Shown: piece after piece, positions 1 to 44,806 of the stretch | How the letters are laid out: each line of letters starts with the position of its first letter | Numbering within the stretch: the first letter of the stretch is position 1 | Source of the DNA: a filamentous cyanobacterium CCT1 | GTDB lineage: Bacteria > Cyanobacteriota > Cyanobacteriia > Phormidesmidales > Phormidesmidaceae | Assembly (NCBI GenBank): GCA_003017855.1 | Contig: PYER01000019.1 | Span: 1 to 44,806, forward strand | Length of the DNA stretch: 44,806 bases | Direction of reading: 5' to 3' | Translations under genes and position numbers: made by a program | Notes under the pieces: model-generated | What the model was told of the DNA's origin: nothing | Seen by the model: only the letters and a program-made list of their open reading frames with translations | Database searches by the model: none

Positions 1-2
1 AC

Positions 3-896
3 CTTCTCTCAGTCGAACTCGTAACAGCTAATGGCGATGTGATTTGTGCCAGCGAAAACGAGCACCCCGAACTCTTTTGGGCGCTTCACGGTGGGGGTGG
101 TAATTTCGGGGTCGCAACTTCATTCACTCTGCGCTTGTACGAATTGTCGTCGGTAAGTGTGATGTTGCTCATGTGGCCGCCTGAGGCCGGGGTGGATGTG
201 CTTCGCACCTACAGAGACTTTATGGAATCAGCCCCTGACGATATCGGTGGCGGTGCTCTTTTTTTGACTGGTCCTGCGGAGGAATTTGTACCTGAATCCT
301 TAGTGGGGAGTTTAGCCTTCGTCGTGCTTATTACCTATGCTGGGCCACTGCCGGATGCTCGTCAGGTTGCAGCCCCAATGCTGGAACTAGGACATGAGGG
401 AGAGTTTATCTCAGAGATGCCCTATGCCGATCTCCAATGCATGCTCGACGACCCTCCAGGCTACCGTAACTATTGTTCTGTCGAGTACCTTGATACGTTC
501 CCAGACGAAGCCATTGATCGCTTCTGCGCCCATGCAAAGAACATGTTAGTGCCTTCAGCTTCTCAGCATATTCTGTTACATCAAGGAGGGGCATTAGGAC
601 GTGGACGCTCCGACTATCCGCTGCCGTGGCGGCAGGCTCCCTGGCTGATTCATCCCTATGGTTTGTATGAAGATTCAGCTGATGATCAGCGTGTTCGGCA
701 GTGGGCTCACGATATTAGAGCTGACCTTAAGCCTTGGGAAAGTGGGGCTGTCTATTTGAACTTTATAGGCGACGAGGGGCCGGATCGGGTTGTCGCTGGT
801 CTTGGAGGGGAGAACTACACAAGGCTTGCAAACGTCAAAGCCAAATACGACCCCGAAAATGTTTTCCACTTAAACCACAATATCAAGCCAATTTGA
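3..896 (+). CDS. FAD-binding oxidoreductase, berberine-bridge (BBE) type, 5' truncated by window edge
   Basis: The reading frame is open from the first bases of the window, so the true start and most of the FAD-binding domain lie outside it. What is visible begins with the end of the FAD_binding_4 fold: a GDV turn, then ELFWALHGGGGNFGVAT, the conserved glycine-rich stretch of this family. The C-terminus carries the BBE domain signature, NYTRLANVKAKYDPENVFH followed by an NHNI ending. Such enzymes are flavin-linked oxidases or dehydrogenases acting on sugars, alcohols or secondary metabolites; the substrate cannot be read from this part. It is the only metabolic gene in the window and sits at the edge of the mobile region, so it may be host or cargo DNA. 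The call at family level is secure. Confidence 0.9.
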   Translation, partial: LLSVELVTANGDVICASENEHPELFWALHGGGGNFGVATSFTLRLYELSSVSVMLLMWPPEAGVDVLRTYRDFMESAPDDIGGGALFLTGPAEEFVPESLVGSLAFVVLITYAGPLPDARQVAAPMLELGHEGEFISEMPYADLQCMLDDPPGYRNYCSVEYLDTFPDEAIDRFCAHAKNMLVPSASQHILLHQGGALGRGRSDYPLPWRQAPWLIHPYGLYEDSADDQRVRQWAHDIRADLKPWESGAVYLNFIGDEGPDRVVAGLGGENYTRLANVKAKYDPENVFHLNHNIKPI

Positions 897-1031
897 TAAG
901 CGCTGGTCGAAGCCATAATTCGACAGTAGGTGCTGAAGAAGTACTGCATAACACTCTTTGTGTTAGTGGTAACCTAACATCTGCCAATGCCACTGTCTCC
1001 CAACAGCCACGAATGCTCGAACAACAGGCAC

Positions 1032-1060
1032 AAAAAAAGCCGCCTTTTTAAGGGCGGCTT
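1032..1060 (-). terminator. Rho-independent terminator of the minus-strand small-gene cluster
   Basis: An 8-bp perfect stem (AAGCCGCC at 1037-1044 with GGCGGCTT at 1053-1060) is followed, reading the minus strand, by a run of seven T. It lies just after the DUF6876 gene stop and would end the leftward transcript. Confidence 0.85.
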
Positions 1061-1073
1061 GGGAAAGAAAACC

Positions 1074-1526
1074 TCAATACTCGCTTGGAAGGAGCAACAC
1101 TCCATAATCGGAGGTGGTGCGTGGCCCTCGCTCGGATGAGTAGTTCCAGTAATTCGCCATATGCGCAAGGTAGAGCCGAACCTCTCGTAACGGAAAATCC
1201 GTGTACGGAATTCTCTGGGTCACGACTATATCACCTGAGTCTCGTTCGCAAATGGCAACCGCTGATGAATTCTCATTTACCCTAAGCGTCCAAAACTGCA
1301 TTTCAAGAAGTACTGGATCTTTTTTCACCGCAGGCTCTATCTGCCATGAACCAATCAGGTCAAGGAGCCAGTACGCTTGGCCCTGGTTGGCTAGATAATG
1401 GACTCCGTCAGTATAGAGGAATGGGTGGAAGGGGAGGCTGCTTCGCCAGTAACGGGTGGTACCTGTAAACTGACGTAGATCGTTCTCTGTGAGAGTGGTC
1501 TCTTCTTTTTGATTATCCTTTTTCAT
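1074..1526 (-). CDS. DUF6876 family protein
   Basis: A 150-residue soluble protein that I recognise as DUF6876, a family of unknown function common on phages and plasmids. Diagnostic stretches are LRQFTGTTRYWR near the N-terminus, YTDGVHYLANQGQAYWLLD in the middle, and DFPLREVRLYL near the C-terminus with the closing GVLLLPSEY. Length is normal for the family. The start is supported by a good Shine-Dalgarno (AAGGAGAG, six bases before ATG). It is the last gene of a leftward four-gene cluster and has its own downstream terminator. A strong hairpin with a T tract sits immediately before its ribosome binding site. No catalytic motif is apparent. Confidence 0.85.
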   Translation of the reverse strand: MKKDNQKEETTLTENDLRQFTGTTRYWRSSLPFHPFLYTDGVHYLANQGQAYWLLDLIGSWQIEPAVKKDPVLLEMQFWTLRVNENSSAVAICERDSGDIVVTQRIPYTDFPLREVRLYLAHMANYWNYSSERGPRTTSDYGVLLLPSEY

Positions 1527-1539
1527 AAGTGCTCTCCTT

Positions 1540-1594
1540 TTTATAAAAAGAGGGCGAGACAGCCTGCATCACACAGCAGACTGCCTCGCCCTCT
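1540..1594 (-). terminator. Terminator-like hairpin directly upstream of the DUF6876 ribosome binding site
   Basis: On the minus strand AGAGGGCGAG (1594-1585) pairs perfectly with CTCGCCCTCT (1558-1549). An inner imperfect extension (GCAGACTG with CAGCCTGC) lengthens the stem, and TTTTTATAAA follows. The next gene's Shine-Dalgarno begins within about ten bases of the T tract. It is either a terminator for the J-domain gene or an attenuator for DUF6876. Confidence 0.75.
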
Positions 1595-1629
1595 CGGTTA
1601 CTCTTTATTTCTGGGTTGGGTTTATTTTT

Positions 1630-2142
1630 TTAGGCTTCGAGCTTTTTGCGCTTTTCGCTCTCAAACTCGCGGTAGCCGTACTTTATTGCCAGTTCGCTAA
1701 AGTCGCCGACGCTGTGCCGATGGCGGTAAGAACCTGCGTGCCAGTACCATTTCCCCCGCTTGTTGTGCCACCGGAGGCCGTGGGACTTAAGGCTGCCTTT
1801 AACCGGTTTTGTCTCGCCGTCGATCCATATCCAAGTGCCAACGAGCATGACTCGAATGTTGGGCAAGCGTAGGCCAAGGATTTCATCGAGCTTGTCTATG
1901 ACTGCCTGCTCTACTGCTTGGTTGTAGTAATAGGTGTGCTCTCCCTCTCCTCCGGTCGTCTTTTCGGATGTTGTGCCGTGACATTTGCGGAGCGCTTCGT
2001 GGTACTCGCGGTTAAGCACCTTCATTGCCTCAGCGTCACCGCCCCGGTCAGGGTGGAGGTCCATTGCAAGACGGCGGTAGCGAGCTTTTATCTCTTCGAC
2101 GGTGTTGGCACCAACGAAGTAGTTTGTATTGCAGTTATTCAT
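1630..2142 (-). CDS. J-domain (DnaJ-like) protein of plasmid type
   Basis: A 170-residue protein with an N-terminal J domain at about residues 5-55. The segment VEEIKARYRRLAMDLHPDRGG contains the HPD tripeptide that stimulates Hsp70 ATPase. The C-terminal half, with GLRWHNKRGKWYWH near residues 120-135, matches an accessory region often seen in plasmid and phage J proteins. It lacks the Gly/Phe and zinc-finger regions of housekeeping DnaJ, so it is probably a dedicated co-chaperone adapter, perhaps recruiting host DnaK to an element-encoded target (inference). The start is backed by AAAGGAAC upstream of ATG. It lies between two terminator-like hairpins in the leftward cluster. Confidence 0.85.
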   Translation of the reverse strand: MNNCNTNYFVGANTVEEIKARYRRLAMDLHPDRGGDAEAMKVLNREYHEALRKCHGTTSEKTTGGEGEHTYYYNQAVEQAVIDKLDEILGLRLPNIRVMLVGTWIWIDGETKPVKGSLKSHGLRWHNKRGKWYWHAGSYRHRHSVGDFSELAIKYGYREFESEKRKKLEA

Positions 2143-2159
2143 AAAAGTTCCTTTAGGCT

Positions 2160-2210
2160 TAAAAATAGAAACGGGGCATCCACTCCGGTTAAAGAGTGAA
2201 AGCCCCGTTT
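2160..2210 (-). terminator. Terminator-like hairpin upstream of the J-domain gene
   Basis: AAACGGGGC (2169-2177) pairs with GCCCCGTTT (2202-2210), with a nested CACTC/GAGTG pair in the loop. Reading leftward, a CTATTTTTA tract follows. The J-domain gene's ribosome binding site lies directly downstream. Confidence 0.7.
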
Positions 2211-2290
2211 GCGTTTACGTGGTTGGTTTGTGGTGGTAGGTAGTGCGGGAGAAAGACTACGGCCTGTCTCTTTTGCTCCTCCAGCAGATG

Positions 2291-2464
2291 TTAGGTGGTG
2301 CCAATTGCGTGTTCTCTTAAGAACTGAAGCAGAATGAGCAGTGATTCCCCAATGTGGTCCTCAGCGGCAGTTCCTTCACACCGTTCCCATTGGTACTCCT
2401 CCAGGTCGTCTGCGAGGTAGTGAAGAATCCTTTGCAATGCCTCAAACAATTTCGTATCGTTCAT
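2291..2464 (-). CDS. Small 57-residue acidic helical protein, unknown
   Basis: A short open frame that opens MNDTKLFEALQRILHYLADD and ends FLREHAIGTT before TAA. Upstream of the ATG is TATAGGAATCACT, which gives a modest AGGA ribosome binding site. The composition is strongly helical and acidic (DDLEEYQWERCEG), with no signal peptide or membrane segment. I do not recognise the family. Its placement is what supports it: it fills the gap between two neighbours of the leftward cluster and is bracketed by hairpins exactly as they are. It could be a small regulator or antirestriction-like protein, but that is a guess. Confidence 0.6.
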   Translation of the reverse strand: MNDTKLFEALQRILHYLADDLEEYQWERCEGTAAEDHIGESLLILLQFLREHAIGTT

Positions 2465-2477
2465 AGTGATTCCTATA

Positions 2478-2513
2478 AAAAGGAGCTACCAACTGTGGAG
2501 TAGTTGATAGCTC
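2478..2513 (-). terminator. Terminator-like hairpin upstream of the 57-residue gene
   Basis: GAGCTACCAACT (2483-2494) pairs with AGTTGATAGCTC (2502-2513), eleven of twelve positions matched, loop of seven. In leftward reading TTTTTATAGG follows, and the ribosome binding site of the 57-residue gene overlaps the end of this tract. Confidence 0.75.
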
Positions 2514-2519
2514 TTGGAG

Positions 2520-2834
2520 TTATTGTGGGGTTGCTATTCCATTTTTACGTGGGGTAGCAACTTTTTTTGTATCAGCATCAAGAAGCCTTACAAGAAGTCT
2601 CTTCATATCGTCGATATCAGAGTTCATTCGTGTTGAGCGTTCTGTCAGCGAGTCAATGCGTCTTTCAATACCTCGTAGGTTTCTTCCGGGGAACGCGCTT
2701 CGAGCAATGCTACGAAAGCGTCGGGACCACCGAGAAAACCAGTGTGGCATAAACCACCGAAGTACTATTCCAACAATCATCCCAGCTCCAAAAATAAGAG
2801 TCCGGTGTACGATCGTTGCTGTTTCTATTTCCAT
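2520..2834 (-). CDS. Small membrane-anchored coiled-coil protein, unknown
   Basis: An N-terminal hydrophobic helix (IVHRTLIFGAGMIVGIVLRW) is followed by an arginine-rich stretch and then a predicted coiled coil (IERRIDSLTERSTRMNSDID) up to about residue 85. This gives a single-pass inner-membrane protein with a cytoplasmic helical tail. I chose the ATG at 2834 because GGAGAG lies a few bases before it; an in-frame ATG four codons upstream (2846) has no such site. It is the first gene of the leftward cluster, which probably starts from a promoter in 2835-3145. The family is not recognised; it resembles the small anchored proteins common on plasmids. Confidence 0.6.
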   Translation of the reverse strand: MEIETATIVHRTLIFGAGMIVGIVLRWFMPHWFSRWSRRFRSIARSAFPGRNLRGIERRIDSLTERSTRMNSDIDDMKRLLVRLLDADTKKVATPRKNGIATPQ

Positions 2835-3145
2835 CTTTCTCTCCATTAAAACGGAATCCTGACCACATCCTTGTGGAACAAAGACCCCGACTGTTTTCCT
2901 TCACCTCCATGCGAAGAAACTTCTTTTGAAACCAAAACGTGAACCAGTTGGGTGAGTTCCTCAGGAGAAACCCTGGGAATTGCCGAGAGGAATATCTAAT
3001 CGGAAACAAGGCAAGTGATGCTTTTTGGAAACGGATTCCTCTCAAATGATGCAATCGATAGCGAGGCAAAAATAAGCATCACGGAAATGTATTTATTCTA
3101 GCAGCGAGCGTTAGGATCGTGGGGAATTGCCACAACGTTTTGTAC
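2835..3145. other. Intergenic region between divergent small-gene cluster and relaxase
   Basis: About 310 bases that should carry promoters for both the leftward cluster and the rightward relaxase gene. I see no convincing -35/-10 pair. A short CCACA/TGTGG hairpin lies at about 2862-2875. A 119-residue reading frame overlapping this stretch on the minus strand has no family resemblance and overlaps the real gene at 2520-2834. Confidence 0.4.
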
Positions 3146-5689
3146 ATGCTTTCAATTGCAAAGATGGGGCGCAAAAGTAAGTACTACTATGTAAACCTCG
3201 CACAATCTTCCTACGAGGCATCGAGTGCGTTGCCTGGAGAACCCCCAGCAGTGTGGGGAGGCGACGGGGCGAGGCAACTGGGTCTAACCGGAGCAGTAAA
3301 TCGGGCAGAGTTTTTTGCGTTGTTCGATGGGTTTTCGCCTGACGAGGATGAAACAAAGCTTGTTGAGAATGCTGGAGGTAAGCGGCGTGTGCCGGGGTGG
3401 GATCTGGTCTTCACACCGCCAAAGAGTGTTTCGATACTATGGGCCGTTGTGGATTCGGCCTACCGTGCTGCTGTAGAACGTCTCCACCACCGGGCGGTTG
3501 AAGCTGCGATCGCATACCTTGAAAGCCACTCACGGCTACTCACCCACGATGCGCCTCCGGCGGGGCTCGTGGTTGCCTATTTTGAGCATGGATCAAATAG
3601 AGCAGAGGAGCCAAACCTCCACACCCATGCGCTGGTGCTAAACGATGGAGTGACCAAAGACGGAGTGACCGGCCCAATCGACTCGCGGGTGCTCTATAGG
3701 CACAAGATGGCAGCAGGAGCTCTCTACCGTAGTGAGTTAGCGGCGCTCCTTCAGACAGAACTCGGTCTTGATCTGGTGCGTTGTAAGAGTTGGTTTGAGC
3801 TAGCGGGGTTTTCTCGCACCGAAGGGCGATACCAGACGCTTATGAACCTGTGGTCGAGCCGTCGTGCGGCAATTGAGGCAATGGCTCCGTCTACCGCTGC
3901 CGAGGCCCAGGCCGCTGCCTATATGACCCGCCAAAAGAAGGGCTATATCCCGCCACGGGATGAGCTATTTCAGGCATGGCAAGAGATCGCGGCCCAGCAC
4001 GGATTAAGTGAGCGCAGAGCAAGGAGGTTTATTCTTCCTGAGGGGAGGGAGCAGAAGATTACCCTGTGGCAGCGGTTTCAAGAGTGGCGCACGCTCCGGG
4101 AGGCTAGGCGTATGGTGGTTCTCCACCAAAGTCACTTTAGCCGCCGCGACCTAGTCGTTGCGATCGCCGTAGCCGCCCAGGCCCGAGGATTAAACAGCGT
4201 CGATGTCTTACGGCTCACTGATACTTGCCTGAGACACCGGCAGGTGATGTCTATCGGGGTAGTTAAAGACGAAGAGCGCTTTACCTTCAAGCGGCTCTAT
4301 CGTCTGGAGCAGTCGCTACTCTCCCAGGCCACCAAGTTGGCTATGACTCCTGGAATGCGCGTGTCGCACCGCCAAGTGGAACGAGCTGGAACAGGTGAGA
4401 AGCTGAGTCCGGAACAGCGGCGAGCCCTCCACACGTTAACGGAAGGAGGGAAACTCAAGGTGCTTAGTGGCATCTCCGGCACCGGGAAAACCCGCACGCT
4501 CATTGCAGCAGCCAAGGCATACCGGAATAGCGGCTACACCGTAATTGCGGTATCGCCATCGAGACAAGGAGCGGAGCACCTAAGGGAATCCGGGCTGGAA
4601 TCACAGGGGGTACTATCAAAGCTGCTTTATGGAGAAGTGGAGCGAAGCATCACCCTGTACAAGTTGTTCCACGAAATTGATCGGGCACGAGAAGGGAGGC
4701 AACGCTATGGGAGTCGCGCCTATACAAAGGATCCACTCTCGCGAAAAACGGTGGTTATAGCCGATAAGGCGCAGGCACTGAGTGCCGCTCAAATGCTTCG
4801 GCTGGTAAAAGAGGTAAGCCGTGCTGGTGGGAAGCTCATTGTTAGCGGCGACGTCAAAGCCCCCCAAGCGTTTGAGCACAGTGGTGCCTTTAAAGCCCTG
4901 GCAAAAGAGATTTCATCCTCGGTTACCCTCACTGAAGTCAAGCGGCAGGAGACTTCTCCATCAAGAGATTTGGTGGAGGCTATTGGGGCTCGAAATACTA
5001 GGGGGGTAGCTCACCTGCTCCGAGACGAAAACATTCTTCGCCTTTCAGAGACGAAGGAGGAGGCACAGGCGAAGCTCATTTCTGATTGGTTGACGCAAGC
5101 AATCGCCTCCCCCAAAGACAACCTCATCATTGTTGATACCAAGGAAGAGGCAGCGCCGTTAAACGCTATGGCCCAGGCAGCACTTCGCCAGGCAGGAGCG
5201 CTGTCGGATACGGCGATAAAGACAAAAGCTGGACACTTTCGGGTAGGCGATCGCGTGATGTTCCACGAGACATCCCCCACCTACGGGGTTACGAAGGGAA
5301 ACATGGGTTCCATTGAGCGCCTAGAGTCGCTCACCAAAGTAGCCGTCATTCGGCTCGATAGTGGCAAAACCAGGCTGCTAAATCTTAGACACTACAAAGC
5401 TCTTTCGCTTGCCTATGCGGTTACCTCAGGTGAGGCAAAGTATAAGGAGGTGCGCCACGGGTTTGTGCTCACACAGGGACGGGGACAGGATGTTGCTCTC
5501 ACGCAAGTTTCCCGCACAAAAGCAGCAACTCGAATTTACTCCTATGCACCGGGAGAGAAGGATGATGCGGACACTGTGAAATGGGAACTTGGGCGCAAAA
5601 TGGTGTATCAGAAGGATAAAGAGCTCGCGATAATTGCTGAGAGGGAGGCCAAGAATGAGTTGTTGAGTCGAGAACGAAGACACTTGTAG
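3146..5689 (+). CDS. trwC: MOBF (TrwC/TraI-type) conjugative relaxase with C-terminal RecD-like helicase domain
   Basis: An 847-residue relaxase. The family start MLSIAK is at 3146; a GTG at 3119 would add nine residues and has a weak AGGA, so it is the alternative. Tyr13-15 and Tyr23 match the paired active-site tyrosines, and His148, His159 and His161 (motif NLHTHALVLN) form the metal-binding triad, spaced as in TrwC. The protein nicks oriT, stays covalently attached and pilots the strand. The helicase half has Walker A GISGTGKT near residue 441. The expected DEAQ Walker B reads ADKAQAL near 535, with Lys in place of the catalytic Glu, and the usual HKSQG motif is not recognisable near residue 755. 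Helicase activity is therefore doubtful. It lies apart from the other mobilization genes, across the kinase module. Confidence 0.93.
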   Translation: MLSIAKMGRKSKYYYVNLAQSSYEASSALPGEPPAVWGGDGARQLGLTGAVNRAEFFALFDGFSPDEDETKLVENAGGKRRVPGWDLVFTPPKSVSILWAVVDSAYRAAVERLHHRAVEAAIAYLESHSRLLTHDAPPAGLVVAYFEHGSNRAEEPNLHTHALVLNDGVTKDGVTGPIDSRVLYRHKMAAGALYRSELAALLQTELGLDLVRCKSWFELAGFSRTEGRYQTLMNLWSSRRAAIEAMAPSTAAEAQAAAYMTRQKKGYIPPRDELFQAWQEIAAQHGLSERRARRFILPEGREQKITLWQRFQEWRTLREARRMVVLHQSHFSRRDLVVAIAVAAQARGLNSVDVLRLTDTCLRHRQVMSIGVVKDEERFTFKRLYRLEQSLLSQATKLAMTPGMRVSHRQVERAGTGEKLSPEQRRALHTLTEGGKLKVLSGISGTGKTRTLIAAAKAYRNSGYTVIAVSPSRQGAEHLRESGLESQGVLSKLLYGEVERSITLYKLFHEIDRAREGRQRYGSRAYTKDPLSRKTVVIADKAQALSAAQMLRLVKEVSRAGGKLIVSGDVKAPQAFEHSGAFKALAKEISSSVTLTEVKRQETSPSRDLVEAIGARNTRGVAHLLRDENILRLSETKEEAQAKLISDWLTQAIASPKDNLIIVDTKEEAAPLNAMAQAALRQAGALSDTAIKTKAGHFRVGDRVMFHETSPTYGVTKGNMGSIERLESLTKVAVIRLDSGKTRLLNLRHYKALSLAYAVTSGEAKYKEVRHGFVLTQGRGQDVALTQVSRTKAATRIYSYAPGEKDDADTVKWELGRKMVYQKDKELAIIAEREAKNELLSRERRHL

Positions 5690-5905
5690 GATGATGTGAA
5701 ACTGTAGCCATATCCAGAGGCTTTACTACGTTACAGCTTCAAATCTTATGAGAGGCGAAAACTATTTTTATTTTCCAAAAGGCAATGATGAAGAGCTATT
5801 TCCGATTCTATTCAGCACGAACCAAGCAACAATGCTCAATATTGCTTTCAGGCAGGAATTAGCGCATCAGTTGCATAATTTGATCAACACATTCACCTGC
5901 GGCTA

Positions 5906-6937
5906 CTAGCTCCTAGACCTACTCCACCATTGGCTGAGTCGCCTCCAAAGACTAGCGCAAAGATTTAAGGTTTTAAGGACGATCTCATTTACTGTCGAGA
6001 CACCCCTAGGTCGGAGTTTCTCCTTCAGATCTTCAAAATCTTCAAGCATCTCCCGATCCGTTTGATATCGCTTGTCTGCTTCGGGCTGCAAACATTGCTG
6101 AATTATGCGATCGATTAGCCGCCACGCTTCAGCAGGTGTCTTATCATTTCTTGGTTTGAGGCTACTGGGGCTTCTGTAAAAAGATTGAGTCGCAGGACTT
6201 ACCATACCCCCATAATTGTCGTAGGGCACTTCTAGGGTTAGTAGCCTATAAAAAAGGACGCCTAGACTAAATTGATCGTTTCTAAAATCGACAAATGGTG
6301 TATCGCTGTTCAACTCGGGTGCGACATATTTACAATCATTGCCGTCTCCTTTTTCCCTTCGCACTGTGTACTCTACTAACCATGCGCTACCGAAATCGAT
6401 CATGACCAATCGAGTAGGATTGCGTTGGAGAATAAGGTTATTGGGATTGAGATCCCCATGAACTAAGTTGATGGCATGAAGATGCATCAAACCATGAGCC
6501 AAACCACGAATAAGTTTGCAGACCTCGAGAACACTTGGACAGTAGCCATATTCTTTCTTTATCCGCGCTAGATAGCGCTCTAGTGTTTCTCCATCTATCC
6601 AAGGCGTGACAAGGTAGATTTTGGCTCCAACAGGATGGTAGCTAATAATTGCAGGTAAATTAGTGTTCGATTGAGTAAGACGTTTGAGTTTCTCCACTAA
6701 GCCAGGTGTCTGAATCTTTGTCGATAAGTTTTGCCGATCAATTTCAATTACACATCGCATATCTCCCTGCGGACCAGCATCTCTATCAAAAACCATGTAA
6801 CGTCTTCGTTGGCTTGATAAAGACTTGATAACGAGAAACTTTTTTCTATTAAGAATTAGGACGTGCTCTGACTGGAAAGAACGTCCCCTCCATCGGATCG
6901 GACGAGGCTTGGAGAGCGGTCGAAAGACTTCAGCCAT
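5906..6937 (-). CDS. Ser/Thr protein kinase-like protein (HGD/DFG type)
   Basis: A 343-residue protein with a recognisable kinase C-lobe. It has the catalytic loop VHGDLNPNN (Asp162, Asn167), DFGSAW at 181, YVAPEL, and DQFSLGVLFYRLL in place of DVYSLG. The HRD arginine is Gly. The N-lobe is atypical: VFDRDAGPQGDMR at about 49-61 stands where a Gly-loop would be, and the VAIK lysine is not visible (CVIEID instead). I recall a bacterial kinase family with a GPGGD-like element in this position. No membrane segment is seen; the tail ends in basic and tryptophan residues. It is the last gene of a leftward trio with a Cas4-like protein and a second kinase, gaps 108 and 147 bases. Its target is unknown; signalling within a defence module is an inference. 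Confidence 0.85.
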   Translation of the reverse strand: MAEVFRPLSKPRPIRWRGRSFQSEHVLILNRKKFLVIKSLSSQRRRYMVFDRDAGPQGDMRCVIEIDRQNLSTKIQTPGLVEKLKRLTQSNTNLPAIISYHPVGAKIYLVTPWIDGETLERYLARIKKEYGYCPSVLEVCKLIRGLAHGLMHLHAINLVHGDLNPNNLILQRNPTRLVMIDFGSAWLVEYTVRREKGDGNDCKYVAPELNSDTPFVDFRNDQFSLGVLFYRLLTLEVPYDNYGGMVSPATQSFYRSPSSLKPRNDKTPAEAWRLIDRIIQQCLQPEADKRYQTDREMLEDFEDLKEKLRPRGVSTVNEIVLKTLNLCASLWRRLSQWWSRSRS

Positions 6938-7045
6938 TTGTATGTAGTGACTTATAGAATTCAGGAGCCAGGACTATCTATCTGCTTAATTGAGGAGGGA
7001 TGAGAGTGAGATTATCAAACTCAGAGATAGAGTAAGAAACAATCT

Positions 7046-8122
7046 TCAATACTTGATGAGCCTCTTTGCAAAAGCTTTCTGATGGGGAGGGATCCATTGG
7101 AAGCGATCGCCACATTCGCTGTGGTAGGCACGACCATCGTCACCAAAGGCTAGGTGAGGTGAGGTGTTTAAGCGCCCAGGCCGATTGTCTGATTCTCCTG
7201 GCCTATATGTGAATGGTTTTCCGAGAGGACAACTGCTACAAATTGTCCCTGTAGAAGGTGGTGACGGATCTCGCTCCCACCTCTGTTTGCCTTTGATGAC
7301 CTGACGAGCTTCTCGTAGTCCCTTGTGAAAAGCCGAGCGCGAACCCTGATTATTAGCTATGGCGATACCGTCGTAGCTATTCCCAAAGAGGATAATCCCG
7401 TAGGGGCTGCTGCCTCCTTCAGCCTTTTCGATTAAGCGACAGTAGGCTGCCATTCGGGCGTAGTGCTGTCCCCGGATCTTAGCTTGGTTTTCCGCTTCTC
7501 CACGTCTTCGCCAGACAGGGATTCTCAGTGAGCCTTTTCGCAAAACCCGCCAGGGTTTCCCAGCAACCCGCCAAGAATGATCTTTGAGCGTATCGCGGTA
7601 TGGTACAGAGTCAAAACCGGCAGCAAGGAGGCTCCACCAGTTGATCGCTGTATTATCTACAGACTGTGGATCCGGCTCTCTTGGAAGCGCTTTTCGTGCC
7701 ATATCCCTCAACTTTCCAAAGTACGAAATTCGTGGATAGGCATTGAAGGTACCGAAAATAAGGATGAGAGCGGGAATTACTAAAGCCAAAAGCCAAGCCT
7801 GTAATGCTCCTGTTAGGAGGAGGAGTAGGAATGACACAAGGGCTGTGCCTCCAGCAAGTTTAGGAAGTCTGCGTAGGTCATTGAGTGCCTTTTCAAGAGA
7901 TTCCTCAATCGGTCTGAGGCTGTAGTAGGGCCGGTAAGTCAGTTGGGCCTTCTGCTGCCCTTGAAGTTCTCTGTCGTCATTATCATCATCTTCTTGCTTC
8001 GTCTCGAAGGTGATAAGCCCGGCTCGGGGACAGAAGATAAATTCAGTCAAGACGTGGACCCCTACCCATGGAGTATGAGATTGGGCCTGAAGGCTTTGAA
8101 TGTTCCTACCTGAATTTGTCAT
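7046..8122 (-). CDS. Membrane-anchored Cas4/Dna2-like PD-(D/E)XK protein with degenerate active site
   Basis: A 358-residue protein. TEFIFCPRAGL at 27-35 supplies an N-terminal Cys31. Cys295 and Cys298 (TICSSCPLG) and Cys337 (HSECGDRF) complete the four-cysteine Fe-S arrangement of Cas4. Between these are two hydrophobic helices at about 92-126, a GKPWRVLRKGSLRIPVWRR segment at 188-206, and QHYARMAAYCRL with the family Q-x(7)-Y (Gln219, Tyr227). Relatives read GxPD...IPVExK at the central segment. Here Asp, Glu and Lys appear replaced by Trp191, Trp204 and Arg206, so the nuclease is probably inactive. Middle gene of the leftward kinase trio. A role as a membrane sensor or scaffold is inference. 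Confidence 0.7.
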   Translation of the reverse strand: MTNSGRNIQSLQAQSHTPWVGVHVLTEFIFCPRAGLITFETKQEDDDNDDRELQGQQKAQLTYRPYYSLRPIEESLEKALNDLRRLPKLAGGTALVSFLLLLLTGALQAWLLALVIPALILIFGTFNAYPRISYFGKLRDMARKALPREPDPQSVDNTAINWWSLLAAGFDSVPYRDTLKDHSWRVAGKPWRVLRKGSLRIPVWRRRGEAENQAKIRGQHYARMAAYCRLIEKAEGGSSPYGIILFGNSYDGIAIANNQGSRSAFHKGLREARQVIKGKQRWERDPSPPSTGTICSSCPLGKPFTYRPGESDNRPGRLNTSPHLAFGDDGRAYHSECGDRFQWIPPHQKAFAKRLIKY

Positions 8123-8269
8123 CTCGATGTCTCATTTCTTATGGTTTGGATTCATCGATGGGAATGATCAAGTTCATCATTCTCTTGTAACTAATTACTC
8201 TTCTCCCCATGCCGGATCAGAGAAGATTTGGAGAAGAATCTTTGCAACTTAGTGGAGATTTGGTGAAGG

Positions 8270-9451
8270 TCACCATCTTGCAAGCGCTTGGAGAATATCC
8301 CTCGCCGAGTGGGGGCGTCCTCTCCAAGAAGGATGAATACAAGAACTCAGTATTTTGCTCACAGGTCGGGGTAGCTGAGCAGAGCTAATCCATTGAGCTG
8401 CAAGCTCCGGTGTTGGCTTGAGCTCTCCCATACCTGCAGCGATCACCACCATTGCCCAACTGTAAAAATCAACCTTAGGATTGGAGGTCTCTTCTCCTTC
8501 AACAATCTCGGGTGCAAGGAATGGGCTCCTCTCCCAGTCTCCAGAGGAAACAGTTGATTTACGACTCATGAGTTTTGCCATTTCAAAGTCTGTGACAAAT
8601 GGCTGACCATCTGTAGCACGTATGGTGATGGCTCCCGGGGAGAGATCTCGCTGAATCACATCAACCTTATGCAATGCTTGAATGATAGTAGTGAGGCTGC
8701 GTGCAAAATCAGGAAGAGCTTTCGTCGGGAAAGGGCCTCTTTTTAATGCTGCTGTTAAGGTCTCTCCCTCAATCCACTCATCAATAATCCACCAACGCCC
8801 GCCGGTCTCAAGCACGGTTCTATTCTCAGGGATGCCTGGTATTTTAGCCAAGGTGCTGAGTGTTCTATCGTGTCGTCGAATCTGACTCTCAATTCTTTCC
8901 CTCTCATCGGTATTGAGTAGTTCAAGTTCATAGCACTTGCCACGATCAATGCGCTCTTGGAATTCATGCTGCAATTTTGCAATGCGATACTGTAATCCGT
9001 TAGGTGCAGTTTCCCATCGAGTGAGGTATTGCTGAATCATCCAGTCGCTAACCTGCCTTTCAGTGAATTCAGGTTGGTTGAGACGAGACATTCTTCGGGA
9101 TGCCAAGGAAGTTGCGCCGAAGTGCAGGATATTATCCGAACTTCTAGAGTCTTCTGAAGAGGCCTTGTTACTTACAGGGCTTTCCTTTTCTGCATATATA
9201 TAGTCACCCTTTTCAAGCGAGAGCTCTACTAAGGTGAATAGACATTGCAGAGAAGTTCGCTCAACAGGCTGATTTTTAAGAACCTGATTAATGGTCGTTG
9301 CGCTAACAAATAATTTCTGATCACGACTGTAAACCGAGAGCCTAGGCCCATTAAATCGTGATATCTTCCGAGACGTAACCAAGCTCATACATGCCCTATC
9401 GAAACGGGCTTTTCCAGAGTCAGTTAGAACTACCCCACGGATACGTGCCAT
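8270..9451 (-). CDS. HTH domain-kinase fusion protein with divergent catalytic motifs
   Basis: A 393-residue protein. Residues 1-90 (LTDSGKARFDRA, then VSATTINQVLKNQPVERTSL and LSLEKGDYIYAE) match the helix-turn-helix-like N-terminal domain that precedes many cyanobacterial signalling and NTPase proteins. A charged linker follows. The kinase-like part runs from about 130 to 393: EWIEGETL hinge, catalytic loop IQRDLSPGA (Asp269 kept, the Mg-binding Asn is Ala), VTDFEMAKL (DFE instead of DFG), and LAPEIV. It could be a weak kinase or a pseudokinase. It is the first gene of the leftward trio; no Shine-Dalgarno is clear. Pairing with the kinase at 5906-6937 suggests one may sense and activate the other (inference). 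Confidence 0.75.
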   Translation of the reverse strand: MARIRGVVLTDSGKARFDRACMSLVTSRKISRFNGPRLSVYSRDQKLFVSATTINQVLKNQPVERTSLQCLFTLVELSLEKGDYIYAEKESPVSNKASSEDSRSSDNILHFGATSLASRRMSRLNQPEFTERQVSDWMIQQYLTRWETAPNGLQYRIAKLQHEFQERIDRGKCYELELLNTDERERIESQIRRHDRTLSTLAKIPGIPENRTVLETGGRWWIIDEWIEGETLTAALKRGPFPTKALPDFARSLTTIIQALHKVDVIQRDLSPGAITIRATDGQPFVTDFEMAKLMSRKSTVSSGDWERSPFLAPEIVEGEETSNPKVDFYSWAMVVIAAGMGELKPTPELAAQWISSAQLPRPVSKILSSCIHPSWRGRPHSARDILQALARW

Positions 9452-9805
9452 GCTTCAGAGAGAAAAGGAGATACCTTTCTATCTTTACAGCGTGCGTTTC
9501 ACCCAATCCGACAAGAATGTAGACTGTGCTGAAAAATGCTGTGCTTAGAGAGCGGGGAGATAGAGGAGTTAAGCGACTTAGCTCTGGTCTCCTCGAAAAA
9601 CTAAAACCCTTGCCAAACAAGAATTCCAGCATTTTGACAGACGAGTAGCATTGACTTAACTAACGCGGTTAATCCCCACCCTTTTTTCCAGAAAACTGTG
9701 GAATCCTAATCTTCATACCACCCACTGTTCCGGCCTCATTCCAGGCCCAAGTAGCTGGTAGGACTGCTGCCGTTGTTCATGCAGAGGAGATGTGATTCGC
9801 ATGCC
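9452..9805. other. Divergent intergenic region between kinase module and stb-like operon
   Basis: About 350 bases with no convincing gene. It should hold promoters for the leftward kinase trio and the rightward stb-like operon. A TTGACA at 9634-9639 and an imperfect palindrome TTAAC(taacgc)GGTTAA at about 9656-9671 are possible control elements, but no good -10 pairs with the TTGACA. I do not see the iterated direct repeats that StbA proteins bind upstream of R388 stb. Confidence 0.35.
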
Positions 9806-10270
9806 ATGGTTGACCACCAAAACTCCAGTCCCCATCATAGCGAGAGCGATGAGGCGCGATTTATCCAGGCGCTCTCATCGCTTAGCCCAAAGCCTAAGGC
9901 CCGCCGAACGGATACGCTATACAGCTTGGTGCATCGTTGCTTTGACGATCTCAAGAGCGCGAAGAAGAGAGGGTATTCCTACGAGGAGCTGGCGACCCTC
10001 TTCTACACCCAACTGGGGAGAACAATTACTCCTGGGACGCTTAGGAAGTACATGAACCGGGCTGCAAAAGCGCCAGGTATTGAGTTGGAAGCGGATCCGA
10101 ATGAGGCTGCTTGCGAAAGCACAGCCAGCGTCATTCCATCTAGCCAGGCTCCACAAAGCATGCCGCTGCCGAAGCATCTTGGGCCAAAACCGGTACCGCT
10201 GCCAAGATCCACACTGTATGTCCGAGATCCTCGCGCCCAGGCGAGCGAAGACGAGTTTGAGAATCTGTAA
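9806..10270 (+). CDS. stbA: StbA-like plasmid DNA-binding protein
   Basis: A 154-residue protein with an N-terminal helix-turn-helix-like region at about residues 35-80: LVHRCFDDLKSAKKRGYSYE, then LATLFYTQLG and ITPGTLRKYM. This GYSYEEL...TPGTLRKY pattern matches small DNA-binding proteins encoded before ParA-like ATPases on conjugative plasmids. The C-terminal half is proline/serine-rich and probably disordered. The ATG at 9806 is preferred; the frame stays open upstream to TTG 9773, and the AGGAG at about 9784 is far from it. First gene of a three-gene set in the order of R388 stbA-stbB-stbC, which balances plasmid stability and conjugation. The name rests on order and fold, not full sequence match. 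Confidence 0.65.
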   Translation: MVDHQNSSPHHSESDEARFIQALSSLSPKPKARRTDTLYSLVHRCFDDLKSAKKRGYSYEELATLFYTQLGRTITPGTLRKYMNRAAKAPGIELEADPNEAACESTASVIPSSQAPQSMPLPKHLGPKPVPLPRSTLYVRDPRAQASEDEFENL

Positions 10271-10290
10271 TCACCAAAGGAGGTGGACTT

Positions 10291-11004
10291 ATGGTTCCAC
10301 GAAATAACGGTTCACGCCTCCACTTTGTGGGAGGCCGTAAAGGGGGTGTCGGGAAGAGCTTTTTTGCGCGGGTATTGGTCGAATATGCGCGAAGCCGAGA
10401 AGTTACCTTCACGATCGCTGAATGCGATCGCGTTAATCCCGACGTGGCCCGCATCTATAAATCGGATATTGCTATTATCCTGGCCTACTTCAGCGAGGAT
10501 GAGCGCAAACGAAGTAAGGCAGATGCCCTGTTTGCTGAAGCCTTGAAGAATCCGGTGATTGCCAATCTTCCGGCCCAGGTTCATGAGGCGATGCTTGCCT
10601 GGTTTGTGCAGGATGCTCTCTATGAGCTGGCTGCAAAAGAGGGGGTATCGTTCTGTCACTGGTACGTTTCTAACGGCGGGTATGACTCTGTTCAGCTTTT
10701 CTACAAGACGGTTGCTGACCTAGGAGAGTGGATGGTCCACGTGTTTGTGAGGAACTGGGGGCTCTGTGATGACTGGTCACATGTTGATCAAGACCCCAAG
10801 TTTCAGGCACTCATTGAGGATTATTCCATTCCGGTCATCAATCTACCGAAGTGTTCTTACTTGGAGCGAAATTTCATTGAGGCGCACCAGCTGACTCTCT
10901 CCGCAGCAGAAAGCCACAAAGACCTGACGGTGGTATCCCGCCAGCGTGTCAAGCACTTTCTCCGGCAGGCGTTTAGCGAGATTGAGGAGGCAGGGATGCT
11001 ATGA
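10291..11004 (+). CDS. stbB: StbB/MobD-like ParA-family ATPase
   Basis: A 237-residue P-loop ATPase of the MinD/ParA superfamily. The deviant Walker A is FVGGRKGGVGKSFFARVL (Lys17 and Lys22), and AECDRVNPDV follows near residue 45 as the Asp-bearing switch. The remainder (FVRNWGLCDDW, INLPKC) matches plasmid StbB/MobD-type proteins rather than a chromosomal ParA. A strong ribosome binding site (AAAGGAGGTGG) precedes the ATG. It overlaps the next gene by four bases (ATGA), implying translational coupling. It likely works with the upstream StbA-like protein in plasmid positioning or transfer control. Confidence 0.8.
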   Translation: MVPRNNGSRLHFVGGRKGGVGKSFFARVLVEYARSREVTFTIAECDRVNPDVARIYKSDIAIILAYFSEDERKRSKADALFAEALKNPVIANLPAQVHEAMLAWFVQDALYELAAKEGVSFCHWYVSNGGYDSVQLFYKTVADLGEWMVHVFVRNWGLCDDWSHVDQDPKFQALIEDYSIPVINLPKCSYLERNFIEAHQLTLSAAESHKDLTVVSRQRVKHFLRQAFSEIEEAGML

Positions 11005-11441
11005 ACCATAAGCCTCTCGGAGACATTCCAGATGAAGAGCTCGCTACCCTCGACCTTGTGCTTGAGGGTGTTGACCTACAAACCAAGCTGAAGGTGTATC
11101 GCATCCTGGAGAAGACCCAGGTTGAGCCGAATGACCCAATGTTTCTTGCGCTGCTTTCGCTCACCCATGCACGGGTAGCGATCGCACCTATTCCGGACGA
11201 TCTACGAGTTCTTGTGGGTGAATTGAAGGCCCATCTAGTTACCCTCCAGGCTCTTAGCCGTGGTCAAATTCAGGATTGTCGGGATGTGGCAGCTGACATC
11301 AATGTGACAGCCAAACGACTCAGTAAACAAATGGGGCATCACGCATCTAGCGGTACCTCGCCAGTATTTTCCTTCCTCTGGGCCTTCTTTGGAGCCGTAA
11401 GCGGAAGTGTGTTGACTTTCGTGCTCCAGCGATTTTTGTAG
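11001..11441 (+). CDS. stbC: StbC-like protein with C-terminal membrane anchor
   Basis: A 146-residue protein. The central VEPNDPMFLALLSLTHARVA, after KLKVYRILEKT, is typical of small proteins encoded directly after StbB/MobD ATPases. A helical region at about 75-115 leads to a C-terminal hydrophobic segment (FSFLWAFFGAVSGSVLTFVL), so the protein is probably tail-anchored. It starts inside the stop of stbB. A terminator-like hairpin follows, suggesting the three-gene operon ends here. The stbC name is by position; function is not established in this family. R388 StbC is shorter, so the extra C-terminus is notable. Confidence 0.6.
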   Translation: MNHKPLGDIPDEELATLDLVLEGVDLQTKLKVYRILEKTQVEPNDPMFLALLSLTHARVAIAPIPDDLRVLVGELKAHLVTLQALSRGQIQDCRDVAADINVTAKRLSKQMGHHASSGTSPVFSFLWAFFGAVSGSVLTFVLQRFL

Positions 11442-11454
11442 TGCCTGTCGATCC

Positions 11455-11487
11455 GGCGTAAGGCGCTTCCTACGCCAACCCTTTTTT
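11455..11487 (+). terminator. Probable terminator after the stb-like operon
   Basis: GGCGTA (11455-11460) pairs with TACGCC (11471-11476) around a ten-base loop. Five bases later comes a run of six T. The short stem and the spacer before the T run make it a weak to moderate terminator. Confidence 0.5.
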
Positions 11488-11518
11488 CTAGCTATTCCCA
11501 AATTACTAAGGAGGTCTG

Positions 11519-12010
11519 ATGCTTGCACATGCTATCAGGCGGGGGCTTTTTGCGGCTGGAATGCTTCTGCTTGCCTATTACGTCTACCCCCGCATGGACG
11601 AGTTTACCGAGCGCCTGGCCCATACGGGAGGAAAGCTCTTCGGCTTCTTCTCTCTTGTATGGCTTGATAACCAGTGGGTTCATGGGGTCATCCTGCTTTT
11701 CTGTGCCCTCTGGCTTTACCGATACCTTGAAGGCTTTTCAGAAGAGCTTTCGATCGCTCGGTATCGCTCTTTGCCTCAATTCATCACGTGCGCCGCACGG
11801 TGGCTTATTGCCATGGTGCTGTGGCTCGTTCTTGTACTGCTTGAACCAGTGCTGATGTTTAAGGCACTCACCACCTGGACCACGATCCCTCTGTGGCTTG
11901 TGTGGGTAATTGTCGCTGCCTTTTTCTTCTTAGCCACCGGGCTTGGGCTTCGGTACCCGGCCTACATCGTGGCGAGCATTCGCGAACGCATTATCCAAGA
12001 GAGGTTGTAA
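11519..12010 (+). CDS. Polytopic membrane protein upstream of coupling protein
   Basis: A 163-residue protein with about four hydrophobic helices: near 8-24 (GLFAAGMLLLAYYVYP), 53-70 (HGVILLFCALWLYRYL), 93-115 (LIAMVLWLVLVLLEPVLMF) and 122-146 (IPLWLVWVIVAAFFFLATGL). The ATG at 11519 has a strong Shine-Dalgarno, AAGGAGGTCTG. Only seven bases separate it from the VirD4-like gene, so the two are very likely co-transcribed. I do not recognise the family. The location suggests an inner-membrane partner of the coupling protein (inference). Confidence 0.75.
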   Translation: MLAHAIRRGLFAAGMLLLAYYVYPRMDEFTERLAHTGGKLFGFFSLVWLDNQWVHGVILLFCALWLYRYLEGFSEELSIARYRSLPQFITCAARWLIAMVLWLVLVLLEPVLMFKALTTWTTIPLWLVWVIVAAFFFLATGLGLRYPAYIVASIRERIIQERL

Positions 12011-12017
12011 GACTATC

Positions 12018-14018
12018 ATGCTCAAACTATTAGCTTGGCTGCTGACTGCTGGTTGGCTCTATTTCAGTACCCCTAAGCTCTACAGTCTTTGGGTTCATTG
12101 GATTAGTAAAGGTCTAGGTAGCGCCGATCTAGGGGTGTGGAACGGAGGAGAGTGGCTTTCACATGCCTGTTCGCTCATTTTTGCAGCACTCTACATCAGC
12201 GGACTATGTCAGGTAGTTCATGCTGGGCTCCAAAAGGGTAGATCTGAGATCGTCGATTCTCTTAAAAAGGCGGTCCTGCCGTTACTGCTACTTCTCGTGG
12301 GGTGGTGGGGAACCCAATTTGTCCTTCGTCTGTTGATTCATGGAGTGCCTGTTTCTCTCAATATCCTGATCGCAGTATTTGTCACCGCCTTAGTCGGTAG
12401 TGTGGTGCTCATGCCTGCGCCACTGCCGTTATCTCAACCTGTTCGAGGACGATCGCTACGGCAATCCGCAGAGCTTCAGCGAATATGGAGACGCAGGGGA
12501 AGGAAAGTCAAAGGACTCATCCCTTGGGGAGGAGCGTTTATCGCCAAGGAGAACGAGGCACTCCACTTCATCCTGATTGGTAACACCGGAGCCGGGAAGT
12601 CTACATTCCTTGAGGTGATGATGACCAAGACCTTGGCTGGTGTTGGCTTTAACCCAAACTACCGAGCGATCGTGGTCGATGCCAAGGGTAACTTGCTTCC
12701 CTATTTAGAAGCTCTGGGGCTTGGGGTCGGCGAGGACGGGCCACTCTATGTGATTTTGAATCCGCTTGATAAGCGAGCCGCTCGGTGGGCGATAGCGAAG
12801 GACATCAATTCTCCTGGCAAAGCTCACGAGTTTGCCCGCACTGTGATTCCGGAGGCGAAGGGAGATAACCAGTTTTTCCCAAAAACGGCTATAGCACTTT
12901 TGGTCGCTGTCATTGTGTCACTGCAACGGGCCAAGGGAGAAAGGTGGACGTTGCGAGACCTCATTAATGCTTTTTCAACGACTGCGATCGCTCATGCCTT
13001 GATCCAAAGATGGAATCCTCGCCCTAACGACTTGGACGATTATTTCAAGGTCAAAAAGGGCGAGCGCAACGACATTTTCATGTCGGTTCGGGCTGAACTT
13101 GATCAGTTTCATTTGATTGCAGCCTGTTGGGAGGTAGCGACCCGTGAGTTTTCGATTTCAGACTGGATACGCGGTGAACATGTGCTCGTGTTGGGCTCTG
13201 ATTATGAATACCCAGATGCCCTTAGAACGATTAATGCCTTACTGTTTTCTTTCATTGCAGCTCGGCTAAAGCAGTTGTCTGATGATCCAGATCGGCGAGT
13301 ATGGCTTTTTGCTGACGAGCTAATCGCAACTGGGAAGTTAGTCGCCTTTGAGCAACTGCTCCAGTTGGGCCGCTCAAAATCAGTCTGTATGGTAAGCAGC
13401 GTGTTAAACATAGCCTCATTCGTTGAAGAATTCGGCGAGAACGTAGCCAAATCTATCTGGGGACTATCACGGCACAAGGCTTTATTTCCTATGGATAGTG
13501 ATTCGGCCAAATACATCAGCGATGCTATCGGTAAACATGAGGTGATTCAGACAAGCTACACACCCCAGGTCGCAAATCCAGATAAGCCGCCATCTAGCAG
13601 CGGCATCTCTTACCAGCGCGTAGAGCGCACAACCATTTTGCCGCAGGAACTAGATGAGCGAGAGCTTCCTGTACCGGGGCCAAAGCATGGTCTAAGTGGC
13701 TATTTTAGCCTTCCAGGAGAAGGCATTCATTACCACACCTATTCTTGGCAGGAGATTACGAGGATGCGGCCAGAGCGCCTGAATGATAGTGATGGCGGCG
13801 TGGTTGGCTATGACCGGATTGATGAGCGATTTGTCCCGACTATTCCGACTCCCTGGACACAAGAGGAATTAGCGGAGCTTCAAATCACTCCTCCCGATGA
13901 GGATACCGATGCCGGTGCGCGATCTTCCAAACCGCGTACACCGCGCAAGCCTGGAGATAATTCAGGAAGCAAAACTCCACGGCCTATCAAGAAAGGTCCG
14001 AAGAATAAACGGTCCTGA
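12018..14018 (+). CDS. virD4: VirD4/TrwB-type type IV coupling protein
   Basis: A 666-residue coupling protein that would link the relaxosome to a type IV secretion channel and pump DNA. The N-terminus has about four hydrophobic segments within residues 1-135. The ATPase begins with Walker A LIGNTGAGKSTFLEV at about 187-196; Walker B is VWLFADELIATGK, with the LLQLGRSKSVCMVSS segment typical of the family downstream. The C-terminal 60 residues are proline- and lysine-rich and probably disordered. I chose the ATG at 12018, after GAGAGGTTG, rather than an upstream start that would overlap the preceding gene. It has the same strand as the stb-like genes, as in MOBF plasmids. No VirB-type channel genes are in the window. 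Confidence 0.9.
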   Translation: MLKLLAWLLTAGWLYFSTPKLYSLWVHWISKGLGSADLGVWNGGEWLSHACSLIFAALYISGLCQVVHAGLQKGRSEIVDSLKKAVLPLLLLLVGWWGTQFVLRLLIHGVPVSLNILIAVFVTALVGSVVLMPAPLPLSQPVRGRSLRQSAELQRIWRRRGRKVKGLIPWGGAFIAKENEALHFILIGNTGAGKSTFLEVMMTKTLAGVGFNPNYRAIVVDAKGNLLPYLEALGLGVGEDGPLYVILNPLDKRAARWAIAKDINSPGKAHEFARTVIPEAKGDNQFFPKTAIALLVAVIVSLQRAKGERWTLRDLINAFSTTAIAHALIQRWNPRPNDLDDYFKVKKGERNDIFMSVRAELDQFHLIAACWEVATREFSISDWIRGEHVLVLGSDYEYPDALRTINALLFSFIAARLKQLSDDPDRRVWLFADELIATGKLVAFEQLLQLGRSKSVCMVSSVLNIASFVEEFGENVAKSIWGLSRHKALFPMDSDSAKYISDAIGKHEVIQTSYTPQVANPDKPPSSSGISYQRVERTTILPQELDERELPVPGPKHGLSGYFSLPGEGIHYHTYSWQEITRMRPERLNDSDGGVVGYDRIDERFVPTIPTPWTQEELAELQITPPDEDTDAGARSSKPRTPRKPGDNSGSKTPRPIKKGPKNKRS

Positions 14019-14076
14019 ACTGGAATCGGAAACTGGAACGACTTTTAGGAGTTAGAGAGGTGTTTTGTTAGCGCTT

Positions 14077-14196
14077 CTATAGACGTTAAAAGGGGCACGG
14101 AGATAAGGAAACGCACTCAGGAAATGGCCGATTTAGTTAACTCCACTAACCCGCGTCCTAAAGCATATTCATCTATGCCATTCTTATCTCCATGCC
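14077..14196 (-). other. Candidate origin of transfer (oriT)
   Basis: Within a gene-free 416-base stretch between the coupling protein and the RHH gene there is a long inverted repeat: GGCACGGAGATAAG (14094-14107) against CTTATCTCCATGCC (14183-14196), 13 of 14 positions complementary. A nested TTAGT/ACTAA pair lies near 14133-14150. On the minus strand, 12-13 bases 3' of one arm, is GTCTATAG (14084-14077), identical to the eight bases I recall around the R388 nic site (GTCT/ATAG). The layout (hairpin 5' of nic, RHH gene next door) suits a MOBF oriT. This is inference from pattern; the octamer alone could occur by chance. Confidence 0.4.
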
Positions 14197-14273
14197 ACTA
14201 CCCAATTCAACATGAAGCTTCCCTTTCCCAGTTACTCCCCGAGAGCCATCCTTAGATGACTCCTATGGAATGA

Positions 14274-14296
14274 ATCCGAACTACTTTCGGATTTTT
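14274..14296 (+). terminator. Small terminator-like hairpin upstream of the RHH gene
   Basis: ATCCGAA (14274-14280) pairs with TTCGGAT (14286-14292) around a five-base loop and runs directly into TTTTT. It could end transcription from the coupling-protein operon or be part of the oriT region. Confidence 0.55.
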
Positions 14297-14434
14297 CCGG
14301 ACACCTGATAGTTCATTCTAAAACGTCTGAAAAGCTCACCAATAAACCATTTTGGCGCATTCTCCCTTGCCCACAATTGTAGAGCAGCTAACCCCAAATG
14401 ACCCTTACAACAACATCTTCGCTTGTTTGCAGCC

Positions 14435-14770
14435 ATGAAAAAGACCAACTCATCAGAAACAATTAGCTTTCGTATCGATGCTCATCTTGCTGATGAGGTG
14501 AAACGAAAAGCTGCAGATGCAGGGGCATCAAGCATTCACTTCTATGCGAGAGACCTGTTTCTCTCTGGACTCGCTGATCTCGCTATTCAAGGTGAAATCA
14601 ATCAATTGCGTGAAGGCCTCGGTGAGGTATCGAAGGAGCTTTTAGAGCTTCGACACGACCTACAGCTTCTTCTTGTTCGAGTCGTCGTTGTGCTCACTGA
14701 GCTTTCCGTTGAGGAGGTTGAAGAAGTGCTGTTTTCTGATTTGCCGTTAGAGGACGAGTTAGAGGCATGA
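14435..14770 (+). CDS. Ribbon-helix-helix relaxosome accessory-type protein (TrwA/TraY-like)
   Basis: A 111-residue protein. The N-terminus ETISFRIDAHLADEVKRKAA followed by HFYARDLFLSGL is a ribbon-helix-helix DNA-binding fold (beta strand ISFRI, helices either side of the turn). The C-terminal half is helical and rich in Glu/Leu, suitable for oligomerisation. The ATG at 14435 is preferred over an in-frame TTG at 14423; no clear ribosome binding site is present for either. R388 TrwA is a small RHH protein that binds oriT and stimulates nicking; position next to a candidate oriT and a coupling-protein gene supports the same role here. Family is clear, role is inferred. Confidence 0.75.
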   Translation: MKKTNSSETISFRIDAHLADEVKRKAADAGASSIHFYARDLFLSGLADLAIQGEINQLREGLGEVSKELLELRHDLQLLLVRVVVVLTELSVEEVEEVLFSDLPLEDELEA

Positions 14771-14826
14771 CGAAAGGTCTGCCACCAATTTTTGGGTAGT
14801 TACTTTTGACAAATAAGAGGTTCTCC

Positions 14827-16086
14827 ATGTCAGATCAAGATAGGTTCGGTGTGGCATTTTCATCTGATGGTGATAATTCCAATCAGAATGGACATAATCC
14901 GGTAAATACTGACTCTGCGCATCAGAGCAAAGGCTTAACTACTGATAATGCGAGGTTCCATGAGGCCCGTCTCGATTCTGACTTTCGAGACAAGGTTAGG
15001 AATTTAAGGTCATCCCGTTTGGCTGAGCAAGGCCGAAAGGCGCTGCTCCAGCATCTGTGGGTACGGACCGATGAACTTCACGGGCGAGCATCTACCAGGG
15101 AGATTCGAGAGCGGTCGAACCTTACCGGGGCGTTTGGCACCGGGGCGAATTCCATCAACCTTATTCTCACTCAACCGTTTTTTGCTGCCCTCAGTGGCCC
15201 AGTAGTGGGTACATTAATTGGCGTTGGTGTCTATTGGTTATCTAACCTCAGCCAGAAAATAGCGGTCAGAGCGGCGGATGAGCGAAGGCCGTGGGGCAAT
15301 CGAGGGTACCTGGGCTTTGTGCTACTGAGTATTTTGCAGACGGGACTAAGTCCTTGGGGCACAGCCTTACTCCTGTTTCGCTCAGACCTAAACAACCAAC
15401 TGGCTGAACGTGTGGTTGTAGAGTTTGTGAACTCGGACGTGCAGTTTGAGGTAGAGGCGGCTAAGGAAAAGAAGAAGCTTGCCGTAGAGAAGCAAGAAGA
15501 ATGTGATGACCTTCTCACGGAGTACAACCAGAAGAAGAACGCTGGTGACCTTGCTTATGACAGGCCATTCATTCTTGCGCTCGGCAAATATATGGCAAAT
15601 GAACCTGCCAATCGATGGGCCGGAATACCAATTGGCTCACTTCCTGCCTGCCCAGCAGCAGATCGGCTTGAGATAGAAGCCGACGCTCAAATGGAGCAAG
15701 CTCAAAAGTTAGTTAGCAGGCGTAACGCTGAAATCCAGACGGGGTACGGCGATAGCTACGTTACCTATCTAAAGGTTGAACGGCCTGATCTGTTTGAAGC
15801 CTATTTTAACAGCTCGATTCTCGGTACCCGCATTCGATCCGGTGTTACTGAGCTGGCAGAGGCCCAAGCCTTAGTGGTTTCAGGCAAATCTGGCCCCACG
15901 CTGGTCATGATCGTGTTCACCTTGTTGAGCGCTATTACGAGCTACACCGCTTTAGCCCTTACGTTTTACCACAGTAAGGATCCACTAGTACGCCAGTCGT
16001 GGTCGGCGCTTGCATTAAGCAGGCAGCACCAGGTTGTGACTGGACAGACGGAAAACAGCCTCAATGGGAGCGATCGCCATGAATAG
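14827..16086 (+). CDS. Membrane protein with central coiled coil, unknown
   Basis: A 419-residue protein. The N-terminal 100 residues are polar. Hydrophobic segments follow at about residues 120-140 (FAALSGPVVGTLIGVGVYWL), 165-185 (YLGFVLLSILQTGLSPWGTA) and near the C-terminus (TLVMIVFTLLSAITSYTALA). Between the second and third is a long charged helical stretch (FEVEAAKEKKKLAVEKQEEC). The ATG at 14827 has AAGAGG upstream; an in-frame TTG at 14806 is less likely. It overlaps the next gene by eight bases. I do not recognise the family. Its place after the RHH gene suggests a transfer accessory role, which remains unproven. Confidence 0.75.
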   Translation: MSDQDRFGVAFSSDGDNSNQNGHNPVNTDSAHQSKGLTTDNARFHEARLDSDFRDKVRNLRSSRLAEQGRKALLQHLWVRTDELHGRASTREIRERSNLTGAFGTGANSINLILTQPFFAALSGPVVGTLIGVGVYWLSNLSQKIAVRAADERRPWGNRGYLGFVLLSILQTGLSPWGTALLLFRSDLNNQLAERVVVEFVNSDVQFEVEAAKEKKKLAVEKQEECDDLLTEYNQKKNAGDLAYDRPFILALGKYMANEPANRWAGIPIGSLPACPAADRLEIEADAQMEQAQKLVSRRNAEIQTGYGDSYVTYLKVERPDLFEAYFNSSILGTRIRSGVTELAEAQALVVSGKSGPTLVMIVFTLLSAITSYTALALTFYHSKDPLVRQSWSALALSRQHQVVTGQTENSLNGSDRHE

Positions 16087-16822
16087 CAACAACGCAATTC
16101 AACCGCTCACCCCTCGTGATGAGGCCTTGCTTGAGCAGGTTCTCATTGAGTTGGTGAATGAGAACCTTGAGAAAGGCGGGGTGCTGGATGCTGAAATTGT
16201 CGAGGCCTACTACCGAGAGGGCTATATTCCTTCTGCCGATTGCGATCGGATGTTGGGTGAACTTCTTTTGGAGGGGCCAGGGCAGTATCTAGGAGTCATT
16301 GTCAGAGGGCTCAACGAAAGATGTGATGCGCTTAGGAGTCAACTACTGGCGCTTAGAGATGACCCAGACCGGAAAACAGCAATCTCACGTTTGGGCGACA
16401 TATCAAAGGGGCGCTACTGGCTGCTTCAGCTGTTTCTCAAAAGCTATCCTCGGCCTCCATTCTCGATTATCCAGCACTTGCTGCCAGTTCGGTACGAGGT
16501 AATAGTGCACTTTTGTTTGCAGCGTCCGGAGAAGCAGATTCAGGGATACCTGTGCGATTTGATTCTGGAACTCCCAGCGATCGAAGAGTATTTGATGCAG
16601 CCAGAAGCTACTCCCTACCGAAATCCAATCTCGCGGTTTTTCGGCAGCCGCTGCCAGGCAGCAAAACGGCGACGATTCCTACGATCTGTTAATCGGCTAA
16701 TTGTTGCTTCAGAGAGCCTTCGTGGGTATGTCATCACTTACCTCGAACCCTACCTACTGACCCTGCACTTTCAGCAGGAGTATCAAGAACATTCAGATCA
16801 CCTGATCCGAGATGGGTTTTAA
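16079..16822 (+). CDS. Helical soluble protein coupled to the preceding membrane protein, unknown
   Basis: A 247-residue protein, predominantly alpha-helical and without a clear membrane segment (VLIELVNENLEKGG, LLLEGPGQYLGVIVRGL). A basic patch, SRFFGSRCQAAKRRRFLR, lies near residue 190. The ATG at 16079 follows GGGAG by nine bases and overlaps the stop of the upstream gene; an in-frame ATG at 16064 is possible. Tight overlap implies co-translation with the membrane protein. No family is recognised and no catalytic motif is visible. The basic patch might bind nucleic acid or phospholipid, but that is speculation. Confidence 0.7.
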   Translation: MNSNNAIQPLTPRDEALLEQVLIELVNENLEKGGVLDAEIVEAYYREGYIPSADCDRMLGELLLEGPGQYLGVIVRGLNERCDALRSQLLALRDDPDRKTAISRLGDISKGRYWLLQLFLKSYPRPPFSIIQHLLPVRYEVIVHFCLQRPEKQIQGYLCDLILELPAIEEYLMQPEATPYRNPISRFFGSRCQAAKRRRFLRSVNRLIVASESLRGYVITYLEPYLLTLHFQQEYQEHSDHLIRDGF

Positions 16823-16941
16823 CTCCTGTGGCCCTGCTCGATGGGCCAATTACCACAAGGTGCATCCAGAGTATGCGGGGGCAGTTACCTACTGCCCCTA
16901 TGCTTCCCGACACCTCCCATACGGGAAAAAGAGAAGTTGCC

Positions 16942-17247
16942 ATGGGCAAGTATCAACGGAATTCACGGAATAAAAAGAGATCAGCAGCCACTGAGCTAAG
17001 TCCCGTGTGGGTAAAAACGGCAGACGCCGTAAAGCTGATCGGGCTATCGTCTTCGTGCCTGAAGAACTACCGATTGAAACAAGGGTACCTAATCGAGGGT
17101 ATCCACTGGGTTTACACGAACTCAGGCCGCCGCATGATCCTCTATAACGTGGAGCTGCTCTGTGATTGGGTGGCCAATCGAGGAAGCCCAGAGGTGCATT
17201 TGAGGAAAATTGAGGCGTATTTAGTGGAGAGAAAAAGACAAGGTTAG
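16942..17247 (+). CDS. Excisionase-like small HTH protein
   Basis: A 101-residue protein. VWVKTADAVKLIGLSSSCLK then YRLKQGYLIEGIHWV and a closing ELLCDWVANRG make a winged-helix/MerR-like excisionase fold seen repeatedly in cyanobacterial plasmid and prophage proteins. The N-terminal 25 residues are basic. I chose the ATG at 16942, with GAGAAG eight bases upstream; the frame continues upstream to 16828, but the extra residues look unlike protein. It may act as a regulator or as a directionality factor for a recombinase such as the one at 34750, though the two are far apart. Confidence 0.65.
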   Translation: MGKYQRNSRNKKRSAATELSPVWVKTADAVKLIGLSSSCLKNYRLKQGYLIEGIHWVYTNSGRRMILYNVELLCDWVANRGSPEVHLRKIEAYLVERKRQG

Positions 17248-17349
17248 GTGCCTGTGGTGCTCTCTAGTAAGGGATTAGATGTTGGTAGGGGATGCTGCTT
17301 TTCCTATCTCTGTTTTGCTTAGTACCAAATGAAATGGAGCGTAAATAAT

Positions 17350-17751
17350 ATGGAAGATCATGTTTTGGTAAAACCGCCTGGCTGCGCTGGTTGGCCCGAC
17401 AACGATTGGCCTTCAGAGCAAGAGGCATCAAACCCACTTTGTGATTTCTCTAACTTTGACAATATTTGCAAGTTAGCGAGGGCGATAGCCTGTCAGAACG
17501 ATATGGAAAGCGCTGGACTACTGAGCGGAGAGCTTGCCTATGCCTATCAACATCAAAGTTACGATGTAGCGTGCATCAAAGAAGTCCTTGTGGGCTACTC
17601 TGATGATGGCTTTAAAGAGGTACTTGCTGCGTTAGCTGCCCTCAATGCTGCTGGGAAAAACAATGTTGCGAAGATTCTTACATCAGCGTCTCAGAAGGCA
17701 CTCGACTTTAATCGAGCACAATATGGGTTTCAGTTGGAGTTATGGAATTGA
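17350..17751 (+). CDS. Hypothetical helical protein
   Basis: A 133-residue acidic protein whose C-terminal two thirds look helical (ICKLARAIACQNDMESAGLL and GFKEVLAALAALNAAGKNN). No family is recognised. TGGAGCG lies eight bases before the ATG at 17350; an in-frame ATG at 17329 would add seven residues without a ribosome binding site. It stands alone between the mobilization genes and the restriction-modification island, and 241 gene-free bases follow, with a GAGCGATCGCTC HIP1 palindrome near 17943. Confidence 0.55.
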   Translation: MEDHVLVKPPGCAGWPDNDWPSEQEASNPLCDFSNFDNICKLARAIACQNDMESAGLLSGELAYAYQHQSYDVACIKEVLVGYSDDGFKEVLAALAALNAAGKNNVAKILTSASQKALDFNRAQYGFQLELWN

Positions 17752-17992
17752 GAGTGGACCAGCCGGAGGCCGGAGGCGCAGTCGATCCCAGACAGGCAGA
17801 GGGAGCTTCATCTACGCTGATAAGCAGGGTTGAATACGTACCTTGAAGCGACCGGATTTGTACTCCCATCCCTTGAAGGAGTATTAAGACTGTTAGAAGA
17901 ACTGGCCCCTCGACGCCATGCCAATGCATCCTGGCTGTACTAGAGCGATCGCTCTCGACGACTGACAACGGTTTTGACTCACAGAGATCTGA

Positions 17993-20140
17993 ATGGAACA
18001 GGCCCAACTTAACTGGATCGCCAACTTCATCTGGGGTATTGCGGATGACGTACTCCGTGACCTCTATGTTCGGGGTAAGTATCGGGATGTAATTCTCCCG
18101 ATGACAGTCCTGCGCCGCCTGGATGCTGAACTGGAGGCAACCAAGCAAGCGGTGCTTGAGATGAAAGCGAACCTAGATGCCGCCGAAATCGTCAATCAGG
18201 AGGTGGCGCTGCGACAGGCGGCGGGGCAAGCCTTCTACAACACTTCCAAGTTCACCCTGCGAGATTTGCGCAATCGCGGCAATCAGCAGCAGCTCAGAGC
18301 CGACTTCGAGGATTATCTGGATGGTTTTTCCTCAAACGTGCAGGATATTCTCGACAACTTCGAGTTTCGCAACCAGATTCCACGCCTCTCTAAAGCTGAT
18401 GCTCTTGGGACGCTGATCGAGAAGTTACTTGACCCGGCTATTAACCTCAGCCCCAAGCCGGTACTCAACGGCGACGGATCGGTGAAACATCCAGGTCTCG
18501 ATAACCATGCTATGGGCACCATCTTCGAGGAGCTGGTGCGCCGCTTCAACGAAGAGAATAACGAAGAAGCGGGAGAGCACTGGACACCACGGGATGCCGT
18601 GAAGCTCATGGCCCGGCTGATCTTTCTGCCCATTGCTGATCAGATTGAATCGGGCACCTACCTGCTCTACGACGGAGCTTGCGGCACGGGCGGAATGCTG
18701 ACCGTTGCAGAAGAAACCCTGCAAGAGCTGGCGAAAGACCACGACAAGCAGGTCTCTACATACCTCTACGGGCAAGAGATCAACGCCGAGACCTATGCGA
18801 TCGCAAAAGCCGACCTGCTGCTCAAAGGCGAAGGCGAAGCCGCAGACAATATCATCGGAGGCCCGGAGCATTCGACCTTGGCCAACGATGCCTTCCCAGC
18901 CCGTGAGTTTGACTTCATGCTTTCCAATCCGCCCTACGGCAAGAGCTGGAAGGGCGATCTGGAGAGGATGGGTGGCAAAAGCGAGATGAAGGATCCTCGC
19001 TTCATGATTGAGCACGCTGGGGATCCTGAGTACTCGCTGATTACCCGCTCAAGCGATGGCCAGATGATGTTTCTGGCGAATATGCTCGCCAAGATGAAGC
19101 ACGGCACCACCTTGGGGAGCCGTATTGCCGAAGTTCACAACGGCTCATCGCTGTTTACTGGCGATGCTGGTCAGGGGGAGAGCAACATCCGTCGCTGGAT
19201 TATTGAAAGCGACTGGTTAGAGGCGATCGTCGCCCTGCCGCTCAACATGTTTTATAACACGGGCATTGCTACCTACATCTGGGTACTGGGCAACCGCAAG
19301 CCCCCTCACCGCAAGGGCAAGGTGCAGCTGATTGACGCAACGAAGTGGTTTAAGCCGCTGCGGAAAAACTTGGGCAAAAAGAACTGCGAATTGTCAGAGG
19401 AAGATATCCAAAAGGTCTGCGATACCTTTTTGGCCTTTGACGAGAGTGAAGAATCCAAAATCTTCCCCAATCAGGCCTTTGGGTACTGGAAGGTGACTGT
19501 AGAGCGGCCCCTCCGGCTTCAGGTGCTGCTAAACGCAGAAACCTGTGCTGCGTTTCGTCGAGTCTGTACACCGCTCAAGGAAGAGCCTCTGGCGAACCTG
19601 GTGGCTCAAGCCCATGAGGTTTTGGGCGCGGGCCTGCATAACGACTACAACGAGTTTTTGACCGCGTTGAAGAAGCTTGCCTCCCAGAGCAATGTCAAGC
19701 TCACCGCCAAACGAGAGAAGCTCCTACAAGCTGAGTTGGCCCAAAAGGATGAAGCAGCTCAGCCGGTAATTAAGAAGATCCATAAACCGGGCAAGGTCGA
19801 AGCCAACTCGCTCTATGGTCGCTATGAGGTAATGCTGGAGGGCAAAGGCTGCGTAGTGGAATACGAGCCTGATACAGAACTGCGCGACACGGAGCAGGTA
19901 CCTTTATTGGCAAATGGTGGCATTGAAGCCTTTATTCAGCGGGAGGTGCTGCCCCACGCCGCCGATGCCTGGGTAGATGAGAGCAGTATCAAAATTGGCT
20001 ACGAGGTGAGCTTCACCCGCTACTTCTACAAGCCCCAGCCGCTGCGCACTCTTGTCGATATCCGCGCCGATATCGTGGCGCTTGAGAACGAGAACAAGGG
20101 ATTACTAGAGGAGATTATTGGGGGCATTGGCCTGACATGA
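17993..20140 (+). CDS. hsdM: Type I restriction-modification system methyltransferase subunit HsdM
   Basis: A 715-residue N6-adenine methyltransferase subunit. The N-terminal HsdM_N helical domain occupies about 1-170. The AdoMet motif DGACGTGGMLTVAEETLQEL is near residue 227 and the catalytic NPPYGKSW near 313, both intact. The C-terminal 200 residues are helical and would contact the specificity subunit. It is longer than the classical EcoKI subunit (about 530) but normal for the cyanobacterial subtype. It overlaps the next gene by four bases (ATGA), so hsdM, the DUF262 gene and hsdS form one translationally coupled unit. Confidence 0.95.
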   Translation: MEQAQLNWIANFIWGIADDVLRDLYVRGKYRDVILPMTVLRRLDAELEATKQAVLEMKANLDAAEIVNQEVALRQAAGQAFYNTSKFTLRDLRNRGNQQQLRADFEDYLDGFSSNVQDILDNFEFRNQIPRLSKADALGTLIEKLLDPAINLSPKPVLNGDGSVKHPGLDNHAMGTIFEELVRRFNEENNEEAGEHWTPRDAVKLMARLIFLPIADQIESGTYLLYDGACGTGGMLTVAEETLQELAKDHDKQVSTYLYGQEINAETYAIAKADLLLKGEGEAADNIIGGPEHSTLANDAFPAREFDFMLSNPPYGKSWKGDLERMGGKSEMKDPRFMIEHAGDPEYSLITRSSDGQMMFLANMLAKMKHGTTLGSRIAEVHNGSSLFTGDAGQGESNIRRWIIESDWLEAIVALPLNMFYNTGIATYIWVLGNRKPPHRKGKVQLIDATKWFKPLRKNLGKKNCELSEEDIQKVCDTFLAFDESEESKIFPNQAFGYWKVTVERPLRLQVLLNAETCAAFRRVCTPLKEEPLANLVAQAHEVLGAGLHNDYNEFLTALKKLASQSNVKLTAKREKLLQAELAQKDEAAQPVIKKIHKPGKVEANSLYGRYEVMLEGKGCVVEYEPDTELRDTEQVPLLANGGIEAFIQREVLPHAADAWVDESSIKIGYEVSFTRYFYKPQPLRTLVDIRADIVALENENKGLLEEIIGGIGLT

Positions 20141-22239
20141 AGGCAACGGAATCCAAGCTACTAGCGTTTCTCAAAAAGTCACCACAGTTCATCATTCCGA
20201 TTTATCAGCGTACCTATTCATGGACGGGTAAGGAATGCCTCCAACTGTGGGAAGACATTCTGCGAGCTGGGCGCAATGACAGCATCTCAGCCCACTTTAT
20301 TGGGTCGGTGGTGTATATCGAGCAGGGACTCTACCAGGTGTCGAGTCAGTCTCCCCTGCTCGTTATTGATGGACAGCAGCGACTCACCACCATTACGATT
20401 TTGATCGAGGCCTTAGCTAGGATCTTGGGCGATACCGAACTGATTGACGGGTTTTCTGCCAGGAAGCTTCGGAACTACTACCTGCTTAACCCAGAAGAAG
20501 CTGGAGAGCGCAGTTTTAAGCTGCTCCTCACCCAAACGGATAAGGACACCCTGCTAGCCCTTGTACAGCAGAAGGATCTACCGAAAGAGCACTCGCTGCG
20601 CGTGAGAGAGAACTTCGAGTTTTTTGAAAAGCAGATAGCAGCTCACCAGAACAACTTGGTTCCTCTATGCCAGGGGCTTGCCAAGCTCGTGATCGTCGAT
20701 GTGGCGCTCAACCGAGATCAAGATAACCCCCAGCTCATTTTCGAGAGCATGAACTCGACCGGGCGCGAACTAAGCCAGGCCGACCTGATCCGCAATTTTA
20801 TTCTCATGGGGCTAAAGCCTGACCACCAGACCCAGCTGTACGAAGACCACTGGCGACCGATGGAGGTAGAGTTTGGCCAGGATGCCTACGGCAGCTACTT
20901 CGATAGCTTCATGCGCCACTACCTGACAGTGAAGACTGGCGAGATTCCCAACATCCGCGATGTCTATGAGGCCTTCAAAAATCATGTGAGATCTAACGAC
21001 AGCAATGTTGCCGGAGTCGATCAACTGGTAGCCGATATCCATGCCTATGCTCGCTATTTTTGCGCCATGGCCTTGGGCAAGGAGACCGATAAGGGCTTGG
21101 CCGAAGCCTTTCGGGATCTACGGGAGCTAAAGGTGGATGTAGCCTATCCGTTTTTGCTGGAGCTGTACCACGATTACCAAAACGGCATCCTGCCGAAAGA
21201 GCACCTGATAGAGGCGGTACGGCTGACAGAAGCCTACGTGTTTCGTCGGGCAGTGTGTGCTATCCCTACCAACTCGATGAACAAAACCTTTGCCACCTTT
21301 GGCCGGGCGTTCAAGAAGGATCGCTACCTAGAGAGCATCCAGGCTCATTTCATGCTGCTGCCCTCCTATCGGCGGTTCCCAAAGGACGAGGAGTTTAAGC
21401 GCGAGATCAAGGTACGCGATCTCTACAAGTTTCGTAGCCGCTCCTACTGGCTGCGCCGGATGGAAAACTATGGCCGCAGAGAGCGGGTGCTGGTGGATGA
21501 ATTTACCATCGAGCATATCCTGCCGCAGAACGAGAACCTCTCACCGGCATGGCAAGAGGCCCTTGGCCCTGAATGGCAACGCATTCAGCAAACCTGGCTG
21601 CACACCCTGGGCAACCTCACGCTGACGGGCTACAACTCCGAATACAGCGATCGCCCCTTCCCCAGCAAACGCGACATATCAGGCGGCTTTAAGGAGAGCC
21701 CACTGAAGCTCAATGCCGGGCTGGGGCTGGTCGAGGTCTGGGACGAGGCGGCCATTCAGGCGAGAGCAGAGCGGTTAGCGGGTCAGGCCGTGGATGTATG
21801 GAAGGCCCCAGCCATTCCGCCAGATGTGGTGGATGCATACCGAGCTGTGCCGCAGAAGACCGATGGATACACCATTGAGGATCATCCCTATTTGATGGCG
21901 AGTGCTATGCGGCCTCTGTTTGAAGCGTTTCGATCGCAGGTGCTTGCCCTCGACTCAGTGGTGAATGAGGAGTTTCTCAAGCTCTATGTAGCCTACAAAG
22001 CGGAAACAAACTTTGTTGATGTGGTGCCCCAGGCAAAGCGGCTACGGCTGTCGCTGAATATGCGGTTCCCGGAGATCTATGACCCTAAGGGACTGTGTAA
22101 GGATGTGACTAACCTAGGCCGGTGGGGCAATGGCGATGTGGAAGTTGGGCTAGAGACGCTAGAGGAGTTGCCCTATGTGATGGGGCTAATTCGGCAGGCG
22201 TTTGAGAAGCAGATGGGCAATGGAGAGGGCACAGAATGA
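20137..22239 (+). CDS. DUF262/DUF1524 (GmrSD-like) protein in the hsd operon
   Basis: A 700-residue protein. The N-terminal DUF262 ParB-like domain shows FIIPIYQRTYSW at about 18-29 and VIDGQQRLTTIT near 82, the NTP/DNA-processing motifs of the family. The C-terminal DUF1524 HNH nuclease-type domain is seen as IEHILPQNENL near 458 and TLGNLTLTGYNSEYSDRPF near 491. GmrSD relatives cut modified DNA; copies inside type I operons are known and may act as a second, modification-sensitive nuclease. It overlaps hsdM and hsdS by four bases each. About 110 further residues follow the nuclease domain. Confidence 0.92.
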   Translation: MKATESKLLAFLKKSPQFIIPIYQRTYSWTGKECLQLWEDILRAGRNDSISAHFIGSVVYIEQGLYQVSSQSPLLVIDGQQRLTTITILIEALARILGDTELIDGFSARKLRNYYLLNPEEAGERSFKLLLTQTDKDTLLALVQQKDLPKEHSLRVRENFEFFEKQIAAHQNNLVPLCQGLAKLVIVDVALNRDQDNPQLIFESMNSTGRELSQADLIRNFILMGLKPDHQTQLYEDHWRPMEVEFGQDAYGSYFDSFMRHYLTVKTGEIPNIRDVYEAFKNHVRSNDSNVAGVDQLVADIHAYARYFCAMALGKETDKGLAEAFRDLRELKVDVAYPFLLELYHDYQNGILPKEHLIEAVRLTEAYVFRRAVCAIPTNSMNKTFATFGRAFKKDRYLESIQAHFMLLPSYRRFPKDEEFKREIKVRDLYKFRSRSYWLRRMENYGRRERVLVDEFTIEHILPQNENLSPAWQEALGPEWQRIQQTWLHTLGNLTLTGYNSEYSDRPFPSKRDISGGFKESPLKLNAGLGLVEVWDEAAIQARAERLAGQAVDVWKAPAIPPDVVDAYRAVPQKTDGYTIEDHPYLMASAMRPLFEAFRSQVLALDSVVNEEFLKLYVAYKAETNFVDVVPQAKRLRLSLNMRFPEIYDPKGLCKDVTNLGRWGNGDVEVGLETLEELPYVMGLIRQAFEKQMGNGEGTE

Positions 22240-23672
22240 TTGGTGAGTTGAAGCCTTATCTGACCTACAAGGATTCTGGGGTACCGTGGTTAGGGGAGGT
22301 TCCAAAACATTGGGCCTTGGTGCGAATAAAAAACCTTTTCCGGGAAGTTGATCGACGTAACGGGAATAGTGGCAGCACTCTATTATCCCTAACCCGTTCT
22401 CGTGGAATTCTTCCCCAAGCAGAAGCGTCAAAACGAATAGCAAGCGTTGAGGATCTTTCTAAATATAAGCTTTGCAAACCTGGCGACTTAGTAATGAACC
22501 GCATGCAGGCTTGGTCAGGTATGTTTGCCGTCTCAACCTATGAAGGCTGTATCAGCCCAGATTACAGTCTATTCCTACCCGTAAAACCAGTCGAAGTTAA
22601 ATACTTCGAGCATTTATTCAAGACTCCATTGCTTGTAGAACAGTTTGCACAGCGATCTAAAGGCATTGGGACAGGGTTTAATCGACTATATACGCCGGAC
22701 TTTGGTGTTGTTCCACTTGCCCTTCCACCCCTCGAAGAACAAGCCCAAATCGCAACCTTTCTTGACTACGCTGATCGCCGCATCCGCCGCTACATTCGCA
22801 GCAAGCAAAAACTCATCAAACTACTCGACGAACAAAAGCAAGTCGTCATCAACCAAGCCGTCACCCGTGGCCTCAACCCCAACGTCCCCCTCAAGCCCTC
22901 CGGCATCGAATGGCTCGGCGATATTCCAGAGCATTGGGAGGTTGTTAAACTAGGGCGGCTAATTAATCTCAAGACAGGTTTTCCTTTTAAGAGTGATGGA
23001 TTCTCAGAAGATGAAAATGATATCCGACTTCTTCGAGGGATTAACATTACTCCAGGTTGTCTGAGATGGAATGATGTAGTTCGCTGGCCAAGATCTGAAT
23101 ATTCTCTGTTTCAAGAATTTGATCTTCGTCTGGATGACTTGGTATTGGGAATGGATCGCCCGATCATAAGTAGTGGGCTTCGAGTCTCATTGGTTACGGA
23201 AAATGATATCCCATCGCTGCTACTGCAACGTGTGGCTCGAATCCGACCTCTTCGGGAACTGCATACTCAGTTTGCTTATTTGATTCTAAGAGGAAAAATC
23301 TTCTCTAATTATCTGGCACCAATTTTTACGGGGATTAGTGTTCCTCATATAAGCCCTGAGCAGATTGCTGGATTCCGCATAGCACTACCAACGGTACAGG
23401 AGCAAACTTCGATTGTTCAGGAGGTTGAAAGATTGACAACTGGACTCAACGTTGCGATTGAAAAGGCTAATCAGGAAATCTCCCTCCTTCATGAATTCCG
23501 TATCCGCCTGATAGCCGATGTCGTCACAGGCAAACTCGACGTGCGCGAGGCCGCCGCCCACCTGCCCGCAGAGCTAAACGAGCCAGAGCCACTTGAAGAC
23601 GATCTGCCCGCTGAACTAGACCTCGACGCCGACAGCGACCTTGAAGCCACAGCCGAGGATGAAGCCGCATGA
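22236..23672 (+). CDS. hsdS: Type I restriction-modification specificity subunit HsdS
   Basis: A 478-residue specificity subunit with two target-recognition domains. Each half opens with the repeated motif SGVPWLGEVPKHW (about residue 14) and SGIEWLGDIPEHW (about 222). Conserved helices follow each TRD (LPPLEEQAQIATFLDYADRR and LPTVQEQTSIVQEVERL). The last 35 residues are an unusual acidic tail rich in Glu, Asp and Leu. The two TRDs set the bipartite recognition sequence, which cannot be predicted here. It overlaps the DUF262 gene by four bases. Confidence 0.95.
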   Translation: MIGELKPYLTYKDSGVPWLGEVPKHWALVRIKNLFREVDRRNGNSGSTLLSLTRSRGILPQAEASKRIASVEDLSKYKLCKPGDLVMNRMQAWSGMFAVSTYEGCISPDYSLFLPVKPVEVKYFEHLFKTPLLVEQFAQRSKGIGTGFNRLYTPDFGVVPLALPPLEEQAQIATFLDYADRRIRRYIRSKQKLIKLLDEQKQVVINQAVTRGLNPNVPLKPSGIEWLGDIPEHWEVVKLGRLINLKTGFPFKSDGFSEDENDIRLLRGINITPGCLRWNDVVRWPRSEYSLFQEFDLRLDDLVLGMDRPIISSGLRVSLVTENDIPSLLLQRVARIRPLRELHTQFAYLILRGKIFSNYLAPIFTGISVPHISPEQIAGFRIALPTVQEQTSIVQEVERLTTGLNVAIEKANQEISLLHEFRIRLIADVVTGKLDVREAAAHLPAELNEPEPLEDDLPAELDLDADSDLEATAEDEAA

Positions 23673-23866
23673 CGGCAATGCTGGTCACCGTAAGGTCACC
23701 GGGTTGAGGAAAAGTCAACATTCGGCTAGGCTAACTTGGGCTCAAGTCGTTTTCCCTAAAACTAAGCAGTGCCAAGGCTTTTGGCGATCAAGCCACCCAG
23801 GGCGGGGCTTGACATAACCTGTATCCTATTGATTGGGGTTGCCCTCAAACGTGCCATGTTTTGTCC

Positions 23867-23885
23867 TGTAACGTTTTTGTAACGT
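23867..23885 (+). promoter_or_regulatory. Direct repeat TGTAACGT x2 upstream of the IetAS-like pair
   Basis: TGTAACGT occurs at 23867-23874 and again at 23878-23885, period eleven bases, about one helical turn. It lies 60 bases before the AAA+ gene in a 274-base gap after hsdS. Spacing of one turn is typical of a regulator binding two adjacent sites. The regulator is unknown. Confidence 0.4.
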
Positions 23886-23946
23886 ATTCAGGTAAGTTAG
23901 GTATCTTAAAGGATAGAGATCGCAACCAAAGGCGACGGGTCAGGCA

Positions 23947-24996
23947 ATGAAAGGAGAGGTGCTAAAACGGCTGTTTCGGGCTGTTGCCAGTGACGACTCA
24001 CAGGCAATACACAGCATGCTGTCCGTTGTAGTCGAAGAAGAGCGCAAGTTGGGCCACACAACCCTTGCCGAACAGCTTGATAACATCCTTCAAAAGAGCA
24101 ATCAACTTTCAAAATCTGAACAACTATCTTTAGTCTCTCCATCCAAGATTTCTTCAAGGCTCTCTGAAGAGACTCTCTCTAGCTCATCTGCTTCAAAGCC
24201 TCTCACATTACTATCGAGTAAGCGCCGATTCGATCATCCCTTTATCGTTGCGATTCCACGTGAGCGTTTGCGGCATCACATGGTTTTGTCTGATGCGATT
24301 GAAGATCGCTTTTGCCGCATTGAGCGGGAATATGCTGCCCGCGATCGACTAGCTCACCATGGCTTGCGATATCGCCAAAAAATCCTCCTTTATGGTTCTC
24401 CCGGCTGTGGCAAAACCATGGGCGCAGAGCGCATTGCATGGAACACCGGGCTGCCATTAGTAAAGGTGCGTTTTGATGCAATGGTCTCTTCTTATTTGGG
24501 CGAGACCGCTACCAACCTGCGCGAGGTCTTTGAAACAGCAGTAGCTAGCCCCTGCCTACTCTTCATAGACGAGTGCGATGCCCTTGCGAAATCGCGGGAA
24601 GATACTCAAGAAGTAGGAGAAATTAAGCGAGTAGTTAATACCTTCCTACAGCTTCTGGACGAGTATGAAGTGTCTAACGGCTTGCTTGTCGCCGCGACTA
24701 ATCTAACCAAGTTTTTAGATGAAGCCGTATGGCGAAGATTTGATGACGTTATTGAAGTTCCCAAACCAACAGAGTCAGAGATTCGAGCTATCCTTGATCA
24801 AACGCTCGCCTCAGTTGAGGTCGGATCGGTAGATTGGAAGGCAATAGTGCAGAAAATGGTTGGCTTCTCAGCAGCTCAAATTGTTAAGATTGCCCAAAAT
24901 GCTGCAAAGCGTGCCATCTTGGATCGAGAAGAACTCGTCATCCAAGAGCATTTAGAAGCCTCCATTCAAGACGTTCTAGTCTCCCATGTCGGATAG
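23947..24996 (+). CDS. ietA: AAA+ ATPase, IetA-like
   Basis: A 349-residue AAA+ ATPase of the FtsH/Cdc48-like branch. A helical N-terminal region (1-95) precedes the ATPase core: Walker A LLYGSPGCGKTMGA at 148-160, Walker B CLLFIDECDA at 203-212, sensor-1 VAATN, and arginine finger RRFDD. A small helical lid ends the protein. It overlaps the following subtilisin-like gene by 11 bases, so the two are made together. This ATPase-protease pair matches the described IetAS defence system; the ATPase probably gates or activates the protease. The name is by architecture and pairing, not alignment. Confidence 0.85.
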   Translation: MKGEVLKRLFRAVASDDSQAIHSMLSVVVEEERKLGHTTLAEQLDNILQKSNQLSKSEQLSLVSPSKISSRLSEETLSSSSASKPLTLLSSKRRFDHPFIVAIPRERLRHHMVLSDAIEDRFCRIEREYAARDRLAHHGLRYRQKILLYGSPGCGKTMGAERIAWNTGLPLVKVRFDAMVSSYLGETATNLREVFETAVASPCLLFIDECDALAKSREDTQEVGEIKRVVNTFLQLLDEYEVSNGLLVAATNLTKFLDEAVWRRFDDVIEVPKPTESEIRAILDQTLASVEVGSVDWKAIVQKMVGFSAAQIVKIAQNAAKRAILDREELVIQEHLEASIQDVLVSHVG

Positions 24997-27619
24997 CTCA
25001 GCTAATTTTCCTCATCTCAGACTTCGATTAGCCAGAGAAGGCATTGCAGCTCCGCCAAGAGGTGGCAGGAAAGTTTCCCCAACCACTTCGACGAATAAAG
25101 GTAATGCTGGAGGTCATGGGAGCAAACTTAAGTCGTCAGTTGATCTGATCGTTGCCAACTGGGATACTGAAAAGGAAAAGCGAAAAGAGGAAGGCAAGCC
25201 AGACCTACCTGATGCTGTTTCATTTATCCTTGAGATCGATCCACGTTCCTTTGATGCAGACGCCCTAAGAAGCTTCGGCATTGAAGTCGTTGCCGATTTG
25301 GAAGAGGGATACATCATCGGTGCCTCGGCAGATACCGAGCTGTCTGAGCTGCGCAAGAAAATTGAACAGTTTATTAACGCTGAACGAGGCGGGGGAAAAG
25401 TTCCAGAGATCTGGGAACTCCTCGAAGGCACCCGACGCCCTGAGTACATCCTTTCGGATCGGCTCAAAGAGGAATGGGAGAACCTTTCAGAAACTCAAGA
25501 ATTCTTTGTCGATGTGGGCATCTCCTGTATCGACATTCGAGAGCAATATTCCAGGTGTCCAAAGCGAGAGAGATATAAGACGGACGAAAGCTACCAAAAG
25601 GGTATACAGAAATGGTTATCTAAGCACAACCTGAAGCGGACAGAGTGGGACGACCTCTTCGATGAGCGATTCGATCAACTTCATGCTTTTGTTAGAGATT
25701 ACAACGGCCAAGTACTCGACACGATTGAGAGCAATGAAATAGGTGTTGCGCGGTTGCCCGACAGCTTTTCATGCCGCATCCGGATCACCGGAAAGGGGCT
25801 GAAAGACTTGGTTCTAAACTTCCCTTACATCTTTGATGTTTCTGAGCCAGATGAATTTTGCGTACCCCCTATAAATCCAGAGGCTGAGGGAGACGATCAT
25901 GATAGTTTCGCCCTTGAGCCACCGGATCCTAATGCACCTCGGGTCTGCGTCATTGATAGTGGCATTCAAGAGCAGCATCGGCTTTTACGCTCTGCGATCG
26001 ACTCACCTCGTTCAAAATCGTGGGTACCCGGAGATGCCCTAACCGCTGACTACGTCGTAAATGGTGGACATGGCACTCGTGTGGCAGGAGCGGTTCTTTA
26101 TCCTCGTAGGATACCGACAACAGGGCAGTTGGAAGCCTTATGCTGGCTGCAAAATGCCCGGATTCTCGGTCGAAATAATCGCCTGCCAGATGGTGTTTTC
26201 CCCCCTGAGGTCTTGGAAGAAATTGTCGAGTACTACTATAGCCTCACCAGAACTCGTATCTTCAACCACTCGATAACCGGCGTTACTCCCTGCCGAACTC
26301 AGTCAATGTCAGCCTGGGCAGCAGCGATTGATAAGCTCACCTGGGATAGGGGAGGAGATCTCCTGCTCATTGTTGCTTCAGGTAACCTCCATCCCGACCT
26401 AAACCTCATTACTCGACCATCTCTCGCAGCCCACATACAAGCGGGCAGAAGCTATCCAAACTATTTGCAAGAAAAGTCTGTTCGAGTCGCAAACCCAGCA
26501 CAAAGCTTTCAGGCTCTAACCGTTGGGTCAGTTGCCCATACTACCTACCAGAGTCCTCCCCTACGTTCTTTAGCAGAGCAAGATCGTTGCTCTGCATTCT
26601 CCTGTACTGGCTTTGGGATTTGGAACACCATCAAACCAGAGGTAGTGGAATATGGCGGCGACTTTGTCATTGACTCGGATACTTCCCCAAACTTTACCCA
26701 CCCTGAGCCTGTTTGCCCTGAGTTAGTTCGATCAACCTTACATGGTGGTAAGGCAGTCAGTGCCGATGCCATTGGCACTTCATTTGCGGCTCCGAAGGTT
26801 ACCCACATCGCCGCAGCCCTAGCTTCAGCATTTCCAGAAGAGAGCGCTTTGCTCTACCGCGCCCTCATTATTCAGTCGGCTCGCCTACCTGAGTGGACCA
26901 ATGAATCGGTCGATAAAATTTACCATGGGGTTCGTACCATGGGTTACGGCATTCCTGACCTTGGTCGGGCTTTGGGGAACTCACTCAATCGTGTAACACT
27001 TACAACCTCTGGCAATGAATACATAGGAGCGCGGCAAGCAAAGGTATTCCAGGTTCAAATACCAGAATTTTTGCTCCAGCAAGGAGAGGGTTTCGACATC
27101 CTTATCGAAATTACTCTGTCTTACGTTGCTGAACCCCGCCGTACACGGCGCAATCGTCGAAAATACTTGTCAACCTGGCTCGACTGGACTTGTAGTAAAA
27201 GTGGGGAAGATCCAGGAGTATTTCTGGCTAGAGTACTCAAGGAATATGACCAAGCATCACCAGATGCTGAGGAAGGAGAAGGACTGTTTCCTTGGACTCT
27301 GGGGAAAAGACAATTGAGGGCTAATGGAGATGCGTCTAGAAGCTCACAGGGTATTGATGGAAGGGTTAAAGAGGCTTCCAGAAGCACAGGAACCATCCAG
27401 AAGGATTGGGCCATCGTGAAATCCTACAATCTGCGTGAGGGTTTCTGCATCGCGGTGGTGGGGCATGAAGGGTGGAACAAGAACCCAGAAGTAACGGTAC
27501 CCTACTCCCTAGTTGTCAGCTTTGAGGCGGTCAGCTCGGAAATCTCGATTTATGAGCCCTTTGTGCAAGTTCAGCAGCAGCTACAAGTACAAGAGCAGGT
27601 CAGTCTCACTGTTTCTTGA
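24986..27619 (+). CDS. ietS: Subtilisin-like S8 protease, IetS-like
   Basis: An 877-residue cytoplasmic serine protease with no signal peptide. The N-terminal 300 residues form a charged extension, probably the contact with the AAA+ partner. The subtilase core has all three catalytic residues: Asp324 in VCVIDSGIQ, His362 in GGHGTRVAG and Ser599 in GTSFAAPK. A C-terminal 200-residue region follows, ending in a glutamine-rich tail. With its ATPase it fits the IetAS anti-phage pair. It sits between hsdS and hsdR of the type I locus on the same strand, an unusual nesting. The substrate is unknown. Confidence 0.87.
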   Translation: MSDSSANFPHLRLRLAREGIAAPPRGGRKVSPTTSTNKGNAGGHGSKLKSSVDLIVANWDTEKEKRKEEGKPDLPDAVSFILEIDPRSFDADALRSFGIEVVADLEEGYIIGASADTELSELRKKIEQFINAERGGGKVPEIWELLEGTRRPEYILSDRLKEEWENLSETQEFFVDVGISCIDIREQYSRCPKRERYKTDESYQKGIQKWLSKHNLKRTEWDDLFDERFDQLHAFVRDYNGQVLDTIESNEIGVARLPDSFSCRIRITGKGLKDLVLNFPYIFDVSEPDEFCVPPINPEAEGDDHDSFALEPPDPNAPRVCVIDSGIQEQHRLLRSAIDSPRSKSWVPGDALTADYVVNGGHGTRVAGAVLYPRRIPTTGQLEALCWLQNARILGRNNRLPDGVFPPEVLEEIVEYYYSLTRTRIFNHSITGVTPCRTQSMSAWAAAIDKLTWDRGGDLLLIVASGNLHPDLNLITRPSLAAHIQAGRSYPNYLQEKSVRVANPAQSFQALTVGSVAHTTYQSPPLRSLAEQDRCSAFSCTGFGIWNTIKPEVVEYGGDFVIDSDTSPNFTHPEPVCPELVRSTLHGGKAVSADAIGTSFAAPKVTHIAAALASAFPEESALLYRALIIQSARLPEWTNESVDKIYHGVRTMGYGIPDLGRALGNSLNRVTLTTSGNEYIGARQAKVFQVQIPEFLLQQGEGFDILIEITLSYVAEPRRTRRNRRKYLSTWLDWTCSKSGEDPGVFLARVLKEYDQASPDAEEGEGLFPWTLGKRQLRANGDASRSSQGIDGRVKEASRSTGTIQKDWAIVKSYNLREGFCIAVVGHEGWNKNPEVTVPYSLVVSFEAVSSEISIYEPFVQVQQQLQVQEQVSLTVS

Positions 27620-27765
27620 TACGAGTCGGAGCATGGTAGCGAGGTCACTTCAGCCATTATTTGAGGTCTCTTCACACAAAACAAATAACCAGGAGCCTGA
27701 TTTTGGGTACGTTGCTATGGTTAGGGCATGACCATTGATGCCTGCCGCAGCGCCTTGGAGCAGCT

Positions 27766-30750
27766 ATGAAGACAGACACCAGCGAGAAAGGATTAGAATC
27801 CTTGATCGTCAACGCGATGACCTGCCAGCCTCAAGCTGCTCATCCAAGCGGAGTTGTCAGTGATACCTCTGGCTCCTATGGCCAGTGCTGGATTCAAGGC
27901 CACTCCACCGACTATGACCGAGACTATGCCATTGATCTGGCCCAGCTCACTGCCTTTCTGAAGGCAACCCAGCCAGAGCTAGTTGAAACCTTCGAACTTG
28001 AGAATGCCAGCCCAACCCGGCACAAGTTTCTCTCCCGCTTGCAGGGCGAGATTACCCGACGCGGTACCATTGACGTGCTGCGCAATGGTGCTAACCACGG
28101 GCCACATAGCATCGATCTGTTCTATGGCACCCCGTCTCTAGGCAATCTCAAAGCCGCTGAGCGCTATGCTCAAAATCGGTTCAGCGTGACCCGGCAGCTC
28201 CACTACAGCCGCGATGAAACTAAGCTCTCCCTTGATCTGTGTCTGTTCATCAACGGGCTACCCATCGCCACCTTTGAGCTAAAGAACAACCTCACCAAGC
28301 AAACGGTGGAGGATGCTGTTGAGCAGTATCGGCGCGATCGCGACCCCAGAGAACTGCTATTTCAATTTGGCCGCTGCGTAGTTCATTTTGCTGTGGATGA
28401 TCAGGAAGTGCGATTTTGCACCTACCTTCAGGGCAAAGGCTCTTGGTTTTTACCGTTTAACCAAGGCTACAACGATGGGGCCGGAAACCCTCCGAACCCC
28501 GACGGGATTAAGACCGACTACCTATGGAAGCAGATTCTGGCTCCTCGCAGCCTCACCAACATTCTGGAGAACTTTGCCCAAATCGTTGAAGAGAAAAACG
28601 AAAAGACTGGCAAGAAGAAAAAAAAGCAGGTGTTTCCCCGCTACCACCAACTCGACGTGGTGCGTAAGCTGCTGGGTGATGCCAACCAACAGGGATCTGG
28701 CCACCGCTATCTCATTCAGCACTCCGCTGGCAGCGGCAAATCTAACTCAATTGCCTGGCTCGCTCACCAGCTGCTTGGCCTTGAACATGACGGGCAGCCC
28801 GTATTTCATTCCATTCTGGTAATCACCGATCGCCGCCTGCTCGACAAACAAATTCGTGACACCATCAAACAATTCGTACAGGTCGGCTCAACGGTAGGAG
28901 CAGTGACAGAGGGTTCCAAACAGCTTAGGGATTTTATCGAAAGCGGCAAACGCATCATCATCTCGACCGTTCAAAAATTTCCCTTTATCTTGGATGAGAT
29001 TGGAGCCGATCATCGAGGGCGAAGCTTTGCGATCATCATAGACGAAGCCCATTCCAGTCAGGGGGGACGTACCTCTGCGGCAATGGCGATGGCCCTGTCA
29101 GAGTCTGGGGCAGCAGAGGACGATGAAACCCCAGAGGACCGCATCAACCGCATCATGGAGTCGCGGAAGATGCTGCCCAATGCCAGCTATTTTGCTTTTA
29201 CAGCAACGCCAAAAAACAAAACCCTAGAGCTCTTTGGCGTACCTTACCAGAGCGAGGGGAAAACCAAGCACCGCCCCTTTCACAGCTACACTATGAAACA
29301 GGCCGTACAGGAAGGCTTCATCCTCGACGTGCTGAAGTATTACACGCCGGTTAACAGCTACTACAAGCTGATCAAAACCATTGAGAATGATCCTGAGTTT
29401 GACACCAAGCGGGCTAAAAAGAAGCTCCGTAAGTACGTGGAGAGTAACGATCACGCCATTCGGTTAAAGGCCGAAATTATGGTTGATCACTTCCACGAAC
29501 AGGTGATCGCCCTCAACAAAATCGGCGGCCAAGCACGGGCCATGGTGGTAACCAGTGGCATTGAGCGAGCTATTCAGTATTTCCATGCTTTTCAGCGCTA
29601 TCTAAAAGAGCGCAAGAGCCCCTACCAGGCGATCGTTGCCTTCTCTGGCGAGCATGAGTATGGCGACACCAAAGTGACCGAAGCTTCCCTCAATGGTTTC
29701 CCCAGTAGCCAGATCCCTGACAAACTTCAGGAGGATCCCTACCGGTTCCTGATCTGTGCCGACAAATTTCAAACCGGCTACGACGAGCCGCTTCTCCATA
29801 CAATGTACGTCGATAAGCAGCTTTCCAGCATCAAGGCCGTACAAACCCTCTCCCGGCTCAACCGTGCCCATCCCAAAAAGCACGATGTGTTTGTACTCGA
29901 CTTCATAAATGACGTAGACACCATTGCTGCGTCCTTCGCTGATTTTTACCGTACAACGATCTTAAGTGATGAGACCGACCCTAATAAGCTCCACGATCTA
30001 AAAGCCGCTCTCGATAGCTACCAGGTTTATGCTTCTGAAGAGATCACAGAACTCACTCACCTCTATCTCAGTGGAGCAGACCGCGATCGATTAGATCCCA
30101 TCTTGGATGCCTGTGTTGCTGTCTACAATGAGAGCTTAGATGAAGATGGACAGGTGGATTTTAAGGGTAAGGCAAAAGCCTTCTGCCGTACCTACGGCTT
30201 CTTGGCCTCGATCTTGCCCTACACCAATGCTGAATGGGAAAAGCTGTCCATATTTCTGACGTTCCTTGTCCCTAAGCTCCCTGCTCCTAAGGAAGAGGAT
30301 CTTTCCAGAGGAATCCTTGAGGCGATCGACATGGACAGCTATCGCAGCGAGAAGCAGGCTACTATCCGCATTCAGCTCCCCGATGCTGAAGCCGAGATAG
30401 AGCCAGTTCCGGTCTCTGGTGGTGGGTTTAAGGCCGAGCCAGAACTAGATCGCCTCTCCAACATCCTTCAGGTCTTTAATGACCAGTTTGGTAATGTTGC
30501 ATGGACTGATCGCGATCGTGTTCATAAACTCATCACTGAAGAGATACCTGCCAAGGTAGCTGCAGATCCTGCGTTCCAGAATGCGAAGAAGAACTCCGAT
30601 GAACAAAATGCTCGCATCGAGCACGAGAAGGTGCTACGGCGAGTGATTATTGATGCCATGAAGGATGATACCGAACTGTTCAAGCAGTTCAGCGACAACG
30701 ACTCATTTCGCAAGTGGCTGACTGATACGATTTTTTCGATGAATTATTGA
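27766..30750 (+). CDS. hsdR: Type I restriction endonuclease/translocase subunit HsdR
   Basis: A 994-residue motor-nuclease subunit. The N-terminal PD-(D/E)XK nuclease domain is seen in LDLCLFINGLPIATFELKNN, with Glu171 and Lys173. The SF2 translocase carries HSAGSGKSNS near 322, IIIDEAHSSQGG near 424, and SYFAFTATPKNKTLELFG near 475. A helical C-terminus contacts the methylase complex. The start is supported by TTGGAGCAGCT directly before ATG. Length is normal for this family. It is 146 bases after the subtilase gene, and one base separates its stop from the next start, so the downstream fusion gene is coupled to it. Confidence 0.95.
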   Translation: MKTDTSEKGLESLIVNAMTCQPQAAHPSGVVSDTSGSYGQCWIQGHSTDYDRDYAIDLAQLTAFLKATQPELVETFELENASPTRHKFLSRLQGEITRRGTIDVLRNGANHGPHSIDLFYGTPSLGNLKAAERYAQNRFSVTRQLHYSRDETKLSLDLCLFINGLPIATFELKNNLTKQTVEDAVEQYRRDRDPRELLFQFGRCVVHFAVDDQEVRFCTYLQGKGSWFLPFNQGYNDGAGNPPNPDGIKTDYLWKQILAPRSLTNILENFAQIVEEKNEKTGKKKKKQVFPRYHQLDVVRKLLGDANQQGSGHRYLIQHSAGSGKSNSIAWLAHQLLGLEHDGQPVFHSILVITDRRLLDKQIRDTIKQFVQVGSTVGAVTEGSKQLRDFIESGKRIIISTVQKFPFILDEIGADHRGRSFAIIIDEAHSSQGGRTSAAMAMALSESGAAEDDETPEDRINRIMESRKMLPNASYFAFTATPKNKTLELFGVPYQSEGKTKHRPFHSYTMKQAVQEGFILDVLKYYTPVNSYYKLIKTIENDPEFDTKRAKKKLRKYVESNDHAIRLKAEIMVDHFHEQVIALNKIGGQARAMVVTSGIERAIQYFHAFQRYLKERKSPYQAIVAFSGEHEYGDTKVTEASLNGFPSSQIPDKLQEDPYRFLICADKFQTGYDEPLLHTMYVDKQLSSIKAVQTLSRLNRAHPKKHDVFVLDFINDVDTIAASFADFYRTTILSDETDPNKLHDLKAALDSYQVYASEEITELTHLYLSGADRDRLDPILDACVAVYNESLDEDGQVDFKGKAKAFCRTYGFLASILPYTNAEWEKLSIFLTFLVPKLPAPKEEDLSRGILEAIDMDSYRSEKQATIRIQLPDAEAEIEPVPVSGGGFKAEPELDRLSNILQVFNDQFGNVAWTDRDRVHKLITEEIPAKVAADPAFQNAKKNSDEQNARIEHEKVLRRVIIDAMKDDTELFKQFSDNDSFRKWLTDTIFSMNY

Positions 30751-30751
30751 A

Positions 30752-33334
30752 ATGCAAAAACTAGATGATTTTATTGGACAGATATGGGAGGCTAATGAGC
30801 TCCTTCGTAGTACTTTTGTATACGGTAATTATGCAAACGTACTACTACCATTTTTCTTTATCCGCAGGATGGATTGCTGCTTAAGGGCGGACGCTTATAG
30901 TCACTTCAGGAAGTTTTTAAAGACACAGTCTGACGTAGATCTTGCCAGCGTAGAATGCAGCCCGCCTAATACCCGCTCCATTGATTTATGCAGACCTAGT
31001 CCTTTCCAATCTGATGATAAGGAAGCGTACTTCGACACTATATTGCAATATGTTGATGGATTCGAAGTAGAAATCCAGGAAGTTTTCGATGGTTTTGACT
31101 TCAAAAGTACTCTCTTACAATTAAAAAAGGCGGATACTCTCCAGGATGTAGTGGATCATTTTAAGAGCATTGATCTACATCCAGCCGCACTTAGCAACGA
31201 TGAAGCTGCCCTTCTTGTTCAGGCAATCATTCAACGGTTCGCTGAGAACAACGGAGATTATCTTGCCGAGCATTCCACTCCTAATGATGTCGCTCGCCTT
31301 ATAGTTGCACTCCTTTTTGCAGGTGAGGAAGAAATTATCGGTTCCTCTAATGTAATTTCAATTTGTGATCCAGCCATGGGTATGGGTGGTTTTTTGCACG
31401 AAGCAGTAGATTACACATGTAGTGTGAGTTCTAACATTCGTCCTCTTGTTTTTGGTCAAGACTCGAATCGGTTCGCCTTTGCTGTATCTAAGGCTACTTT
31501 CATACTCAAGGGATTTAGTTCTGAGGGTCTTGCCTTAGGCAGCACCCTTTCGAAAGATCAAAATTCGGAGAGTCTTTTTGACTATATGTTAACCGCCTCT
31601 CCATTCGGGTTGAGCTGGAAGGCTGAGGAGCAGATCATAAAAGCAGAACATCGGCTAGGAAAAGAAGGTCGATTTGGATTTGGTTTACCACGAGTAACCG
31701 ATTCTCAACTGCTCTTCCTCTGTCATATTCTCAAAAGAATGAAAGATCCAAGCACATCCAATGGTAGTAGGGCAGTTGTAGTTATGAACTATAGCCCCCT
31801 TTATTCTGGAGGGGCAGGAAGTGGAGAAAGTGAGATAAGAAGATGGTTATGCGAGAATGACTTACTTGAGTTAATCGTCGCCCTTCCTCGGGATATCTAC
31901 CAAAATACAGGGATTGGAACTTTTGCTCTTGTTTTATCCAATCGAAAGGATCCGCAGCGCCAAGGCAAAGTTCAATTTATTGATGCTAGAAACACTTTTG
32001 AAAGTTTAAGGAAAGCGAAAGACAATAAAAGAGCTTTTTTAACCTCGGCTCACATACAGTCTCTTGTGAAAGAATACCTCACTATGGAGACATCCTCCAG
32101 ATCGCTAATACTAGAAAATAACGCCTTTGGTTTTCAAGAGGTTCTACTTGAGCTAAAGGATGAGCGCGATCCTGCTAAGCGCTACGAAGCAAGCACTACC
32201 GAAATTATCCCTTTGGAGAAAGATGCTCTCAATCGACTTACGGAAGAGCTCGAAGTAGAAGGTAGCACTTTTTCTGTGGTTCCTGGTAGCGAGAAGGTGG
32301 GGTATCGGATCAGATTCAACCAAATTGTGGCTGAACAAGAAATGTCTTTGCAGCTAGACAGCTTAGCAGTTAGGGGACGGGGATATACGAAAACAAGATT
32401 TGGCAAGTTATTTGAAACCTTGTTTAGAATTGATTCTCAGGAAAAACCGTTAGAATATCAAAATTCGCTTTTCTTCCCTATGAAACTTTCCGGCAGCATC
32501 AAGACATCTCTTGAGCAGCCATTTGGTGATTACATTCAAATTGTGCTGAGAGAGGATTTGATTCTCAGCGACTATGCCAGGATCTTCTTTGAATCAAGGG
32601 AAGGAAAGCTTTGTCTAAGCACAATCTATGAAGGATATACTGTACCTCGGACTACCATTACGGATATCAAACAAATGTGGGTTGCATATCCCACATTGGA
32701 AGAGCAAAAGCTTTTAATAGAAGCTGATCGAAAAGTTTTAGCCTTAAAGAGAGCAATTAGTGAGTTTGAAAGCGAAATAGTATTCAATATTGCTGATGTC
32801 AGAAATCTAATTCCTCAGCTTAATGCTGTTTTGTATTCTTTGGATAAACTTTCGGGAGCTGACAAGATCCTTTCCTTGGTTCGCCAGGGCGAGACTAAGA
32901 CTATTGAATTCAAAGAGACTCTATCTTGGGATAAAAGGACAGGAAAAAAAGAGAAATATATTGAGCTAGCTTCGCTGAAGAACGTAGCTGCTTTTTTGAA
33001 TACTAATGGAGGGTTTTTGCTTATCGGGGTTGCAGATGACGGCTCTATCCCTGGCATTAATGTTGAGATTGAAAAGTATTACAATGATAATAGAGATAGG
33101 TTTTTACTTCATTTCAAGAATTTGCTCAAAGAAAAGATTGGGGAATCTTTTTATACTCATATTGATTACGGATTAACGGATGTAGAGTCAGGTGCCGTCT
33201 TGTTAGTTCAAGTTGAACCCTCTGAAAGAGCTTGTTTTATAGATGGAAAGGATTTTTACGTGAGAGTTAACCCTGCTACCGATAAGTTGGAAGGGGAGAG
33301 TTTAGTTGAATATTGTCGTCAACGCTTCAAGTGA
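30752..33334 (+). CDS. HsdM-like degenerate methylase - HsdS-like TRD - Schlafen/AlbA_2 fusion protein
   Basis: An 860-residue three-part protein. Residues 1-470 align with HsdM: FIGQIWEANELLRSTFVYGN at the start, an AdoMet motif altered to ICDPAMGMGGFLHEA near 205, and the catalytic NPPY replaced by ASPFGLSW near 281, so adenine methylation is unlikely. About 535-690 resembles half an HsdS (target-recognition segment ending in PTLEEQKLL plus a helix). About 707-860 is an AlbA_2/Schlafen-type domain: TKTIEFKETLSWD, then NVAAFLNTNGGFLLIGVADD. It starts one base after the hsdR stop. The base composition is more AT-rich than hsdR, hinting at separate ancestry. Guarding or modulating the type I complex is inference. 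Confidence 0.75.
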   Translation: MQKLDDFIGQIWEANELLRSTFVYGNYANVLLPFFFIRRMDCCLRADAYSHFRKFLKTQSDVDLASVECSPPNTRSIDLCRPSPFQSDDKEAYFDTILQYVDGFEVEIQEVFDGFDFKSTLLQLKKADTLQDVVDHFKSIDLHPAALSNDEAALLVQAIIQRFAENNGDYLAEHSTPNDVARLIVALLFAGEEEIIGSSNVISICDPAMGMGGFLHEAVDYTCSVSSNIRPLVFGQDSNRFAFAVSKATFILKGFSSEGLALGSTLSKDQNSESLFDYMLTASPFGLSWKAEEQIIKAEHRLGKEGRFGFGLPRVTDSQLLFLCHILKRMKDPSTSNGSRAVVVMNYSPLYSGGAGSGESEIRRWLCENDLLELIVALPRDIYQNTGIGTFALVLSNRKDPQRQGKVQFIDARNTFESLRKAKDNKRAFLTSAHIQSLVKEYLTMETSSRSLILENNAFGFQEVLLELKDERDPAKRYEASTTEIIPLEKDALNRLTEELEVEGSTFSVVPGSEKVGYRIRFNQIVAEQEMSLQLDSLAVRGRGYTKTRFGKLFETLFRIDSQEKPLEYQNSLFFPMKLSGSIKTSLEQPFGDYIQIVLREDLILSDYARIFFESREGKLCLSTIYEGYTVPRTTITDIKQMWVAYPTLEEQKLLIEADRKVLALKRAISEFESEIVFNIADVRNLIPQLNAVLYSLDKLSGADKILSLVRQGETKTIEFKETLSWDKRTGKKEKYIELASLKNVAAFLNTNGGFLLIGVADDGSIPGINVEIEKYYNDNRDRFLLHFKNLLKEKIGESFYTHIDYGLTDVESGAVLLVQVEPSERACFIDGKDFYVRVNPATDKLEGESLVEYCRQRFK

Positions 33335-33384
33335 CCTCTTTGGCTTGAGGTATTGGGGCTAGCAGCTTGAATTGCCGCTTGAGG

Positions 33385-33418
33385 ATTTGTCCAACAACCT
33401 GTTGGACAAATGTTTTTT
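33385..33418 (+). terminator. Strong terminator closing the defence island
   Basis: ATTTGTCCAACA (33385-33396) pairs perfectly with TGTTGGACAAAT (33400-33411) around a three-base loop, then G and six T. It lies 51 bases after the fusion gene. Confidence 0.9.
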
Positions 33419-33433
33419 CTAGGTAAGCTTCAG

Positions 33434-33648
33434 CAGAAACCTTCTATATCCAGGGAATTTCTGAATCAAGTCCTTAGCCGCTCGATAACCTTGGTTTCCC
33501 AGCCTTCTATTTGGTGTCGAAAAGAATGCCGCAGCTAATTTGCCAGTAGAGCGAGATTAGCGCCTGATTGACGGTCAGCGCTGCTTTAACTTGAGCTGAG
33601 CGGATCCGAATTTCCAGCCTATTGAGGAAAGCTAAGGAGTCGGCGTCG
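33434..33648 (-). pseudogene. DUF1016 (YhcG-type PD-(D/E)XK nuclease) N-terminal remnant
   Basis: Read on the minus strand the stretch encodes LNRLEIRIRSAQVKAALTVN then QALISLYWQISCGILFDTK and a stop. After a frameshift comes EGWETKVIERL, and after another DLIQKFPGYRRF. This is the DUF1016 N-terminal signature (RIRSAQ..A...VN..LI.LYWQIG...GWG.KVI.RLA.DL...FP). Only about 70 residues remain and there are at least two frameshifts, so it is a relic. The bases between this and the next gene (33649-33772) show no gene. Confidence 0.7.
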
Positions 33649-33772
33649 GAAGATAGCGAAGTCTATTTCGGCATAGAGACGACTATCCCAACGAAGCGGC
33701 ATGCCTACTGTCAGTGGCTAGGACGACTGTAAACGGAGATGACTCAAAGAAGGGCACTGTGAGGAAAAGCCA

Positions 33773-34477
33773 TCACTTCATCTTCTGAAGCTGTGCCACT
33801 TGCTCCCGATACATAGCAGCCTCTCGCGCTTCCTTCGTAAGTTTGTCTGACAGATCCTGCGATCGCGATCGCTCACGATCCAGATCATTCTCTACCCGAG
33901 ATAGCTGGGCCTCAGCCGTGGCAGCCCGAGCGGTTTCCTGAATTACTCGTTCCGATAGGCTCTGAATTTGTTTTTCCAGCTCAGCACACCGAGTTTTTGC
34001 CGTCTCTAGTTCACCTCGCATTTGCTCTGTTACTTGGGAGTGAGAGTAGGCCTCTTGGGTTAGCTGGTCTCGCTGACTGCGGATTAGGGCGAGCTCTTCC
34101 TCCAATTTGGAGTTATTCCCCTGAAGGGCTTCTAGTTCCTGAAAGGCCTCCCTAATTTCCTCTTCAAATTCTTTACTCTGCTCGGCAGTGACCTTCTTGA
34201 TGGCCCGGATCTCTTGCTGCGCCCAGTTGGAAGCTGCTTTCCAAACTGCTCGTACCATCTGGCTACCTAGCTCCCGAATTGGGTCAGGAATCTCCTCGTC
34301 GTTTGCTGCGCTGGAGTTTTCACGGTCCTCCTTACGCCACTCGCGAAGGTGATTTGAGATGGTGGAGAAGGATCCACGATTCCCTAATGCGGTTCGAATC
34401 GAGCTTACGGTGATCTTGCGATCCTGCTCCTTGAACTGCTGAGCAAGGAGGAAGACCTCTTCCTTGGTAATGTGCAC
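33773..34477 (-). CDS. kfrA: KfrA-like plasmid DNA-binding coiled-coil protein
   Basis: About 234 residues. The N-terminal 60 residues carry the KfrA_N DNA-binding region (KITVSSIRTALGNRGSFSTI, then SNHLREWRKE). Residues 85-234 are an almost unbroken coiled coil (EEEIREAFQELEALQG, ETAKTRCAELEKQIQSLSER). Such proteins autoregulate and help plasmid maintenance by forming filaments around DNA. I favour the GTG at 34477, since GGAGGGAG precedes it by five bases; an ATG at 34492 has no ribosome binding site. It is divergent from the recombinase gene. Confidence 0.8.
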   Translation of the reverse strand: MHITKEEVFLLAQQFKEQDRKITVSSIRTALGNRGSFSTISNHLREWRKEDRENSSAANDEEIPDPIRELGSQMVRAVWKAASNWAQQEIRAIKKVTAEQSKEFEEEIREAFQELEALQGNNSKLEEELALIRSQRDQLTQEAYSHSQVTEQMRGELETAKTRCAELEKQIQSLSERVIQETARAATAEAQLSRVENDLDRERSRSQDLSDKLTKEAREAAMYREQVAQLQKMK

Positions 34478-34540
34478 AGCCACTCCCTCCATTGGTCTAC
34501 GAGAGGGTAGACAGTGAAGTGTAGGGAGTCAACTAGATTA

Positions 34541-34644
34541 CGTAGCTACGGATGTAGTACAGGTGTAAAACCGTAAGTTACAGGGCATGGAGACGCGCCC
34601 TTAGCAAAAAGGAACTGCTTTGGTATGAAAGCTGTCAGCTGACA
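34541..34644. promoter_or_regulatory. Two perfect palindromes between kfrA-like and recombinase genes
   Basis: CGTAGCTACG (34541-34550) and TGTCAGCTGACA (34633-34644) are perfect palindromes in the 272-base divergent gap. Either could be an operator for the KfrA-like repressor or part of a recombination site. A run of seven C follows the second. Confidence 0.4.
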
Positions 34645-34749
34645 AATCCCCCCCTTTCCACTACTGATTTTCTGTTACATAATCCCTTTTTATGTCATGC
34701 AATTAACACTGGCGAGGATATCCTATCTGAGCGCCTTCGTGGACCCACT

Positions 34750-35730
34750 GTGAGTAATCTGATTCGGCCCCTAAGCGATTTGCCTGTGCTTCCAGGCAGT
34801 GAATTTCTCTTGCCCGCTATCTTAAGCCGGGCTAGTGAGCGAACAACTTACCGGTACCTTGAGTTTTTCACCGCTGGGATCCGAAACCCGAACACCCGCC
34901 TTGCGTACTACCGAGCCCTTACCCGGTTCTTTGACTGGCTTGAGGAGCGGTATTCCGGCCTTGAACTCCACCAGGTGAACTCCATTGTGGTGGCCCAGTA
35001 TGTGGAAGTTCATCCAGGGTCTGCTCAAACCCGGAATCAGCATCTTTCTGCCATTCGCTCGCTCTTCCGGTGGCTCGTTACCGGTGGCGTGATAACCGAG
35101 AACCCAGCCGCAGAAGTCCGTGGTGTGAAGCATCGAGTGAAGCGCGGTAAGACACCTGTGCTCACGGATGATGAGATGAAGGCACTCCTCTCAAGTATCG
35201 ACCCCGACGATATCGTGGACCTGCGCGATCGAGCACTTATTGCGGCAATGTTTTTTAGCTTTGCCCGAGTTGCTGCTGTGCTTGGGATGAACGTTGATGA
35301 CTACTTCTCAAAGGGCAAACGGTACTGGTTCCGGCTCCACGAAAAAGGTGGCAAGTATCATGAAGTGCCGGTGCACCACACGGCTGAGGAGTACCTCGAT
35401 CTCTACATGGATAAGGCGAACTTGTGGAATGAGAAGACCACTCCCCTATTTCAGACTGCACCTCGCCGCTCTCGAGCGCTTACTGGTGTTCGGTTACAGC
35501 GCCAGGAAGCCTGGGCGATGGTGAAGCGCCGGGCGCAGGCTGCTGGAGTCAGCACTGATGCGTGTAATCATACCTTTCGCGCGAGCGGCATTACGAACTT
35601 TCTGCGTAACGGCGGTAGCCGCGATAATGCTCAGAAGATCGCGGCACATGAGGACATTCGTACTACCGCTTTATACGATAGAAGGGATGAAGCAATTTCT
35701 CTCGATGAAATCGAGCGGATACGTTTGTAG
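34750..35730 (+). CDS. Tyrosine recombinase / integrase, apparently intact
   Basis: A 326-residue site-specific recombinase. The N-terminal SAM-like domain (YRALTRFFDWLEERY, HLSAIRSLFRWLV) covers about 40-125 and the catalytic domain 135-326. The catalytic residues are all present: Arg173 (FARVAAVLGM), Lys199 (HEKGGKYHEVPVH), His274 and Arg277 (NHTFRASG), His300 (AAHEDI) and nucleophile Tyr309 (TALYDRR). The gene starts with GTG at 34750. It could resolve plasmid dimers or integrate the element; no attachment site was identified. Size and spacing fit the XerC/D-like plasmid class rather than phage integrases. Confidence 0.92.
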   Translation: MSNLIRPLSDLPVLPGSEFLLPAILSRASERTTYRYLEFFTAGIRNPNTRLAYYRALTRFFDWLEERYSGLELHQVNSIVVAQYVEVHPGSAQTRNQHLSAIRSLFRWLVTGGVITENPAAEVRGVKHRVKRGKTPVLTDDEMKALLSSIDPDDIVDLRDRALIAAMFFSFARVAAVLGMNVDDYFSKGKRYWFRLHEKGGKYHEVPVHHTAEEYLDLYMDKANLWNEKTTPLFQTAPRRSRALTGVRLQRQEAWAMVKRRAQAAGVSTDACNHTFRASGITNFLRNGGSRDNAQKIAAHEDIRTTALYDRRDEAISLDEIERIRL

Positions 35731-35992
35731 TTCAGCCTTGCTGGTTTATGTTACCTGCGCATTCTCATAAAATGTTCGGATGAGCGCTTTCCAATGTGGA
35801 CGATAAATAAGTTGCCCGCGAGGTCGATGTGATCCAGGATGTCGACTTTTGAAAGTCGAAGGAGATCTTCCCATCGCTTGCGGAAGATATAAGCTTCTCC
35901 ATGAAAGTGGTGCTCGAATCGCGGAAATCCGTGCTCTCCAGCACTTGTCGAGTCAATCGTTCGATGACTTTAGGCTGCAAAGAGCTGTTTTT
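35731..35992 (-). other. Gene-poor stretch with a possible decayed minus-strand coding segment
   Basis: A minus-strand frame ending at 35751 reads like protein over about 60 residues (FEHHFHGEAYIFRKRWEDLL, then VDILDHIDLAGNLFIVHIGK) but has no start codon and is closed upstream by a stop. I do not recognise it. It may be a truncated gene. Confidence 0.3.
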
Positions 35993-36175
35993 TTAATCTG
36001 CTTTGAGTGCTCGTCTAGCCAGTTTGGTGTAGGTTTTCACGGTCTCGTAATGCATATCTAAATCACTAGCAATATCTTGTAGTGCTCTTCCCTGTTCTCG
36101 TCGTGCCAGAATGATCGCCCAGGTTTCTGCTGTCTTGGTAGCCCGCTCGCCGCCGGTACGTTTACGCTGTACCAC
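35993..36175 (-). CDS. Small helix-turn-helix protein
   Basis: A 60-residue basic protein, GTG start. IILARREQGRALQDIASDLD followed by MHYETVKTYTKLARRAL is a helix-turn-helix of the LuxR/sigma-region-4-like kind. There is no effector domain. It may be a tiny regulator or the surviving end of a larger gene whose front was lost to the IS1 relic next to it. No ribosome binding site is convincing. Confidence 0.5.
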   Translation of the reverse strand: MVQRKRTGGERATKTAETWAIILARREQGRALQDIASDLDMHYETVKTYTKLARRALKAD

Positions 36176-36257
36176 AAACAGATCTGTGAGTTCAGCAACC
36201 GGTAGAACTCTAGAGGTAATGATGAATTTGTTAGGGTGATGAAGAAGCTACGCAGCG

Positions 36258-36506
36258 ATGCTTATGCCTCCCTACCCGGATTGCACCTCTCAGCGAAACG
36301 TTAAGAATGGCCACATTCACACCGGCAAGCAACGGTACCTGTGCCGTATCTATGGTCGTTAGTTTGTTGAGAACTTGACCGCCAAGACCATCGACACCCT
36401 GACACGGGAACTGATCGACCGGCTCTTGCTAGAACGCCTCTCGATGGCTGGAATTGCCCGAGCAGTTCAAGTTTCTGAGCAATGGTTGCAAGCTTATACG
36501 TCCTGA
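36258..36506 (+). pseudogene. IS1-family transposase N-terminal (InsA-like) relic
   Basis: The frame reads MLMPPYPDCTSQRNVKNGHI, then HTGKQRYLCRIYGR, a stop at 36360-36362, and continues FVENLTAKTIDTLTRELIDR with ERLSMAGIARAVQVSEQWLQ. This is the zinc-finger plus HTH of cyanobacterial IS1-family transposases. One zinc-finger cysteine is now Tyr (YPDC) and another is Tyr in CRIYGR; the internal stop and missing DDE part confirm decay. Confidence 0.8.
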
Positions 36507-36517
36507 TCAAGAGTAAA

Positions 36518-37129
36518 TTACTGCGACTTAGGCTCTGTTTCGCTGAGGTGAAACACTGCTAAAACACCGGAAATATCTCCTAGGGTTGCTACTACAGCCC
36601 CCAATGACCGTTGAGTATGATCTTTTCCCATCCAGTCCTCAAGGTGTTTGGCTTCCTCTAAGCTAGTCTCCAATTCTGTCAGAAGCTGGGAAACCAAATG
36701 AATTTTTAGTTGGCACAGAGCCATTTGGTGAGCGGCTCTTTCCTTTTTAAGCACGGCTTTGAGGGATCTATTCTCGGATTTCAATTGCTGGATAACGGCG
36801 CGATACTCCTTCACCACTTGCTGAGATTTGCCGTTGTATTGCGGATCATAGGTCACAATCAGCCTCTTTCTCAGCGTTTCTAGTTCGGATGGGCTCACTT
36901 GAGAAATTACTTGGTAGGCCACCTTCACTGGACCTAAGTCCTGGAAGTGCTGACTTAGCTTTTGCCGAAACCAACTATTACGGATATCTGATAACGCAGC
37001 TGCGATATAGAGTATCCGACGATTTAGATAGGCGGCATAAATGCCGGGTTCGTGGGGTAATTGGCTCACATCTGCCAAGTCAAGGCTAGGCAAATCCCAC
37101 AAATCGACTGTCAGCAGGTCTTCATTCAT
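36518..37129 (-). CDS. GIY-YIG-like domain protein with coiled-coil tail
   Basis: A 203-residue protein. Residues 25-100 resemble the GIY-YIG endonuclease fold: PGIYAAYLNRRILYIAAALS gives the paired GIY and YIA strands, then IRNSWFRQKLSQHF (Arg position kept) and LIVTYDPQYNG at the end of the domain. The second motif is YIA rather than YIG, and the expected Glu is not sure (SELETLRKRLI is a candidate). Residues 105-165 form a coiled coil. No ribosome binding site stands out. Proteins of this kind occur singly on cyanobacterial plasmids; function unknown. Confidence 0.6.
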   Translation of the reverse strand: MNEDLLTVDLWDLPSLDLADVSQLPHEPGIYAAYLNRRILYIAAALSDIRNSWFRQKLSQHFQDLGPVKVAYQVISQVSPSELETLRKRLIVTYDPQYNGKSQQVVKEYRAVIQQLKSENRSLKAVLKKERAAHQMALCQLKIHLVSQLLTELETSLEEAKHLEDWMGKDHTQRSLGAVVATLGDISGVLAVFHLSETEPKSQ

Positions 37130-37839
37130 TGTGATGGCGTCGTAGATGCTTCAGATATCGATGAGTCTAGCGCTGAAAGCTGCGGTTTGCCTGAATTGTA
37201 CACCAGCTATAGCGTCTGTTCTAAAAAGATGATCACTCCGTTGCAGAGGAGTGATGAGCACACACCGCATGTTGGCGGAGATGGCGGAAATGTGGCAGAA
37301 AAGCCGGGCTGTCTATAGCCATCCCCGGCATTCACGACTAACCCTGCCCAGTATAAGGATGCACGAGGAAATATCGTGGTTAACCTGGCTAAAGCGATGC
37401 CTGGCGATCGCCAATCCTAGAAGGCTATCGACCTTTGGCTTGCCTATCAGGATGAAGGGGACCTGAAGGGGAGTCTTTAGGAAAGGAGACAAGCTCACGA
37501 GAAATATTGGGCCTATTTCGCGTCGATAGCCTACTGTGATTGAGGTCGATGCTAAGGAGAATTTAACCTTTATTATGCAAGACTTCTTCTAAGGAAGCCT
37601 TAAACTTGTTGCCCGGCAAGTCTTTAAGCGATTGCGAGGCTTCGACAGTATGTTTTTATACAACAAGTCTGAAGAGGTCTGCCTCTACTGTTTCAACCAT
37701 AATTTTCTAACTTAGTAATTGCTAAGTAAGTCCATGATGACTTCTTAAATGGCCGAGAGGATCTCGGGGTGCCAAAGAAGGCAGCAATGCCTACTGCCGA
37801 GCATTAGGTACTTCCACCTTAAGATCTTCAAGAAGACAA
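37130..37839. other. Gene-free 710-base stretch with hairpin, R388-like nic match and decayed coding segment
   Basis: A perfect 8-bp hairpin, ATCACTCC/GGAGTGAT, lies at 37232-37255. TGTCTATAGCC is at 37310-37320. From 37319 to 37480 the plus strand reads like protein interrupted by a stop at 37418 (NIVVNLAKAMPGDRQS, stop, KAIDLWLAYQDEGDL). I do not recognise that sequence. The rest shows nothing clear. Confidence 0.4.
37303..37329 (+). other. Sequence matching the R388 nic region inside a short inverted repeat
   Basis: TGTCTATAGCC (37310-37320) equals eleven bases I recall across the R388 nic site (TGTCT/ATAGCC). It is flanked by GCCGGG (37303-37308) and CCCGGC (37324-37329). It is far from the relaxase in this linear view. 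It could be a second or older oriT, or chance. Confidence 0.3.
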
Positions 37840-39657
37840 CTAGCATCTCCAGTTCCACTTTAAGCCATGCTTTACAAGATCCGTTGCCTGTTCAGCATTT
37901 AGCGGCCTCGAAAATAAATACCCTTGTCCATAGTCGCACCCGGAGGCCTTCAAATAAAATAGGTGCCGAGCGTTTTCAATACCTTCAGCTACAACTTTGA
38001 CCCCAAGGTTATGAGCAAGCCCGATTATCGACTGGGTAACGCTAAATCCAATGCTTTCGTCAGATTTTTTGTCGATTTCTGAAATAAAAGAACGATCTAT
38101 TTTTAGGGCATATACCGGAAATTTATGCAGATAACTCAATGAAGAATATCCGGTTCCAAAATCGTCAATATAAATTTGAACACCGGATTCCTTAAGCTGA
38201 TTTAAAGCTTGCATGGAAGGTTGACTATCATCAACTATAGTATCTTCAGTTACCTCAATCTTAATATCACTTACAGAAAGGTTGTATAGACTTGTAAATC
38301 GCCGTATTTTTTTGTCAAGACTAGTGTCTAACAATTGCTTAGGCGAGATATTGATGCTAATTGACAACTCAGAACTGTAGGTTTCTTTCCACAGGCTTAA
38401 TTGACGACAAGCCTCTTCAAGCGTCCATAGTCCTACTTCCTGAATGAGATGCCGTTCTTCTGCAAAAGCAATAAACTCGCTAGGCATTATGAGACCCTTA
38501 TCTGGATGCTGCCAGCGTATGAGCGCTTCAAAACCAACAAGTTTCTTATTCCTCAAAGAAACAATTGGCTGGTAGAAAAGAACGAACTCTCGCTGCTGAG
38601 TTGCCTTTCTTAAATCCGAGTCTAATTTCAGCAAATGCCTTGCTTTCAGTCGCATGGTTTCGTCAAAAACTTCTAAGCGCCCACGCCCACAAGATTTTGC
38701 CTGATACAAAGCAGTATCTGCATCTCTGAGTATTTCTTCAGCACTTTTATATAATGCTTTGCTGGAAGCTAAGCCAAAACTAGCACTTGGGAAAATCTCA
38801 TTTCGATCGATCCAAAGAGGCTTTTCGATGTCATTTTGTAGCCGCCTTGCGACAGAAATAGCCTCATCGAAATCATTTATTTCGGTAAGAAGAATAACAA
38901 ATTCATCACCACCCAGACGAGCCAGCATGTCTTTAGGCCTCAGAGCCTTTCTCATTCTTTCTGAAACTTTTATTAGGAATTTATCTCCGGCAAAATGGCC
39001 AAGACTGTCGTTAACAAGCTTGAACTTATCCAGATCAATGAACAAGACGGCAAATTGGAGTCGGCGCTTCCTTATATCCTTCAAGGAAAGCAATTGATTT
39101 ATTCTAGCAAGTAGAGCACTTCTATTTGGAAGTTTTGTTAAATCGTCAATCCCTAAAACCAAATTATCTTCAGGCTTTATTTTTCGATCAAAAAAGTCAT
39201 GTTGATATTTGGCATTCTGCCTGTATTTTCTAAACAGAATCTTTAGAGCATTTCTAGTCAAGAAAACTGCGGAAGGACCCATCTCTCGAATGGCACTTTC
39301 ATCCAAGAATAATGCATGAACGTTTTGGCAAAACCTTATCAGATCGCCATTCTTCAATTGGTGTACACAGATTTTTTCGCCATTTACCGCTAGTCCGTTT
39401 TTACTTTGAGTTCCCTCCAAACTACCATCTACAATCCAATGGCTATCGTCTTGATAATATGTGTAGGCGTGGTAGCGAGAAACACCTTGACACTTTAGCC
39501 TGATATCCGCCTCTTTGCTGCGGCCAATAAAATAAGCTTTTTTCTTAAGAGACTTGAGCTTTACCCTGGAACCATCAATTATAATTAGGACTACTCTTTC
39601 TCGTTTTATTTCTTCATGTTTCTCAAGGCTGACTGAATCATTGGTTGTAGTGTCCAT
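37840..39657 (-). CDS. FHA-GGDEF-EAL cyclic di-GMP signalling protein
   Basis: A 605-residue soluble protein. The FHA phosphothreonine-binding domain is at about 25-118 (YFIGRSKEADIRL, GVSRYHAY, SKNGLAVNGEKI). GGDEF at about 170-330 keeps the catalytic motif (ARLGGDEFVILL, residues 249-253). EAL at about 345-600 keeps GFEALIRWQHP (377-379), DDFGTGYSSLSYLHKF and VVAEGIEN. Both diguanylate cyclase and phosphodiesterase could be active. FHA domains are read by Ser/Thr kinases, and two kinase-like genes lie at 5.9-9.5 kb, so a link is possible but unproven. There are no membrane or sensory domains. Its AT-richer composition differs from the mobilization genes. Confidence 0.93.
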   Translation of the reverse strand: MDTTTNDSVSLEKHEEIKRERVVLIIIDGSRVKLKSLKKKAYFIGRSKEADIRLKCQGVSRYHAYTYYQDDSHWIVDGSLEGTQSKNGLAVNGEKICVHQLKNGDLIRFCQNVHALFLDESAIREMGPSAVFLTRNALKILFRKYRQNAKYQHDFFDRKIKPEDNLVLGIDDLTKLPNRSALLARINQLLSLKDIRKRRLQFAVLFIDLDKFKLVNDSLGHFAGDKFLIKVSERMRKALRPKDMLARLGGDEFVILLTEINDFDEAISVARRLQNDIEKPLWIDRNEIFPSASFGLASSKALYKSAEEILRDADTALYQAKSCGRGRLEVFDETMRLKARHLLKLDSDLRKATQQREFVLFYQPIVSLRNKKLVGFEALIRWQHPDKGLIMPSEFIAFAEERHLIQEVGLWTLEEACRQLSLWKETYSSELSISINISPKQLLDTSLDKKIRRFTSLYNLSVSDIKIEVTEDTIVDDSQPSMQALNQLKESGVQIYIDDFGTGYSSLSYLHKFPVYALKIDRSFISEIDKKSDESIGFSVTQSIIGLAHNLGVKVVAEGIENARHLFYLKASGCDYGQGYLFSRPLNAEQATDLVKHGLKWNWRC

Positions 39658-40392
39658 GGTTTTGTCAACTTTTCCTAGGCTAGGAAGTCAGAAAGTTTAA
39701 TTTGTGCCTTTTGATGAATGGTAGTATCCCTTTGAATTTATTCTTAATCGGAAACGGTCGATGTTAAAATCGCCCTGGAATATAATAAATCAAATGAGAA
39801 ATAGATTCTTTGTGACTTATGAGAGGATAAATTCGAGCCATTTTTGGTAGAGGTCTTGAAGGAGGGAACGAACGACTCCAAAGCTTGCCTAGAAAATCGT
39901 CCGAGCTAATTTAAGAATCATAGTCTAAAAGGCTGTTGCTATGATGCAAATAAATAGGATGGAAAATCTTCTTCAAAAGAGGATTCTAAAAACATAAAGC
40001 ACCCTTGCTAGAATGTTACTGCTTGAAACCAGAATCATCCATCGAAAATTGCCATAAGCTTTGATATGCCATAGTTGGCACTGCCCACAATTCTTATTTT
40101 CGTGACATTCACCTATGGTAGACATCCGGCTCCGCCGTAGTGGAAGTTCAGCTTCGGTAGGATTTAGAACACCTGGCAGCCAGTCTTAGCACTGTTCCTG
40201 GCTGCTGCTGTCATCAAGGTGACAACAAGGAGCAAGCGGAACTTAAGAAATTATGCTGATAGCCTAACAACCCCTAACTGATATTGCTATTAGCTAAGAA
40301 TAGCTTACGAACCTATTAGGGCCAAGAGCTTGGGAAGATTTCACAAAGTTAATGCATTTTTTTGAGGCTCAATACGGATTTTAGCGACCAGC
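39658..40392. other. Gene-free stretch, no clear content
   Basis: About 735 AT-rich bases without a convincing frame. The first part should carry the promoter of the FHA-GGDEF-EAL gene. An 8-bp stem, GCAGCCAG (40176-40183) with CTGGCTGC (40198-40205), is the only structure noted. Confidence 0.4.
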
Positions 40393-41315
40393 TTAACAAC
40401 GTCTCCAACAGGTTACTAACGACGCACTGTCTCGCTTACGCGCATTGTGCACGAACTCAAAGGGCTCCAGATACAGCAGCAGTTTCTTCTGAGAAGTGCT
40501 GCGATGAGGCCTCAACCACGAACGCAACAGAGACCAAAACCCTTCCATCGTGTTGATGTGAACCTCGCAAAAGCCGTCCCCGTAGTCGTCTCGGGCATAT
40601 TCACCTACGCTGCGACAAACACTTTTTGTGCGCATACCTCCGGGTACCTATCAAGTCATAGATGGTGTATTCGTCGTTGTACACCAAGCTCTTTGGGGCA
40701 ATGGTCGCTTTGATGAGGAGCTCTACCGTTCGTGGTGCACGTTATCTAACCGGTGAATCACTACCTGCCCTCTACGCTCAATCATCCCAAATATCGGCAG
40801 CTTTTCTGTTTCGAGCGTACCTCGGCCCCGAAGCCCTTTGAGCTTACGCCGGCGCCCTGGACGCCCCTTTTTTTCACAGCGTCGGGATAGCCTTTATGTC
40901 CGGTTGTGACATACACCCCATCACACTCCACCTCACTGGATAGCTGCACTTCTGGCTTTTTGTCCACAATTGCCTGCCGGAGTTGATGGGTCATCTGATG
41001 CACGTCACTTTGATTCAACCCCAGCTCTTGAGCAATCTGCTGGTTCGATAGGTTGAGCCCCATCAGATATAGGCACCTCATCCATACCCGCAACGGCTAG
41101 TATCGTCCAGCAAATACGGTATCCGTCAAATCATCAAACTATCGCTGGCAACCCTTGCAGCGGTAGCGCTGGCGATGAGGATGATCGTCATCTTTACCCC
41201 GCTTGACAAACTCCTCAGAGCCGCACTTCGGACACCGGATAACGCCGTCGGCCCAACGCAATCTCCGAACGCTGTCGTAGCACTTAGCCTCTTCCAAGAG
41301 TTGTGTCAGGGTTAG
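40393..41315 (-). pseudogene. IS1595-family transposase relic
   Basis: On the minus strand, from high coordinates down: a zinc ribbon (VIRCPKCGSEEFVKRG, RYRCKGCQR) near 41300-41150 broken by stops; an HTH region, LNLSNQQIAQELGLNQSDVH; the DDE start EVECDGVYVTTGHKGYP; a frameshifted middle, then ATIAPKSLVYNDEYTIYDLI; and the end, EYARDDYGDGFCEVHINTME with FWSLLRSWLRPHR. This matches the IS1595/ISXO2 type. At least two frameshifts and several stops show it is dead. Terminal repeats were not located. Confidence 0.85.
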
Positions 41316-41583
41316 TATGAGGGTTTACGGGAGATCCACTTTGGCGCTCATCCTAGCGAACACTTTATCTGCTTGTAGCCCACATCCCTGAAACATCTAT
41401 TGAACCTTATGTTTAATTGCGCTTAAGGGTTGGTAGACGAGAGAATAGCGGTTCTAAATTTACTTTCAAGACTTTGAATCAGCCCTGCGCTGCGCTACGA
41501 GATTACAAGTAAGATTTCTACTCTAGAGTACGACGTAATTAGGCAGTTTAAATTAAATGTAAGATAGCTCTCGCAACGGACAA

Positions 41584-41697
41584 ATGCTTATGAAGCCTGG
41601 AAAGCTTCGCGAGTCACAGTTGCAACGACTGAAAGATTGTTTCGGTCTGACCTCTACCAGCTTGCAACACTCAAAGTTTTTCCGTAACGCCAATTAG
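41584..41697 (+). pseudogene. Short transposase N-terminal scrap (possibly IS1595-type)
   Basis: A 37-residue frame with MKPGKLRESQLQRLKDCFGL at its start. This is similar to the N-terminus of some IS1595-type transposases as I recall them. It ends at a stop after FFRNAN, where a real protein would continue for about 200 residues. It is recorded as a probable remnant only. Confidence 0.35.
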
Positions 41698-41770
41698 CCT
41701 TGATGTAGATTGTCAAATTAATTGTCCCCCAGCTGTCGCCAGGGGACAAAGGCACAGATAATTATCTTTT

Positions 41771-41826
41771 CCCTCGATATCGAGCAGAGCCGACGATCTG
41801 CCCCAGACCCCTCGATATCGAGCAGA
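41771..41826. repeat. 18-bp direct repeat containing a 12-bp palindrome, two copies
   Basis: CCCTCGATATCGAGCAGA occurs at 41771-41788 and 41809-41826, period 38 bases. Each copy contains the perfect palindrome CTCGATATCGAG. Identical palindromic sites in tandem suggest protein binding (regulator, partition or replication protein). Confidence 0.65.
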
Positions 41827-42604
41827 TCTGAGGCAGGAGCTTATCGCCTATCCCAAAGTGCCCGTCCATTTTAGCCATTGTGAGAATTAGTCAAAAGATG
41901 CGCATAATGGCTTAGATGAAATGGCCAAGTGTCACCTGACAGGCTGTTTGACATCCTTAAATAGTGCAGAAAGATTCTGAAACCCTTACAAATCAAGGAT
42001 TCTCACCGAGATGGCGATCTTGCGGTGTATTGGGCAAATGAACGAGGGGATTGGTTCCAAGCACTGCTTTGGCCGTCCGGGTCATCCATACATAAGACTC
42101 AAAGAGGTTTTCTGCACTACTAAGGACTTTCAACTATCTATCCCCTACTAGCAGCTCAGTACAAAGAAGTACGCTCACCTTTTCTATATTAATATGAATT
42201 CATGTTTGACAATCCCCAATAAAATTAATGAATTTAGGATGTATCCTATTGATAATATATCCTATTGAAATGGCTTTAGCTGCTTAAAATGCTTTCTAAG
42301 GCAGTCACTAGTGGCTATTTTTGCTCGCTAGATAGGGCACCTTTCGGTAGCAATTAAGTACTACCTTATTGAACTCTGATTAACAGCAAGGGGCACCATA
42401 GCCTGCTCTGGCTGGCAGGTATTGCGGCGCTGGTATGGCTGTACATGAGGCCAAAACAAAAACCCTAGCGTGGGCCAGGGGTGACTGGTGAAATTTCATC
42501 TACGCCAGATAGCTTAACCCCGCGATCAGCCCCTGACAGCGCGGGCAAGATGGGAGGGCAGCGATGTCCTGAGAGCGTTAGTTAGATGCACCCTAAACAG
42601 ATCA

Positions 42605-42648
42605 CCCCCCACCGGCGGCGCTGCATTGGTGTGGGGGATTTTATTTTG
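42605..42648 (+). terminator. Probable terminator hairpin in gene-free region
   Basis: CCCCCCACC (42605-42613) pairs with GGTGTGGGGG (42628-42637) with one bulge, followed by ATTTTATTTTG. No gene is visible upstream, so it may end an unrecognised small RNA or a lost gene. Confidence 0.5.
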
Positions 42649-42750
42649 AACTTGACGATGGCCTTGGGCTGAGTATGTTTTTGGTGGTAAATGCATACCT
42701 TAAGCCTCAGGTGCTAACCTAGGGGCTTTTCTCTCCATTACGGCTTAGTT

Positions 42751-42783
42751 CCCCGCTGGTGCTATATCAGCGGGGCTTTTTTT
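42751..42783 (+). terminator. Strong terminator hairpin in gene-free region
   Basis: CCCCGCTG (42751-42758) pairs perfectly with CAGCGGGG (42768-42775) around a nine-base loop, then C and a run of T. The transcript it ends is not evident. Confidence 0.8.
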
Positions 42784-42966
42784 GGGGTACGATAGGTTAC
42801 AGCAGATAGAGGCACAAAGCTTAGGACCCCCACAGGGACGGCTGGCAGTGTTTTTTTGCCGCTGTCCCCCGCCATCCCTCACCCTTGGGGGGCTACGCTC
42901 CGAACCATTCAGGCATCACGCCATCCTGGCGGGCTAAATGCTCCTAAGCTCCACCCACCAATCGGA

Positions 42967-43209
42967 TTAGCGTTCGATTAGGTGGAAAACAACAAAAAGC
43001 CCCGCCACAATCACTGCAGCCGTGGGAGTTGAGGGTAGCCAAACTCTATCGGGTAACTTGGCCACGAATGCCGACAACAGCAGGAGGCTACCGCCCAGAG
43101 CCACGTTTGGGCAATGCAGCCCCAGAGGCTTGACAGAAGAGTTGTAAAAAACAGGCTTGTGGCAAGGGGTGCCTTTTCCCCGAGAGGTCACGTTGATTAT
43201 TCTTCGCAA
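42967..43209 (-). CDS. Possible small membrane protein
   Basis: An 80-codon frame with two hydrophobic segments in its last 45 residues (VALGGSLLLLSAFVAKLP and TAAVIVAGLFVVFHLI). The assigned start is TTG and has no ribosome binding site; a GTG at the first hydrophobic segment would give about 44 residues. The part before it does not look like protein. The call rests only on the two hydrophobic segments. Confidence 0.3.
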   Translation of the reverse strand: MRRIINVTSRGKGTPCHKPVFYNSSVKPLGLHCPNVALGGSLLLLSAFVAKLPDRVWLPSTPTAAVIVAGLFVVFHLIER

Positions 43210-43569
43210 CCGAACTGGGAGCTGGGATAGAGGCTGATTTCATAGAATATAGACTTCTACTCAACCTCCATATTTACGACGAAGAAAGGAATCATCCGGA
43301 CTCCTTAGATACCGGACTTTTAGGTGATAGTACGTTTGTGCGAAAAATTCCAGCGGGTGTGAATCATTCACCTGACCCCGGCTAACAGCCACACCGACCT
43401 GGGCACCATAGGAGAGCAGCGGGAGATGCATAAATCGTTGAACCCCCAGGCTGCAGCGTTGGCCTGGGGGTTTTGTTTTGGCAGCTTGGGGAAGGGCTAG
43501 CAACCGGGCTGATCAATACGAGGGTCAGAACCAGAGTCGACAACCTAAGCCGCGACTCAGAGATGAGAT
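43210..43569. other. Gene-free stretch holding only a terminator
   Basis: Apart from the terminator at 43441-43479 I see nothing supported here. An 80-residue minus-strand frame across it overlaps the hairpin and has no family resemblance. Confidence 0.35.
43441..43479 (+). terminator. Strong terminator hairpin
   Basis: AACCCCCAGGC (43441-43451) pairs perfectly with GCCTGGGGGTT (43462-43472), followed by TTGTTTT. The AA before the stem makes it potentially usable from either side. Confidence 0.8.
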
Positions 43570-43743
43570 TTATTTTGATTGAAGCAGTTCTTGAAGCTCC
43601 TCTGTGGTCTCGATAACTTGGGTTTCTTTCACGGCTCTAGCAACCCGAGCATCCTGCCAAAGGGTAAAAGCAAGACCAGAACCGAGCCCAGCTAAAGCAA
43701 CGAGAATTATGATGGCAACTCCAAGAAAGTCATCCCGACTCAA
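43570..43743 (-). CDS. Small single-pass membrane protein
   Basis: About 57 residues: DDFLGVAIIILVALAGLGSG then LAFTLWQD forms one membrane helix near the N-terminus, and an acidic helix (VIETTEELQELLQSK) ends it. The TTG at 43743 is chosen because AGGAG lies seven bases before it; the frame stays open to another TTG at 43767. No family recognised. Such small anchored proteins often regulate a larger complex, but nothing here shows which. Confidence 0.5.
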   Translation of the reverse strand: MSRDDFLGVAIIILVALAGLGSGLAFTLWQDARVARAVKETQVIETTEELQELLQSK

Positions 43744-43977
43744 GGCTTTACTCCTAAACGCTGCCAAAGTTTAACCAGCATTGACTGTTTTGGCTTAACT
43801 GCGATGGCAATGTAAACAAAATATGTTCTCTTGAGCAGCTAGGTATTGGTGTGCTGGCGGCGCTGCTGTGGTGCTGTGGTGCTGTGTGCTGTGGCAGCCT
43901 ACGTAAGCTACTGGGCAGTCAACTATTACACTAGCACTGGCATGGTAATGTGTCCTAAACCCCGCTCATCAATCGGT

Positions 43978-44193
43978 TTAGTTATTTCGCGAACTCAATC
44001 GTCCCGTCTCATCTTTTCTAGCTGGTGAACGGTCACCCCGTGCCGAGGTGAACTTACTATCAATCAAGCTCATGCTTTGAATCATCGCTGCTATGACCTG
44101 GGCCTTAGACTCCGGCGGGTAGCTAGGCATGTTTGCCTCAGCCCAAGCAAGGGCCTCAGCGGCATGGCTTGCAGTTTTGGTGTAATTGTCCAT
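43978..44193 (-). CDS. Hypothetical 71-residue protein beside the insertion sequence
   Basis: The frame from the ATG at 44193 reads MDNYTKTASHAAEALAWAEA, then MPSYPPESKAQVIAAMIQSM, and ends in a basic polar tail. It looks protein-like up to about residue 50. The frame stays open upstream into the insertion sequence, where the translation no longer looks natural. The probable left end of the ISAs1 element is about nine bases before this ATG, so its ribosome binding site may have been lost to the insertion. Confidence 0.45.
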   Translation of the reverse strand: MDNYTKTASHAAEALAWAEANMPSYPPESKAQVIAAMIQSMSLIDSKFTSARGDRSPARKDETGRLSSRNN

Positions 44194-44201
44194 TGCGTTG
44201 C

Positions 44202-44806
44202 CAGGGCAAACGCATACTCGGCGAGTAGGGATACTAATGGATAGGTTTGTTATCAAGGCTATCCATGTCTTCTTCAGTGCCACCGACCGATTCACTGTTA
44301 AGCCACTTTGAGGGTCTAGAGGATCCACGTACCGGCTATCTGATTGAGCACCGCATGGTGGATATGGTGGCCTTGACGATCTGTGCGGTGGTCTGTGGCG
44401 CAGAGACTTGGGTCGATATCGAGGCCTATGGCCAGAGCAAAGTGGACTGGTTAAGAACCTTTCTGGCGTTGCCTAACGGCATTCCATCCCATGACACGAT
44501 TAGCCGGCTGTTTGCCCAACTCGACCCCGAACAGTTCCAAGACTGCTTTTTGAATTGGATTCAAACCGTGGCACAACTCAGTGCTGGGACGGTCGTCGCT
44601 GTAGATGGCAAAACCCTGCGGCGCTCCTATGACCGAGGCCGGAGCAAAGGCGCCATTCACATGGTGAGCGCCTGGGCGGCCGAGAATCGCTTGGTGCTGG
44701 GGCAAGTTAAGGTGGACGAAAAATCGAACGAAATTACGGCGATTCCTGAACTGCTCAAGGTGCTGGCGTTGAACGGCTGCATCGTCACCCTCGACGCCAT
44801 GGGAAC
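44202..44806 (+). mobile_element. ISAs1-family insertion sequence, left end, truncated by window
   Basis: The transposase at 44265 identifies the family. The left end is placed tentatively near 44202, where CAGGGCAAACGCATACTCG begins, because ISAs1 elements typically start with CAGG. The right end and target duplication are outside the window, so the boundary is not verified. Confidence 0.6.
44265..44806 (+). CDS. ISAs1-family transposase, 3' truncated by window edge
   Basis: The frame opens at ATG 44265 and runs without a stop for 180 codons to the window end. The N-terminal domain has LLSHFEGLEDPRTGYLIEHR, LPNGIPSHDTISRLFAQLDP and FLNWIQTV. The first catalytic Asp is in VAVDGKTLRRSYDRG and the second in VTLDAMG, both intact. 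That is the DDE_Tnp_ISAs1 pattern. A full copy is about 370 residues, so roughly half is visible. It appears functional as far as it goes and is the only intact IS gene in the window. Confidence 0.92.
   Translation, partial: MSSSVPPTDSLLSHFEGLEDPRTGYLIEHRMVDMVALTICAVVCGAETWVDIEAYGQSKVDWLRTFLALPNGIPSHDTISRLFAQLDPEQFQDCFLNWIQTVAQLSAGTVVAVDGKTLRRSYDRGRSKGAIHMVSAWAAENRLVLGQVKVDEKSNEITAIPELLKVLALNGCIVTLDAMG

Follow-up and report, generated by a model that had tools for sequence, protein, structure and literature searches.

A type I restriction-linked fusion of an HsdM-like part, half an HsdS and a Schlafen-type AlbA_2 domain: a candidate decoy-tethered effector

INTRODUCTION

Why does a type I restriction operon that already encodes a full HsdM and a full HsdS carry, directly behind hsdR, a third methylase-like gene whose product ends in a Schlafen domain? 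Type I restriction systems are among the commonest bacterial defenses, and PrrC is the classic tRNase held inside one; human Schlafens and SAMD9 are antiviral proteins. Here, we analyzed the product of this gene, P0001, and its relatives. Computation shows that P0001 joins three parts and has lost the catalytic Asn of its methylase; that the active-site residues of the AlbA_2 domain are conserved and the fusion genes often lie with type I genes; and that related AlbA_2 domains were joined more than once to hsdM genes of different lineages. We propose that P0001 is a type I restriction-linked effector with a putative AlbA_2 RNase domain mounted on a decoy M/S subunit, a reading that could as well be wrong as right, with activity, docking and trigger all inferred.

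RESULTS AND DISCUSSION

The home operon and its element

The window, i.e., the whole stretch of DNA analyzed (44,806 nucleotides), contains an operon in the order hsdM, GmrSD+DUF5655, hsdS, IetA, IetS, hsdR and the fusion gene:

17993..20140, + strand: hsdM, 715 aa
20137..22239, + strand: GmrSD_N/GmrSD_C/DUF5655 protein, type IV-like, with 4-base overlaps with hsdM and hsdS
22236..23672, + strand: hsdS, 478 aa, two specificity domains
23947..24996, + strand: IetA-like AAA ATPase within the operon
24986..27619, + strand: IetS-like subtilase within the operon
27766..30750, + strand: hsdR, 994 aa, no AlbA_2 domain
30752..33334, + strand: HsdM-like/half-HsdS/SLFN_AlbA_2 fusion protein P0001, uninterrupted ORF, 860 aa

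The start codon of P0001 lies one base past the hsdR stop codon (30748-30750). The initial annotation had used this spacing to assign the gene to a type I operon that already has full hsdM and hsdS genes; both points held, and the operon is larger than it stated, with the GmrSD+DUF5655, IetA and IetS genes. The IetA-IetS (AAA + subtilase) defense pair sits between hsdS and hsdR (window 23947-27619), its two genes overlapping by 11 bases and flanked by gaps of 274 and 146 bases. Elsewhere, the window (3119-14018 and 33773-35730) encodes a TrwC-type relaxase, a TrwB/TraD coupling protein, a KfrA_N protein and an XerC/D-type recombinase. The source genome is cyanobacterial, with phycobilisome genes present, and we infer from the conjugation genes in the window that the operon is located on a conjugative-plasmid-like element of this cyanobacterium.

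Three-part architecture of P0001

Four features could be delimited within P0001:

30752..32086, + strand: HsdM_N and N6 methylase-like part, residues 1-445 (Pfam, motif alignment, structure)
31595..31606, + strand: degenerate motif IV, codons A282 S283 P284 F285 (NPPF/Y in aligned HsdMs)
32315..32851, + strand: half HsdS, one TRD-like unit plus conserved helix, residues ~522-700
32891..33289, + strand: SLFN_AlbA_2 domain, residues 714-846 (Pfam, alignment with rat SLFN13)

Pfam identifies HsdM_N (residues 10-137, 1.7e-8), N6_Mtase (159-445, 3e-39) and SLFN_AlbA_2 (714-846, 1.2e-17), and PADLOC matches its type I methyltransferase model (1.3e-128) and, weakly, a type I specificity subunit (residues 594-676, 6.3e-5). 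The AlphaFold model has a mean pLDDT of 82.7, reaching ~97 in the AlbA_2 part, with a low-confidence linker at residues 447-520. Its M part matches the solved structures of PacII and other HsdM at Z 31-33 (424 aligned at Z 33), and structure comparison also shows a likeness to chains that combine a methyltransferase with a single TRD (CamA, M.TaqI, BsaXI and LlaGI). The initial reading of the protein as a fusion of a dead HsdM, an HsdS-like TRD and a Schlafen domain thus held by Pfam, PADLOC, the HsdS profile described below and the structure match. No named family of Pfam, NCBIfam or PADLOC spans the whole architecture, and no Schlafen-HsdM or Schlafen-HsdR link is described in the open literature that we searched (few preprints and no subscription papers), so the statement that no named system with this layout was known held as well.

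Relatives in many phyla

At least 17 relatives of P0001 were found in many bacterial phyla and one archaeon, giving at least 18 members in all. P0002, from a plasmid search, belongs to Pseudoalteromonas nigrifaciens and adjoins an Mrr-like gene and an hsdM-hsdS-(AlbA_2-HATPase)-hsdR cluster. P0005 and P0006, from two other cyanobacteria, were found by the C-terminal profile only. The scan of the ~85,000-species collection yielded 14 further fusions, from Pseudomonadota, Thermodesulfobacteriota, Planctomycetota, Chloroflexota, Lentisphaerota, Bacteroidota and Cloacimonadota, plus an ANME-2 archaeon. Genomes that are not related thus share the architecture, frequently with type I genes next to it, and the absence of such homologues, which would have refuted the initial annotation, can be set aside.

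No fusion was found in viral contigs, which held one AlbA_2-only locus, or in a phage collection, which gave methylase matches only. No full-length relative was found in 386 genomes of the phylum searched with P0001 or in 65 genomes of the same family, where AlbA_2 occurred only on GmrSD_N-AlbA_2, response-regulator and other proteins. At L012, L008 and L009, in the same genome and genus, lies a protein of ~713-731 aa with a GmrSD_N (DUF262-type)-like N terminus, judged by eye, and an AlbA_2 domain, judged by similarity.

State of the methylase part

P0001 has the HsdM_N plus N6_Mtase domain content of a type I HsdM but fails the catalytic (N/D)PP(F/Y) motif. Its motif IV reads ASPF (residues 282-285), with A282 replacing the catalytic Asn, whereas 21 of 21 aligned HsdMs have NPPF or NPPY; in the same alignment, the window's own hsdM keeps an intact NPPY. 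Loss of this Asn should abolish methyl transfer, as is established for adenine methyltransferases. We infer from these motifs that the methylase of P0001 is catalytically dead, its activity being untested. Motif I (DPAMGMGG, residues 206-213) is only mildly changed and retains the D-P-x-x-G-x-G-G frame, so AdoMet binding may survive. The initial annotation had called both motifs dead. For motif I this is rejected as worded, since the frame persists; the loss of NPPY held, with the damage in motif IV as ASPF rather than the SPFG given. An intact methyltransferase site would have refuted the annotation, and the loss of the motif IV Asn, checked by sequence motifs and not by model geometry, gives no refutation.

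The relatives fall into two size classes. The five long members (783-860 aa; P0001, P0002, P0006, L069 and L071) have a whole HsdM-like part. Both motifs are degenerate in P0002 (motif IV, SFPPI), P0006 keeps motif I and has NPPL, and L069 and L071 keep both DPxxG and NPPF. A "dead" methylase is therefore not universal in the family: the term holds for P0001 and most relatives, not for L069 and L071, whose methyltransferase motifs appear intact. The 13 short members (536-652 aa, P0005 included) have a shrunken methylase, with the NPPF site altered in all 13, often to DLPLG, and motif I absent from 12, the exception being L076 with a GMGS-like remnant. In the model of one short member, L068 (pLDDT 92.3), the N-terminal HsdM domain is absent and the HsdM Rossmann core can still be recognized (Z 16, 197 aligned). 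If the decoy reading is right, the P0001 family would illustrate the decay of a methylase to a mere scaffold.

One alternative is that the fusion is a second specificity or modification protein that methylates, or once methylated, a second site, with AlbA_2 as an accessory. The motifs retained by L069 and L071 (DPxxG and NPPF) and by P0006 (motif I with NPPL) speak for it; the missing catalytic Asn of P0001 and the absence of motif I from 12 relatives speak against it and make it very improbable.

Half an HsdS in the middle

HsdS is expected to have two TRDs and two conserved regions. P0001 fails this criterion, having a single TRD-like unit at residues ~522-700. A profile built from the aligned middle segments of all 18 members matches EcoKI HsdS (1.8e-12) and other HsdS chains, and profile-profile comparison of these segments with eight HsdS gave a 96% probability over 80 columns. 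Pfam Methylase_S is matched in 16 of the 18 members, with the P0001 segment alone below the limit. Comparison of the S-halves with the HsdS of their own loci revealed no consistent likeness across the fusions, and tracking of the resident type I system is hence seen for the M part only.

A Schlafen-type AlbA_2 domain with a conserved active site

Residues E714, E719 and D762 of P0001 align with E205, E210 and D248 of rat SLFN13, which are required for tRNA cleavage (PMC5862951), so that the criterion of a Glu-Glu-Asp active site is met. The E-x4-E-F-K motif (E714, E719, F720, K721) is invariant in 18/18 fusions and the D762 position is Asp in 17/18; L071 has Asn in place of this catalytic Asp. 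By our alignment by spacing, K721 stands at the same distance from the second Glu as K198 of SAMD9, a tRNA-cutting protein in which K198 is essential for nucleic-acid binding (PMC12331169). A profile of the fusion AlbA_2 domains matches SLFN12 at 6e-9 and also SLFN8, 11, 14 and 5. Structurally, the AlbA_2 domain of L068 matches the solved structures of the SAMD9 tRNase domain (Z 12.0-12.3, 150-155 residues). The fold match rests on L068, because the structural-match (VIA) list of P0001 tested well only residues 1-671.

P0001 thus qualifies for the Schlafen/SAMD9 AlbA_2 RNases by sequence and active site, and by fold through L068, while cleavage of RNA or tRNA is inferred. A missing Schlafen-like fold in the last 150 residues would have refuted the initial annotation; the match, by sequence in P0001 and by fold in L068, gives no refutation. 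Its further suggestions of a tRNase, abortive infection and sensing of subverted restriction are supported by the conserved active-site residues and the fold but not shown. The E-x4-E-F-K motif itself is no proof of RNase activity, because almost every AlbA_2 domain collected has it, among them those of many proteins whose role is unknown.

Two rival explanations bear on this domain. The fusion may be a regulatory or anchoring subunit without RNase activity, whose AlbA_2 binds DNA or dimerizes and whose decoy part modulates type I assembly or target choice, e.g., in restriction alleviation. AlbA_2 domains have also been described as DNA/RNA binding and multimerizing, and SLFN5 binds tRNA without cleavage (PMC11221667); a half-HsdS could, by inference, compete with HsdS. 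Against this, the acidic triad and the basic residues are conserved among distant members while the M part decays, and we consider this explanation unlikely. The other rival, a decayed remnant without function, has the damaged methyltransferase motifs in its favor and is all but ruled out by the open 860-codon frame beside hsdR, the recurrence in several phyla and the invariant AlbA_2 residues.

Linkage to type I operons

Type I genes were present on the same DNA for 10/18 fusions versus 3/44 other AlbA_2 loci from the same scan (Fisher p 7e-5). This comparison has a weakness: loci with an hsdM can be favored when the ranking is by likeness to P0001, and the 3 positives apparently entered in this way. 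Gene order varies: R-M-S-Mrr-fusion in L055, R-S-M-fusion in L065 and L076, fusion-M-S-R in L068, and fusion-M-S-GmrSD-R in L069; in L071, the fusion lies opposite an M-S-GmrSD-R operon. GmrSD-like genes are thus present in the type I operons of L069 and L071, as in the window. For the other 8/18 fusions, the DNA examined contains no type I genes, 4 of these pieces being <13 kb or ending near the gene. Seven genomes without such neighbors were tested and 7/7 carry HsdS-type domains, a few of the matches being the fusion itself. At L056:8165-14696, a small-genome cyanobacterial fusion is oriented divergently to the gene of a 1272-aa protein resembling, by eye, an SNF2-type helicase, with no hsd genes on the DNA examined.

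Proposed repeated recruitment of resident hsdM copies

In the AlbA_2 tree, 17/18 fusions fall into one starred (supported) cluster of 21 rows (100/99), with L076 just outside. The M parts are scattered over different hsdM lineages. That of P0001 clusters with the subfamily to which the HsdM of the window belongs (100/99), that of L069 with the adjacent hsdM (71% identity, next best 54%), and that of P0006 lies near the hsdM of L072; the long-branch rows P0002 and L071 remain unplaced. A single origin of the M part is rejected: forcing the M parts of four fusions into one clade costs 222 log-likelihood units (p-AU 4e-79), with the reservation that the data include long branches and that the group was chosen only once the first tree had been built. 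In the simplest reading, AlbA_2 plus half S was joined several times to resident hsdM copies, or M parts were swapped. Repeated capture of resident hsdM copies, if this is right, yields a testable rule that the M part marks the guarded complex.

These results also bear on a possible alternative, a stand-alone DNA-reading effector. Here the M*/half-S part would pair with itself, in the style of type IIG/IIB enzymes or half-HsdS dimers, and read a site and its methylation, and unmethylated phage DNA would switch on the AlbA_2 RNase without any type I complex. In its favor are the likeness of M plus single TRD to the CamA, M.TaqI, BsaXI and LlaGI chains, the 8/18 members without type I genes on the DNA examined, and P0006, which is solo with near-intact motifs. 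Against it, 10/18 belong to or adjoin type I operons, L069 has an M part copied from the neighboring hsdM, and the short members are without the N-terminal HsdM domain and portions of the methyltransferase core, which a DNA-bound methyltransferase would be expected to need; we regard this alternative as rather unlikely.

AlbA_2 on HsdR

A C-terminal SLFN_AlbA_2 domain was also found on HsdR, at 23 loci by BLAST (Pfam confirms 6/6 tested), mostly in proteins of 1,150-1,210 aa from Cyanobacteriota, Acidobacteriota, Gemmatimonadota, Myxococcota and others. Examples, among others, are as follows:

L109:9917-13396, HsdR with C-terminal AlbA_2
L115:9947-13405, HsdR with C-terminal AlbA_2
L074:5292-8801, HsdR with C-terminal AlbA_2
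L075:247-3753, HsdR with C-terminal AlbA_2
L133:7443-10976, HsdR with C-terminal AlbA_2
L130:8621-13378, HsdR with C-terminal AlbA_2

Most HsdR-borne AlbA_2 domains form their own branch, and the L074 and L075 copies lie inside the fusion cluster.

Proposed function of the fusion

The preferred reading remains an effector tethered by a decoy subunit. The apparent recruitment of local hsdM copies and the occurrence of AlbA_2 on HsdR both indicate the type I complex as the place of action. In the model, the M*/half-S part would keep AlbA_2 latent while docked either on DNA or on its cognate complex of HsdM, HsdS and HsdR. Once the type I complex is put out of action, e.g., by an anti-restriction protein of a phage, or becomes locked on foreign DNA, AlbA_2 would be released or paired; it would then cut tRNA or other RNA, so that translation stops and the infection is aborted. 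No activity, complex or phage data exist for P0001, and trigger and docking rest on analogy only. Given the recurrence in many phyla and an archaeon, the fusion may well be a fail-safe weapon tied to restriction enzymes, although the odds overall seem to us balanced. If so, there would be a second, PrrC-unrelated fail-safe with the effector fold of human Schlafen/SAMD9, associated with type I restriction across many phyla.

A bolder reading, which we hold with less confidence and would sooner doubt than accept, is that of an undescribed family in which a Schlafen-type tRNase was repeatedly fused to a resident hsdM copy and half an hsdS as a decoy guarding the type I complex, with a similar module on HsdR. 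If true, type I restriction would widely have a fail-safe built in, namely a Schlafen-like shut-off of translation.

Comparison with known systems

The fusion has no named family or paper that we could find; by its inferred function, it belongs among the restriction-linked suicide effectors. A type IC enzyme keeps PrrC sequestered until T4 infection sets it free (PMC3874165). If AlbA_2 is latent and decoy-tethered, P0001 would act as PrrC does in EcoprrI, through a nuclease and a tether that are both unrelated to those of PrrC. Both are candidate or known RNases within a type I operon, and P0001 would likewise be held latent via the enzyme, by analogy, and act when restriction fails. PrrC is a separate ABC-ATPase/HEPN-type protein, whereas the candidate RNase of P0001 is an AlbA_2 domain in one polypeptide with a decoy M and half S; Pfam finds no ABC ATPase or HEPN-type nuclease domain in P0001. 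With SLFN11/12/13/14 and SAMD9/9L, the fusion shares the fold, the E/E/D residues and the Lys that follows the second Glu, but it has a single AlbA_2 lobe on a restriction-subunit scaffold, with neither the SLFN tandem core nor an NTPase part, and its activity is inferred. P0001 is homologous to both HsdM and HsdS of type I systems, from which it differs by the lost catalytic Asn, the half HsdS and the extra AlbA_2. Type IIG/ISP enzymes and methyltransferase-TRD chains (BpuSI, LlaGI, CamA) likewise unite methyltransferase and TRD in a single chain, but P0001 has no PD-(D/E)XK nuclease or helicase by Pfam, its methyltransferase appears dead, and AlbA_2 is added.

Bacterial Schlafen-HATPase-wHTH proteins accompany BREX (PMC12839542) and are similar in placing an AlbA_2 effector by a DNA-restriction system; one such AlbA_2 protein, P0003 (L035), adjoins hsdS and has HATPase_c_4. 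Unlike these, P0001 lacks HATPase_c_4 and wHTH by Pfam and carries AlbA_2 on M*/half-S. AlbA_2-HATPase_c_4 proteins were observed in or adjoining type I operons at L035:11141-13123 and L084:8259-9761, in L035 together with a fusion.
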